Source of the DNA: Hanleya hanleyi
Taxonomy: Eukaryota; Mollusca; Polyplacophora; Lepidopleurida; Hanleyidae
Direction: 5' to 3'
Assembly (NCBI GenBank): GCA_036873755.1
Contig: JAVTVY010018897.1
Coordinates: 1-64,000 of the forward strand
Length of the DNA stretch: 64,000 nucleotides
In this document: piece after piece, positions 1-64,000 of the stretch
How the letters are laid out: each line of letters opens with the position of its first letter
Position numbering within the stretch: the stretch's first letter is position 1
The notes under the pieces: generated by a model
The model's database searches: none
The model's input: only the letters and a program-made list of their open reading frames with translations
Told to the model about the DNA's origin: nothing
Program-made: the position numbers and the translations under genes

Positions 1-50
1 GTGTATGTGTGTGTGTGTGTGTGTGTATGTATGCCTCTGTGTGTGTATGT

Positions 51-275
51 GTGTGCTTGCGAGTGTGTTTCTTGGATCGGAGCTCTTGGAGCTCAAAGCC
101 TGTGGAGCTCAGAGCTCGGAAGTGACATTTGCATATGACCTCTGTGAGGTCACTTCCGCTTCCGTTCACCTGACCGGAACTGACCTTTGACCCCGGCGCG
201 CGCGGTGTAAAGGTTTCCACAGGCTTTGAGCTCCAAGAGCGCCGATCCAAGAAACACACTCGCAAGCACACACAT
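51..275. repeat. Inverted repeat beside (CA)n tracts
   Basis: An arm at about 51-107 is repeated in reverse complement at about 217-275, with one clear mismatch and a spacer of about 110 bp. Both arms run from (TG)n/(CA)n sequence through a conserved block containing GGAGCTC. The outer sequence is almost pure CA/TG microsatellite. Reading frames here are low-complexity Cys/Val or His/Thr runs and are not genes. Confidence 0.8.
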
Positions 276-576
276 ACACACACACACACGCCTAAACACA
301 CACGCACATGCACACGCACACACACACGCACACACACACACGCCTATGCGCGCAGGGGTCAACGGTCAGTTCCTGGTACCCTGGTGTACCCTATGCCCTA
401 CGGGCTATAGGGTACAGGGTGCACCAGGTATGTGTTTGTGTGCGCCTGCGTACGATGACGTCACTTCCGAGCAGCGCAGGGGTCAAAGGTTACTTCCGGA
501 CTATAGGAACACTTGTGAACGTGTAGATCTTTCTTCCTCTCATCTGTCTGTATCATGGCACATGGCGACACACACA

Positions 577-821
577 CCTAGACATAGACGTATACACACA
601 CACATACTGCATACACACACGCACACCCACACACACACACGCATACACACACATGCATACACACACTCACACGCACACATACACAGACGCATATACACAC
701 GCACGCATACACACACGCATACACACACGCGTACACACACTCGCAAGCACACACACATACACATACATACACATGCATACACACACGCATACGCAGGCAT
801 ACACCCACGCACACACACGTT
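577..821. repeat. (CA)n-rich microsatellite
   Basis: Degenerate (CA)n with interspersed CG and CATG steps. It directly abuts the 29-bp minisatellite. A similar CA-rich block lies on the far side of the minisatellite, so the array is bracketed by the same simple-sequence context. Confidence 0.85.
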
Positions 822-3090
822 GACCAGTGTTTGGTGGTATGGCCCTGCTTGACCAGTGTTTGGTGGTATAGCCCTGTTTGACCAGCGTTTGGTGGTATGG
901 CCCACTTTTTGACCAGTGTTTGGTGGTATAGCCCTGTTTGACCAGCGATTTGTGGTATACCCCTGTTTGACCAGTGTTTGGTGGTATATCAATGTTTGAC
1001 CAGTATTTGGTGGTATCGCCCTGTTTGACCAGTGTTTCGTGGTATAGCTTTGCTTGACCATCGTTTGGTGGTATGGCCCTGTTCGACCAGTGGTTGGTGG
1101 TATAGCCCTGTTTGACCAGCGTTTGGTGGTATGGTCCTGTATGACCAGTGTTTGGTGGTATAGCCCTGTTTGACCAGTGTTTGGTGGTATAGCGCTGTTT
1201 GACCAGTGTTTGGTGGTATGGTCCTGTTTGACCAGTGTTTGGTGGTATAGCCCTGTTTGACCAGTGTTTGGTGGTATAGTCCTGTTTGACCAGTGTTTGG
1301 TGGTATAGCCCTGTTTGACCAGTGTTTGGTAGTATGGCCCTGTTTGACCAGTGTTTGTTGGTATGGCCCTGTTTGACCAGTGGTTGGTGGTATAGGCCTG
1401 TTTGACCAGCGTTTGGTGGTATGGTCCTGTTTGACCGGTGTTTGGTGGTATAGCCCTGTTTGACCAGTGTTTGGTGGTATAGTCCTGTTTGACCAGTGTT
1501 TGGTGGTATAGCGCTGTTTGACCAGTGTTTGTTGGTATGGTCCTGTTTGACCAGTGTTTGGTGGTATAGCCCTGTTTGGCCAGTGTTTGGTGGTATAGTC
1601 CTGTTTGACCAGTGTTTGGTGGTATAGCCCTGTTTGACCAGTGTTTGGTAGTATGGCCCTGTTTGACCAGTGTTTGTTGGTATGGCCCTGTTTGACCAGT
1701 GTTTGTTGGTATGGCCCTGTTTGACCAGTGGTTGGTGGTATAGGCCTGTTTGACCAGTGTTTGGTGGTATAGCTTTGTTTGACCAGCGTTTGGTGGTATA
1801 TCCCTGTTTGACCAGTGTTTGGTGGTATAGTCCTGTTTGACCAGTGTTTGGTGGCATAGCCCTGTCTGACCAGTGTTTGGTGGTATGGTCCTGTTTGACC
1901 ATTGTTTGGTAGTATGGCCCTGTTTGACCAGTGTTTGGTGGTATAGCCCTGTTTGACCAGTGTTTGGTGGTATAGCCCTGTTTGACCAGTGTTTGGTGGT
2001 ATAGCCCTGTTTGACCAGTGTCTGGTGGTATAGCCCTGTTTGACTAGTGTTTGATGGTATAGCCCTGTTTGACCAGTGTTTGGTGGTATAGCCCTGTTTG
2101 ACCAGTGTTTGGTGGTATAGCCCTGTTTGCTCAGTGTTTGGTAGTATAAGTCCTGTTTGACCAGTGTTTGGTGGTATAAGTTCTGTTTGACCACTGTTTG
2201 GTGGTATAGCCCTGTTTGACCAGTGTTTGGTGGTATGGTCCTGTTTGACCATTCTTTGGTAGTATGGCCCTGTTTGACCAGTGTTTGGTGGTATAACCCT
2301 GTTTGACCAGTGTTTGGTGGCATAGCCCTGTTTGACCAGTGTTTGGTGGTATAGCCCTGTTTGACCAGTGTTTGGTGGTATAGCCCTGTTTGACCAGTGT
2401 TTGATGGTATAGCCGTGTTTGACCAGTGTTTGGTGGTATAGCCCTGTTTGCCCAGTGTATGGTAGTATAAGTCCTTTTTGACCAGTGTTTGGTGGTATAA
2501 ATTCTGTTTGACCAGTGTTTGGTGGTATAGCCGTCTTTGACCAGTGTTTGGTGGTATAGCCCTGTTTGACCAGTGATTGGTGGTATAGCCCTGTTTGACC
2601 AGTGTTTGGTGGTATATCACTGTTTGACCAGCGTTTGGTGGTATAGCTCTGTTTGACCAGTGTTTCGTGGTATAGCCCTGTTTGACCAGTGTTTGGTGGT
2701 ATAGCCTTGTTTGATCAGTGTTTGGTGGTATAAGTCCTGTTTGACCAGTGTTTAGTGGTATAGTCCTGTTTGACCAGAGTTTGGTGGTATAGCCCTCTTT
2801 GACCAGTGTTTGGTGGTATAGTCCTGTTTGACCAGTGTTTGGTGGTATAGCCCTGTTTGATCAGTATTTGGTGGTATAAGTCCTGTTTGACCAGTGTTTG
2901 GTGGTATAGTCCTGTTTGACCAGAGTTTGGTGGTATAGCCCTCTTTGACCAGTGTTTGGTGGTATAGCACTGTTTGACCAGTGTTTGATGGTATAAGTTT
3001 TTGGTGGTATAGCCCTGTTTGACCAGTGTTTGCTGGTATAGACCTGTTTGACCAGTGCTTGATGGTATAGCCCTTTTTGACCAGTGTTTG
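822..3090. repeat. 29-bp minisatellite, about 78 copies
   Basis: Head-to-tail copies of a 29-bp unit with core gaccagtgtttggtggtata followed by a variable gccctgttt segment. Variation is mostly single bases at fixed positions, such as gtt/gcg after ccag and gg/gt/ga before tata. Because 29 is not a multiple of 3 and the unit has no minus-strand stop, all three minus frames stay open with a 29-residue peptide period. The resulting long minus-strand ORFs are by-products of the repeat, not genes. Confidence 0.95.
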
Positions 3091-3136
3091 TGTGCATGGA
3101 TATGCACAGAATACATGGACATGCGCAGAGTACATG

Positions 3137-3355
3137 TATTCTGTGCTTGGTGGCGTACCCTATGCCCTACGCGCTATAGGGTACAGGTTGCACCACAGGA
3201 TCGTGCGCCTGCATACGGCGACACACACATACACACAGACGCATTCACACACATGCATACACACACACGCACACACACACACACAAAGGCACGCATACAC
3301 ACACACACACACATACAGGCACACACACACGCATACACGCACACACACATGGGGC
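3137..3355. repeat. Palindromic block and second (CA)n tract
   Basis: A near-palindrome of the form gtaccctat...atagggtac at about 3156-3184 is followed by CA-rich sequence. The same palindrome and CA context occur at about 386-418 on the other side of the minisatellite. The minisatellite therefore probably expanded inside a pre-existing repeat unit. Confidence 0.7.
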
Positions 3356-4660
3356 TATAGACAGACCTCGAACTTTTTTGAAAAATTTTCACCGTTTCGT
3401 GCCGGGACACTTCCTATCATGTTTGTCTTGACGAGACTAAGAAAACAAATCCAAACAACCATACCGCAAATGTATAGAAGTAGGTTTCCCAGTGGGACAA
3501 ACATTGGTCCTATACCCTCAGTATAGGACTATATGGGACTATATGGGTCTCCCTGAACTTTTTTCAAAAATTTCACCGTTTCGTGCCGGGACACTTCCTA
3601 TCATGTTTGTCTTGACGAGACTAAGAAAACAAATCCAAACAACCATACCGCAATGTATAGAAGTAGGTTTCCCAGTGGGACAAACATTGGACCTATACTC
3701 CCCATATAGCCAGCCTATAGGACTATATGGGTCTCCCTGAACTTTTTCCAAAAATTTCAACGATGCAGACCGCATCACCGCGGATGAATACAAAGGTCAA
3801 AGAACTATTTTTGACCTGCAAAGGCTATTTATTGGCCCGGAGAGGGCCGGACATTGCCAGAGATTGTCGGACATTACCGGAGATTGCCACACATTAGACG
3901 GCTTCTGATTGGACGAGAGCTCTGTGACGGATTTGACCTTTGACGGCTTCTGATTGGACGAGAGCTCTGTGACTAAGAAAACAAATCCAAACAACCATAC
4001 CGCAAATGTATAGAAGTAGGTTTCCCAGTGGGACAAACATTGGTCCTATACCCCAGTATGGGACTATATGGGGCTATAGACAGACCTCGGAACTTTTTTC
4101 AAAAATTTCACCGTTTCGTGCCGGGACACTTCCTATCATATTTGTCTTGACGAGACTAAGAAAACAAATCCAAACAATCATACCGCAAATGTATAGAAGT
4201 AGGTTTCCCAGTGGGACAAAGATTGGTCCTATACCCCCATAACCCGTATATGGGACTATATGGGTCTCCCTGAACTTTTTTAAAAAAATTCACCGTTTCG
4301 TGGCGGGACACTTCCTATCATGTTTGTCTTGACGAGGCTAAGAAAACAAATCCAAACAACCATACCGCAAATGTATAGAAGTAGGTTTCCCAGTGGGACA
4401 AACATTGGTCCTATACCCTCAGTATGGGACTATATGGGTCTCCCTGAACTTTTTTCAAAAATTTCACCATTTCGTGCCGGGACACTTCCTATCATGTTTG
4501 TCTTGATGAGACTAAGAAAACAAATCCAAACAACCATACCGCAAATGTATAGAAGTAGGTTTCCCAGTGGGACAAACATTGCACCTATACTCCCCATATA
4601 GCCAGCCTATAGGACTATATGGGTCTCCCTGAACTTTTTCCAAAAATTTCAACGATGCAG
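3356..4660. repeat. Roughly 180-bp tandem family with an interspersed second unit
   Basis: Copies starting near 3368, 3548, 4086, 4270 and 4447 share the motif tcaccgtttcgtgccgggac and the segment around gaagtaggtttcccagtggg. Truncated starts occur near 3736 and 4630. A second unit, with aacgatgcagaccgcatcac and repeated ggacattgccggag steps, follows at 3758-3975 and 4650-4865, giving a higher-order arrangement. Short ORFs here repeat the same peptide and are not considered genes. Confidence 0.85.
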
Positions 4661-4861
4661 ACCGCATCACCGCGGATGAATACAAAGGTCAAAGAACTAT
4701 TTTTGACCTGCAAAGGCTATCTATTGGCCCGGAGAGGGCCGGACATTGCCGGAGATTGCCGGACATTACCGGAGATTGCCGGACATTAGACGGCTTCTGA
4801 TTGGACGAGAGCTCTGTGACGGATTTGACCTTTGACGGCTTCTGATTGGACGAGAGCTCTG

Positions 4862-4921
4862 TGACGTCATCGATGACGTCATCTCATTTGCATAAATACG
4901 ACTCAATTTACTCTTTATATA
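4862..4921 (+). promoter_or_regulatory. Two CRE sites, octamer and TATA cluster
   Basis: Two TGACGTCA sites at 4862-4869 and 4874-4881 lie within one palindrome. An octamer ATTTGCAT follows at 4886-4893 and TTATATA at 4915-4921. The order and spacing are promoter-like. No convincing gene follows: the only downstream ORF, near 4972, is basic and unrecognised. It could be an internal promoter of the repeat family. Confidence 0.35.
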
Positions 4922-5225
4922 CTACTAGGGACTGCATCCGTCCATCGTTTGCTGTTGAGACGTTTTAAACGATGGGAAAAAACGTTCAGCAACTACACCC
5001 ATCGTTTGCACCATCGTTTTTTTGTGTGGCGAACGATCAAAAAAACCATCACCGAAGATTGCCGAAGGTGCCGCTGTCGTTCGGAAGAAAACGTCGTCGT
5101 TTGAAAGAAAACGATTGCCGGCTGACAAAAGACGATCGCACGTGTTCAGTTGCGCATAAATACACACTGGGTGAACAAGCCATGCCTTCGCTCTCAACTG
5201 GGGGCGTGTGGAACAAAATATAGCG
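4922..5225. repeat. Dispersed element related to 51,655-51,960 (inverted)
   Basis: The stretch beginning ctagggactgcatccgtcc and containing gacgttttaaacgatg matches, in reverse complement, the end of the block at 51,840-51,960. Both contain several copies of cccatcgtttgcac-like words in opposing orientation, which suggests a foldback-type non-autonomous element. The family was not recognised. Confidence 0.5.
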
Positions 5226-5454
5226 CTCTCAACGAATGTGAAAATGGGTTTATTACAGGGGAAATAAAGTACACTTTTAACTGCCTTCCGCGTTTGTTTT
5301 AAAGGTTGTGATTTGTGCCGATATCTTACTGATCTGAATTCTGTTCAGTTACTATTAAACTTGAAGAGATACCCGTTTCAGAAATATTTAGGTTGATAAA
5401 TATTCCCTTGTTATTCAGGGCGATACGGAAATGTTTACCAGAAAAAGATGGTGT

Positions 5455-5880
5455 CGATTCGCCCGAAAATTTTCGCGATATGCCGACACTAGGTTTTGAT
5501 CAGTTTCCTTGAAAACGCACGGATACAATAGAAATCTAAATAAATATTTTTCATCGCGAGTATTATAGGACCATGAAAATATATCATTTTTGTATCTTCA
5601 GCCGTTTTCTTATAATGTTTACCGGAAAGCCTGTAACACGATTTGCCGGGAATTTTCCTGAAATTCGCCCACTTCAGAGCGCGTTTTCAATACCGCTCTG
5701 GCAAATCGTGTTACACTTTTCTCGGTAAATATCACAAAAAAAGGGCTGAAGAGACAGAAATGATATTTATATTTTGATAATCCTATGATACTCGAGATGA
5801 AAAAATTTGTATTTAGATTTTTTATTTTATGAATGCGTTTTCAAGGGCCAAAAATTCCCGGCAAATCGACTATCTTTGAC
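5455..5880. repeat. Imperfect long inverted repeat (foldback element)
   Basis: The left arm, about 5,512-5,655, runs from ccttgaaaacgca to gtaacacgatttgcc. It reappears in reverse complement at about 5,700-5,850 with scattered mismatches, leaving a loop of about 45 bp. Homology decays outward on both sides. No ORF of note. It resembles a hairpin MITE; no target duplication could be fixed. Confidence 0.65.
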
Positions 5881-6239
5881 GTGAAATAAACCAAAGAATG
5901 GAAAGGTTTCTTCTGTTATTTGGCCTGTATAGTTTGAAATTTCCCGTAACTGCAGTCCATAGGGAAAATCATGTGTCATGAACACACGCGTTTATATAGC
6001 TTTAATATTTTAGAAACATCGCCATTTATTCTACATGTCTGTCCGATAAAACAGCCTGTACACGGGCAGGGAGTACACGAGTATATGCACGTGGCCTACC
6101 CTTCAGGCTGCCGTTTATCCCCAGCAGAGAAAAGTCGATTTCGGACTGCTCCCGCGTGGCGGGAAAATATTGAGCGGTGAAGAACACGTGTCGGTCGAAA
6201 CGTTCATGGTGAAATACCAGATTAGAGAGGAAAACGCTA

Positions 6240-6308
6240 TTCTCCTGCACCCTTACGCAATAACACATTCAACAACACATATATTTGGAATTGTCATGCG
6301 GTGCTAGC
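6240..6308. repeat. About 68-bp direct repeat, copy 1
   Basis: The segment starting tctcctgcacccttacgcaa and ending tgcggtgctagccg is repeated in the same orientation at about 8,381-8,449. The two copies bracket 2.1 kb containing the 28-bp minisatellite, so they may mark a local duplication or the edges of an inserted unit. Confidence 0.75.
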
Positions 6309-6593
6309 CGTGTTTATTCGTTATTTCTGTTCACAAATCTCATTTCTGTTTTACATCATTCCTTTCATAACATCAACCATGTTTAATCATCTAAAACAAT
6401 TCAGTGTACATCATCTTAAATATTAACAGGGTCTTGTACTCAAATCTATGTAAAATACCGCTTTCATGCGGTTATCACAGATCACAATACTTTATACATC
6501 TTTCATTCCACGATACCAACCATGTTCAATCACATTCTCAATGGTAACAATCCAAGGCCCAATTTTCGTACCAAACAGGCTATTTTGTCAACC

Positions 6594-7010
6594 AAGTATT
6601 CTAACGGCTCTTCAGCTCACCAATTATTCTAATGGCTCTTCAGAAGTATTCTAATGGCTCTTTAGCTCACCAAGTATTCTAATGGCTCTTTAGCTCACCA
6701 AGTATTCTAATGGCTCTTTAGCTCACCAAGTATTCTAATGGCTCTTTAGCTCACCAAGTATTCTAATGGCTCTTTAGCTCACCAAGTATTCTAGTGGCTC
6801 TTTAGCTCACCAAGTATTCTAGTGGCTCTTTAGCTCACCAAGTATTCTAGTGGCTCTTTAGCTCACCAAGTATTCTAATGGCTCTTTAGCTCACCAAGTA
6901 TTCTAATGGCTCTTCAGCTCACCAAGTATTCTAATGGCTCTTCAGCTCACCAAGTATTCTAATGGCTCTTCAGCTCACCATTCAGATCACCCAGTATTCT
7001 AATGGCTCTA
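6594..7010. repeat. 28-bp minisatellite
   Basis: About 14-15 tandem copies of a 28-bp unit with core accaagtattctaatggctc and a tail tttagctc or ttcagctc. Degenerate single units recur at about 7,135, 7,500 and 7,730. Confidence 0.9.
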
Positions 7011-7019
7011 CAGCGCATC

Positions 7020-8160
7020 TAGCTATGCATATACAAAATTGCATAATTCAATATTATAGCAAAGTCATATTACTAGAAATAGTACATTCACGTATCCTAT
7101 TGACAGACAATATTTACAACCGCTTTGTAGACAGTATTCTAAGGGCTCTTCAGCCTCAAAAAGCATAATATATACGATCGCTATATGTTCATTCAAAATG
7201 AAAAGTTCTTCGAACAACATTACAAGAGCTGTTTGCTCACAAGTTGATTTGTTCAAATGCATTAGACAAAACCTGTATAATACCGCTTTCAAAAAGGCAC
7301 AAATGCAGGTAAAATGACAAAAGCTTATGGCCTCACTGATATGGACAAGTCAATACATCTAGCATATTCTAATGACCATCCAACTATGAATATTCAATAT
7401 TGCATTACATCAATATTATATTAAAATCGTATTACTAGGATCAGTATATTACCGTATCCTATTGGTAAACGAAAACGTACAACCTCTTTATCAGTCATCA
7501 AATTTCTAAGGCTCTTCAGCCTCAAAAGCATAATATCACATATGCTGGGTATAAGCGCATTCAAAATGAAAAATGCATCGAACAGTACACATACTGTTTT
7601 GAGGTCACTCCGGTGGTTTTCTACCAACCAAAACCTGTATAACACCACTTTCAAAATATGGAAAATGCATAGAAAAGATGACAAACCGTCATGTACATAT
7701 CAAATGTAGACAAATACATACACCAAGTATTTTAATGGCTCTACAGCCCATCCAAATATCCATATTCAATATTGCATACTTCAATATTTTATCAAACTCT
7801 ATAGCTTAGCGATATGCGCATATCTTTTTGATGGATATGTACAACTGCAAAATGGGCCATCAAGTAATCTAAGGCCCTTCAGGCTCATAGAAATAATATC
7901 ATATACGATCGGTATAATCTCATTCAAAATAAAAAATGCTACGAACAGTGATACAAGTACTGTTCATTCACAGTCGTTTTACTCAAATGCACCAAACAAA
8001 GCATGTATAACACCACCTCCAAAATGAGCGTAACAGCAAGATGACAAGCATATGTACATTTTATTTGAATACATACGCCATGTTATTGACCTAAGAAATA
8101 AAGATTTCTTTTTCAACCATATCAGATAGTCAAATGAATACTTTCATTTCCCGCCTTTCG
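7020..8160. other. AT-rich non-coding stretch
   Basis: Contains three loosely related segments of about 330 bp (near 7,040, 7,400 and 7,760), each with a tattcaatattgcat-like word and a gctcttcagcctcaaaa-like word. It therefore appears to be an old tandem family. No supported gene. Confidence 0.5.
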
Positions 8161-8162
8161 TC

Positions 8163-8374
8163 TTAACACTGTCGTGTGTTAATGCTTAGCAAACCGCTGA
8201 CGAGATGGCCTGACCATACAACTGACCTCTATTTAAACCAGAAACCCCCGCCAATGTTATAACAGCTCACAGGACCCTCACCTGTTCTAACATTTCACAC
8301 CTCCACATGTGATTCTTGCTCCCCCAGGAGAAAGTAATTTCGTGCTATTTCCTCCTGTCAAGCGCAAGAAATTA
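8163..8374. repeat. About 212-bp dispersed repeat, copy 1
   Basis: Nearly identical, in the same orientation, to 48,066-48,281. It starts taacactgtcgtgtgttaat, includes a TATTTAAA word and ends gcaagaaattatatt. The TATA-like word and conserved edges would fit a solo LTR or non-autonomous element, but the ends are not TG/CA and the class is unknown. Confidence 0.75.
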
Positions 8375-8380
8375 TATTTC

Positions 8381-8449
8381 TCCTGCACCCTTACGCAATA
8401 ACACATTCAACAACACATATATTTGGAATTGTCATGCGGTGCTAGCCGA
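8381..8449. repeat. About 68-bp direct repeat, copy 2
   Basis: Second copy of the segment at 6,240-6,308; it directly follows the 212-bp dispersed repeat. Confidence 0.75.
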
Positions 8450-9400
8450 GAGTCAAAGAAAGCAAGTAAGTGATAGGAACATGTTCAACCTATTCTCAAT
8501 AAAATCTTTTATATATCCATCTTTATCGTTTCCTCTTTCCAACTAACGTGAAAATCATTCAGTGAAAATATCTGTTTGCCCGAATATGGCAAAGATTTTA
8601 ACAAAACTCCTAAAAGTATTCTCTGACATTTCAGATATCTCAGTCATAATTAAATATCTCTCAGTGTTATAAACGGGACACAGATATGATCCCATTCGCC
8701 CCGTTATCAGGCACGCGCCATCTGTCTTCGATTTTTGATAAGCAATCATATAACCATCAAAAAGCACAAGGACTGAGTGCTTAATATACAGAAAAACAAC
8801 TGAACCCAAAATAAATCTGTATTAGCAAGTAAACACATAGCAAAACGTCTCTGATCCACTTATGTTCGATTACCGTATTAGCTTTAATAATTCACCGTTT
8901 ACTTAGCTTTTTCTAAGTGATAAGTGTAGTCAACAAGCTCTTATTAGCCTCAGTTAGTCCGGGCGAGGATTTTTTTTTATTTTGATTTGTTTCAGGGGGT
9001 GTTTTTGGTAATTATTTCATGGGGTAGGGGTAACAGAATCGCACACGGAATTACTTGTGTTTGTCCTATCATGTCATATTTGGGCTTATTCTTTGCAGGA
9101 GATGCCCCTCTAAATGATAAAATCAATCCCGTTGCTATTGACCTCATAGTGACCTCGGCAGAGGTCAAAAGGTCACCCGAGACAGAAAATATGTGAAATT
9201 CTGATAAATTATAATTTAATTTCTTTAAACATTAGGTATATGTCATAATGAGCCATCTAATTATAGCCAATTAACCATAGTTAACACTGCAGAAGTGACA
9301 CGGTGACGTCATATTGAGAGCTTGACGTCAGAGCACTTTTTTCTACTCCTCAACCGAATTACTGGAAATCATATCTCCAACTATATGAACTGTCAAACTT
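8450..9400. other. Non-coding stretch
   Basis: AT-rich unique-looking sequence. Short ORFs lack recognisable features and no RNA gene was seen. Confidence 0.4.
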
Positions 9401-9403
9401 TAT

Positions 9404-10502
9404 TTAGATATGATCGAGAATGTCATCATCCAAGATAACATCTGATTTGTCTCCTGAAACATTGTTGCAAGATGTGCCGCGGCAATCACTACAGGCAGCC
9501 ACACAGTCCAGACCGTTTTTCCTGCAGCTGCACAATTTTGTGCCACACGTATTCTTGGATGTTGTTTTGCAGCTGCAGCGAATAAAGTTGAGGACAAATT
9601 CTGGTGCTGCAGCAATATCTGTCTTCACTGGAACAAGGACACCGTTTTCTGCTTTCCACCCCCACTGCGTAGGATTGAGACATGTCAGGTTTAGGGTGGC
9701 CCATTGGCACACCTGCAAGTGCACCCTTAGTGCATGGAAATACACAGCCCGAACCGTCGGGGGCAAGCTTTCTGGCTTTAGTTTCTTTTTTTCCAAGAAC
9801 CATCATGCGCCATTCAGCATAACGTAATGCTGTGAGCGTTTCACTCTTTCCATTGAAGATACTCAGCATAACGCTATTGCCTACACTGCCGATCTCCTCT
9901 TGTGTTGCCTCAACGTTTCCGAAACAAGAGACTGTCTCTTGAAGATTTTTTGACTTCAGCGTTTTCATGATCTTCATCTTGCCTTTGCCATATGTGGCGG
10001 AAGTCGTGTCGCAGCCACCCCAAGCATGAACTAACAAGATGAGGTCAGAGGGAATCGGTAACGTCGTCACAACGCTTTGAACTCGCCACCACATCGGGAC
10101 AGGTTTTGTTCTTGACTTACAATCTCTCATCAATGTAGTGTAGAACACATCAGCCATGGTTGTATTCACATGTTTCAGCAGCATTATAAACACGTCGGTA
10201 TCCTCACTCTCAACTACTACAGATTTTCCTGTGTTAGTAATACTAATTGCAGTTTCGACAATCAGACCATCAGCATCACCGTCACATTGAGAGTTTCTAA
10301 TACCATGCTCAGTCAGTCGCTGACACAATAGCTTGATCAATACACTCTTATTGGACCGATTAAGCAGGAACTCCGCCTTCTTTACTGACACACATGTGCT
10401 TCCATCAGCAGCAATCGTAACATCAGCTGACACCTTACCACTGTTTTGACGTTGCTGTTGTTCAGAGGTTTTTGTAGAGAGATCAAAGGTGTAACCATCG
10501 AA
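9404..10502 (-). pseudogene. C-terminal part of a repeat-associated nuclease-like/Cys-rich gene
   Basis: This is the 3' part of a gene whose 5' part lies at 12,392-12,857, beyond a Penelope-like insertion. In order it shows a DGDAD...LIV motif, an EDTDVFIMLL motif and a GGCDTTSATYGKGK motif, resembling acidic clusters of PIN/FEN-like nucleases. A C-terminal Cys cluster follows, with spaced CSC, C, CSCR, C, C and CRG groups. Related proteins are very numerous in invertebrate genomes and are probably transposon-borne. A frame shift inside an A-rich run near 9,790 puts the last ~130 residues in another frame. The nuclease assignment is inferred from motif spacing only. Confidence 0.6.
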
Positions 10503-10726
10503 TTACAAGCGTCTAGTCCGTCATTCATAATCCAGCCGTCGTCCATTAGAGAATATCCGCGTCCATAATCCAAAGACCTATTCCATTTTCCATATAACAG
10601 TATTAGCACCAAATTCAAAAAGACAATCATAGTATACATAAACATAGGCTTGTTTCCTGCAAGAGAGAAGCGGTCAACAGTTTTCAATGATGCCGGCAAG
10701 ACATCATGATGTTCCAAAAATATCAA
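10503..10726 (-). CDS. Small membrane-segment ORF at the Penelope-like 3' end
   Basis: The ORF starting at 10,726 is conserved almost residue for residue in the second copy at 56,520-56,740. Its first ~75 residues contain one hydrophobic stretch, about residues 29-46, followed by a Tyr/Gly/Asp-rich tail including LDYGRGYSLMDDGW. It lies about 230 bp after the RT ORF. Conservation in both copies suggests it belongs to the element; its function is unknown. In both copies the reading frame runs past the element end into flanking DNA. Confidence 0.4.
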
Positions 10727-10953
10727 ATCCGTATCGCTGATCAGTATTCTTAATCCATAATATTCGTTATAAAGTCGGCATCTAAAGAATGATGTATCTC
10801 AGTCACGCTTTGATTGTGACTGTTCATATGAGTACCATGAGGATCTTGAAGTACATGGGTTCATACGGCCCCTAGCCCCGGGTTAAGCGGAATTAGACAC
10901 AAGTTACGAAACGTAGCGCCATAGATCTTGCACGCTACGTTCGTATTTTGCTA

Positions 10954-12391
10954 TCAGCATGCGATATGTATCGCCAAATTTGAGAAACTTTGAGTGTAGG
11001 CGCTTGGTGGAATAGCCCTGTTTTTAAGTTTCTGCACCAGTGTTTTGTGACGTTGATTAAAATCGTCACATTTAACACAGGATCTAGCAAATGCTACTAA
11101 GCGAGATATGTATACGCCATATGCAGGTCCCACTGGAATATTACTGTCCAGAAAGGGATAGTTTACGATGTCGAAATTGTAATCATCTCTTTTGTCATAA
11201 AGTCGACGAGAGAGAATGCCCGCTTCATTTTTATAGAGATAGAGATCTAAATAAGATGTGCCTGTAGGGCTATCTGTAGTTTCCTTCAAATCCAGTGAAG
11301 GTGGATATATATCCTTCACTGCGTCATTTATATAGCGATTATCCACAGCGAGAAGATCGTCTATATAGCGTTTGGTGAATGAGAAGGAACGGGCTTTGAA
11401 TGGATCGGTTTTTGAAAGCGCCTGCATATAGTCATATTCATAAGAGAACAGATACAGGTCAGCCAACAGGGGTGCACAATTAGTACCCATTGGAATACCT
11501 ATATGCTGCTGATATATTGTGTTGCCAAATTTCACATAGATATTTTTAATGAGAAATTCAAGCAACTCTATAAACAAAGAAACATCCCATGAATGATATC
11601 TCTTGTATGTAGTAGAGCTAAAGAATGCTTTATGGCTTCTGACATTAATATATCTACGATCAGTTTTCTTGAACACAGATACTATTAATGAACTTAGACG
11701 GTCAATAAGGTCCTGATGACGGATTGTAGTATAGAGAGTCGAGAAATCCCATGTTTATACATGTCTGTACGGTATGTGACCTTTAGCATCAAGTTCTTCC
11801 GTAAGACATTTTGAGTTTTTCAATATCCACATACATTCAACGCCAGAGTTCTTAGAAATAATGGCGCAATACCTTCCCAAAATGCTTTTACCTCCTGAAG
11901 GGCCCTCGTCAATAGGGTTGAAAGAAGCTTGGTGGTGCAGCTTCTAGAACCAGCTATGAATCTAGTTTGTATGGTGATTTATGCATTTTGGGAGTCCAGT
12001 ATATTTTGGTATGTCGTTATGATTGGTTGGAAGACAAATACCTCTTTCCCTGAGAAACTTTTTGTGATTGTTAAATAAATCTTCCAGAGTAAATGCAGTT
12101 TGGGAGTAAGTAGACGTATTTGATGAAGATATGTCTACACTCAATTCTTTAACCAGCACCTGGTAATAGTAATATTTACATATGAATATTATATTATTCG
12201 GAGCTTTGTCTGCTGGGACTATGACGAATTTACTCTGGAGATTTGCTAGAACTTCTTGCGAATTGAGGTTTCTCAGTACTGGTTTTGCTTGGGGAAGAGT
12301 ATTTCTGTCAATATGGCGGATTGTTTCAACGACCTTGCTCTTGGTGAGGTCCAGCCAATCAGCGAGTACTGTAGGTTCAACTTTTTCTCGC
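10954..12391 (-). pseudogene. Penelope-type reverse transcriptase, frame-shifted
   Basis: The 5' third (12,391-11,962) gives a KFVIVPADKAPNN-type N-terminal motif. After a frame shift near 12,000 comes a PKMHKSPYK-type motif. The longest ORF, 11,676-10,954, holds the RT core: GIPMGTNCAPLLADL, then RYIDDLL with the YxDD catalytic aspartates. These motif styles fit Penelope-like elements. An in-frame stop follows the fingers motif, and the C-terminus is shifted relative to the second copy, so the protein is not intact. An alternative would be another RT lineage that uses the same GIPMGT core. Confidence 0.65.
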
Positions 12392-12857
12392 TTACCACAT
12401 GTATCTCATAGTCCTTGTGCCGGGACACAAGGTACTTGACGAACTGCTCTGCTAGATCATTGTAGGTGCATTGAGGAGGCACCCATAGGGAGTGATGGAG
12501 GGCTGCACCCCCATTCACAACACAACAGTCTGCGTTTGGCTTTTGAACGTGAGGATGTAGCTTTAATATACTGTTGCGTAATTGTGACTTCTGTGTTTTT
12601 CTCATAGAGGCATTTTTGAAAAGTGCACTAGGCTCAGGTGTGAACTCGAACTTGAAGTTGTTGATTTGCTCTTCCTGGTCTTGTCGTTCCAGAAGAAGAG
12701 TTGCACGAGTGAACAATATAAGAGGATCAATGTGTATCACAGTTTTGTCCACTTTCACTCCTACATGTAAGCACTCCAGTGTACGCACCTGGTCACTCCT
12801 CCTAATAGTCGCCACTTCAAAGCATACACCATCTAGTTTGTGAAAATAACTCGACAT
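12392..12857 (-). pseudogene. N-proximal part of the interrupted nuclease-like/Cys-rich gene
   Basis: The frame runs from 12,857 down to the Penelope-like junction. It contains a VVNGGAALHHSLW motif and a TYNDLAEQFVKYL motif, typical of the middle part of the same invertebrate family as 9,404-10,502. Its last matching residues are EIHVV; the resumed frame at 10,502 begins FDGY, so the insertion splits a VVFDGY-type motif. The real N-terminus is not visible. Without the insertion the two parts would read in register, apart from the A-run shift near 9,790. Confidence 0.6.
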
Positions 12858-12859
12858 GT

Positions 12860-15800
12860 AAAATGTCACATGTGGGGTGACTTTTTGACCTTTGTCAAGG
12901 TCAGTGTTTGACCAAGTGGTGTACTACTGTATTGGTTATATAGAGGGATGTATCATGCATAGAATAAGACCAAAGGGGGCATGATTGGTCAAATACAAGA
13001 CATACAGTTGACGATTTTGTTTGCCCTACCCCTTAAAATAATGTCAATTTCTGATGCGAAACCGTTTTACTTAAATCAAAATAAAAAATTTCCCCCAAAA
13101 GCCTCAGAGTGAGGCTCCGGGGATGTTATCCTACATAAAATTCTGCTTCGAATGATACCAAATATAGCTGCGGTATATTTTTTTGAAGGTTAGGCTTATT
13201 TTTGAGCTATCTCGCCCGGACTATATGTTCTAATTCGTTGCACTCAAATGAACAAATTGTTTATCATTTCCACAAAATCTCTCAACTTTCCCAACTATTT
13301 ATTCATAACTAGAGTAGCCGGAGCCTTGAAGTCCGACCTCAGGCAATACAAACCGGTACACCATGAATGTTGGTAAATGCATTGAAATCCGAAAATTTAA
13401 AACCCTATGGAGTAACCTTCATCGATACCGGACGCCGCCCAGGCAAAAACAGAGATAAAATAGCATGTAAAAGCTCTGAAAACCTGTGTCCGTAGCAGTG
13501 CGCCAAGCATCTCCAGCCATGCAAGGTGACGAACTCCACCCCTCCGTGCATACAATCTACATGCATAATGCAAATTTTTTATATAAATCATCCGTGATAA
13601 CCACCGTGACGATGCAATCCAGGCCAGCGTCCTCCAATGCGCTATGCCATTTGACGGGACAGAGACAGCCCCTGCTTCAAATACATTCATCAACATATCT
13701 GTAACGAAAACATAAACATTATAGTCCTCATTTTTCTATCATGGTATCAACTGAACTTCCAAATGAACATTCTGCTTTAAGCACATTTCAAAATGCTACG
13801 TGCTAGGCATTTTTAGTCAAACGTCACACTTTTGCATATATTAAGCTTTCCATATTATGGTCGTCTGTACACCATTTAATTCTTTTGGGTTCTTAAAATA
13901 TTTATAAACTATGAAAAACAATTATATGAACTGCCGTCAATTTTCTCCGTGTCGAGCTCTTTATATAACATTTCAATATTGGATCACTGGCCAATCACCA
14001 GTACCCTTTGTGGATGTCAATATATTGACCATGTTTCAATAGCATAAAACAAACTATAAATATTTTTACACAAATCAACGGTGACAACCACCATGACCAC
14101 TGTGACGATGCATTCTAGGCCAGCGTCATCCAATGCGCTATGTCAATATGACGGGACAAAGACCGCCCCTGGTTCAAATACATTCATCAACATATCTGTA
14201 ACGAAAACATAAACATTATAGTCCTCTGTAAAATCATATCAAAATACAGATCGGTCTCTCCAAACAAACCATTCCTACGTTCTTTATTTTGGAGAAGTTA
14301 TTTTGAATATATTATTTGTGGAATAACATACATAGGGCGGAATAGTGAACATTATCGGGCAGAATATCACTTTGGAATAACTTAGTTCCCTTTGCCCTGC
14401 AGTGAGACATTTGTTTCAAAACTCGCGAAGCTATATACCTACAATGAAATTATTTTCACTTGCCCGTTCTGTTGTGAACGGTTCAACATACTCACACCCA
14501 GCATTCCAGTAACGTGAATTGAATCGACCGAATTTCTTACTGTTATGAATGGCAAATCGGCCTATACATACTGTTCACATGTTCAAACAACATGAATTCC
14601 CCAGTCACCACTCTAATAAACAGCTTATTGTTTTTTCTAGCGTGGTATCAGTTGAACTTCCAAATGAACGTTCTGCTGTTAGCATAATTCAATCGACACA
14701 GCTAGAGCATAATTCAATCGACATGGCTAGGCATTTTTAGACAAATTTCATACTTCCTTTGTATATTATGCTTTCCATATTCTGTTCGTCTGTAAACCAT
14801 TATCAATTCTTTTGAGCTCTTAAAATATTTGTAAAGCTATGAAATACAGCTATATGAACTGCCGAGATTTTTTTTTTTTTTTTTTTCCGTGTCGAGCTCT
14901 TTAACATTTCAATATCAGATCACTGACCAATCACCACCACCTCCTGTGGTTGCCAATATCTTGGCCATTTTTCAATAGCATAGAACAAAATATAAACGTC
15001 TTCCCGAATTTCACATGTTTCACAGTAGCGCTGATGCAGCTCAATTCATTTCCATGTGTCATGGCATCAACTTCCATTTTAGTTATGTTAAAACAACAAT
15101 ACTCCGTAGGAATTAGTCTCATATATAAAAATCTCCATTATTCCTTGACCAACAATATGCTTTCCCTTCCAAGATTTATATGCAAATGATCACGTCACAA
15201 CAGGACAATAGTAATCAATAGAGACAATGGACTGGTAGCGCACCTGTCATTTCTAATCAATATGATACATTTCAAATAGCATGAGGTGAATTCTGTTGGG
15301 ATTGGCATTGAACAACCTATCAGATACACAATACAACTGTTTCTGAAAAGGTAAAATGCATTGTCTACAACACCTGAAGTGGACCTGAAATTTTGACTCC
15401 TGACGATCATATACATTACACAATGCAGCGATCATGTAACAAGATAGAAAATTCTCATCCGCTCATCTGTCAAACCTTCCTTCATCATACACTCAAGGGT
15501 TCGGCGCTGATCTCGCCTTCCAAAACAAGTTCTGGGAAACACCGGCTACCTTTATTAAATATAGTATCATTGCATTCACGTACTGCATAAATGCTTCGTG
15601 AAATCTGTAACGAGAGTAAATGAGATATTATCATAGAGCAAAATATCATATCCATAGCTATCATACTGAAAAAGGGGTATATATCCCACCATACCAGGTT
15701 GCATCGTGCAACAAGTTGCTGCTCGATCTTGTATATCAGCTCTCGCATCCGCCGTTTCCGCCGTGGCAATCTTCGGGTCTTCATCGGACTTGGTAGCAAG

Positions 15801-16137
15801 GTCAGTGACCACATAATATTCTGGGATTCCCAACAGTCTGAGATGAATCGGAAATAATCAGCTGTTTACGATCACGTAGCGTCTGTGTCCCTCTGTCGAT
15901 AAATCAGTTGCAAAATCAACTTCACCGTACTGTAGATCCTGTACTGATCACGTTAATATGGCTCAAACCGCCTTCATTTCACCGTAAAGTTATGCTGTAA
16001 TGTTGCCGTCTCTTTTACATGGGAACTCCTTTCCATGGGAACTCTCTTCGTGTTAAACGGGCAATGTTTGATTATCTGATCCAGCAAATCAGTTTTATCT
16101 CTCTGGAAGAGTCAAATTTTTTCCTGTACGGACTGCC
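12860..16137. other. Non-coding stretch with local duplications
   Basis: Two ~155-bp segments, 13,575-13,722 and 14,075-14,222, share the block from gaccgatgca-like sequence to aaacattatagtcctc. Another pair, about 13,740-14,060 and 14,640-15,000, shares cgtgtcgagctcttta and caatagcataaaacaaa. A 22-nt poly(T) run lies at about 14,865. No convincing genes. Confidence 0.6.
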
Positions 16138-16497
16138 TGTAATTTCCTCGCTATAGTACAATACCGGTACGGAACGGGGCCTTACCTGTTGAATATTATC
16201 CCTATGTGCTCCCGGTGCTACGTCTTACAACCTTGAGATCTGCCGCAAGAGTGCCCTTGCCAACTCGTATCTCCCGGGGACTTATGTCTACTCGTCCCTG
16301 ATTGGCTGGTTTTCATGCAGCGCCCTCAGGGGCAATAACTCCCCGAGGTAGATAGCGTTTGGAGACCCTACTTAAGCCAGGCTAACCTACTCCCAACGGT
16401 AGCTAAGCTACATTTGGAGGCCCTGCCAAGGCTAGACTAACCTATTAAGGGTGGCCACCCTTGACTACCTATACGCTAAAGGGCAGTGTTTACTACA
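16138..16497 (-). repeat. 3' LTR (360 bp)
   Basis: On the minus strand it starts TGTAGTAAAC and ends GGAAATTACA, the canonical TG...CA ends. It directly follows a purine tract at 16,498-16,521. It matches 47,102-47,917 except that it lacks 459 bp between 11-bp repeats (cttgccaactc, here single copy at 16,257-16,267). Confidence 0.9.
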
Positions 16498-16521
16498 CCC
16501 TTCCCCCTTTTCTTTTTGGGG
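16498..16521 (-). other. Polypurine tract
   Basis: On the minus strand, ccccaaaaagaaaagggg followed by gaaggg lies immediately before the TG of the 3' LTR. This is the expected plus-strand priming site and fixes the element's orientation. Confidence 0.85.
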
Positions 16522-17336
16522 AAGGGTCCAATTTCCTAAGTGAAAACCACCCCCAACCCCGCCCTGGGCATCCTGCACCATGGGCCCCTCTACGATATAA
16601 AAACCTATTCAATAAAAAATACCCTATAAAATAGGGTTGTGCGAGGACATCTAGTCCTCGCACTTCACCTAAAATACCCTCTAAAAACTGACCGCTCCCA
16701 GGGGAAAGAAGGTGTAAGAATTATAACCTTCTCCCCTAAAAAAGTCCAAAAAACCCACCCGTTATGTTTCCTAACACCCACCCGCAGAACTGTACTGTCC
16801 ACAACGGTACCAGTACTAAAGTTCCGCACCTACCACCACCCCCCAATATTAACGGGATGGGTCACCAATGGTCCCATCCCGCCCAGGGATACCATCCTGA
16901 ACCCAGGTCACAGGGTCAAACCCAGGTCACAGGGTCAGACCCAGGTCACAGGGTCAAGCCCAGGTCACAGGGTAGGCAAGACTAACCCGCCACACAGGAC
17001 ACAACTTGGTTACTCCCGGAAAGCTATCCTGAAAAACTATCCCGGGGACTCCCTGCGTGTTTTACCAGGAAACCAGTGGCCTAAAACTTGAAAACTATAC
17101 TGGTAACCCGCAACTAATTTTACAAGGGAGTCGGTTACAGAAAAACTATAATATCCTGTGGGCAGAGAATTAGCCCAAGGAAGTCCCCAATGGTATCCCC
17201 GGTTATTACTAAATTTTATTCATCAAAATGTTCCTCCCACTTTCCCTCCCCCTTTTCTTTTTGCTGTCTCCCGTACAATCCCTCCAACACCCATAGGGGT
17301 GGAGCCGGCCCAAGAAGCGACCCACCGAACACCTGC
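16522..17336 (-). other. 3' untranslated region of the LTR element
   Basis: C-rich sequence on the plus strand, with four tandem copies of an 18-bp unit (cccaggtcacagggtcaa-type) at about 16,900-16,972. No supported ORF on either strand. Confidence 0.6.
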
Positions 17337-19103
17337 CTACAAAGGTAATTTGTACAACAGACAGGCATTCCGGCGGGTCACCTCCAGGATGACCCAGGGG
17401 GGCAAATTGACCATCCTGGACACCCAGCAGGCCACAGGCCACACTCCCCATGGTGTGTTGGGATTTCGGCCTCCGGGGGGCTTCAAATACGGGGAATCCG
17501 TCTCCAGGAGTAGCCGACCCATGCCCATCTCCCGGAGAACAGTATCATTGTCGCCATCACCCTCGCGAAGAGGTAAAGCGCTCATCCCGAACATGACGTT
17601 CGGGAAGCGCTTCACCCACGCTCGAAGGATGGCGACGTTCCCACTGAAGGAGTGAACATGAATCGGCCACCCTGGAGGCAAAGTAGCCCCCAGGAGGTCA
17701 AGCAGTCTAGCATGGGCAGAAGACTGACCGGGCTTCTTCTCCCTGCAGTGAATAACTACAGGGAGATTCCGCTCCACGGCCAACGGCAGGACTTTTTTCA
17801 GGAAATCCTCCTGCCGCCGGCGCTCTATGTCCGTCTCGTGTCCATGCCAGTCGAGACCCACCTCCCCCAGGCCACGGCATCGAGGCTCATCCAGTTTGGC
17901 AACTAAGGCTGTCATGGATGACCCCGAAACCGGAAGACTGGCCTGATGGGGGTGGATCCCGTAGGTGGTCTGTATTCTCGGGTCTTCCAGAAGACGCCGG
18001 AGGGCACCAGGCTCCGACCTGTTCGGGAAGACCAGGTTACAGATCACCGAAGTGATCTCCAGCCGCTCAGCATACTCCACATCGACCAACTCCCGAAGTT
18101 CCTCAAGACTGGTGAAGATCCCAAGGTCCTTTAGGAGTAGGTCAAGGTGGGCATGAGCATCCACCGCCCTCGGTGTGGGGCATACGCCCAGAGCACCGGT
18201 CAACCGCTGTGGATCGACCAGCTGCTCCCTCTGAGCAGCCGACAGGAACGCCAGGACGCGTCCCAGCACCTGCCAACTGATCAGAGCGGCCACCGAGGAC
18301 GGAGGGGAGACACTCAAGGAATGGGTAATGACCCCGCGGGAAGCATCGAAGGCCACCATTAGGGCCATACAGTTCCCCGTGGGGTCAACCTCCAGCTCCT
18401 GTGGAAATAGCCTGTTGGCCACCACGTAATCCAGCAAGGCCTGGTACGTGCTGACCCGCAGTATTTCCATCAGGGACTGAAGGAACCCGTGAAGGAGGGG
18501 CACCCACCGCCACCAGTGGTCATCGGTGAATGCCCACTCCTCCATAGATTCATGCTCGTCCGCTCCGTGCCGGAAACTATAGCCCAGAGAGGACGAGCGA
18601 TAGCCACACTCCCAGCAAAATCTCTCCGGCGACATCCAGGCTGGAAAGTGTATGCAGCCCAGATGCCGCCGAAGCTTCTGGCCGAGAGGCAGCTGGCAAA
18701 TAGGACAAACTTTCCTGCGACAGTCGGCGTTGATTTGAGCAATCCACCGACCGTCAGAGGGAAGAGGTCCTAGTTGTGGTCCCAGGGGACGGCCACCAGT
18801 GGTGCCCTCCCTTGGGACCACCACAGGTGGTTCAATGGGTCCCTCCAGAGGAGCCGGAGCAGGCACTACCGGCTGTGACCCCAGTGGATGGCCGCCAATG
18901 GTACCATCCACAGGGACCACACCAACTGGCCCACCCAACCCCACCAGAGGAACCCGATCAACTACAGGAGCTTCTGGCTCCAGGGGACGGCTGCAGCCAC
19001 CATCCCCCGGAACCACCTCCGCAGACCTACTGGGCTGTTCCACTTCGGGAACTGGAGGGGGCACCAAATCCTCCATATCCCGAAATGGAACACCCTCTCC
19101 CAT
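17337..19103 (-). CDS. Zinc-finger/TatD-type metal-dependent nuclease encoded by LTR element
   Basis: Intact ORF of 588 codons; a stop lies four codons before the ATG at 19,103. Residues 1-120 are Pro/Gly-rich. Two C2H2 fingers follow: C133, C136, H147, H152 and C163, C166, H179, H184. A helical linker runs to about 310. Residues 311-588 match the TatD amidohydrolase fold: HxH at 317/319 in VDAHAHLD, TTYGIHPHQ, E414 in GLGEVGLDW, H452 in VIHCRE, H484 in HVHSFSG and D536 in LLLETDSPYL. All expected metal-site residues are present. TatD proteins are 3'-5' exonucleases/DNases. The ORF sits where env lies in retroviruses, in the same orientation as gag-integrase. A role in cDNA end processing or removal of competing DNA is inference. 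Confidence 0.85.
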   Translation of the reverse strand: MGEGVPFRDMEDLVPPPVPEVEQPSRSAEVVPGDGGCSRPLEPEAPVVDRVPLVGLGGPVGVVPVDGTIGGHPLGSQPVVPAPAPLEGPIEPPVVVPREGTTGGRPLGPQLGPLPSDGRWIAQINADCRRKVCPICQLPLGQKLRRHLGCIHFPAWMSPERFCWECGYRSSSLGYSFRHGADEHESMEEWAFTDDHWWRWVPLLHGFLQSLMEILRVSTYQALLDYVVANRLFPQELEVDPTGNCMALMVAFDASRGVITHSLSVSPPSSVAALISWQVLGRVLAFLSAAQREQLVDPQRLTGALGVCPTPRAVDAHAHLDLLLKDLGIFTSLEELRELVDVEYAERLEITSVICNLVFPNRSEPGALRRLLEDPRIQTTYGIHPHQASLPVSGSSMTALVAKLDEPRCRGLGEVGLDWHGHETDIERRRQEDFLKKVLPLAVERNLPVVIHCREKKPGQSSAHARLLDLLGATLPPGWPIHVHSFSGNVAILRAWVKRFPNVMFGMSALPLREGDGDNDTVLREMGMGRLLLETDSPYLKPPGGRNPNTPWGVWPVACWVSRMVNLPPWVILEVTRRNACLLYKLPL

Positions 19104-19826
19104 AACCCTACCTTATACGCCGAAAACTTGATCCAAATCCGCCCCGTAACACTAGCCCACCCCCCAAAAGCTCGATCTAAATCCTCCCCGGATACCCCTG
19201 CCCAACCTACTGCACCCTCTACCCCACCCTGCGCTTGATCCTCTAAATCTACCACTACCCATCCCTCCATCTCCCTAACTACTACCCCCGTACTCCCACT
19301 ATCCTGCCCATTATCGTTTCCCTGGTCCATTTTATGATTTTAGTCAAAGATTTTAGAATTTCGTGATGGTGCGCCTAAATACTCTTGAGAAGCGTGTCTA
19401 CAACAAAAGAAACAACACTTATTCTAAACAACATCTAGGAGTTACATCAATCCATCACATTATTCCACGCTACAACATGAGCATGCAACGTCACAACATA
19501 AGCATGCAAGGGCACGAACACGAGCATGCAAGGGTACAAACTTGAGCATGCAAGGGCACAAACATGCTACACATCAACTGAACTACCTAGACCACAATCA
19601 AAAAAATGAACCAAAAAACATATATACAAAATGTTGAGCGCCATGGACAAGCTCCCCAGTGAACAATGGCGAAACACAGCATGCCACCCAAGGCCAGTTG
19701 TCTCACGCGAACGCGCGACACATCAATGAATTAGAGATCAGCTTCCATGAAACACATGGCGGCGAAACACAGCATGCCACCCAAGGCCAGTTGTCTCACG
19801 CGAACGCGCGACACATCAAATCTACT
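19104..19826 (-). other. Spacer between integrase and TatD ORF, with short duplications
   Basis: Contains a 94-bp tandem duplication (19,670-19,763 and 19,764-19,820, core aacacagcatgccacccaag) and several copies of gagcatgcaagggcacaaac at 19,475-19,567. A Gly/Asp/Glu-rich minus ORF at 19,330-18,962 overlaps the TatD start in another frame. It could be a displaced N-terminus but has no recognisable domain. Confidence 0.5.
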
Positions 19827-20261
19827 TTAACTCTCCACACCCAAAAACTGAGGGGGACGACTTTTTCGTCCAGCGCGAGTGACCCGCGGCGGTCCAATTA
19901 CTTCGTTCAAGTCTGAACTCAAGTCTGAAACTTGCTTTTTTTCCCCACGATGGGACCTCTTCCGTTTCGGTTTCCCAAACAACATCCCCAAGTCTAAGTC
20001 CGGAACATCAGATGTGAACAAGGGTGGAGCAGGGTTCTGATTAACTTGATCCCCCTCCTCCCCTACAATATTCTTTCCCAATTCGGTTATCCCAAGTATA
20101 GTGTGACGTCTCCGACGGACCCACAGGGGTACATCTCTGTCCCGGCACTGACGAAGAACGTCATGGTGCCAAACATGCGTACCCCGTCTGCTTTCAACTC
20201 GATACAAGCAGGGGCCCAGGACAGCCACAACAATATACGGGCCAGCAAAAATAGGTCGCAA
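19827..20261 (-). pseudogene. Integrase C-terminal domain, frame-shifted from its core
   Basis: The ORF shows RPIFAGPYIVVAVLGPCLYRVE followed by WHHDVLRQCRDR, the usual end of a Ty3/gypsy integrase, where a small beta barrel ends in a conserved HHD..L segment. A basic tail follows (KPKRKRSHRGEKK, RAGRKSR). It continues the integrase core of the preceding ORF after a shift near 20,265. Separate translation is unlikely. Confidence 0.7.
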
Positions 20262-21724
20262 CTTTTTACTCCGACCTCCTTAACAGCCAAGTCCGGGCGA
20301 TAAACTAAATCGCCTACGTTATAGACTTTCTGCTCCAATCTCAAGTCGTAGGTACGTTTTTGGCGCAACTGACATGCCACGACCTTATCACGGGCCAGGC
20401 GATGACCCTCCTCCAGCTGGAGTAGAAGCTGCTTCAGGTATTCCCCCCATGAAGATTGCTGGAGGTTCACACCCGCGACACCCAACACGATATCCACTGG
20501 CATCGTCACTTCCCTCCCTAACATCAAAAGATTGGGAGAGAAACCAGTGTCTCTGTTGGGCATTGCCCGAATGGCCATGCCGATCAATGGCAAGTGTTTA
20601 TCCCAATCCGACTGACGGCTCTCAAGGTAACACCGCACCAATTGAAGAAGGAGCCTGTTACACCGTTCCACCTGCCCATTAGAGCACGGGCGATACGGTG
20701 TGGTGCGCGTCTTGGTCACCTCGAAAACCCTGCAGAATTCGGAAAACAGATTACCATCAAAATTTCGACCCTGGTCGGTGTGTACCTGCAAGGGCACACC
20801 AAACCGAACAATGAAACCCTCTAGGAAACGTGGTACCGCACTCTGCTTCCCTCGACAGGCCTCTGCAAGCAATGCTTTTAGGGTCTTCTGCTGCTCCTCT
20901 GAAAAACCTCCCGAGCCTCCAGAGTCAGACTTGGCAGTCCAGGGACAAACAGCTTCATCAGCCTCGGTTGTCACCAATCTCACACCCTTAACGCCCATGG
21001 CACGATGATTGTGCAAGGAGGAATTAACATAGGCCAATGCCTCCTGTACAGTTTTCGGATCTTTTTCCATTGCGAAAACTACGGTTTGACGTTCACGGCA
21101 ACCCCTCAAAAAATGTTCAACGGCCACAGTATCGACTACTTCATCAGCAGCCCCTGGATAGCCTTCCCTAGCCAACTGCATGCAACGGTCAGCAAAATCA
21201 CCCAATGTATCATCAGCCCCCCGCTCCTCCACTTGCAAACGTCGTCTGACCGCATGTGCAGGCTCTTGCCTACCATAGCGCCTCTCCAGAGCTTCGATTA
21301 ACTTGTCAAATGAATTTCTAACCGCCTCTGGTAGGACGCGATAGAATTCCATAGCTTTCCCATGCATACACTCGCGGAGACGCCTAAGGGACTTGGCCTT
21401 GTCCCAACCACGACTGTCTATCTCCAATTCAAATTTGATTTTAAATGGGATCCAAGTATCCGCTACACCACCAAAAACCAATGTCTTTGGCAGTGGACGA
21501 CTGCGACTGCGATGGCGTGACCTCCCCTCACTGGTGGGAGATCTCGAACGCCTTGACGTTTGGGAGTCCGATAAGCGACTGCACCCAACGGCCCCACTAT
21601 CATCACTATCGGAAGAAGAATCCCCACCTGTTGCACCTTGTACCTGACCCCTAACATGTCGGTCTCGCAGAGGCGCTGGCAAAACTATCTCCGCCTCCGT
21701 GCGGTGCGGAGTTCGAGCAACCAA
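20087..21724 (-). pseudogene. Gag-integrase in-frame deletion fusion
   Basis: Residues 1-80 are Ser/Arg-rich. Residues 80-245 are a Ty3/gypsy capsid-like helical domain, including WIPFKIKFELEI, HGKAMEFYRVLP, TLGDFADRCMQLA and AVEHFLRGC. At about residue 294 (near 20,842) the frame passes directly into integrase core: VHTDQGRNFDG with the second catalytic Asp, TTPYRPCSNGQVER with the catalytic Glu, then NRDTGFSPNLLMLGRE. Protease, RT, RNase H and the integrase N-terminus with the first Asp are absent. The last ~60 residues, after about 20,270, are out of frame. Integrase activity is not expected. Gag could still form particles. Confidence 0.75.
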
Positions 21725-22527
21725 CTCCCCGCGTCGTGAAACGTTCGGGTTGGAGTACCAACGCGATCACCCTCACCCTACTAACTTGAGAGACTGGAGT
21801 ATGATAACTAGAGGAGTCAGTTTGAGCCTCTCTTCCGGGGCCCACAGGGGGAACTCCACTACCATAGAATCGCCCGCTCAATGTTATGCATCCAATGGGG
21901 CTGGCGATCCTCCCCAGAATTAACATAAGGCAATCCAATATATGATCCACCTGGTGTCATCTCATTCAGTTCACCAGGTTGTAATTCACTGGATAACAAA
22001 TTCCGCGAAATTGGCGGTGGATTACCTCCAGTTACGTTTACGCTCCCTGGTGTCTGCAACTGGCTGACCCGAGCTTGTTGACTTTCAAGATCAATAAGGT
22101 CAGACCCAACAGGAATAGATGCATCCCCATTAACAGGCAATGCTGGAGTTGGCTGCCCCCCAGCGACGCCACTAGACTGCGCTACATTCGTATCCCCCAC
22201 CCCCCTAACCATTGGAGTAGACGTCTGGCCGCGCATCATGGTCACCAGCATTCCAAACTGGTCCCCCATGTTGGTAAACCCTGCCCCTAATCTATCATCC
22301 ATCCCCCTCAAGTGAGAATCCATCCCCCTCACTTGAGTATGCATCTCACCCACTTGAGATGTCAATCCAGTCAATTGGTTACCATGCTCAGTTAACTGAA
22401 CCCCATGTGCACCTATTTCCTCCTTAATCACGTCTATTGCTTCCTCAACCTGACCAACACGATTTCCATAGTGATCCAAGTTTTGTTCCACTCTTGTATT
22501 TAGCGAAGTTGAACTGCTCTCTAACAT
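21651..22527 (-). pseudogene. Middle part of gag (coiled coil and linker), frame-shifted
   Basis: The ORF 22,527-21,859 has a clear heptad coiled coil over its first ~100 residues (NRVGQVEEAIDVIKEEIG, repeated QVRGMDSHLRGMDDRL). A Gly/Pro/Thr-rich linker follows. It joins the upstream helix-hairpin-helix ORF by a shift near 22,515 and reaches the capsid ORF through another break at 21,650-21,860. It is one original gag reading frame, now broken. Confidence 0.55.
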
Positions 22528-22954
22528 CCCTAACTAAAGTGTCCATTTCAGACCTAATTTCCCGAATTTGAAGTTCAACTGCCAAATTATTTCGCTGCTC
22601 CTGAGTATCCATCAGGGCAGAGACATACTCTGGACCCTCTGTATTTACCCCTGAAATAACTGAAGCCCGTAATATGGCTACAATATGTGAAGCAGAGAAA
22701 CGCGTTGCGCGCATGAAATCTCTAAAGTTAATAGGCTGGCCCCCAGACCGACATTTGACAATTGCTTCGGCCTTTACTTTACCAATACCCTCTATTGTCT
22801 GTATCTCATCAACCGTAGCGGTTGACGTCAATTGTGTAATCCGACATATTCGAAAATGAATATGAATCACGCGCGGCGTCAAAATAAAGCAGCGGCGCGT
22901 GAAAAGGAGCAGTGAATTATACTCACTGATCCAAACAACCCACTTACCACGCAA
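22445..22954 (-). pseudogene. Gag N-terminus with helix-hairpin-helix motif
   Basis: The frame contains TVDEIQTIEGIGKVKAEAIV followed by FRDFMRATRF. The GIGKVKAEAI hairpin is the hallmark of helix-hairpin-helix (ComEA/DNA-repair type) domains, which bind DNA non-specifically. No in-frame ATG precedes it convincingly; the upstream part may be leader. The Polinton interrupts the element 50 bp before this ORF. Confidence 0.55.
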
Positions 22955-22998
22955 CTTACCAAAACAAAATCTGGTCTGGTGAACTGCTGAAATTACAA

Positions 22999-23004
22999 CA
23001 CATA
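22999..23004. repeat. Target-site duplication of the Polinton, left copy
   Basis: CACATA immediately precedes the inverted repeat that begins AGTAGTAAGAG. The identical hexamer follows the right end at 42,888-42,893. Six-base duplications are diagnostic of Polinton integration. Confidence 0.95.
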
Positions 23005-23238
23005 AGTAGTAAGAGAGGGACAGTTGAAAGCCACCGAATTCGCGGTGCTATTACTTAAATACTAGAGAAACGCCGCCATCTTGGTGCGGTGCGGGCGTGA
23101 GAGAGGGACAGTTCAAAGCCACCGAGTTCGCGGTGCTATTACTCCGCCGCGTTGGTGCGGTGTCGGCCCGGTGTTGCCGCGGGCGCCGTTCGTCGACGAA
23201 TCGGCGACGCGTGACTAATGCGGTACGCCCGCGGGCAC
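23005..23238 (+). repeat. Polinton left terminal inverted repeat (234 bp)
   Basis: Starts AGTAGTAAGAGAGGGACAGT and matches the reverse complement of 42,618-42,887 with few differences. The terminal ~45 bp (gagagggacagtt...gtgctattact) is repeated inside the same repeat at about 23,100. The inner half is very GC-rich (cgcgggcgcc). Confidence 0.95.
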
Positions 23239-23371
23239 AATTCACCGGCCCGCGTCTATACCCGGAGGCGGTGTTGTAATCTGACGCCCCATCCATCATA
23301 GTGAACATCAATTGCGGAACACCACCGAGGCTTGTCCTAATTTGCGGTGCTAAAGAGTGTGTTACAGTCAG
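23239..23371 (+). repeat. Subterminal promoter-proximal repeat, copy 1
   Basis: From aattcaccggcccgcgtcta to gtgttacagtcagt this segment is repeated in the same orientation at 25,876-26,010 with about 10 percent differences. In the first copy it leads straight into the TATA box of the zinc-ribbon gene. Confidence 0.8.
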
Positions 23372-23386
23372 TAGAGGGTTTCCCCA

Positions 23387-23394
23387 TATAAAAG
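23387..23394 (+). promoter_or_regulatory. TATA box of the zinc-ribbon gene
   Basis: TATAAAAG lies 39 bp before the ATG at 23,433, preceded by a stretch duplicated at 25,876-26,010. Confidence 0.7.
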
Positions 23395-23432
23395 CCGGGA
23401 ACTCTCCCTCTTGGACCATAACGTTCGCCGAA

Positions 23433-23663
23433 ATGGACAGGTGTTTGCGCTGTCAGATGATAGCAAGGCATGATGTCTACAGAATGTTGCGAAAACGTTA
23501 TTTCGATTGTAATTGGTGCGGGGTTAAATTAAAACAAACATTTTGGGACCGACATTTCATGAAATGTCCAAAACGTCCGTGTCAGAAGGACGTGTGCACC
23601 TGTGGATACAAACTTGAAATATTTGCGATAGAGAAAATATTAATGGAAAAAAATGAGAAATAA
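23433..23663 (+). CDS. Small zinc-ribbon protein of the Polinton
   Basis: 76 codons. I chose the ATG at 23,433 because a TATA box ends 39 bp upstream; the open frame before it overlaps the promoter. The protein has paired cysteines CLRC and CNWC, then an HFMKCP step and a CQKDVCTCG cluster, consistent with two small zinc sites. The last third is Lys/Glu-rich. AATAAA overlaps the stop codon. No family recognised. It sits next to the left end, where Polintons often carry variable accessory genes, so a DNA-binding or regulatory role is plausible but unproven. Confidence 0.65.
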   Translation: MDRCLRCQMIARHDVYRMLRKRYFDCNWCGVKLKQTFWDRHFMKCPKRPCQKDVCTCGYKLEIFAIEKILMEKNEK

Positions 23664-23880
23664 ACGTGAACAAAGGAGCTATTCATTTTCGCATAGCTCT
23701 CGTTAACGCGCATTTAGCGTTAGGGTGTTTTGTCAAGGTCTTAGATGACCCCATTTGCGGTGTTCGCAAGACTGCGGGAACATTGCGGTGTCCACTTCGT
23801 TGGAATATGGAACGTGATTGGGCGGAACTCTTCTAGGAAAAAACACCCCATTACAGCAGACATGTGGGCGGGGATAATGG

Positions 23881-23888
23881 TATAAAAG
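23881..23888 (+). promoter_or_regulatory. TATA box of the left PC4-like gene
   Basis: TATAAAAG followed by GGGGC, 62 bp before the ATG at 23,950. Confidence 0.7.
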
Positions 23889-23949
23889 GGGCAGAAAGTT
23901 TGTATTTCCCCACTCACTTTTGAGAACCAACCGAAGCCCACAGCCAACC

Positions 23950-24792
23950 ATGTTTCATCTCTATTACCAAGTGGGGTTGAAAGTATACGGTGAGAACAAT
24001 GCAGCGCTTATCTCTATTATGGACTATGCCGAATCTCCTCGAAACAATCCGCAGAGATGTGCCCTTCTGACGGTAAAGGCCTGGGAGACTCTGAAGACCA
24101 GTGTAGAAGACATGGACAGATTGTTATGTGAAAAGGGGGAAACGAGAAAGCCCATACAACTCGACGGTGATCTTCATCTCACTATGGGCGTCTATCGGTC
24201 AAGACCGGGCATACATCTGAGGATTTGGCCGAAGAATGGCGAAGAACGATATCCCACAAGGCGGGGGATAATGCTGGACGAGAGGCTGTGGATGGCCCTT
24301 AAAGCCCAGATGCCATCCGTCGATATCGCCGTAGAGGAAATGTTGTCATCATTCCAAAACGATGTGACTTCCGACAGCGCGGAAGAATCGGACTCTGACC
24401 ACCCTCTTTCCTCGAGTAAGGGCGAGACTGACATCTTTTCGAAACGAACGTTCGACGACGCATATGCAACTGTCGTTATATTGAAGATCCAGGAACTCGA
24501 TCGGGAACGGTGCAATGGATGTAAGATAGACCACCCATCTCAAAGGCAGCACTCATGCATGATGATACCGGCAGCCCAGAAAGTGGAAGCTCTTTTCGAA
24601 GATGCGTACAACATCGTAGACGAGGTCGACGTAATGAGCGAATTTATGAGACTAGTAGACGTGGAACAGGAACTACTGACTCATCCAATACAGCGGTCTA
24701 ATTTCCACTGCCCCGGCTACAGAGAAAACATCAAGACAGAGACCTGGAAGAATGCCTTGTACGAAACCGTCAAAAAAAGGCTGAGTGAGTGA
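23950..24792 (+). CDS. Polinton protein with two PC4-like domains (left)
   Basis: 280 residues, starting at the first ATG after a TATA box. Residues about 6-50 and 68-125 each look like a PC4/p15 ssDNA-binding fold. The second is clearer: LTMGVYRSRPGIHLRIW, then a charged loop and RRGIMLDERLWMALK, paralleling the VxVxxxxGxxxVxIRxY...KGIxLxxxxWxxL pattern. A Ser/Asp/Glu-rich linker (about 130-170) leads to a C-terminal part with CNGC, DHPSQRQHSC and helices. PC4 proteins bind single-stranded DNA as dimers; two copies in one chain could mimic a dimer. A role in replication or transcription of the element is inference. A paralogue lies at 33,209-33,853. Confidence 0.6.
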   Translation: MFHLYYQVGLKVYGENNAALISIMDYAESPRNNPQRCALLTVKAWETLKTSVEDMDRLLCEKGETRKPIQLDGDLHLTMGVYRSRPGIHLRIWPKNGEERYPTRRGIMLDERLWMALKAQMPSVDIAVEEMLSSFQNDVTSDSAEESDSDHPLSSSKGETDIFSKRTFDDAYATVVILKIQELDRERCNGCKIDHPSQRQHSCMMIPAAQKVEALFEDAYNIVDEVDVMSEFMRLVDVEQELLTHPIQRSNFHCPGYRENIKTETWKNALYETVKKRLSE

Positions 24793-25024
24793 ATTAGTAC
24801 CATCGGGATTACGGGTGATTCGCCATTAATAGTGTTAGTGTGCTCGGTCAACATTAAACATCGGCGATTGTGGAATACCTGCCACATGCGTAACCTACCA
24901 TCGACTTTTAGCCCGCACGAAGTCGTCCGAATTACTTAATATGGAAAAAATAACAACGATGAACACTCATTCAGACTTGAAACAATATTTATGGAGGTAT
25001 GTGATGGGGGGAGCCTGCCACCCA

Positions 25025-25087
<63 letters not shown>

Positions 25088-26342
25088 CTGAAGGACATAC
25101 TAGTGTCGCATACAATGTCTCCTTTCCCTCGTCGCCCTATACTTTCAACCCAACTTGGTAATAGGCGTGAAACATGATACGTATGGAAAGAACGCCAGTA
25201 ACGCGGTGAAACGTGTGGAACTTGGTAATGTGAAAAAAGACGCGAAACAATGTGTTCATTCAGAATGTGACGCGGCGTCAACGTCCGTGTATAAATGTAA
25301 TGATATATCCATTAATGAAGCCGCTCCTATATATTTAAATGGACACCCCCAACAAAAAAAACCATTCAATTTGGACATGGAACAATATTCAGTACTGTAT
25401 CTAATGCGGTGACAGCGTATATATATATATGTGTGTGTGTACCGACTTATATGATCATTAATCATGTTGTTCTTGGATAAAGAAGATATATATTCATCAA
25501 ATGCTGTTTCATCTGTTATTTTTCTACTCATATATACGTCAATGGCATGGTCTTCACAGTTTTTATCTTTAAAAATCGTGTACTTAATGGGATTGGGATT
25601 TTTCCATCCATTAATTCGTTCATAGGAAAAAAAAAGAGATCATTTAAGACGGCCGCCTACGCAGATGTATCCGTTAATTAAACGGTGTTTTAGGTGAAAA
25701 AAAAAATATCACGAATTCGTGCCAAGCCCAGCTTTTCTTCCTGTTTTCGTTGTTTCGTGCTCACCTCGAATAGGCATCTAATTACGGAGGAATGGGACTT
25801 TTTGTTTCGTGTCCTCGGCGGTTAACATTTTTCACCGCCCACGTAGTTCTCTCCGTGTGTCTATGACGACGCCGATTCACCGGCCCGCGTCTATACCCGC
25901 TGGCGGTGTTATAGTTTGACGCCCCATCCATCATAGGGAACATCAAATGCGGGTCACCACCGCGATCTGTCCTAATTTGCGGTGCTAAAGAGACCGCCGT
26001 GTGTTACAGTCAGTTGAAGTTGCATCCGTTAATTAAACAGTGTTTTAGGTGAAAAAAAATCACGAATTCGTGCTAAGCCCAGCTTTTCTGTTTTCGTTGT
26101 TTCGTGCTTCCCACGAATAGACATCTAATTATGGAGGAATGGGACTTTTTGTTTCGTGTCCTCAGCGGTTAACATTTTTCACCGCCCACATATTTCTCTC
26201 CGTGTGTCTATAGTGAAGCGGTGAAACGCATTCACGCATTTTAAATACGACACCTCCATGAGCCATACAGCAGTCATTTTGAAGTAATCGGAGAGTCAAT
26301 ATCTCATAAATAATAAAAGGGGGAGGGGGGACTATTCATAAG
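24793..26342. other. Polinton intergenic stretch with duplications and (TA)n
   Basis: Holds a (TA)n microsatellite at 25,028-25,086 and the second subterminal repeat at 25,876-26,010. A ~200-bp direct repeat lies on either side of that (25,665-25,870 and 26,025-26,222), with core cggttaacatttttcaccgc. An open frame of 85 codons at 25,155-25,412 starts after a possible tag acceptor but has no ATG in a good context, so I leave it unassigned. Confidence 0.6.
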
Positions 26343-26350
26343 TATATAAA
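26343..26350 (+). promoter_or_regulatory. TATA box of the four-exon gene
   Basis: TATATAAA, 53 bp before the ATG at 26,404. Confidence 0.65.
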
Positions 26351-26403
26351 ACGGCTCCCAAACTCTAGAATTCAGTCCAGAGCTTGAGGATCCGCGTCAA
26401 CGA

Positions 26404-29400
26404 ATGTTCTTGGAGGGGTATAGTTTTACGAATATTACCACAGGTTCGCAGCTGGCCCGGTCAAAACAAGAAGGGTTGAGCGACCACGAGAAAGCTGGTG
26501 AGTTATTAATTTTTATCATACTAACGTCTTTCATTATTTATTTCAAGTTGATTATCCTGAAGACCTAAGATAAGTTACCACGCATCTGTAAGCTAAACAT
26601 GCGCATTGTCACGTGATCAACAAAACTTAATAAGATGAGTTTTGTCAGTCGTACTTGGTAGAAGGGGGAGAAACAAGGTGCAAAGTCAGAAATGAATGTA
26701 AAACAGTTCATCTTCACTAAAATCGTTGAATGGTAATTGAAAACACTATATAGTTGCAACCCTATGAATAAATAGCTTCTATTTCACGGCATATCCCAGA
26801 TGTTAGGCGGACACGTACACTTTGGAGATTTAGGAATGTTGGCGTATGTTGTTTTTTTGGAAGGTCGTCTCAGAGCGTTGGATTTGACGACCATCGGACT
26901 GCTGAGATGTATGGTCAATAGTCCGGTTAGCACCTAGGGAGTTTAATCTCCCGGTGTAATTAGTTGGACTTCCGCAACACCATGAAGAGCACATGTGTCC
27001 GATATGGGTATGTTCCTGCTGAGAATTTATGCGGCGAGCATCGGACACCGGTCTACATAATGTTATGTTATTACATCGGATACAAGTCGTGATCGAGTGG
27101 TGAAAAATGACTTACATTTACAATGTCTGCTCAGCGTCATTCATCCGCTGGATTAATCGGTTTCTGTGAGAAAAAAAAAACAGATTTTTTATGTCAACCC
27201 TCAAACTATAAATGACTGATTTGTCGCCCGGATTTTTTTTCTTCTAATTTATAAAGCGGATAGAATAAAATATCTTTAAGTTCAGATGAATATATAATGT
27301 TAAAAATAATTATACGTGTACAAGACAATGGCTCTACTGTCATTTACTCGGGAAACTTCACCATTGACGTTTTAATCGAGATCAAATTTTTTAACGTAGC
27401 TCGTTATCGTATAATACTCACATTATGCGTCTTTTCACATTCACATCATCAAGTTGTTGGACTCGTTCACTATTTAAAGAAAACAAATTAAACCATTTCT
27501 CATAAAATTCACATTATTATCATATAATCACATCCATTTTTTCTCGAAAAGCTATCAATCTGGAGTATAATATATATATACCTCATTCATACTACTGCTA
27601 TGAAGGAAAAAATATACTATACTTACAGTTGTTGACGCCATTCGCTAATATCTCTTCTCAGAGAAGCATTCCTCCATCTGGGTGTAGGGCTATAATAGAT
27701 AACGGGGAAAAGAAAATACAACGATTAACTGTCACATCATATCAAAAGGACGTTTTAATATTCTACAAGCATCAATCAAGTCATGTACGGTAAACTATGA
27801 ATAAATGGTATTATAAGAAAAACATATATCATTACAATACGTGTAATTAGTGTCTAACCGGTTTACCGAGTGTCTAAGCCTATATATATGCGAGTATGGT
27901 ATATATATAAATGTTATTCCTACGAAGTAGGCTACAGATCGCAAATTGTCCGGTAATGAGTGAGTCAGTCAGTCAGTCCATCCGAATCCTTTCGTCGGCA
28001 AAATAAGGAGAACCGTTGACATTATAACCTTGATTTTTGGCATGAACGAGCATTAGGGCATTGTTACCAGCTAGTTCTGATCTGAAATAATTCTGATTAA
28101 AATTAGATTTATGATTAACACTTCAGTATATTGTTATATATATGTAAGCTGTAGCCTGTAACGTGTATCCTGTTTCACATCCAAACATGTCATCATTGCC
28201 AAGAAAACTGTGGTCCGTTTTGCTCCAGCGTTTTATCGCATTTAATGAGTAGGCCTATCAGTTACTCTCCGGCTAAAAATACCCTACTGCATATACCCTC
28301 AAAAATTCAGCGCTGTTTGCATAACGAAGCTGAGGTGGTTTAACGTTTATCATAAAGAAAATCACCGATCAACTGCCATAGAATATAATGTGAAACAAGG
28401 AAACCGGAATAGTACATTCATCAGATTGCCGATACCCAAAATGTGTTGTCTCATATATCTAGATAACAACGTGATGTAGAGACGCTATTTATTCGTCTTT
28501 GTACCGGTTATGCTCAGGAGAATCACATAGAATCATTATTATCTTGTGCATAGAAGGTGTTGGTCTCGAGTTGAATTACCGTAAACTACATAAATGCTAC
28601 CTTTCTATACTATAGTACTATATATAAAAATTTGGTGTATTGTTGGGAAAATAATGTGATTTAAAAAGTTGTTTTGATCCTGGACAAGGGCACTAAAAAC
28701 CACTAAAGAGATGTAGATGTATTTTCACACGTAAAGCTTGAAATCTAGTGAACCTATATTATTCAATCTGTTTCCTTTAAAAAAAAATGTAAAATTAAAT
28801 CGGTGATCGTTATTTATTTTGGAAAGAAGGCGCATTAGGAGACTGTTACCAACAAGTTCTGAGCTGACCTATTTTTGATGGAAATTTCTGGTGATTTTTG
28901 ATGAAAATCACTGGCGATTCTGACTTGGGCGGTGCCCATCTTAATATAGGTAGGATTTCAACTGGGGGTGGGGATTTCCAAGAGTTCAGTTCGCGTTCGA
29001 GTCCTAATGCCTACTGTACTTCGTAGGTCCTGTGACGTTAGTCACACTGCTCATGTGTACTATAAAAAAATTCATATAAATTGAGTATTCCAGTATATGC
29101 ATATACAGTAGCATGCTGTAAGTAAAATCTTTTACTATTATATTACACTACATTTCTGGGAAATAATTTTGTCGTACTTACTCGTTCAGCGCTCTAAACT
29201 GTAATAGTGAAAAAATACATGCAAACTAGAAGTCAAACTCTCACTTTTTTAGGATGACAAAGTGTATTACAAGTCCATCATTCATAATCCAACCGCCCTC
29301 CATTAGACACTGGTAGATAGATATTACACTTTCTTAAGCTGAGAAATACTGGGGAAACAACACACAAAAATATAAAATAGAATATAGGTGATAATGAAAT

Positions 29401-30858
29401 AAATTTTAAAAAGTCTTACCCCGACAAAATTGGACGTCGACGATACCTCATTCACTTGAGTTCTGCCATCGTCGAGGACGATGACTTCGTTTCCACCGCT
29501 GAAAAAACAGAAGAAGGGAAATGGCGTAATATGGCGAAAGACCATTTCATAGTGTTACCGCAATTAATGTAGGACATAAAACACAAACCATGAGTTACTT
29601 ACTGGGCCATCGTTCTAAAATGACACGATAAGGCTAGGTGCCTACCACTAATAAAACTATAACCGGTTTCCTCTCTTGCAGAAACTTCGTGTGCAAAACA
29701 ACTGGTTGGTACCATGGATGAAAATCGAGCTCGTTTAAGGTAAACGTTCTAAGTATCTAGATTGATTGATGAACTCTCGCATTTTGTAATTTAGACAGAA
29801 AATACCTATATCACCGATATATCACAATTGTCATAGCGGGGAGAACACGCTCCAATGTTATAGCCCGAGGGCACTTGTAGTCATGTTTTGATATATACTT
29901 CCTCACGCACGGCTGGTCGGTTCGCTGAGCCGAGACGTATATGTTTCCCCTCAAACTCCATTGAAAATATACTCGATAAATAGGCAGAATCCATGAATGT
30001 GCTCGTAGAGCCTGGAAATTTTGTTTTCGACCAAAAAAAAATTTCGATTTTTTTTAATTTTTTTTTTTTTAATTTTTTTTTTTTTTGAAATTCATTAAAA
30101 TCTCAATATCTCTGGAACGGGAAGGGCTACTGCGATGAAACTTACGTCGTTGGATAGCCAGGAGAGAGACGCGTCGTTGGATCACCATGGTGACGTCATA
30201 GTGACGTCACAAGATGAATCGCACGAATTTCGGGAAAATCTCAATATCTTGGGAGCGGGAAGGGTTACGGGGATGAAACTAACGCCGTTCGATAGCCGAG
30301 AGAGAGGCGCGTTGTAAGACAACGTCATACGACGTTATAGCGAGTCATATTAGGAATTTTCGGGGGATAAGTCAGATTTGAATCTTATGACTATTCTACT
30401 CCAGGGTGCTTTGATAACGTAAAGTGTATGACTCCCATTTGTACCTATTTTAGCTGGGACAAAGACGAATTCGTGGACGGTCTCACAAAATTATGGGACT
30501 ACGATTTGGAACGAATCCGACAACAGAGTTGTGGGCCTGATTCGAACAATGTTGATATCACGAGCCCCTGGCGATCGCCCTCGAAACGACGCGCATGTGG
30601 GACTTTCGACGGTGAGTGCATTAATTTCGCGAAAGCGAAATACGATATGTGTAGACTACGCACTTACATACATTAGGCTTTAACGCTAAAGCGGACCCCC
30701 TGTTCATGCAATACCATGAACAAGTTAACTCTGTATTGAAAAACGGTCTTAAGTCGACCGATAGTATGAAATCCTACAAATGTTTATTCACCCAAGGAAA
30801 AGGCGATAATGTACAATCGCCCCATTTTAGAGAATTATTGACATGTTATGGAAAGTAA
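26404..30858 (+). CDS. Four-exon Polinton accessory gene (163 codons)
   Basis: Predicted exons: 26,404-26,497, 29,682-29,739, 30,454-30,611 and 30,677-30,858. Donors are G|GTGAGT, G|GTAAAC and G|GTGAGT. Acceptors are ctctcttgcag, acctattttag and tacattag. Junction phases are 1, 2 and 1, each restored exactly by the next exon, and the total is 492 nt with a TAA end. Exon 3 encodes an acidic then basic stretch (KDEFVDGLTKLW, PWRSPSKRRACG). Exon 4 is Lys/Ser-rich with CLFTQGKGD. No family recognised. Intron 1 (3.2 kb) contains a whole antisense gene, and further small exons could exist within it. The last intron is only 65 bp. Confidence 0.7.
27118..29610 (-). CDS. Five-exon antisense Polinton accessory gene (70 codons)
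   Basis: Predicted exons on the minus strand: 29,610-29,603 (ATG with A at -3 and G at +4), 29,498-29,420, 29,198-29,182 (17 nt), 27,689-27,627 and 27,163-27,118. Donors are GTAAGT, GTAAGA, GTAAGT and GTAAGT. Acceptors follow pyrimidine tracts: tctgttttttcag, ttcactattacag, gttatctattatag and ttttctcacag. Phases 2, 0, 2 and 2 are each satisfied, giving 213 nt ending in TAA. The product is a small, mostly hydrophilic protein with an acidic N-terminal half (EVIVLDDGRTQVNEV) and a basic helical C-terminal half (RRDISEWRQQL). Function unknown. A 5' non-coding exon may exist. Confidence 0.7.
29268..29310. repeat. Fragment of a Penelope-like 3' end
   Basis: The segment from ttacaag to tccattagac resembles the terminal ~45 bp of the element at 10,503 in the same orientation. 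It lies within an intron of the Polinton accessory genes. Confidence 0.45.
30088..30315. repeat. Tandem duplication with CRE-like palindromes
   Basis: Two units share aaaatctcaatatct, gggaagggytac, gatgaaact and gatagcc...gagagag. Between them lies tgacgtcatagtgacgtcac, two CRE cores in 20 bp. It is within intron 2 of the four-exon gene. Homopolymer T/A runs precede it at 30,030-30,085. Confidence 0.6.
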
Positions 30859-30944
30859 ATCGGTCATACTACGTACTCATTTAACAAAAGCACATTACGA
30901 CGTCTGAGGCGATTACTGCGTGTACGAAAATGGTACCTTCTTAG

Positions 30945-31178
30945 GGCGAGACTGTTGTTGAAAACTGGGAAATCAACTCAAACAGTTTGTCCCCGCGATG
31001 GAAGGTAAGTTTTCCCGGCATATCCGTACACGAGCTTCCTCGAGAAGCGCTGCCGATGTCCGTGGTGACATGGATTTCGATTCGAGCGTGGAATTGCCTT
31101 GAATTCGCTTTTTTGCGAATTCTTAATCAGACAACTCATCCATACACATCCAAACATCGCCATTGTTCACTATTTTAA
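30945..31178 (+). other. Possible extra exon pair downstream of the four-exon gene
   Basis: A 60-nt segment 30,945-31,004 is flanked by accttcttag and GTAAGT. A 48-nt segment 31,131-31,178 follows ttcttaatcag and ends in TAA if read in phase 0. A second reading phase is also open. No start exon with a matching phase was found, so this is a candidate only. Confidence 0.3.
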
Positions 31179-31685
31179 CTTTTAACATTTACACTCGTTC
31201 TCGATAACAAAATAATATATATATATATATATTCTCTGAACACCAGTCCTGTTCTAGAGTTGGTCCCGTGTTATTCAATGTTCGACTGTTGATGTTCATG
31301 TTATGGCGTGCTAAACATTCATACGCCCAACATTCACACGCGTACAATAACGCCAATGATTTCTAGTTTATCAGAAATCGATTCCTGTCCGACCAAAATA
31401 GACATAATGGTAAAAGACACTTTTGCCCGAGGAGGAGGTGTGTGTTGGTGTGTGTGTGTGTGTGTGTGAGGAGGAGCAAGAGGAGGAGGAATTAAGTGAC
31501 TAGTATAAAATAGGGGCAAAGCAATACGAAGATTACTAAATAATCGCTTTATTCATCAACTCATAGCACTGAGCAAATAATGGGAGAAAACTGCTTATAT
31601 GACATACATCTCCATTGTTGTGGGTATCATTTCGATATCTAGCCTTCCATTCAATGTTTATGTACGAATATTTCCACTGGGATCT
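31179..31685. other. Non-coding Polinton stretch
   Basis: Contains a short (AT)n tract at 31,210-31,231 and a (GT)n tract near 31,440-31,470. I see no gene. Confidence 0.4.
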
Positions 31686-31889
31686 TTATTCGGAGTCCTC
31701 GCTATCACCGTCATCAATCAACTTATCGAATAAGCATTTCCGCATCTTAATCGTCTGGCTGAGTGCTTCCTCATAGTCTATGTCTGTCACTGAAAGTCGA
31801 TTGAAGAAGATAATTTCCAGTTTCCAGCTGCGTCTCCATAAAGCTTTGACTTTAATAATAACATCAAATATTTTATCAACAAAAAGACA
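31686..31889 (-). other. Possible 3' coding exon, minus strand
   Basis: An open frame of 67 codons runs from a possible acceptor (ataaccag) at 31,890 to TAA at 31,686-31,688. The peptide is strongly charged and coding-like: LWRRSWKLEIIFFNRL, YEEALSQTIKMRKCLF and an acidic end DDGDSEDSE. There is no start in frame. A TATATAAG word at about 32,397-32,404 (minus) and a tttacag/GTAAAG donor near 32,345 could belong to its 5' end. Confidence 0.35.
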
Positions 31890-32894
31890 CTGGTTATGCT
31901 GTTTTATTCACTATTTTACACCTTGCGCAAGTTTAAAGGCTAATTTATGACCCCGAAGTTCTAGTTCAGCGCTTTCAAACTTGTCTCAAGATTGTATAAA
32001 CTGTGAACAGAGTGTCGCATTAAATTCCAGTCGGGCGGAACTAATGAGGTTGACCTCTCCTTCATGTCATTTGGCCTATAGTCGATTATAGATCGTTAAC
32101 GAGACTTTCATACGTTGAACTCGCAAATCTGTAGAGTACGAGAGAATGGCACGCTCTATTAATTCTTACATTAGACATAAAGTTGAGATTTTCACGGGGT
32201 AAAAAAATGTTTGATGATCGCTGACACATTACAGTGACGTAGACTATGTTGAGGAGGTTACTTTGGTATTGTGATAGACAAACGTGAACATATCAAGGGT
32301 ACAGGTTGACATAATATGCTCAGATCACAAACTTGAAGTGCTTTACCTGTAAAGTAAGATGGTCAGAGATTGTTGCATGTTCGTATAGGACATGATGGCT
32401 TATATACAATAGTCGAAAAATGCAATGTCGACAGACTTTCGAAACGTTTTCCAGAAAAATATACACGTCAACGATACAGAATTAGGAATGACGTTATATA
32501 GAAAAATAAGCAAGTAACAGTATATTTCACACAACAGGATATAGGTCTGTTAGGTCAGGGGCAGTATTTGGTGACGTCATTATCCCCGAAGCCGAGGAGA
32601 CTGTCCAGTTTTATAAGCTGTAAACATTGTATACAGTTTTCAATCGACAACTTGCTGTAGTAGAATATGGGTATACACTAGTAGTATTGAAAACGCACAC
32701 AGAAATGTGACGGTATAAACTGAAAACTTTTAATACAACTGACAGAATGAGTAAGTAGGGGAATAGGTTATACATGAAAATACGGCATTGACTCAATATT
32801 GCAGAATATTGAATAATAACGTTGATTCGGCAGAATTTTTCCTCATTGCTGTCATATTGATTATACGTCATGGAAATTCTTTGTTCTATATCAG
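31890..32894. other. Non-coding or intronic Polinton stretch
   Basis: AT-rich. No ORF with supporting motifs. Possible promoter and splice signals for the minus-strand exon at 31,686 lie in its middle. Confidence 0.35.
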
Positions 32895-33122
32895 ATGGTG
32901 AAATCAGGTGAATTGTACAACATAGCGTCGGGATTGTGCAACCGTTCACCATTGGCTGTGGCGTCATACGACGTAGCACGGGGGAATACCCGAACAAATA
33001 GGAGAAATTCAGGTAACCGATTTGATTTTAAGCGAGATCGACCAGTCTTACAGTTAATAACGGTATACACAAGTCTCACTTATTATACGAAGCCTTCTCC
33101 CATTAATAGCGTGAAGGGTTAG
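32895..33122 (+). CDS. Short ORF, possible exon
   Basis: 75 codons. The ATG directly follows a pyrimidine-rich ttgttctatatcag, and a GTAACC donor occurs at codon 40, so the first part could be an internal exon. Peptide composition (SPLAVASYDVARGNTRTNRR) looks coding, but no homologue is recognised. Confidence 0.3.
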   Translation: MVKSGELYNIASGLCNRSPLAVASYDVARGNTRTNRRNSGNRFDFKRDRPVLQLITVYTSLTYYTKPSPINSVKG

Positions 33123-33208
33123 GAAAAAAAGTTTAACGTTATGAAGTCCCATATATGAATGATGAAATAGGAACAGTCTTTCTTCTAATGTTCACATTGT
33201 TCGAGTTT

Positions 33209-33853
33209 TCATCGCTGAAGTAGTCCAGCCCCAAAGGGATTGCACGTGTCACAATACAACTGTTCCATTTGGTTGCGGTGTAAAATGCCGCACATAGAGA
33301 CGCCGTCCGCTTCATCGTATGAATATCCACCATTATCATTCACCAAATTTTCGCTCGGTGGATCACTCGCGGCAGATCCAACTGGTTTAGGTGGGAGAAT
33401 TGGTCCTGTGATAGACTTGTTGAATTCGTTGCTGACGGAACGCTGTTCTATTTCAATCATGTTGGTCTCAATGATAGGAATGAGTTTTTTCAACATATCC
33501 CAGCCTTTCGTGTTCAGCGTGTGTCCGTTCCGACCCGGTTTCAACTCGCTGGTTGGTGATTTTAGGTACCACTCTCTTATGTGGACGAGCCATTCCCCTT
33601 CATACGCTGCAGTGCTTATGTATATATTATCTTGTAGCTTGAATGGAGTTTCAACCGTCTCTTTAGCCTGAATCATTCTATCCACTCTAGGCAGGAATTG
33701 TTTGAATGAAAACCACCCATCTCTCGTCAGTCGTATGGCAACACCATAAGGTTTTATAATCTGCCCATTATGCCGTATACGTTGAAATGTTACTCGAGGA
33801 GAATTTCCTTCACCGCTCACTAAAGCGTAAAGGTTACTCATTAGTCTATACAT
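33209..33853 (-). CDS. Polinton protein with two PC4-like domains (right)
   Basis: 214 residues from the ATG at 33,853; the frame open to 33,901 lies in the promoter, since TATATAAAG is at 33,909-33,917. Residues about 15-60 (VTFQRIRHNGQIIKPYGVAI, DGWFSFKQFLPRV) and 75-130 (ISTAAYEGEWLVHIREWYL, LKPGRNGHTLNTKGWDMLKK) match PC4/p15 features: a beta strand, the IREwY turn, a Lys-Pro-Gly loop and a closing helix. The second repeat is a good match by eye. The C-terminus has CDTC. It is transcribed divergently from PolB, suggesting co-regulation with replication; ssDNA binding is inferred. Confidence 0.65.
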   Translation of the reverse strand: MYRLMSNLYALVSGEGNSPRVTFQRIRHNGQIIKPYGVAIRLTRDGWFSFKQFLPRVDRMIQAKETVETPFKLQDNIYISTAAYEGEWLVHIREWYLKSPTSELKPGRNGHTLNTKGWDMLKKLIPIIETNMIEIEQRSVSNEFNKSITGPILPPKPVGSAASDPPSENLVNDNGGYSYDEADGVSMCGILHRNQMEQLYCDTCNPFGAGLLQR

Positions 33854-33908
33854 ATCGGCTTTTACAGGTGCGACAGTCGTAGAATAAAGTGAGAAGCGCA
33901 CGAGAAGT

Positions 33909-33917
33909 CTTTATATA
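33909..33917 (-). promoter_or_regulatory. TATA box of the right PC4-like gene
   Basis: TATATAAAG on the minus strand, 56 bp before the ATG at 33,853. Confidence 0.65.
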
Positions 33918-34012
33918 CGCATTGGTTATTTTATCAGTTGATCATCTGAACCTTGACGACACCTCGACCTACTCACCTAGTTACAAAGATAGTCTCTACC
34001 TACCACCCCGAT

Positions 34013-34020
34013 TATATAAG
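34013..34020 (+). promoter_or_regulatory. TATA box before PolB
   Basis: TATATAAG on the plus strand, back to back with the minus-strand TATA at 33,909; the first ATG in the PolB frame is 14 bp downstream at 34,034. Confidence 0.55.
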
Positions 34021-34033
34021 GCCATACGACTAT

Positions 34034-36552
34034 ATGGCGACCTATTTATGGGGACAGGGTGGTCTATTTATGGTGATCTAGCTACAATTCACGGATGTGG
34101 CCAAGCAGTTGAAAGTCCCCTATATCATTTATGGCGACTTCGAATCCGTAATAGAAAAAAATGACTCCGCAGCACCAGATCCCGAGAAATCCTACACCAA
34201 AAAACGAGCCCATCACGCACCGTCCGGTTTTGCTTATAAAGTCGTCGGTTTAACGGACGACACGTCGAAACCACCGGTGGTGGACCGTGGAGAAGATGCG
34301 GTGCAAAAATTCGTGGAACTTATGTTGAAAGAGCAGGAAGAAATAGATTCCTTTTATGAAAATCCCAAGTCCATCCAAATGGCGCGCGACGACTGGCGCG
34401 CCTTTAACAGCGCGAGGTTGTGTCATATATGTCACAAAGAACTCGGCGATGACCGAGTTCGCGATCACTGTCACGCGACCGGTCGTTTCCGCGCGGCTGC
34501 TCATGCGGAATGTAATATCAATTACAGATATAAAAAAAGAATCCCGGTCGTCTTTCACGGGCTGCGGAATTGCGACTCTCACATCATCATGCAGGCCATT
34601 GGTCAAATTAGGGATAAACCTTTGAAATGTTTACCGAACAACCTCGAGCGTTACATTTCGTTCTCCATGGGCACCATGGATTTCATCGATTCATTCCAAT
34701 TCATGAGCAGTTCTTTAGAAAAGCTGGTGGATAACCTCGCGAGAGAGGGTGCCTCCAAATTCCATCACTTAGCTCAACATGTGGATGCAGAGTTATTGCC
34801 CTTGTTGTTACGTAAGGGGACCTATCCATATGATTACATAACTTCCTTCGACGTCTTCGACGAAAAGGAATTGCCGCCCAAAGATGCATTCTTTAACAGT
34901 CTAACTCAAGAACCACTCTCCGACGCGGATTACCAACACGCGCTTACGGTCTGGGAAAAATTTGACATTCAGAGTATCGGCGAATACCACGACTTGTATG
35001 TGATGTCCGACGTTTTACTTCTGGCGGACGTCTTCGAAAATTTCCGTGAAATTTGTTTAAATTATTACGAATTAGATCCCGCGCACTTTTACACTTCTCC
35101 GGGTCTAGCTTGGCAGGCCTGCTTGAAAATGACAGGGGTTCAACTCCAGCTTCTCACCGACATAGACGCGCACCTTTTTGTCGAGAAAGGGATAAGGGGT
35201 GGTATCTCGGTCATATCCCATCGTCATGCTGAGGCCAATAACTCCTATCTCCCGGGGTATCGACCGGAAAACCCTACCCACTACCTCGCGTACCTAGACG
35301 CCAACAACTTATACGGCGCTGTTATGGTAGAGTCCTTACCCACGCACGGATTCCGTTGGTTGAGCCCCGCGGAAATTCGGGCGCTAGACGTGAGTCGCGT
35401 GCTCGACGACGGTCCCGAAGGTTACATTTTGGAGGTTGATTTGGATTATCCAACTTGTTTACACGATTTACATAACGACTATCCGCTAGCGCCGGAAAAG
35501 TTGAAAATAACTGCAGACATGCTATCGCCATACGCGCATCGCCTAGGCGAAAGTCTCGGTTTAAACGACAGGCTCTCCACCGAAAAATTGGTCCCCAATC
35601 TTCGACCCAAATCTAATTACGTACTACACTATAGAAACTTGAAGCAGTACGTTAGTCTGGGCATGTCGATCACCAAAGTTCACCGCGTCTTGGCATTTCA
35701 GCAATCTCCGTGGTTGAAACCCTACATAGATTTTAACACGGATAGGAGGAAGACTGCTAAGAATGATTTCGAGAAGGATTTCTTCAAGTTAATGAACAAC
35801 GCTGTGTTTGGGAAGACCATGGAAAATTTGAGAAATAGGGTCGATGTGAGACTTGTGCAACACGCCGAGAAATTGCGTAAGCTCGTGAATATGCCACATT
35901 TTCACGCATTCACGATATTTTACGAGAATCTGGCGGCGGTACAAATGCTCAAACGCAAGTTGTTGTTAAATAGACCAATTTACATCGGCTTCGCCATATT
36001 AGACTTGTCTAAAATTCTGATGTATGATTTCCATTATTCATACATCAAGGCAAAATATGGGGGGAATGCCAAGATGCTATTCACGGACACGGACAGCTTA
36101 ACTTACTGCATAGAGTGCGACGACTTTTATAAAGATATGGCGGAAAATGCGCATCTGTTCGATTTCAGCGATTACCCACCGTCTCATCCGCTTCATAGTC
36201 AGCGGAACAAGAAAGTTCTAGGCAAAATGAAGGATGAAACGGCGGTCGTACCCATCGCCGAATTCATTGGTTTACGCCCTAAGATGTATAGTTTTATTTA
36301 CGGCGGCATCGAAAAGAAGACCGCTAAGGGCGTAAACAGGGACGTGGTGAAAAACAAATTGCGTCACACCTCATACCGCGATTGTTTATTTGGCTCCATT
36401 CCCCAAATGGAATCCAGAGCGAAAAACATCGCCTATATACGGTGGCTTTGAATAAAATCGCTCTGTCTCCTTACGATGACAAACGTTATATCCTCGATGA
36501 CGGTGTGTCGTCATTGGCGTATGGCCACTGGCGTATTCCCAACCATTCATAG
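34034..36552 (+). pseudogene. POLB: Protein-primed family B DNA polymerase, broken
   Basis: Copies the element, using a protein primer. The main ORF 34,097-36,451 starts at ExoI (YGDFES) and holds an inserted Cys/His module (CHICHKEL...RDHCHATGRFR), ExoII (FHGLRNCDSH), ExoIII (EYHDLYVMSDVLLLADVF), motif A (YLDANNLYG), motif B (KLMNNAVFGKTMEN) and motif C (FTDTDSL). An in-frame TAG at 34,079-34,081 follows codon 15 of the frame that starts at ATG 34,034. Near 36,400 the frame shifts, and the family's C-terminal DDKRYIL...YGHWRIP lies in another frame ending at 36,552. The long N-terminal region typical of Polinton polymerases is absent. Probably non-functional. Confidence 0.9.
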
Positions 36553-36801
36553 CTGAATAGATCCCATACATAAATAAGTCGACAGCAGTATACAATCTCC
36601 GAGAAAACATATTTCTTTATTATTATTATATCAAAACAACTCGAGTAATGAATGTAGCATGCGGTAACGATATCATTCACGTTGTATTAATTATTATAGA
36701 CACGCCTTCTTTACCATCGTATGACAATGTACTACCCCATTTGTCGAAATATATCGAATACAATGTTATTAATGTATTGTTTTGTTCGTGTCTTCATTCT
36801 A
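36553..36801. other. Convergent intergenic stretch
   Basis: Lies between the PolB end and the leftward gene set. tttatt at 36,616-36,621 gives AATAAA on the minus strand, a possible poly(A) signal for the ATPase-side transcript. Confidence 0.5.
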
Positions 36802-37365
36802 CTAGAGTCGACTTAATGACTTCTCGTGCATTTGCACACTCGTCCTCCAAGCGTCATCAAAATGAACACCGTCTTCAGACTGCACCCTGTCGCACGTGTT
36901 CATAAGTTCACCCATGACACGATCCTTTAACTGAAGGGCGCGTAGATTTGACACTGTGTTGATGACCGCCTCACGTAGCGACTCTCTCATTTGCGGTATA
37001 AAATGGTCCTCCGCCAAATTCGCTGCCCGGCTTTCCGCGTATCCCGCATTCATATACTTCAGTTTCTTCTCGGCGATGGCGGTGTTATAGGCCAGACGTG
37101 TAGGAATGGCGAATTGCGTCTTCCAAATTTCACGCAGTATCTTTTTATTGCGGTTTGCATTAACGACACTAGGGCGGCGCCTTTTTCGAACTCCACTACC
37201 CCCAGTCTGCTGAATGCCTTTAAACCAGGGCGGTGTTTCCCTCGTGAACATGCCATGCCCCGCTTGAATATTTGCGAGAATATTTTTATCCAGTCTCCGT
37301 GCTTCGGGAGTTGTAGGTCTCAAGTTTATGAATAATGATCCAAACGGGGTACGTGGTAACGGCAT
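36802..37365 (-). CDS. ATPase C-terminal frame plus basic extension
   Basis: 187 codons. Its first ~30 residues (TPFGSLFINLRPTTPEARRL) look like the usual end of the Polinton packaging ATPase, which the ATPase frame itself loses at about 37,345. The rest is separate in character: GGSGVRKRRRPS, a basic stretch, then helices. Either a single shift broke an ATPase with a long C-terminal extension, or this is a distinct small basic protein with overlapping 5' end. The first seems more likely. Confidence 0.45.
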   Translation of the reverse strand: MPLPRTPFGSLFINLRPTTPEARRLDKNILANIQAGHGMFTRETPPWFKGIQQTGGSGVRKRRRPSVVNANRNKKILREIWKTQFAIPTRLAYNTAIAEKKLKYMNAGYAESRAANLAEDHFIPQMRESLREAVINTVSNLRALQLKDRVMGELMNTCDRVQSEDGVHFDDAWRTSVQMHEKSLSRL

Positions 37366-37897
37366 CCTCGTACGCCTTCATAAAGTAATCCAAACGTGTA
37401 GGGTAAATGCGACGACCCAATAATGTGATTTGCTGTTTATCGATGGGGTTATTGAATAAAACCATATAGTGACAGTTCAGCGCGATGTCCCTCGAGGCTT
37501 TTCCCCCCTCGAATAGATTCTGCACTATATAGATAACAGACACGTTGTCGTGGTGGGATCCTTTAGTGAACAAATCGGATATCCTGGTGTCGTTTTTCGC
37601 CTCCGTCATGAGATCATCAATGACGATGAGATTTCTCACTGCGGAATCGAAATAGGCGTCATCGCCGAGATTCGCGGGTATTCCTCTAACGAACTCCATC
37701 CCCGGTATCACTTTCAACATTTCCTCGTATAGAGGTTGCCATTTGCCGTAACAGTAAATAATTCTCTGCGGTGTAGGATGCACATATTGTTTAATTCCTC
37801 GCAATAGCTTGTCCACCCATACACTTTTCCCGCTAAAAGAAGGTCCAACAACCTTCATCGTAAACGGGTGTTCCAAAATCACCTTTCTATGCTCCAT
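37286..37897 (-). pseudogene. ATP: Genome-packaging ATPase (FtsK/HerA type), C-terminus shifted
   Basis: The start is set at the ATG at 37,897; the open frame before it contains the TATTTAAG promoter word at 37,944-37,951. Walker A is GPSFSGKS near residue 20, Walker B is LIVIDD, and QN at about residue 130 fits the sensor region. The family drives DNA into capsids. The frame to 37,286 ends in sequence unlike the family; the expected C-terminus is in the overlapping frame of the 187-codon ORF. It follows integrase by 72 bp. Confidence 0.8.
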
Positions 37898-37969
37898 GAT
37901 CGATGCGAGGAACGGACTGACTGTACACCACGCATGCACGCGTCTTAAATACACCGATGTCGAACGGAA

Positions 37970-39076
37970 CTAGTCGGTCGTCTCGATGTCTTCTTCCAAT
38001 ACCCAGCTCGCGAATTTCACGGGCCAACCCACATATTTGACCAGTTTTTCCACTTTACCTCTTCGCCGACGCGTTTTCAACACTTTCTCTATTCGCCATA
38101 GGGCGTCAGGGCCTTTCACTACTTTCTGTAGCTCTGCCTCATAAAAAGTTCCAGCTATAGGTTCATCTAGAAAATCCTTCAAGCGATAAATAGGTAGACT
38201 TTGCCGACGAAAGCGTTGGGTTACTTCGAACAGTTCCTCCGTCCACTTGGCCTGGTAATCGCGTTGAAATACGTAGCGGATATGGGAAATTCGGACGGTA
38301 TCACCCACTTCGAATTTGAAAGGTTTGCGTTTTACCGGCTTCGCCGTGTCGACGTATAGCCTTTTCCATAATAGGGCTTCATTATGTTCACTCACGTCAG
38401 CTGGGGAGAGGGCACCTAGCGATCTATGTGGACGGCGGTTATAACTATTCACGATATCTTGCAGAACATGGATATAGCGATAGGTTTGTTTATGAGTAAA
38501 ATATCTGTACAAATTGTTCTTGATCGTTCGCACCACTCGTTCAGCGTAGTTCGCCTTTTTTTCGTTCTGCGTGACCTGGAATAAAATCCCCTTCTTCCTC
38601 AAATAACTTCTCACCGTCTTATTCACAAATTCCGACCCTTTATCAGATCGGATTCGCAACGGTACTCGACCCTTTTCCAATATCCTGTTCAAGGCTTGCA
38701 ACACCGAGTTTGGGCGTTTATTCGGTAATGGTTCCACCCATAGGTATCTAAAAAATACATCTATGACGAACAAGAGGAATTTTACACCATCGTTGTGTTC
38801 CGATATATTAGATACATCGGCCAGATCGATATCGAACAGCGAATCTATCCCCGAAGTTACTACCCTGTTCCTCCTGAATGTATGATGCACCGGCTTTTGC
38901 AAGCTATAATCGTCCTGGTCGCTCAACCACTGCTTTAGCTCTTTAGACGCTACGTTATAGCCATCGGCCTTTAATAAGGCGTTTAATTTAGAAAGTCCGG
39001 TGAAGCTGATAGGGTTTTTCGGGTCGAAATAGGCTCGCGACAAGTACGCTTTCCACCCGTTCCCATTCATATCCAC
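37970..39076 (-). CDS. INT: Polinton integrase with C-terminal chromodomain
   Basis: Intact, 368 residues. The rve core has acidic residues D84 (LFDIDLAD), D145 (RSDKGSEF) and E179 (NYAERVVRTIK), the DDE triad that joins element ends to target DNA. A downstream SH3-like segment (VGDTVRIS) is followed by a chromodomain at about 325-365 (WRIEKVLKTR, KYVGWPVKFASWVLEED), which in related elements may guide insertion to chromatin. TATATTTAAA at 39,111-39,120 (minus) lies 35 bp upstream. It is among the least damaged genes of this copy. Confidence 0.93.
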   Translation of the reverse strand: MDMNGNGWKAYLSRAYFDPKNPISFTGLSKLNALLKADGYNVASKELKQWLSDQDDYSLQKPVHHTFRRNRVVTSGIDSLFDIDLADVSNISEHNDGVKFLLFVIDVFFRYLWVEPLPNKRPNSVLQALNRILEKGRVPLRIRSDKGSEFVNKTVRSYLRKKGILFQVTQNEKKANYAERVVRTIKNNLYRYFTHKQTYRYIHVLQDIVNSYNRRPHRSLGALSPADVSEHNEALLWKRLYVDTAKPVKRKPFKFEVGDTVRISHIRYVFQRDYQAKWTEELFEVTQRFRRQSLPIYRLKDFLDEPIAGTFYEAELQKVVKGPDALWRIEKVLKTRRRRGKVEKLVKYVGWPVKFASWVLEEDIETTD

Positions 39077-39110
39077 GAACTCGAATGATGAAAACGATGA
39101 CTCACACCTC

Positions 39111-39120
39111 TTTAAATATA
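39111..39120 (-). promoter_or_regulatory. TATA-like box of integrase
   Basis: TATATTTAAA on the minus strand, 35 bp upstream of the integrase ATG. A poly(A) signal AATAAA (minus, about 39,156-39,162) for the upstream late genes lies just before it. Confidence 0.6.
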
Positions 39121-39209
39121 ATAAGAAAACGAACGGTGTGTGGTTTACTAAACCTTTTATTAATATTGATAGGACAATGCGAGTGGTTTAACAATGCAAG
39201 TTCGGCGAA

Positions 39210-39677
39210 TTATTTAAACAATGTGAAAAATACCGCGTGACAAAGTTGTATACATAACCAATCGTTATGACAATGGTTTTGATCGAAATCCGTAACGATA
39301 CTGGACAGAGTTATACCCCGTATGAGCTGAAGTAGGACGTATATACAATAGTGACCGCAAGTAAAAGAGTTATCTCCTTGAAGCTGACTATAACTGTAAT
39401 AACGGAATTTACTATTGTTTTCGAGAAATTTTACGAAATGGTTCGAATAATATTCCGGAGGATGTCCTAGGGAATCGAAAAATGTTCCTCGCTGGTTCCG
39501 GAAATAAAACACCACCTAGTGTTCCCCGGGGAGACTCGCCACGTCGGTATTCACGATAAAAGCCGCCGGTGTTCGCAACACGTGGTTTGGAATTTTGTTA
39601 GCCGGGTACACACCTCGTACACAAGCGCCGAGCGACCGATCGCTGCGAATGATGCACAGAAGTTCGTCCGTATTCAT
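39210..39677 (-). pseudogene. PRO: Adenain-like maturation protease with one in-frame stop
   Basis: The 155-codon frame is interrupted only by TAG at 39,516-39,518 (codon 54), immediately after the histidine expected in the catalytic site. Downstream, GTFFDSLGHPPEYY carries the acidic residue, LQGDNSFTCGHYCIYV carries Gln and the nucleophile Cys. The family cleaves capsid proteins during virion maturation. The ATG at 39,677 overlaps the capsid TGA (ATGA). The stop should abolish activity unless read through. Confidence 0.85.
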
Positions 39678-41002
39678 GGTGTGATGGAGATGATGTTGCG
39701 AGACTTATCCACCTCGAACAGCGCTGGGAATTCGGCATAGGCGATACAGCTCACATTTTCCGGTAATGGTTCGTCGAAGGTCGCTTCCAGACGTACGTTG
39801 CCTTGTCTCAGGAGTTGAAGGCGATCTTCTGCGGCGTAGGAGGGGTCGAGGTTGAAGGCGTAGAGGGTAGAGCCGTTGTGATAATCGTACCAGGTTATGG
39901 AATTACCGAAGTTATCGCCCGTACGTCCTATGCTATCGAACAAACTCAGGTAAGCCGATGTGTATGAACTCTTCTCCCAGTCCGAGTTATACCGCGTTCT
40001 CAGGAAATGACCCGGAGTCGTTACGCCGTCAATATTCACCGAGAGATTGGCCAGTTTGAAGTGTTGAAAGTTTAGGGGGTTCTTTTTATAATCCCCGGCC
40101 ACGGCTTTGGACGATACGAATCCTATCACCAGTCTGCTGGGGTAGACGGATAAAAACATATTATCCCAGCGGAAGAGGGTCTGTCCCGCGGCTAAGGAAG
40201 CCATTTTGGTCTCCGTTCTCACGTACGGATACTTGGCCGATGTATTTTCCAAGGCCTTGGCATGCCCCAAAATCACGCCGGGGTTTACGCGAACTTTCTC
40301 GACTTTCAGGTTGATATCTTGTATCACCAGTTTATACGCCGGATTTTCCTCACCCGACATCACGGTGAACTGCGGGGTGGAGCGATACATTTTGATGTAT
40401 ACGTCCACGTTATTCAGCAAGTAGCGCTGTTGTTTGAAAATATCTTGCATGAAGTTTCCTTCCATTTCGAATACATTACTCTCCACGATGAATTTCCTTC
40501 TCTGCGTAAGCCCAGCATTTTGACCTGATGCGGCATCTCCGGTATCCAGATTAATACCTTCGTCGGCTACATACAGTTGGGGCACTAGCTGCGTGGTTTT
40601 AGCGTCTTCGCAGAAATTCATTAGCGTTTGAATGTAGGCTTTATAGGGGTAACTGTTGTCCATGACCGTCATAAGCTTACCCTGCATGGAGACGTCTATC
40701 TGAGACCACATAGTTTGGAGGAGTAAATTGATAGGGCCGCATTTTTCGTCCTTGCTCGAAGGGGTGCCATCTCTGTGAGTTATTTTAGCCTTAACGTAAA
40801 GTCTGCAGGATTTCAAGTCGACGTAATCCGAGCCTTGACCGGATATCAGGAATTCGACGGGTGCATCGTCCGAGATTTGAGAAGACGGTCAAACGTCGAT
40901 AACATAGCGACTTTCAACCGCTGTTTGCGTAGGGGGTAATGAGAACAACGATAATTCGCTAGGTTGACCTTCGGTGAACCCTTTGTCGGTGAGGAGTGCC
41001 AT
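39674..41002 (-). pseudogene. MCP: Major capsid protein (double jelly roll) with one in-frame stop
   Basis: Frame of 442 codons from the ATG at 41,002, with a single TGA at 40,889-40,891 (codon 38). The rest matches the Polinton capsid family: CRLYVKAKITHRDG near the start, PINLLLQTMWSQIDV, PYKAYIQTLMNF, ERRxF-like QRRKFIVESN, FKQQRYLLNNVDVYIKMYRS, WDNMFLSVYPSRLVIGFV and YAEFPALFEVDKS at the end. In invertebrate genomes such proteins are often annotated F54H12.2-like. It builds the icosahedral shell in related viruses. It starts 1 bp after the minor capsid stop. Confidence 0.9.
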
Positions 41003-41003
41003 G

Positions 41004-41798
41004 CTATAACTTGAAGAGATGCGATCTTTTGGTCCGCGCTCTCCGTTTATCCGTGGGTGAACTGATGGTAGGGAGAGAACGCTTCCTATTTATGGGTTCC
41101 CGTTGACGCGTTCTCAAGACTTCGGACTTGGCTTGTTCGACCACTTGTTGAGAGGGGGCCGTAAGCTGAATAGTCGGTGTCTTGAATTTCTTCTCACTGA
41201 CGTTTCTAGAATGGGGATCGACGGGGATAATGCAAGATTCACCCGTCTTACCGCCGAGTCCTCCACCTTTCTGCTTCTTAACATACGTCGAGGGTTTATG
41301 AACAGACTTTGCTTCGTTCGGATAAAATCTGATCCATTTATTCACATCGGGGATGTACAACGGTCTCCCTGACATAGCTGTTTTTTTTACATGAAGCGTT
41401 ACGATGATGGATTCGGTGAGAAATATCGCCGGTTCACCCTCTTCGTCGGTTATATCGATTTCTAGATAGCGTACGTCGCTTAAAATGATGGGTAGGTAAT
41501 ACGGCGTGGGGTATATCCTAGATACCGGGTTTTTCTGGAGTCCAGAGGCCTCGACGTAGCGTAGTAGAGGTACTTTCGTCTCGCCTATGAAGGAATCTCC
41601 GCATATATTACAACATAGGCGTAGAAGAGATCGTGATTTAACCCGCGGCTGTCTTTGGATGAATATTTCTGCTAAGGCTATGACCCAAGACTCGTCGAAA
41701 TGGATGCTTTTATTCAAGCTGACGCGAAATTTGTAGGGTCGATTCTCGGGGAAGAGCGTCTTGGAGTCCTCGCTGCTTACGACGATGTACTTATCCAT
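41004..41798 (-). CDS. Minor capsid (penton-like) protein
   Basis: 264 residues, intact. The N-terminal half has MDKYIVVSSEDSKTLFPENR and YKFRVSLNKSIHFDESWVIA, then a cysteine-bearing strand (LCCNICGDSFIGETKVPLLR) and RYLEIDITDEEGEPAIF, the pattern of Polinton single-jelly-roll minor capsid proteins. The C-terminal 80 residues are basic and Ser/Thr-rich (RKRSLPTISSPTDKRRARTK), suggesting DNA contact inside the particle (inference). Its ATG overlaps the end of the upstream 78-codon ORF by 8 bp. Confidence 0.8.
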   Translation of the reverse strand: MDKYIVVSSEDSKTLFPENRPYKFRVSLNKSIHFDESWVIALAEIFIQRQPRVKSRSLLRLCCNICGDSFIGETKVPLLRYVEASGLQKNPVSRIYPTPYYLPIILSDVRYLEIDITDEEGEPAIFLTESIIVTLHVKKTAMSGRPLYIPDVNKWIRFYPNEAKSVHKPSTYVKKQKGGGLGGKTGESCIIPVDPHSRNVSEKKFKTPTIQLTAPSQQVVEQAKSEVLRTRQREPINRKRSLPTISSPTDKRRARTKRSHLFKL

Positions 41799-42027
41799 TC
41801 GACTGATTCGCTGTCAACTGTCTCCCTAGGCGTTCGTATAACGTTATATAGTAATGCCAAATTTCAACTTTTAACGTATCGGAAACATTCTGACACACTG
41901 AATATGTATAGATACGTAGTAACATTAGGCGGCCTCTATTTACTACGCCGTCTTCAAACATGTTATGGATGATAGATTTGTAGGCGTGTAAAGAGATGAC
42001 GGCATTCACCATTTGATTCCAGTCCAT
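41791..42027 (-). CDS. Small late protein, 78 residues
   Basis: Starts at the ATG 2 bp after the preceding stop and overlaps the minor capsid start by 8 bp, so its position supports it as real. It is mostly helical and aromatic-rich (IYTYSVCQNVSDTLKVEIWH). Family not recognised; probably a structural accessory. Confidence 0.55.
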   Translation of the reverse strand: MDWNQMVNAVISLHAYKSIIHNMFEDGVVNRGRLMLLRIYTYSVCQNVSDTLKVEIWHYYITLYERLGRQLTANQSNG

Positions 42028-42029
42028 GG

Positions 42030-42440
42030 TTAAATCCTCTTTTCTAGTAGGTTATGAATAGCTGTATCGATGAGACGGGTTCGAGCTTTGAGTAATGTCC
42101 ACTGCATGTAGTTTAAGACCACCCCCTTTATAGTGGCTTTGTCGTTGATAAAATAGCGTAGATCAACCCTCAGTAACTTGGCGTAGATGCAAACAGTAGC
42201 CCGCAAATGTTGATCAATGATAACTTGTTGCATCGGCGTACATAACGTTCTGTTGGGTATGACGGTTATATCGCCCGATGGTCTTTCGTAAACGCGCGGA
42301 GTATCCTTCGCCGTCTGATACGCGCAAGAAGGACATGCTGTTCGTTTCGTCGACAACACGATTAGTGGTATGATTAGGAGTAGAATAGCTATGATAGAGA
42401 GGGCTTGGAGTACGACGAGTTTTCTCTGGTATTGATCCAT
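42030..42440 (-). CDS. Small late membrane protein
   Basis: 136 residues. One strong hydrophobic helix at about residues 8-29 (VVLQALSIIAILLLIIPLIV) is followed by a CPSC motif and a C-terminal basic, helical region ending in RLIDTAIHNLLEKRI. First gene of the compact late run; TATAAATA at 42,490-42,497 (minus) lies 50 bp upstream. Small membrane proteins at this place occur in other Polintons and adintoviruses and may be virion or exit factors, but this is inference. Confidence 0.6.
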   Translation of the reverse strand: MDQYQRKLVVLQALSIIAILLLIIPLIVLSTKRTACPSCAYQTAKDTPRVYERPSGDITVIPNRTLCTPMQQVIIDQHLRATVCIYAKLLRVDLRYFINDKATIKGVVLNYMQWTLLKARTRLIDTAIHNLLEKRI

Positions 42441-42489
42441 ATGGCTCGATGTTCGTCTGCGGAATGGGAGGGGAATGTTTTAAACATAT

Positions 42490-42497
42490 TATTTATA
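42490..42497 (-). promoter_or_regulatory. TATA box of the late gene run
   Basis: TATAAATA on the minus strand, 50 bp upstream of the ATG at 42,440; no comparable box was seen between the five following ORFs. Confidence 0.55.
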
Positions 42498-42617
42498 TGT
42501 CCCTTAGAGCTCGACATTTCCACGAATCGATCGCATTCTCACGTCATCGCGTTTATTGTACCGTATAGACGAGTCTTGAAGGTAGGTCGATGTGTTATAA
42601 TTACACCGCGAGTCACG

Positions 42618-42887
42618 TGCCCGCGGGCGTACCGCGTTAGTCACGCGTCGCCGAATCGTCGACGAACGGCGCCCGCGGCGACACCGCGCCGACACCGCAC
42701 CAACGGCGCCCGCGGCGACACCGCGCCGACACCGCACCAACGCGGCGGAGTAATAGCACCGCGAATTCGGTGGCTTTGAACTGTCCCTCTCTCACCCCCG
42801 CACCGCACCAAGATGGCGGCGTTTCTCTAGTATTTAAGTAATAGCACCGCGAATTCGGTGGCTTTCAACTGTCCCTCTCTTACTACT
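42618..42887 (-). repeat. Polinton right terminal inverted repeat (270 bp)
   Basis: Reverse complement of the left repeat with one extra 36-bp copy of a GC-rich unit (cggcgacaccgcgccgacac core), which accounts for the length difference of 36 bp. Confidence 0.95.
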
Positions 42888-42893
42888 CACATA
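42888..42893. repeat. Target-site duplication of the Polinton, right copy
   Basis: CACATA directly after ...TACTACT; identical to 22,999-23,004. In the downstream repeat units the uninterrupted sequence reads attacaacacatataaggg, confirming the pre-insertion site. Confidence 0.95.
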
Positions 42894-44301
42894 TAAGGGA
42901 AGTGGGAAGAGGTGCCGACATACTGACTGCGTCACATGACTTCACAGAATAGTCTTCTGGTTAACCTATTCTAAAGCACATACCAAGAATCTAACGATTC
43001 GTGATATGTGTTGTATCTCAGGTACGCTTTTACTGTACCTGTTCATGTGGCAACTTGGATGATATGACCACACAGCCCCTAGCACCGGCATAAGCGGTAT
43101 TAGATACAAATCTAGAGAGCTATGATGGAAATGCTCTGACAACTCGTATACTGGTAATTGGTGAGCTGTTTCGCTGTGCCACTCGTACATTGGAGATTGG
43201 TGAGCTGTATCGTCGTCAGATGTAAATGACGGCATTTAACACAAAAGACTAGTCTGTAATGCCCGATGTCGACCCAGCATCAACTTCCCACAAGTGCCAA
43301 CATATTATCAAAGACCAAAAGGTCTGTACAGGGGGCGGGCCTCGGGGACGAAACGTCCACCAGCAGAATATCGCCATATACAGGTAAAAATTACAACACA
43401 TATAAGGGAAGTGGGAAGAGGTGCCGACATACTGACAGAGCCAGATGACTTCACAGTATAGTCTTCTGGTTAACCTATTCTGAAACACATACCAAGAATC
43501 AAACGATTCGTGATATGTGTTGTATCTCAGGTACGCTTTTATTGTACCTGTTCATGTGGCAACTTGGATGATATGACCACACGGCCCCTAGCACCGGCAT
43601 AAGCGGTATTAGATACAAATCTAGAGAGCTAAGATGGAAATGCTCTGACAACTCATATACTGGTAATTGGTGAGCTGTTTCGCTGTGACAACTCGTACAT
43701 TGGAGATTGGTGAACTGTATCGTCGTCAGATGTAAATGACGGCATTTAACACAAAAGACTAGTCTGTAATGCCCGATGTCGACCCAGCATCAACTTCCCA
43801 CAAGTGCCAACATATTATCAAAGACCAAAAGGTCTGTACAGGGGGCGGGCCTCGGGGACGAAACGTCCACCAGCAGAATCTCGCCATATACAGGAAAAAT
43901 TACAACACATATAAGGGAAGTGGGAAGAGGTGCCGACATACTGACTGCGTCACATGACTTCACAGAATAGTCTTCTGGTTAACCTATTCTAAAGCACATA
44001 CCAAGAATCTAACGATTCATGATATGTGTTGTATCTCAGGTACGCTTTATTGTACCTGTTCATGTGGCAACTTGGATGATATGACCACACGGCCCCTAGC
44101 ACCGGCATAAGCGGTATTAGATACAAATCTAGAGAGCTATGATGGAAATTCTCTGACAACTCGTATACTGGTAATTGGTGAGCTGTTTCGCTGTGACAAC
44201 TCGTACATTGGAGATTGGTGAGCTGTATCGTCGTCAGATGTAAATGACGGAATTTAACACAAAAGACTAGTCTGTAATGCCCGATGTCGACCCAGCATCA
44301 A
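42888..44301. repeat. 509-bp tandem repeat, about 2.8 copies
   Basis: Units start at 42,888, 43,397 and 43,906; the last stops near 44,301. Each has ggcccctagcaccggcataa followed by gcggtattagata, which in reverse complement resembles the 3' region of the Penelope-like elements near 10,865-10,895 and 56,345-56,375. Each complete unit also has ggggacgaaacgtccaccag. Small ORFs repeat with the unit and are not considered genes. The array is the 5' leader side of the LTR element, next to the Polinton. Confidence 0.9.
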
Positions 44302-47084
44302 AGATGATCACATGGGGTGCATATCCATCACGGCTTATATAACAAATTAAATGCGCAAGACTAGCTAATATATCAAACAAAAGCCATCCAGCTATAGCGA
44401 AAACCGTATGATGAATTTTGGCAAAGTCCAAAATGGACAAACAGAAAATTTATGATAATAAATCAAAAATTCTATGTCAAATATTCCAGAATACACCCCA
44501 CCCTCACTCACAGTAAACACTAGCTAATCCCTTACGCAATAGCTACAAGGTAATAGTTAAGTGAACTACAGTGAATTTTGATGAAGTCCAAAAACTATGT
44601 CAAATAATATACAAAATAACTGCAGTCACTAGCAGCCTAGTTAAAGCGTAATAGCTCAATAGTACGGGTGTTGAATACTAAACAATCATCAAATGGTGCC
44701 AATCAATACCAAATGAGACCTAATTATCAATGATCAAAGTCTATTTCCCAAAATAAATAGGATCAAAAATTCACCAAGTTGGCATTTTGCAATCAACTCA
44801 ATTATGGTTGACTATTTAATAGATGCCCTTAAAATGTTCCCAAAATCAACTGGTGTTGCCCAACAATACCCGATTACACTCTAGTCGGGTGCAGTGTTGA
44901 TGCCACACCAATTGTTTTTATTTATTATTATTTTTTTTTTTTTTTTTCAAAGTAAACACAAGAGTTTGTGTTTTAATAAACACCAATCACCGAACAAAAG
45001 TCAGATGGTGCCACCTGACACCACAAGACCACAATGTGATTGAGTGTAGTGCCAATATATCAACACTCAAAGAGAAAACAAAAAAAACAAAACTAATTTT
45101 TTTTTTTTTTTTCGAAGTAAATACCAGAATGAGTGTTTGAATAAACACTAAACACTCAATCAAAATCAGATGGTGCCACTTAACACCACCAGATCACAAT
45201 CAAATTGAGTGCAATGTTGATACGTCAACACTGAAATCTCAAAATACAATCAGAGTTTGTGTTATAATCAACACCAAACAATGAACCACACACACCAGAT
45301 CAATATCTGATTGGATATGGCACAAGTTTGCTAACACCACACAAACTTACCAAAATATTTAACACTCAAAATTTATTATTCAATAAATCCCGAGTATTTC
45401 AGCAACACTGAACACTCAACCCTTGAGAACACCATCAAGGCTCCCAGTGTAAAATGTTCACCACAGAATCTGTAATAAATTCAGCCTCTATAGTGTAAAT
45501 GTAACTCACCAAATTAGAATAAACATCAGCAATTCATGTATTGATAGGGTAAACATCAACTGCTAGTGTAAGACAGCCAAAATTTTACAATGTAAAATTT
45601 AGATGAATAACACTCGAGTGACTCTTTCACGTAAGTGTCCAATGAGTTTAGAAATGGTTGAAATCAGAAATAAATTCCACATGTAGATTGCGTCCAATCG
45701 ATTCTCGCGAAAAACCGAGTGGACATAAACCTACAACAACAACTCAATCCGAAGTTCAATCCAATCCAATTAAACGGAAAATTTACATCCTATAATGGGT
45801 GCAGTAGGTATTTATATGATTCAGAATGTAACCATACAACATACGAGCAGGGGACAATATCCTCTGCTCATATATTCAGAAGAACTTTCCCAAACCTAGC
45901 CTATCCCTGCTTACTATCCCTACACCTAGTCCCCAATAACTAAACACAAATGACAACACAATAAAAAAAAAATAGAAAGTAACTTTTTGGTTTTATTGAA
46001 TGATCAAGACAAACAATGGACATGGACAAGGGAACACAAAACACTGACAAACTAACGATATACACGACAAATATAGACAAAGACAAGACACATGGACATG
46101 GGTCATGCAGACAAAGACAATACACATGGACAATTCAGACAAAATAACACAAAATAATCAATGAATCAATATAAAAAAAAAAAGAGAGTCAAAAATGACC
46201 CCTGCAGCCTTGAACAATTGCACCGATAAACTAAATTAATATATAAGCCAAATATCTCCACTTCCCTACCCCTATCTCCCTATCAATTCTATCAACCAAA
46301 GTAATAAATGAAAAAAAAAAAAAAGAATTTCACAAAATCTAACTAAGCTATGGTGCAATGTTAAAGTAATCCAACAGGCAGGCCGTGTCCCGCGCCGGTA
46401 AATCGATACCCAAGTCGAAATCACAACCCAAGGGAGACAACTCCGTCACTCCCGTAAGTTGACAAAAATTATACCTATCGTCCATAATTTACGCGACAAG
46501 CGAAGCTCAAAATGAACAAAACTAGTTAAAGTCACTTCATTGAACTAATTATGTTCGCGAATAAACCCCACAGGGAAGAATTTGCCAACGTTAGACTAAC
46601 GGAGGTCCAAAATTTTATAACACGTCGACAATTGAACAATGGAAACCGTCCGATAATATTTTATCGACGACGGTATAATTTAATAGAATATCCAATAAAC
46701 CCTTTATTCAATTTCGTGAAATCAACGAAACAGTCAACCAAAGAAGCAACCAAAGTTCCACGATACAATTCGACACGTCAATAGACGCGAGGAAAATCCC
46801 GTGAAAAAATGGCTGCCGACCGAGTCGCAAACTGCACGAAACAAAAATGTCACGGTTATACTTATAGTCTCTCAGAGACACTAAAAGTCACAGGAGTTCT
46901 CAATATACTCCTTATTTATCACAGTATAAATAAATACCCAGCCAAAGAAAGAACCTCACCCAATTTTGTCAGGAAAATTTCAACGCACGTGCAAAATGGC
47001 CGACCAGCAAAAGGCAAAACTACGCCAGTGTCGCCAATCAGACCAAATTTGTCTACAAACGATTAATTTGAACTTATTATTTAA
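44302..47084 (-). other. 5' leader region of the LTR element
   Basis: AT-rich sequence with a tandem pair of ~180-bp units (44,905-45,075 and 45,090-45,240; core cagatggtgccac) and several poly(T)/poly(A) runs. No gag-like reading frame. A 45-codon ORF at 46,485-46,348 and a 77-codon plus-strand ORF at 46,551 are unsupported by homology. Confidence 0.55.
46348..46485 (-). CDS. Short ORF in the LTR element leader
   Basis: 45 codons on the minus strand, starting MDDRYNFCQLTGVTEL, acidic, with several Cys. It is the clearest sense-strand ORF between primer-binding site and gag. No homologue recognised; it may be a chance frame. Confidence 0.2.
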   Translation of the reverse strand: MDDRYNFCQLTGVTELSPLGCDFDLGIDLPARDTACLLDYFNIAP

Positions 47085-47097
47085 ACTTCTGACTCCA
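47085..47097 (-). other. Primer-binding site
   Basis: On the minus strand TGGAGTCAGAAGT lies 4 bp after the 5' LTR end. TGGxGTCAGAAGT words directly after the LTR are a familiar tRNA primer-binding form in gypsy-type elements; I cannot name the tRNA with certainty. Confidence 0.7.
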
Positions 47098-47101
47098 TTA
47101 A

Positions 47102-47917
47102 AGTAATTTCCTCGCTATAGTACAATACCGGTACGGAACGGGGCCTTACCTGTTGAATATTATCCCTATGTGCTCCCGGTGCTACGTCTTACAACCTTGA
47201 GATCTGCCGCAAGAGTGCCCTTGCCAACTCAACCTGTAACCATTTCGGTCATCTATACGCGGTAAGACTGACCCTGGGATCGTGTGTATCCATGTTCAGC
47301 CTACTTTCGGCAACGGCTAAAGAGAATTTCCATAAATCAATACCACGTGACTTCGTCAGCCAATCAGCTAAAGTCTACCGACGTAACCCCAACGTAACTC
47401 GCCATTTTCGAATCATGTGATGAACTACTTGTTCAAAATTTCAGATCCACCACACCTCTTGGATGATACGAAAGTTATACATACCTATATATTTTGTAAG
47501 CCCAGGCAATATCTGTTTCAGAAGTAGTATGAAAACCTGTAATTAATCAGATTTCTCGAGTCTGTTCTCCGCCGGATGAAGGCCGAACAGAATCCGGTAA
47601 AACACTGGATATCGCTCCGCGATAATGGAGACACACGATTCGCAAGCCATCTTATGGATGGCGAAGTGTACGCAAATGCTTGCCAACTCGTATCTCCCGG
47701 GGACTTATGTCTACTCGTCCCTGATTGGCTGGTTTTCATGCAGCGCCCTCAGGGGCAATAACTCCCGGAGGTAGATAGCGTTTGGAGACCCTACTTAAGC
47801 CAGGCTAACCTACTCCTAACGGTAGCTAAGCTACATTTGGAGGCCCTGCCAAGGCTAGACTAACCTAAGGTTGGCCACCCTTGACTACCTATACGCTAAA
47901 GGGCAGTGTTTACTACA
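47102..47917 (-). repeat. 5' LTR with a 459-bp extra segment
   Basis: Outside 47,231-47,689 it matches the 3' LTR almost base for base. The internal end reads ATTACT rather than ATTACA. The extra segment is bounded by cttgccaactc at 47,220-47,230 and 47,679-47,689, so it is either an insertion with an 11-bp duplication or sequence lost from the other LTR by recombination between these repeats. Confidence 0.9.
47231..47689. other. Segment present in one LTR only
   Basis: 459 bp including one copy of the 11-bp repeat. No ORF or terminal structure that identifies a transposon class was seen, and there is no poly(A) tail. Confidence 0.6.
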
Positions 47918-48065
47918 CAACTATGCCGGAAAGAACGCACAACGCCGTTTGATAAGCGGCCATATACTCCGGTAAGGATCGAAATCTGCAAATGGTTGTT
48001 GAAGACGTACAGACAAACTGGTGGAGTATAGCGACACCAGGCTATATGGATGAAACACGGGGTCT

Positions 48066-48281
48066 AACACTGTCGTGTGTTAATGCTTAGCAAACCGCTG
48101 ACGAGATGGCCTGACCATACAACTGACCTCTATTTAAACCAGAAACCTCCGCCAATGTTATAACAGCTCACAGGACGCTCACCTGTTATAACATTTCACA
48201 CCTCCACATGTGATTCTTGCTCCCCCAGGAGAAAGTAATTTCGTGCTATTTCCTCCTGTCAAGCGCAAGAAATTATATTAT
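48066..48281. repeat. About 212-bp dispersed repeat, copy 2
   Basis: Near-identical to 8,163-8,374, same orientation, different flanks on both sides, so the edges of the unit are well defined. Confidence 0.75.
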
Positions 48282-50664
48282 TCACGATCCTTTAATTCAC
48301 AAGTCGAATACATTAAAATTATCCATGAAGTTTCTCTGTACTTTGGTGGGTGCCATGAAAGAAGAATTTTCAAGAGAGAAAATTGAGTGATCCTGATAAG
48401 CAATTTTGGACATCGCTACTTGAGAGAAAACTGGTGGCCTGGATTTCTTCATTCAAACACTTTTAATGTTTTCGATTGAACTAATTTTCTCGGCAATGCG
48501 CTGAGACCAATGTATTTTTTGACCACCTATCGTTTATATGAGACTTTACCGTAACAGATCCAAATATTTCATTATCGGTGTTCTTTTATTATATCACTTT
48601 TTAATGCTGGTCAACTTTACACACTTTTGTTATTCTACATTGCAGGTTTGTTTGCTGCATGGTCATACTGAAACTAGAGGAATCGCCGCCTTTTCTCCGG
48701 ATAACATTCTTAGTACTTCATGATGTGTATATTTTGTTGTAAGATTCTTACCAATAAACATATGATTGTGCAATAAAGTCCCATATCTATATCCAGCAGG
48801 ACAAAACGTGGAAGAAACTGATTCCGGTGAGCATATAGGTAAGAATCCTGCTTGATTAGCACACAATATTGGCAAGCTGTCAGTTTATTTATAGCCATAA
48901 TAATAGTAAAGTGATCAGCGTTTTTCTGTTCTATTGGTCTGTACACAGCTTGACATTCATGCCAAGAAGTACGCAAGAGTTACTTCCGGAGGCGGCATCC
49001 ACGGGACATCCGAGCATTTGCTTTATTACTATCATAATTCAAATGGACGTTCACGGGAAGTATTGCTGAAGGAATTATCTATGTCAAAGACATTATTAAA
49101 TAAAAGGCGACAGGTGTCTTTGACTTTTTGTTTATTTATAGTTGCACATTTCCGGGACAGTTTTCAATTGATCACTCCGGACTCCAAATAAGCTATGCAG
49201 TTTTGTTCCATGAAAAACATATTTGCAATTTCTGGAAGGTTAGACATTTATGATCACATCTTTAGTAATATACACATCGTCTTTCACATCCAGCTTATTT
49301 GTTTCTCACCACGACCGATACTTCATTCATTATGGCACAATATACATGAAATCAAGGTAAGCTGAATGGCTGACTTTGCCAGATTTTAAAGATGGATAAA
49401 AGAGCTGAAGTGAACAGGGCGGTAATTTGATAGCAACTGAAATGGAAGTCGGAATAGTGGGTTGGGATTAAAAGTTTAAAAAATAAAAAGATGGAATAAA
49501 CTAATAGGTTTTCTGTTTACTTATTCTCTAAATTATACTGTCTAAAATGTGAATTAATTCTACTGAGCCCCTGAGATAATATCAGATAAAACACGGTTGT
49601 ACATTTGGCTGTTTCGTCACAATCATCTATCGATCTATCTTTCGTCTGAAATATTTCAGAATACATTTATATCTGAAACAGATCGAACCAATTTTCTGAC
49701 TAATTAAAAACATAGATCGTGAATTGATGCGTATCATGTTAGTCCTATATATACTTGAGTAAACCAGGATAAACAGGTGAGTGTATGGTCTATAAATGAC
49801 AGAACAGCTGCAGTCGAGCCATATTTCAAGCTAGAATAATGATCGGAGAGAGGTAAAAGGGAATTCTTTTTCAGATTTTATACATTTTTTTATTATTTTC
49901 ATGCGAGTCATGATCTCACTCATTCGCAACTTCTCGGGGATCTCCGGTTTGAGATGGCAGTCCCCTTCGTAGAATCAGTCCCCTTCGTAGATTTCCGCTC
50001 GGGAGTTCCGAATGGATCTCACTGTTACGAAGGCATAATATATTGAGGTCGTGTTAGCTGAATATATTATGAATCAGGAACCGTGTACAAGCGCTGGCCC
50101 ACGTGCTATGTAATGATCACGTGATGCTATTGCAATTCCGTATGGCGGGAAAATGTACAAGCAACACGTGGCATGTTGAAACTTTCATTCTACAGACCCC
50201 ACCCAATTCTATGAAAGCATTTTCATACATTTGTTAATCAAGGATCGAGGGATACAGTGAATTGTTAGAAAGGGCAACAATTCATGTCTTTCGTTTAGCT
50301 GCTATCACGGTGGGATGAGCTCGTTCCAGCTGGGAAGATTATCGTCTCAGACGAGTTGGCCCTGATAAGGGTCTCAGACGAGTTGGCCCTGATATGGGCC
50401 TTCAAATAGTGTCGGGCTCTTGATTAATTTGCTGTTCTTTTTATTGACAAAAAACAGTTTGAAAAGCCCTTCCACAATATTTTCCTACGAAGAGCAATCA
50501 AGAAATTAATAGGTTTGATTCTCAATCTGAAAATGACTTAATCTGTGTTTCTTCATTAGACTACGGCATGATATTTCAGTGGGACAGCACTATAAAATGG
50601 CAGCATTAGATCTGCTCTGTCACAAGTAGGTACCCCCGCCCCTTCCCCTCCCCTCACTTCCCTT

Positions 50665-50735
50665 CCCCGTCGTGATATAGCTGAAAAAATGTTGAAAGCG
50701 ACGTTAAACCCTATTCACTCACTCACTCACTTCTT
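50665..50735 (+). repeat. SINE/LINE tail with (ctca)n end
   Basis: gtgatatagctgaaaaaatg followed by ttgaaagcgacgttaaaccc and (ctca)n. This is the common 3' tail of gastropod LINE/SINE families. The reverse-strand counterpart occurs at 53,165-53,240 and 61,632-61,705. Confidence 0.6.
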
Positions 50736-51654
50736 CATTAGATCTTTCATATATTTTCCCGTAGACATCTTTGGCCTCACCGGGATAGTGAGGCTTGTCT
50801 TCGCGGTCGTGACAAAAATTCAGCATGGTTTCAAGCATGTCCTGAAGAAGAAAATAAAGAAAATATCAATGTCTAAGTGTCAGAATATGCCCTTGTCCCG
50901 TATGTACTAATAAAAATGAAAAACCCGAATTTGTGATTTTAAATTGGCCGGGCGTCCGATGAAACGAATCTCTTCATTGTCAGCCGATCGCTTGAATCTA
51001 ATTTAATGGTTAAAGAGCAGGAAGAATGCATTTGCTCTTCAAAGAGAGAAAATAATGATGGGAAATGCAAGAGGCAATGGATTATTCAATGAAAACCATC
51101 AAAGACGAAGAAGCCCGCCATTTAGACTCTCGCGTCAAAAGTTACCATAAAAACACATAATTCGAACACGTCCGTTTTTCTATAATTGGCTTGAATTGGC
51201 TACTTGAATAATCGCTGTAGGTCCCTGAAAAGTCCTTAAATTTAATGCAAGAAAAGGCTTGCGAACCCTGTAATCGTCTTGTGAATTTCTGCGTTTACGC
51301 AGCGTCCTGAAAGAGAAAAAATATATGCATTATACTCCAATGTTTCACTCGACATTTATCTGTAATCAAACGTGATAATAATTGTTTAAGTAAAACTACG
51401 ATCATCTCCATGGTAAGCTAGGACTGACTTTTTTAAAAGCCGCATTCCAAAATTGCGCAAGCCCGTATTCTGCAAAATACGTAAGATTCGAATCGCACGT
51501 TCATAAAACGATACCATGGTTTCATAATATTTTGTTTATTTACGAATTTACACCGTAACCGATTCTAAAATATTGTCAAGCAGCACACGTGTTGCAATTC
51601 TGGGAAAGAAAACAATATTAATTTGTGTTCCATTCTCATAATCCGTTTTCACGG

Positions 51655-51960
51655 CCGCAATCGACACCGCCGATGTTGTTGTTTTTGCGTCTGTAAAACG
51701 GGACTACTTTCGAGCTGATCGTTTGCCAGGAGACTTCCGATCGTTTGCTAGAAAACGTCTGCACCTTTGTTCGAGGTGTGAAAAGACGACCGACACCCTT
51801 ATCGTAGGTTGCCGGAGATTTCCGGCGATCATCTTTGTTTGGTAGACGTTTTTTAAAAAACGGTCAACTCATACACCCATCGTTTGCATGGACGTTTTTT
51901 TTCATCGTTTAAAACGTCTAGCAAACGAACGTAGGATGGATACGACCCCTAAGTTTTCAG
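51655..51960. repeat. Dispersed element related to 4,915-5,225
   Basis: Rich in cgtttgc words in both orientations; its right end, reverse-complemented, matches 4,925-4,990 (cgtttgct..gagacgttttaaacgatg). Boundaries are not certain. Confidence 0.5.
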
Positions 51961-51989
51961 CGCAAATAACAAAGTAACTTTTAAAGATT

Positions 51990-52800
51990 TCTTGATTCTG
52001 GGGTCCCAGTGACCTGGACTACTGACATTGACCTAAATGTTGATACATGACAAATTGTCTTCCCTCAATATATCAATGGACACAAAATATCATGATTTTT
52101 AACAATTTCATGATTTGGGGGTCAGTGACCTTGACCTTTGACCTACATTTTGGTATGTGATACATCGTGTCCCCCTAGAGTATCTACTGACACAGAAAAA
52201 GTTATTTTTAATACTTTCCCGAATTTGGTCACAATGACCTTTGACCTTGACCTAATTTTTAGTATACGACACTTCATTTCCCCCTATTGAATCCACTCAC
52301 AAAAAATTAGATACTTTTAATTTCCTGATTTTCCGGTCACACTGACCTTTGAACTCTGACCACCATTTGGTATGCAACACATCATTCCTCCAGGGCATCC
52401 ACTCATCAAAAATTAGAGCTGTAGAGAGAAAACTGTCCATGATCAATGATTTTCTGATTTTTAGGCAACAGCGACCTTTGACCTTGACCTCAATTTCAGT
52501 AAGCGGCACATCGTCTCCACCTGGTGTATCCACTCACAAAAAAATGCAACTGTGGACAAAAAACGTTCACAGATATAGACCGGACACTTCAGTGATTTCA
52601 TGTTTTTCAGGCCAGTGACCTTTGACCTCGACCTTCATTTTGGTACGTGACACATCATCTCCCCATAGGGTATCCACTCACCAAACATTGGAACTGTAGA
52701 TAGGAAACTGTGCCAGATACAGACCGGACACGAGGGACGGACAGACAGACGGAAACCATCATCACATAATACGTCCGCCTTTTTGGCGGGCATATAATAA
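51990..52800. repeat. Degenerate repeat with TGACCTTTGACC words (copy A)
   Basis: About six units of 110-140 bp, each with a tgacctttgacctngacct core, a ttggtatgtgacacatc stretch and a gtatccactcac stretch. The block ends with acgtccgcctttttggcggg and catataat. The core equals direct repeats of the nuclear-receptor half-site AGGTCA with 1-bp spacing. The small minus-strand ORFs here are repeat by-products. Confidence 0.75.
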
Positions 52801-53159
52801 AAAGAGAGCTGAATTTGTTGAAACAAGAACTGTTTATTTACCAAGAAATATATTACAAATGCATAATTTCTTCACCAAAATTCCCCAAATAAAAAAAATA
52901 TATATGTTGAACCTCCAAATATCATCTTCATACACAAGCCGACTTCTCAATTCACACTTTGAATTAGCCTTGATATATCAGCCCACCAGTTCTGTTCAAA
53001 AGATTTATAAATAGACACAAAACTTCATTGACCTTGAATCCATTTGAATTTCATAATGTGTCATATCAGTGGGTTATTAATTGACTTTTCTTCTGGTCAG
53101 GTAGGTCAGACCTAACTGCCACATTATAAGGACTGATGTAACTATACCTAGAGAATACA

Positions 53160-53650
53160 TCAGATTACATTAGGTAGAGAGAGAGAGAGAATTGAGGTTT
53201 GACATTGCGCTCAGCAATATTTCAGCTATACAGCGACGATCAAACAAAATTCTAAGTATTCGAGTTAATAACTTAATAATCCAACACATTAAAACATACA
53301 CATATTAAAACTTATGCAACAAAATGATTTCTCTCAAATAACCTGAGATACAATCTTCTTTCACCTGACTAGAAAGATCATCTAAAGTAGCTGCTCGATA
53401 AAAAGAATCTCTTACAATCTTAAAATCTATACAGTCGATTAGAATATGTTTCACTGTGAGATCTTCGTGCCATGGAATACACCTTGAGACTGGCTCTTCT
53501 TTTTAGTTTTTTTGGGTAGGTTCTGATTGTCTCATATCTGGCTTGTAGATGTAATTTACAACTCGGATAATTTGAATGCGAGGTGGTCCAATCTATCAAG
53601 GCTACTTCAAAATGTGAATGGAGAAATCCGCTTGCACATGAAGATGGCAA
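53160..53650 (-). pseudogene. 3' remnant of a non-LTR retrotransposon (copy A)
   Basis: The minus frame ending near 53,306 reads WHEDLTVKHILIDCIDF and GYLREIILLHKF before its stop. This is the typical C-terminal tail of jockey/CR1-like LINE ORF2 proteins (LTVKHIL..C motif). Upstream residues in other frames (NYPSCKLHLQ) belong to the same decayed ORF. It is followed by a gctgaaatattgctgagcgc tail and (GA)n. The RT itself is missing. Confidence 0.6.
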
Positions 53651-53798
53651 ATATGGATATCTATAAATAGGTATATTTGGATTTCAGACAGAAGACAAAT
53701 ATTCAACAATAAATCAGCGATGACAATGAGGAAAAAAACTATAATTCTTCATGAACAAAATGTAACAAATATAGAATGCTAATTTCAATTGATTTCAT

Positions 53799-53964
53799 GG
53801 CCTCGGAGCACGTTTGAAAGTGGGGGGGGGTGAACTCTATATCAGCCATATTAAATGCTGGACTGGTGCTATCTAAGATAGGACGTAACATTGCAGTCTC
53901 AAAAGAAATTGTGTGTGGGGGAGGGGGGGGGTACTGTAGCCCCACCCCGTTCCGCGGCCCCTGA
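53799..53964. other. Indel present in copy A only
   Basis: Begins ggcctcggagcacg and ends cgcggcccctga, giving weakly complementary ends like some hAT-type MITEs, with G-rich internal runs. Copy B has the uninterrupted sequence near 62,258. No clear 8-bp target duplication is seen, so a transposon origin is uncertain. Confidence 0.45.
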
Positions 53965-55389
53965 AGCATACATGAATTACAAATACTGTAATACATCTTT
54001 AAAGACATTATCTGGATGAGGAAAACAAACTTTCACAGTGACAATTAGATTAAAACAATTACTGTAGTGGATTATGCAGTAAAGATATAAACCTGAAAAA
54101 TTAAAGCTTAAATTCTTCACAATTTCACCAGTACATTATAAATCATTGAGGAATATGATGTTCCAGTAAGGCTCATTAAGAATACACATCACTGACCAAC
54201 TGTTTTTGCATTGTCCCAATATGGAAGTTTCCAAACTGTCACAATAGGAGTATTTGCCCCTGTCTGACAGTGGGCATGCATTTGTGTCAGGGATTCAAGA
54301 AAGGACATTACGCTTTAGAGAGGACATTGGTATTACAATAGCTAATTAAGCCACCCAGAATAAATAAAGTTATTAGTATTATTAATAGAAAATGTCGCCT
54401 TGAACATGGATAGGTGCAAATACAAAATATTACACTGACAAGGGTAAACTGTCAGGCCACCGAGCTAAATTTTGAAGTTCTTGGGAATGCTGTTTGCTCA
54501 ATCTATTGCACTATTTCTTTTCATGTTATCCAGTCCACACTTTTTCCTCCGGACTCGAGAGCCTACTAACGGGCAAGGGCAAATTACTCATACAGGTTCA
54601 GAGACTTCGCTATTGTTTTTCTTCTAATTCTCTGCAATGTCTGAAACAAGAAGTTGTTTCTGGAAGGGTTATCCATGCTAGGTATTGCAATTTCTGCTAT
54701 CAATTCAATTTAACATGGACAGCTACAGTTTCTCAGAAGTCTGCAGATTCCATAATTATTTCTTAAGCTGCCAATGCTGAAAATAGAAACACAATGCAAA
54801 ATAGCAAGTATCAAGGGTACTTTTTCATAAATCTGGCACTTGTGACATGAACACCTATAAATTGAAGGAAAAAGAAAAAGGATTTGAATTATGAAGAGAT
54901 ATACACAATGTATCAGTTTAGGGGAAAGTGCCACTATTTATATCAGGGCATTTCTAGAAAATATATCTACGTAAAAAGAGTACATGGAATATTTGTTTCT
55001 AGGGGCTTAAATTGCGCATGGAAATATTTCATTCACACAAAACTCGCACAATCTACCTTTGATTATTATTAATGCAATGTTTACTTCATAACAATAGGAA
55101 AATCCCAACAAGCCACAAATATACATAGATCAGCAGATGTACCATACATAAAACCTGATATATGGTCACAGACAGGCTAATATGACATGATTCAATACCC
55201 TTTGTATCAGTTCCAGGTAGAAATAAATAATGCTACAATTTGCCAAATAGACAACAGTCCTTAGCTGAACGCAAAAGCTGATGGAACAAGCGTTCTGAGA
55301 ACCCCAACATCTCGCCGAAGGTGCAGCAGTATTGAAAGCATACATGTAGAGCAAACAATAAGGTCTGGAATATGTTATCTGGTACAGAC
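53965..55389. other. Non-coding remainder of copy A
   Basis: No recognisable gene. The short ORFs here are shared with copy B because of the duplication, not because of coding constraint. Confidence 0.4.
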
Positions 55390-55590
55390 AATAACATCAG
55401 TCCCATGTGGGATTACTGGCATATAAGTTAATCCCATGTAGGATGGGTATGTCAGTGCCGTCGGATTACTGGTGCATAGGGCAGTCCAGTGTGAGATTAC
55501 TGCTGGATAGGTCAGTCCCATGTGAGATTACTGCTGGATAGGTCAGTCCCATGTGAGATTACTGCTGGATAGGCCAGTCCTGTGTCCTGT
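55390..55590. repeat. 31-bp minisatellite (copy A), cut by the Penelope-like element
   Basis: Unit core gattactgctggataggtca with gtcccatgtga. Only about five units remain before the insertion; copy B has more. Confidence 0.75.
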
Positions 55591-55667
55591 GATATATTAA
55601 TGTCGGAAGCCATAAAGCATTCTTTAGCTCGACTACATACAAGAGATATCATTCATGAGATGTTTCT

Positions 55668-56342
55668 TTGTTTATAGAGTTGCTTGAATTTCTCATTAAA
55701 AATATCTATGTGAAATTTGGCAACACAATATATCAGCAGCATATAGGTATTCCAATGGGTACTAATTGTGCACCCCTGTTGGCTGACCTGTATCTGTTCT
55801 CTTATGAATATGACTATATGCAGGCGCTTTCAAAAACCGATCCATTCAAAGCCCGTTCCTTCTCATTCATCAAACGCTATATAGACGATCTTCTCGCTGT
55901 GGATAATCGCTATATAAATGACGCAGTGAAGGATATATATCCACCTTCGCTGGATTTGAAGGAAACTACAGCTAGCCCTACAGGCACATCTTATTTAGAT
56001 CTCTATCTCTATAAAAATGAAGCGGGCATTCTCTCTCGTAGACTTTATGACAAAAGAGATGATTACAATTTCGACATCGTAAACTATCCCTTTCAGGATA
56101 GTAATATTCCAGTGGGACCTGCATATGGCGTATACATATCTCGCTTAGTAGCATCTGCTAGATCCTGTGTTAAATGTGATGATTTTAATCAACGTCACAA
56201 AACATTGTTGCAGAAACTTATAAAACAGGGCTATTCCACCAAGCGCCTCCACTCAAAGTTTCTCAAATTTGGCGATACATATCGCATGCTGATAGCAAAA
56301 TACGAACGTAGCGTGCAAGATCTATGGCGCTACGTTTCGTAA
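55668..56342 (+). pseudogene. Penelope-type reverse transcriptase, C-terminal part
   Basis: The open frame starts after a TGA within the fingers region. It contains GIPMGTNCAPLLADL, RYIDDLL and the thumb, and ends ERSVQDLWRYVS at a stop, a complete C-terminus that copy 1 lacks. No GIY-YIG endonuclease follows. It has no own start codon, so it is a truncated remnant. Confidence 0.65.
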
Positions 56343-56519
56343 CTTGTGTCTAATTCCGCTTAACCCGGGGCTAGGGGCCGTATGAACCCATGTACCTCAA
56401 GATCCTCATGGTACTCATATGAACAGTCACTATCAAAGCGTGGCGGAGATACATCAATCTTTAGATGACGACTTTACAACGAATATTATGGATTAAGAAT
56501 ACTGATCAGCGATACGGAT

Positions 56520-56743
56520 ATGATATTTTTGGAACATCATGATGTCTTGCCAGCATCATTGAAAACTGTTGATCGTTTCTCTCTTGCAGGAAACAAGCCT
56601 ATGTTTATGTATACTATGATTGTCTTTTTGAATTTGGTGCTAATACTGTTATATGGAATATGGAATAGGTCTTTGGATTATGGACGCGGATATTCTCTAA
56701 TGGACGACGGCTGGATTATGAATGACGGACTAGACGCTTGTAA
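56520..56743 (+). CDS. Small membrane-segment ORF at the Penelope-like 3' end, copy 2
   Basis: Same ORF as at 10,726-10,503: MIFLEHHDVLPASLKTVD, a hydrophobic stretch and LDYGRGYSLMDDGWIMNDG. Few residue changes between copies. The frame then continues into flanking DNA. Confidence 0.4.
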
Positions 56744-57941
56744 TTCGGCTACAGCATCACCAAACAGTAAAGAGGGAGCTGTATACATCTCTAACAAGTT
56801 TCTCTTTACGGCTTCCGGTGTGTACTCATGCATTAGAGGAATGTAGGCCCTTCCCCTTAAATACACAAGCATAGAAGACATACAGGCATTGTGTACCAAT
56901 AAGTCTTCAACAGCACCGGAAGCTATCTTCTGGTAGTCGAGAACGAGGTATATACACCCTCCTGTAACTGTTCTTGACTTTCCGCGCCCGCCAACGAAAA
57001 CAAACCATCCTTAATGGTTTTAAGAAACCAGTCCAGATGATTAGTAATCGCTACTCCTTGGCGGGCAGTTTCCTCTAGTGTCGAAGCCTCCTTGCTCGTA
57101 AATGGAACATCCGGGTTATTAGGTAATTTCGCATTTGGAGGACACAAATACGGAAAATCCCCATTAACCTCAGCAGACCGGAAGCTGAACGGCGAATCAT
57201 GTACATTTATATGATCGTATATTCGACTTCTGCACTGGGAACGGACCAGAAGATCCTGCAGGGCGGAAGCGAGCGCTAGGTCGTATCCTGACTGCCCGTT
57301 CCTCCAGCGTAGCGTAGCGGGTTCTGCTAACATTCTGTGGAACAAATCGCACACAGAATGAATAGCAGTCGAGGCCGGAAGTGTCAGTACGGTACCGATC
57401 TCGTAACCCGTGATGACTCCCCCGATTCAGTTTCAATATCCCCCGCATGTGGGACCGGAAGCTGCATATTCGGGATTAAGTCATAGATACCCGCAATTAA
57501 ATCATAATATTTGCGGGCATCCGGATCAGTATTGACAGGTTCGTAATATTCTGAGCCACCGTAATGGTCCCTATAAACGTCCATATCCTCCCGGGTTTCC
57601 TGCCAGTAGGACTCTTGAAATGGATAGCCCCTGTCATATTAGCTTCCGGTTTCGTAGATAGTATAACTTGGACGCGGTGCAATAAAGGCCGAGAAATGAC
57701 TGGTCATAGCCTCTCTCAATTCCTTCATTTCCTGTCTGTGCTGTTCCATTCCCGCAAGAATAGCTGCCTTGCCCTTCTTCTTCTTACCCGAGCCCGTAAA
57801 CTTGGGGTTGTAGGAAGAGAGATTTTGACCTTGCTGTTGTCCAGCTAAACCCTTAATAGCCTTGGAATCGGAAGGCGGGTTTGACTTAGACTTCTTCGCC
57901 TCGGGATCTGTCATGATCAATACGAATCATTCAGGACGGAC
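56744..57941 (-). pseudogene. Gag-like fragment, tandem copy 1
   Basis: Minus-strand frames hold MTDPEAKKSKSNPPSDSK at the start, then AILAGMEQHRQEMKELREAM, a Ser/Glu-rich segment and a helical domain (LFHRMLAEPATLRWRNGQSG). A frame shift separates the last part (LLVHNACMSSMLVYLRGRAY). No RT is attached. Organisation resembles gag of tyrosine-recombinase (DIRS-type) elements, but that is a guess. Nearly identical over ~1.0 kb to 57,949-58,975. Confidence 0.45.
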
Positions 57942-59048
57942 TTCGGCTACAGCATCACCAAACAGTAAAGAGGAAGCTGTATACATCTCTAACAAGTTTC
58001 TCTTTACGGCTTCCGGTGTGTACTCATGCATTAGAGGAATGTAGGCCCTTCCCCTTAAATACACAAGCATAGAAGACATACAGGCATTGTGTACCAATAA
58101 GTCTTCAACAGCACCGGAAGCTATCTTCTGGTAGTCGAGAACGAGGTATATACACCCTCCTGTAACTGTTCTTGACTTTCCGCGCCCGCCAACAAAAAAC
58201 AAACCATCCTTAATGGCGTTAAGAAACCAGTCCAGATGATTAGTAATCGCTACTCCTTGGCAGACAGTTTCCTCTAGTGTCGAAGCCTCCTTGCTCGTAA
58301 ATGGAACATCCGGGTTATTAGGTAATTTCGCATTTGGAGGACACAAATACGGAAAATCCCCATTAACCTCTGCAGACCGGAAGCTGAACGGCGAATCATG
58401 TACATTTATATGATCGTATATTCGACTTCTACACTGGGAACGGACCAGAAGATCCTGCAGGGCGGAAGCGAGCTCTAGGTCGTATCCTGACTGCCCGTTC
58501 CTCCAGCGTAGCGTAGCGGGTTCTGCTAACATTCTGTGGAACAAATCGCATACAGAATGAATAGCAGTCGAGGCCGGAAGTGTCAGTACGGTACCGATCT
58601 CGTAACCCGTGATGACTCCCCCGATTCAGTTTCAATATCCCCCGCATGTGGGACCGGAAGCTGCATATTCGGGATTAAGTCATAGATACCCGCAATTAAA
58701 TCATAATATTTGCAGGCATCCGGATCAGTATTGGCAGGTTCGTAATATTCTGAGCCACCGTAATGGTCCCTATAAACGTCCATATCCTCCCGGGCTTCCT
58801 GCCAGTAGGACTCTCTTGAAATGGATAGCGCCTGTCATATTAGCTTCCGGTTTCGTAGACTGGTCAGTATAACTTGGACGCGGTGCAATAAAGGCCGAGA
58901 AATGACTGGTCATAGCCTCTCTCAATTCCTTCATTTCCTGTCTGTGCTGTTCCATTCCCGCAAGAATAGCTGCCAGAGTAGGATCCGAAATTTGAGAGTG
59001 AACCGGAAGCTGGGCCTGACGGGGTATGTTCACACTCGGGGACCTCAC
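57942..59048 (-). pseudogene. Gag-like fragment, tandem copy 2
   Basis: The ORF 58,544-57,927 joins parts that are split in copy 1 and carries the helical domain to its end. Further upstream pieces at 58,783-58,583 and 59,048-58,770 are in different frames. The N-terminal sequence differs from copy 1 beyond ~58,975, so the duplication ends there. Confidence 0.45.
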
Positions 59049-60191
59049 GCATGGTCGGCATGGTCGGAGAACTGGTACTCTGTCGTAAACCGGAAGCTCG
59101 GATAGGAGGGCGCATCACGCGAAGCAAAGCCGGTCCAGTACGTACCACGAATACCCCCGAAGTCGAAAATTGAGCAAAGACATGCAAGGGCCGAGTCATT
59201 CTCGCAACGGGATGCCTCGAAATATGACCTACTTGAGGAATCTTGATACTGCGTCACAGAGGCGGGCAAATAACTTGGCGTATTATAGGTACCTGTATAC
59301 ATACCCATCTGACGTTGTTGTGGGAACCTCAATCTCTGGTGGATCATCAACGTAGTCATCAACGTCTCGGCAGGGGGAAGAGAAGGGTCACCAGGGAAAC
59401 CGGAAGTAGCTTGGAGGAAGTTAGACAGACCGTTCGTTACTGAATTAATATTTGTTAGTGAACGACTGGAGAGTCCAGGCCTCAACGGGGTTGAAAAAGG
59501 CAATCTCGCAAACCCGGGTCCAAATGAAAATGTAGTATTAGGCGTTAGGCTCCATAGATTTGCCTAAGTTCTCATAATCATAAGACATTATCGATCGAGC
59601 GATCGGCAATGACTGGCTCTCCGACACCGAGCCTGGACCCGTTACCGGCTTCCCTTCGTCGTCGTGTACAGGCGTCCGCTCGATAGAAATCTCGACCTCC
59701 ACTGTCTTAGTTGTGCCGGTTTCCATATCTTCAAGAGTCCCTTCCACTCGAACGATCTGTGTCATTTTCTTACCTGATGACCCTTCGCTCGGTCTGAAAA
59801 GGAAGAAACTTGAGCGGGAGGAGGCGCTTGTTTGTCTTTGTTTACGTTCAATAAACTAACGTAGGCCCCCGACTGGCGCATCAACAAGACTCGTAGTATC
59901 CTCGTTCAAGCCTGAATGGGGAGACGGAGATACATACGTCTCAGATTCAATGAGACACATTAGCATTATCAGTACAGCCCAGTGTCCTGGCAAGGTAGGC
60001 TTGAAATAGGCCTGGGGACCAGCCAATACACTCATCACACGCAGTATCCCAGGTGCATACAATGCCCTGGCGACAAGATGGACAGGTTGAATGTAGGGCA
60101 TAGACGAGCTTGTCACCTCCGCATGAAACACATGACATTTGAGACATATTTGTGGCCGTAATGCTTGATAATCGTAAAGAATACTTCCCAA
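59045..60191 (-). pseudogene. Upstream gag-like pieces with a Cys-rich motif
   Basis: Pieces at 60,191-59,856, 59,765-59,538 and 59,503-59,045. The first has CVSCGGDK, then CPSCRQGIVC and CDECIGW, a zinc-binding array like that at the N-terminus of DIRS-type gag proteins. The second is an acidic stretch (VEVEISIERTPVHDDEGKP). They appear to be the 5' part of the same element as the tandem fragments; frames are broken. Confidence 0.4.
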
Positions 60192-61624
60192 AGGACTTCT
60201 TGCAGAATATCAGACGTCTTGAGGTAATCCAACTGTAGTGATTTCGCTAGAAATGATCGATTTTCACGAAGCTGAACAAAATGGCCTTCTTGATATAGTC
60301 AGTAAAACAAGAGGGAAGCATGGGCATGAACATGCGCGTGACTAGCAGGGAGAGAACTGTGTTATTTTGAATTCTTACCGAGTGATTCCATGTGGAACAA
60401 GGAAAGCATAATAGTGGAAGTGAGGTAAATTTTCAGCGCAAATAAAGTAACTTTTAAAGATTTCTTGATTCTGGGGTCCCAGTGACCTTGACTACGGACA
60501 TTGACCTAAATTTTGATACATGACAAATTGTCTTCCCTCAATATATCAATGGACACAAAATATCAGGATTTTTAACAATTTCATGATTTGGGGGTCAGTG
60601 ACCTTGACCTTTGACCTACATTTTGGTATGTGATACATCGTGTCCCCCTAGAGTATCTACTGACACAGAAAAAGTTATTTTTAATACTTTCCCGAATTTG
60701 GTCACCATGACCTTTGACCTTGACCTAATTTTTAGTATACGACACTTCATTTCCCCCTATTGAATCCACTCACAAAAAATTAGATACTTTTAATTTCCTG
60801 ATTTTTCGGTCACACTGACCTTTGAACTCTGACCTCCATTTGGTATGCAACACATCATTCCTCCAGGGCATCCACTCATCAAAAATTAGAGCTGTAGAGA
60901 GAAAACTGTCCATGATCAATGATTTTCTGATTTTTAGGCAACAGCGACCTTTGACCTTGACCTCAATTTCAGTAAGCGGCACATCGTCTCCACCTGGTGT
61001 ATCCACTCACAAAAAATTGCAACTGTGGACAAAAAACGTTCACAGATATAGACCGGACACTTCAGTGATTTCAGGTTTTTCAGGCCAGTGACCTTTGACC
61101 TCGACCTTCATTTTGGTACGTGACACATCATCTCCCCATAGGGTATCCACTCACCAAAAATTGGAACTGTAGATAGGAAACTGTGCCAGATACAGACCGG
61201 ACACGAGGGACGGAAACCACCATCACATAATACGTCCGCCTTTTTGGCGGGCATATAATAAAAAGAGAGCTGAATTTGTTGAAACAAGAACTGTTTATTT
61301 ACCAAGAAATATATTACAAATGCATAATTTCTTCACCAAAATTCCCCAAATAAAAAAAATATATATGTTGAACCTCCAAATATCATCTTCATACACAAGC
61401 CGACTTCTCAATTCACACTTTGAATTAGCCTTGATATATCAGCCCACCAGTTCTGTTCAAAAGATTTATAAATAGACACAAAACTTCATTGACCTTGAAT
61501 CCATTTGAATTTCATAATGTGTCATATCAGTGGGTTATTAATTGACTTTTCTTCTGGTCAGGTAGGTCAGACCTACTGCCACATTATAAGGACTGATGTA
61601 ACTATACCTAGAGAATACATCAGA

Positions 61625-62110
61625 TTACATTAGGTAGAGAGAGAGAGAGAATTGAGGTTTGACATTGCGCTCAGCAATATTTCAGCTATACAGCGACGAT
61701 CAAACAAAATTCTAAGTATTCGAGTTAATAACTTAATAATCCAACACATTAAAACATACACATATTAAAACTTATGCAACAAAATGATTTCTCTCAAATA
61801 ACCTGAGATACAATCTTCTTTCACCTGACTAGAAAGATCATCTAAAGTAGCTGCTCGATAAAAAGAATCTCTTACAATCTTAAAATCTATACAGTCGATT
61901 AGAATATGTTTCACTGTGAGATCTTCGTGCCATGGAATACACCTTGAGACTGGCTCTTCTTTTTAGTTTTTTTGGGTAGGTTCTGATTGTCTCATATCTG
62001 GCTTGTAGATGTAATTTACAACTCGGATAATTTGAATGCGAGGTGGTCCAATCTATCAAGGCTACTTCAAAATGTGAATGGAGAAATCCGCTTGCACATG
62101 AAGATGGCAA
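61625..62110 (-). pseudogene. 3' remnant of a non-LTR retrotransposon (copy B)
   Basis: Same LTVKHIL tail, stop, gctgaaatattgctgagcgc tail and (GA)n as at 53,160-53,650; identical by eye. It is a copy by segmental duplication, not an independent insertion. Confidence 0.6.
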
Positions 62111-63699
62111 ATATGGATATCTATAAATAGGTATATTTGGATTTCAGACAGAAGACAAATATTCAACAATAAATCAGCGATGACAATGAGGAAAAAAACT
62201 ATAATTCTTCATGAACAAAATGTAACAAATATAGAATGCTAATTTCAATTGATTTCATGTAAGCATACATGAATTACAAATACTGAAATACATCTTTAAA
62301 GACATTATCTGGATGAGGAAAACAAACTTTCACAGTGACAATTAGATTAAAACAATTACTGTAGTGGATTATGCAGTAAAGATTTAAACCTGGAAAATTA
62401 AAGCTTAAGTTCTTCAAAATTTCACCAGTACATTATAAATCATTGAGGAATATGATGTTCCAGTAAGGCTCATTAAGAATACACATCACTGACCAACTGT
62501 TTTTGCTTTGTCCCAATATGGAAGTTTCCAAACTGTCACAATAGGACTATTTGCCCCCGACAGTGGGCATGCATTTATGTCAGGGATTCAAGAAAGGACA
62601 TTACGCTTTGGAGAGGGCATTGGTGTTACAATAGCTAATTAAGCCACCCAGAATAAATAAAGTTATTATTATTATTAATAGAAAATGTCGCCTTGAACAT
62701 GGATAGGTGCAAATACAAAATATTACACTGACAAGGGTAAACTGTCAGGCCACCGAGCTAAATTTTGAAGTTCTTGGGAATGCTGTTTGCTCAATTTATT
62801 GCACTATTTCTTTTCATGTTATCCAGTCCACACTTTTTCCCCCGGACTCGACAGCCTACTAACGGGCAAGGGCAAATTACTCATACAGGTTCAGAGATTT
62901 CGCTATTGTTTTTCTTCTAATTCTCTGCAATGTCTGAAACAAGAAGTTGTTTGTGGAAGGGTTATCCATGCTAGGTATTGCAATTTCTGCTATCAATTCA
63001 ATTTAACATGGACAGCTACAGTTTCTCAGAAGTCTGCAGATTCCATAATTATTTCTTAAGCTGCCAATGCTGAAAATAGAAACACAATGCAAAATAGCAA
63101 GTATCAAGGGTACTTTTTCATAAATCTGGCACTTGTGACATGAACACCTATAAATTGAAGGAAAAAGAAAAAGGATTTGAATTATGAAGAGATATACACA
63201 ATGTATCAGTTTAGGGGAAAGTGCCACTATTTATATCAGGGCATTTCTAGAAAATATATCTACGTAAAAAGAGTACATGGAATATTTGTTTCTAGGGGCT
63301 TAAATTGCACATGGAAATATTTCATTCACACAAAACTCGTACAATCTACCTTTGATTATTATTAATGCAATGTTTTACTTCATAACAATAGGAAAAATCC
63401 CAACAAGCCACAAATATACACAGATCAGCAGATGTACCATACATAAAACCTGATATATGGTCACAGACAGGCTAATATGACATGATTCAACACCCTTTGT
63501 ATCAGTTCCAGGTAGAAATAAATAATGCTACAGTTTGCCAAGTAGACAACAGTCCTCAGCTGAACGCAAAAGCTGATGGAACAAGCGTTCTGAGAACCCC
63601 AGCATCTCGCCTTGCGGGGACATCCGCCGAAGGTGCAGAAGTATTGAAAGCATACATGTAGAGCAAACAATAAGGTCTGGAATAGATTATCTGGTACAG

Positions 63700-64000
63700 A
63701 CAATAACATCAGTCCCATGTGGGATTACTGGCATATAAGTTAATCCCAGGTAGGATGGGTATGTCAGTGCCATCAGATTACTGGTGCATAGGGCAGTCCA
63801 GTGTGAGATTACTGCTGGATAGGTCAGTCACATGTGAGATTACTGCTGGATAGGCTAGTCCTGTGTAGGATTACTGCTGGATAGTCCAGTCCCAAGTGGA
63901 ATTATTGCTGGATAGGCCAGTCCTGTCTGGGATTACTGCTGGACAGATGAGTCTCGTATGGGATTAATGCTGGATAGGACAGTCCCGTGTGGGATTACTG
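63700..64000. repeat. 31-bp minisatellite (copy B), continues past the window
   Basis: About nine units with core gattactgctggatag and variable gtcagtcccatgtgg parts. Unit-to-unit variation is greater than in copy A. Confidence 0.8.

Follow-up and report, generated by a model that had tools for sequence, protein, structure and literature searches.

In the usual view, gag and pol are all that an LTR retrotransposon requires; extra enzymes encoded in the env slot are uncommon, with roles that are unproven, and the bdelloid DEDDy exonucleases are the one prior case known to us of a nuclease ORF3 in LTR elements. In the excerpts of PMC5408684, DEDDy-exonuclease ORF3s occur in several families of bdelloid rotifer LTR retrotransposons (Juno, Vesta); their invariant residues are preserved, DEDD having become DEED, they are typically expressed from spliced messages, and the ORF type is common to another retroelement class. 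TatD is mentioned 0 times in that paper (PMC5408684). An orchid Ty3/gypsy lineage with an m6A demethylase domain (PMC9289625, in excerpt) is likewise an LTR lineage with a captured enzymatic domain, with another enzyme and in another host kingdom. A literature search covering titles and the starts of abstracts in open-licence PMC did not find TatD in an LTR retrotransposon. Three papers considered as reports of a TatD retrotransposon were set aside, the available portions concerning a wheat gene name that is not TatD (PMC7545183), a host gene (PMC5840709) and a retrocopy (PMC5408686).

Like the bdelloid elements, the lineage described here consists of LTR retrotransposons in several families whose ORF3 encodes an enzyme with a nuclease fold. 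According to the excerpts of PMC5408684, however, the bdelloid ORF3 has an RNase D-like DEDDy fold, was acquired at least two times independently and does not deviate significantly from neutral evolution within the genome, whereas the ORF3 here is predicted to be a TatD metal-dependent hydrolase, appears to have one origin common to five families and has low pN/pS. The first-pass annotation of this DNA had stated that retroelements with a second, hydrolase-type nuclease in the env position are no established class; enzymatic ORF3s, including a DEDDy nuclease, are known (PMC5408684, excerpts), and the statement holds in that none of them has TatD. The general idea of a nuclease ORF3 has precedent, and TatD as ORF3 appears to be new.

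The window, which is the whole 64,000-nucleotide stretch of Hanleya hanleyi DNA that was analyzed, carries the TatD ORF in the env position as the third ORF of the element (17337..19103, minus strand, read from 19103 to 17337). It has 588 codons without a stop, with M1 at 19103, and lies in a stop-to-stop frame of 591 codons (17337-19112). Residues 317-588 matched PF01026 (TatD_DNase) over profile positions 1-253 of 253 (E=1.6e-37; 129.7 bits vs a cut-off of 27), and the finger motifs lie within residues 133-184. All six metal residues (H317, H319, E414, H452, H484 and D536) were identical in 21/21 related ORFs from five families; their roles as ligands (H, H, E, H, H, D) are presumed from the TatD family in general and from the naming in the first-pass annotation. 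The intact ORF, the TatD domain and every metal residue that the annotation had named are thus present, and the ligands hold in all 21 related ORFs. Pfam searches of eight third ORFs gave only TatD and a weak Amidohydro_2 match, with no DEDDy domain. Solved relatives found by sequence were bacterial TatD/YcfH proteins and human TATDN3, with TATDN1 added when a ten-ORF profile was used. Like known members of the family (E. coli TatD and YcfH; human TATDN1 and TATDN3), the window protein has the full Pfam domain and the metal residues; in contrast to them, it has a two-finger N-terminus, falls below the TIGR00010 cut-off and is carried by a retroelement. The score against TIGR00010 (NCBIfam) was 96.3 bits vs the 206 required, and by that cut-off the window TatD is a divergent branch outside the TIGR00010 subfamily.

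Residue 1 (M1) is probably not the native start, because the third ORF of L026, a related copy, extends 77 codons beyond it on the upstream side. At 19330 the window has the ATG that matches the start of the L026 and L028 third ORFs; it is not in the frame of M1, and by comparison with these two copies it is likely to be the native ATG; the upstream part of the third ORF (19104..19330, minus strand) runs from this ATG in a frame that differs from that of M1. Copies with an open third ORF do exist. The TatD ORF had been described as the only long ORF of the element without a break, which is correct from M1 onward, but further upstream the third ORF is out of frame.

The ends of the window element were placed using L028, whose third protein is 98% identical to that of the window copy, and its upstream piece L029. 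All parts lie on the minus strand. The 5′ LTR (47103..47917) is interrupted by ~450 bp, with matches at 47917-47679 and from 47230, and is followed by the untranslated leader of the same element (44296..47102), assigned by comparison with L028/L029. The gag region (20832..22993) is split into several ORFs and is joined through an internal deletion to an integrase remnant (19827..20831) consisting of the end of the rve core and an SH3_Tf2-1 / p58_C-type C-terminal domain. Relative to L026, ~3.3 kb are missing near 20831, comprising protease, RT, RNase H and part of integrase. A polypurine tract (16498..16517) adjoins the 3′ LTR (16139..16497), the two lying ~840 bp beyond the stop codon of the TatD ORF; 359 bp of this LTR were matched, starting TGTAG, and its last few bases are unlike those of the 362-bp LTRs of L028/L029. 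The third ORF's location downstream of pol was borne out, as were the polypurine tract and the Ty3/gypsy-like order of domains. A helix-hairpin-helix motif was observed near the gag start (window 22445-23047, minus strand; PF00633, E=7.1e-6), which is unexpected for gag.

The 5′ LTR and leader (47917-44296) are parted from gag by a nested insertion of ~20 kb. This stretch (22994..44295) is not part of the retroelement and consists of a Polinton/Maverick-like element and, beside it, a stretch repeated at ~509-bp spacing (42888-44295). Terminal inverted repeats of 189 bp, 97% identical, lie at 23005-23193 and 42699-42887. Between them are a DNA polymerase B (PolB; 34082-36451, plus strand), a chromodomain integrase (37970-39187, minus strand), an A32-like ORF (37286-37969, minus strand) and PC4-domain ORFs (23878-24792, plus strand, and 33209-33910, minus strand). 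By these features, 23005-42887 is a Polinton/Maverick-like element that landed inside the retroelement. Elsewhere in the window, three long overlapping frames occupy one stretch (540-2860, minus strand); the two frames scanned matched unrelated families only, which is likely to be chance arising from repeats.

Related copies were assigned to family A (the window copy, L026-L028), family B (L013, L015, L017-L023), family C (L010-L012, L014, L016), family D (L024, L025) and family E (L009). Third proteins of families B-E are 38-44% identical to the window protein over the matched stretch. The fullest layout was read in L025, in the order LTR, gag (CCHC)-PR-RT-RNaseH-IN-TatD, LTR; its pol is one 1552-codon frame (protease at 189, RT at 523, RNase H at 746, integrase from 1053 onward) and TatD is the next ORF. 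L026 has the same domain set with pol split over two frames, while L023 has gag, protease and the end of integrase, without RT. LTR pairs were found for L028/L029 (362 bp, 99.7% identical), L025/L030 (240 bp, 99.6%), L016/L032 (~305 bp, 97%) and within the internally deleted L024 (240 bp, 100%), and the near-identity of these LTRs points to recent insertions. No LTR pair was found for L023/L031 or L009/L033 (2/5 end comparisons, with 3′ flanks compared over ~1 kb), and no target-site duplication was clear in three LTR pairs. The polypurine tract at the 3′ LTR is clear in the window and L028 and less clean in L025 and L016. By layout and domain order, the lineage is an LTR retrotransposon of Ty3/gypsy-like type. 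In L027 (G000:C15598), repeats at ~2.9-kb spacing include N-terminal parts of the TatD ORF, a tandem duplication within one copy.

The source genome (2.48 Gb) contains at least 149 TatD matches, for which 149 of 547 candidates were scored, and at least 86 matches to the window protein, for which 74 of 864 candidates were scored. The domain is not confined to the window copy, and 30/36 of the matches to the window protein that span ≥500 residues have no stop, among the matches listed. Twenty TatD loci of ~10 kb each (5.8 kb for L022) were picked from open, high-scoring rows, their openness therefore being partly selected. RT was found in 13/20 and integrase in 18/20 of these loci with one query set, on the TatD strand and upstream of TatD. 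With further queries included, gag or pol pieces of LTR retrotransposons of the same lineage lay upstream on the same strand at 19/20; in L024 the pieces are gag and the terminal part of pol, together with a pair of LTRs, and the exception was L011, which had no gag/pol piece among the ~10 kb read. To offset the selection of these loci, a spaced sample was drawn as every eighth TatD match from row 21 (37 and 93 were already in the set; 85 and 149 were dropped), giving 13 slices at the expected integrase distance. Pol of the same lineage was present on the right strand in 12/13 slices, L040 having no pol in its slice. The related copies of this gene in this genome accordingly are not restricted to places outside LTR elements, pieces of which lie at 19/20 loci and in 12/13 slices. 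Because L037 and L042 are only ~50% and ~64% alike to the known pols, more families exist beyond A-E.

Between families, the TatD domain is 40-65% identical, compared with 74-90% for RT and integrase, 34-56% for the N-domain and 56-89% for protease. The TatD domains of A and B are 49% identical and those of C and E 50%, so that by identity alone both pairs are equally near. In the RT tree, A and B split from C, D and E at 98/96, and in the integrase tree at 99/98, with D and E together in both. In the TatD tree, C, D and E group together (97/99), with D-E inside at 100/98, and A and B are not resolved. Nine element TatDs form one group (95/98; long branches are flagged by the program); P0002, a metagenome protein, adjoins this group on a long branch (99/96), and TatDs of the L001-L008 type lie apart from it. 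Since the family groups agree in the TatD, RT and integrase trees, one capture of TatD followed by descent with pol is the best explanation of that agreement.

For the TatD domain, pooled pN/pS was 0.027 in family A (6 pairs), 0.197 in B (36), 0.237 in C (10) and 0.157 in D (1), pairs within families not being independent. The proposed dN/dS comparison among copies thus yields pN/pS values of 0.03-0.24 within families A-D. For the integrase core, pN/pS was 0.131 in A (2 copies), 0.468 in B (7) and 0.111 in C (3). In family B, integrase pS (0.028) is far below TatD pS (0.16) and integrase pN/pS is higher than that of TatD. This difference in pS makes family B a poor selection test and indicates that copies have probably exchanged their 3′ part. 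In four family B copies (L015, L017, L019 and L021), the stretch beyond pol, TatD included, differs by 6-7% while pol is 97-98% identical; these are mosaic copies, perhaps produced by template switching.

In the window protein, the finger motifs are C133/C136/H147/H152 and C163/C166/H179/H184. Among 10 aligned ORFs, H147, H152, C163 and H184 never vary and the remaining four finger residues are ≥90% conserved; both C2H2 zinc fingers described in the first-pass annotation are there as well-conserved motifs. The two-finger region (residues 128-312) had no relative among 838 database candidates. In the protein database, the window protein (P0001) gave a single match, P0002, with 28% identity over 44% of the query, and alignment A1 used as the query likewise gave a single match, to P0002; in these searches, scores were obtained for the 8000 candidates sharing most words. 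A scan of viral contigs with P0004 found no relative. A structure model of the window protein was built on two sequences (P0001 and P0002) and is of low confidence (mean pLDDT 46.5; pLDDT <50 for residues 1-311). With this low-confidence model, the best Foldseek matches were TatD structures (E 5.4e-14; TM by target 0.80), led by TATDN3 2y1h, 6l25 and 2gzx and with E. coli TatD and YcfH in the top ten, at a fold-alignment identity of 17-24% over the first 12 rows. Basic KRPR and KRQR patches, seen by eye in the third-ORF regions of L025 (family D) and L009 (family E), resemble nuclear localization signals.

Ty3/gypsy elements with env (gypsy/errantivirus type) likewise have a third ORF after pol with an acceptor-like site before it; in contrast to their glycoprotein, the third ORF here would encode a nuclease without a strong membrane anchor. 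On the simple Kyte-Doolittle scale, no strong anchor was found in six third ORFs (maximum 19-mer mean 1.49-1.77). A pyrimidine-rich tract ending CAG or TAG precedes the third ORF in 5/5 families; in the window, the splice-acceptor-like site (19398..19420, minus strand) is such a tract with TAG, 67 nt before the ATG at 19330, and in the copies tested the distance from site to ATG is 0 to 54 nt. By a simple pyrimidine score, these sites, which had been noticed before being tested, ranked 17/296, 4/301, 6/277, 2/314 and 1/328 among the YAG sites of their loci. An 80-nt window test at the same loci gave 0.198, 0.025, 0.097, 0.041 and 0.008 (combined p=5e-4). Only in the A, B and D copies does the tested ATG share the frame of the TatD ORF; the C copy has its first in-frame ATG 44 nt downstream of the tested one, and in the E copy the frame is lost beyond the ATG. 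A stricter test, run with each copy's own first in-frame ATG, gave a combined p=0.016. In the A, C, D and E pieces, donor-like GTRAGT sites precede gag at about chance frequency (estimated from the 6-mer); none was found in the family B piece, in which no leader was located. The acceptor-like sites suggest expression of the third ORF in an env-like manner, from a spliced subgenomic RNA with the acceptor just before the start; our confidence in this was lowered from fairly good to a little above even because the stricter in-frame-ATG test was weaker.

The element runs from an LTR and a long leader through a gag that has CCHC knuckles and a pol of protease/RT/RNase H/integrase to TatD, a polypurine tract and the second LTR. 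That the TatD ORF is a bona fide element gene is close to certain. The chance that it is instead a captured host gene or a chance neighbor is very small: TatD is a widespread cellular family, found in 14/14 control genomes, and the genome has other multi-copy intronless TatD ORFs (L001-L008), but in five families the gene always follows pol at one place and on one strand, which argues against this, as do element TatDs that group apart from L001-L008 and share family groups with pol. A chance ORF or host neighbor was ruled out by the linkage to pol at the loci and by the TatD, RT and integrase trees. The protein is very probably catalytically competent. A structural accessory protein that keeps the TatD barrel and no longer cuts is improbable; metal sites can persist for stability, but the six residues are the same in 21/21 ORFs even though the families are 35-60% different. 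As a third gene of a Ty3/gypsy-like lineage, the TatD ORF would encode a nuclease that is active, dependent on metal and recruited to nucleic acid through its zinc fingers. It would most likely act in the nucleus, before or during integration, on the replication product of the element itself; taken whole, this account is moderately probable. Such a nuclease might trim cDNA 3′ ends or flaps, or cut abasic or damaged sites. One family model matched by the TatD ORF bears the name 3′-5′ ssDNA/RNA exonuclease, and human TatD relatives have abasic-site activity. The most economical role would be to trim or repair cDNA ends ahead of integration, and this is our leading guess, although a role in cDNA processing is itself held only tentatively, at somewhat less than even confidence.

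Two other roles compete with this reading. In counter-defense, the nuclease would degrade nucleic acids with which the host keeps the element in check, for example silencing RNAs, RNA-DNA hybrids or sensor ligands. Fast divergence between families is common in accessory genes exposed to the host, and TatD and the N-domain diverge between families far more than RT and integrase while being constrained within them; the finger domain could also select substrates. Protease likewise outpaces RT, however, so that fast divergence alone does not establish a host conflict, and counter-defense appears unlikely, though less so than the other rivals. As a weapon against competitors, the nuclease would destroy non-integrated DNA of other retroelements, a use compatible with the env position, the intact metal residues and the presence of several families in the genome. 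It would need to discriminate own from foreign cDNA, for which nothing is visible in the sequence, and families with different TatDs coexist; this role is therefore more doubtful still, at about the level of the non-cutting barrel. A broader scenario joins parts of these, in that one old capture would have given rise to a nuclease-armed lineage whose env slot holds a spliced, fast-diverging, finger-guided nuclease directed against host silencing or rival DNA, with a second multi-copy repeat of this genome having recruited TatD separately; we regard it as rather unlikely. That second set (L001-L008, L034-L036; rows 1-14 of the TatD matches) is distinct and multi-copy, with open frames of 304-325 aa and a CCCH-like N-terminal motif seen by eye. 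In L034 and L036, the two wider stretches fully read, TatD lies downstream of a large ORF; the two large ORFs are 55% alike over ~228 aa and have no clear Pfam domain. As a guess, this set is perhaps another mobile element carrying TatD.

The lineage has kept a second, unrelated type of nuclease, its active-site residues intact across five families and its pN/pS low within them. What an extra nuclease does for a retroelement thereby becomes testable by biochemistry and transcript mapping. A caution also follows for large invertebrate genomes, where genes annotated as "TATDN-like" may belong to retroelements. One place to look for a retroelement TatD would be the Hox cluster of the giant squid, in which a TATDN2 label stands beside transposon-like genes in the excerpt of PMC6962438.
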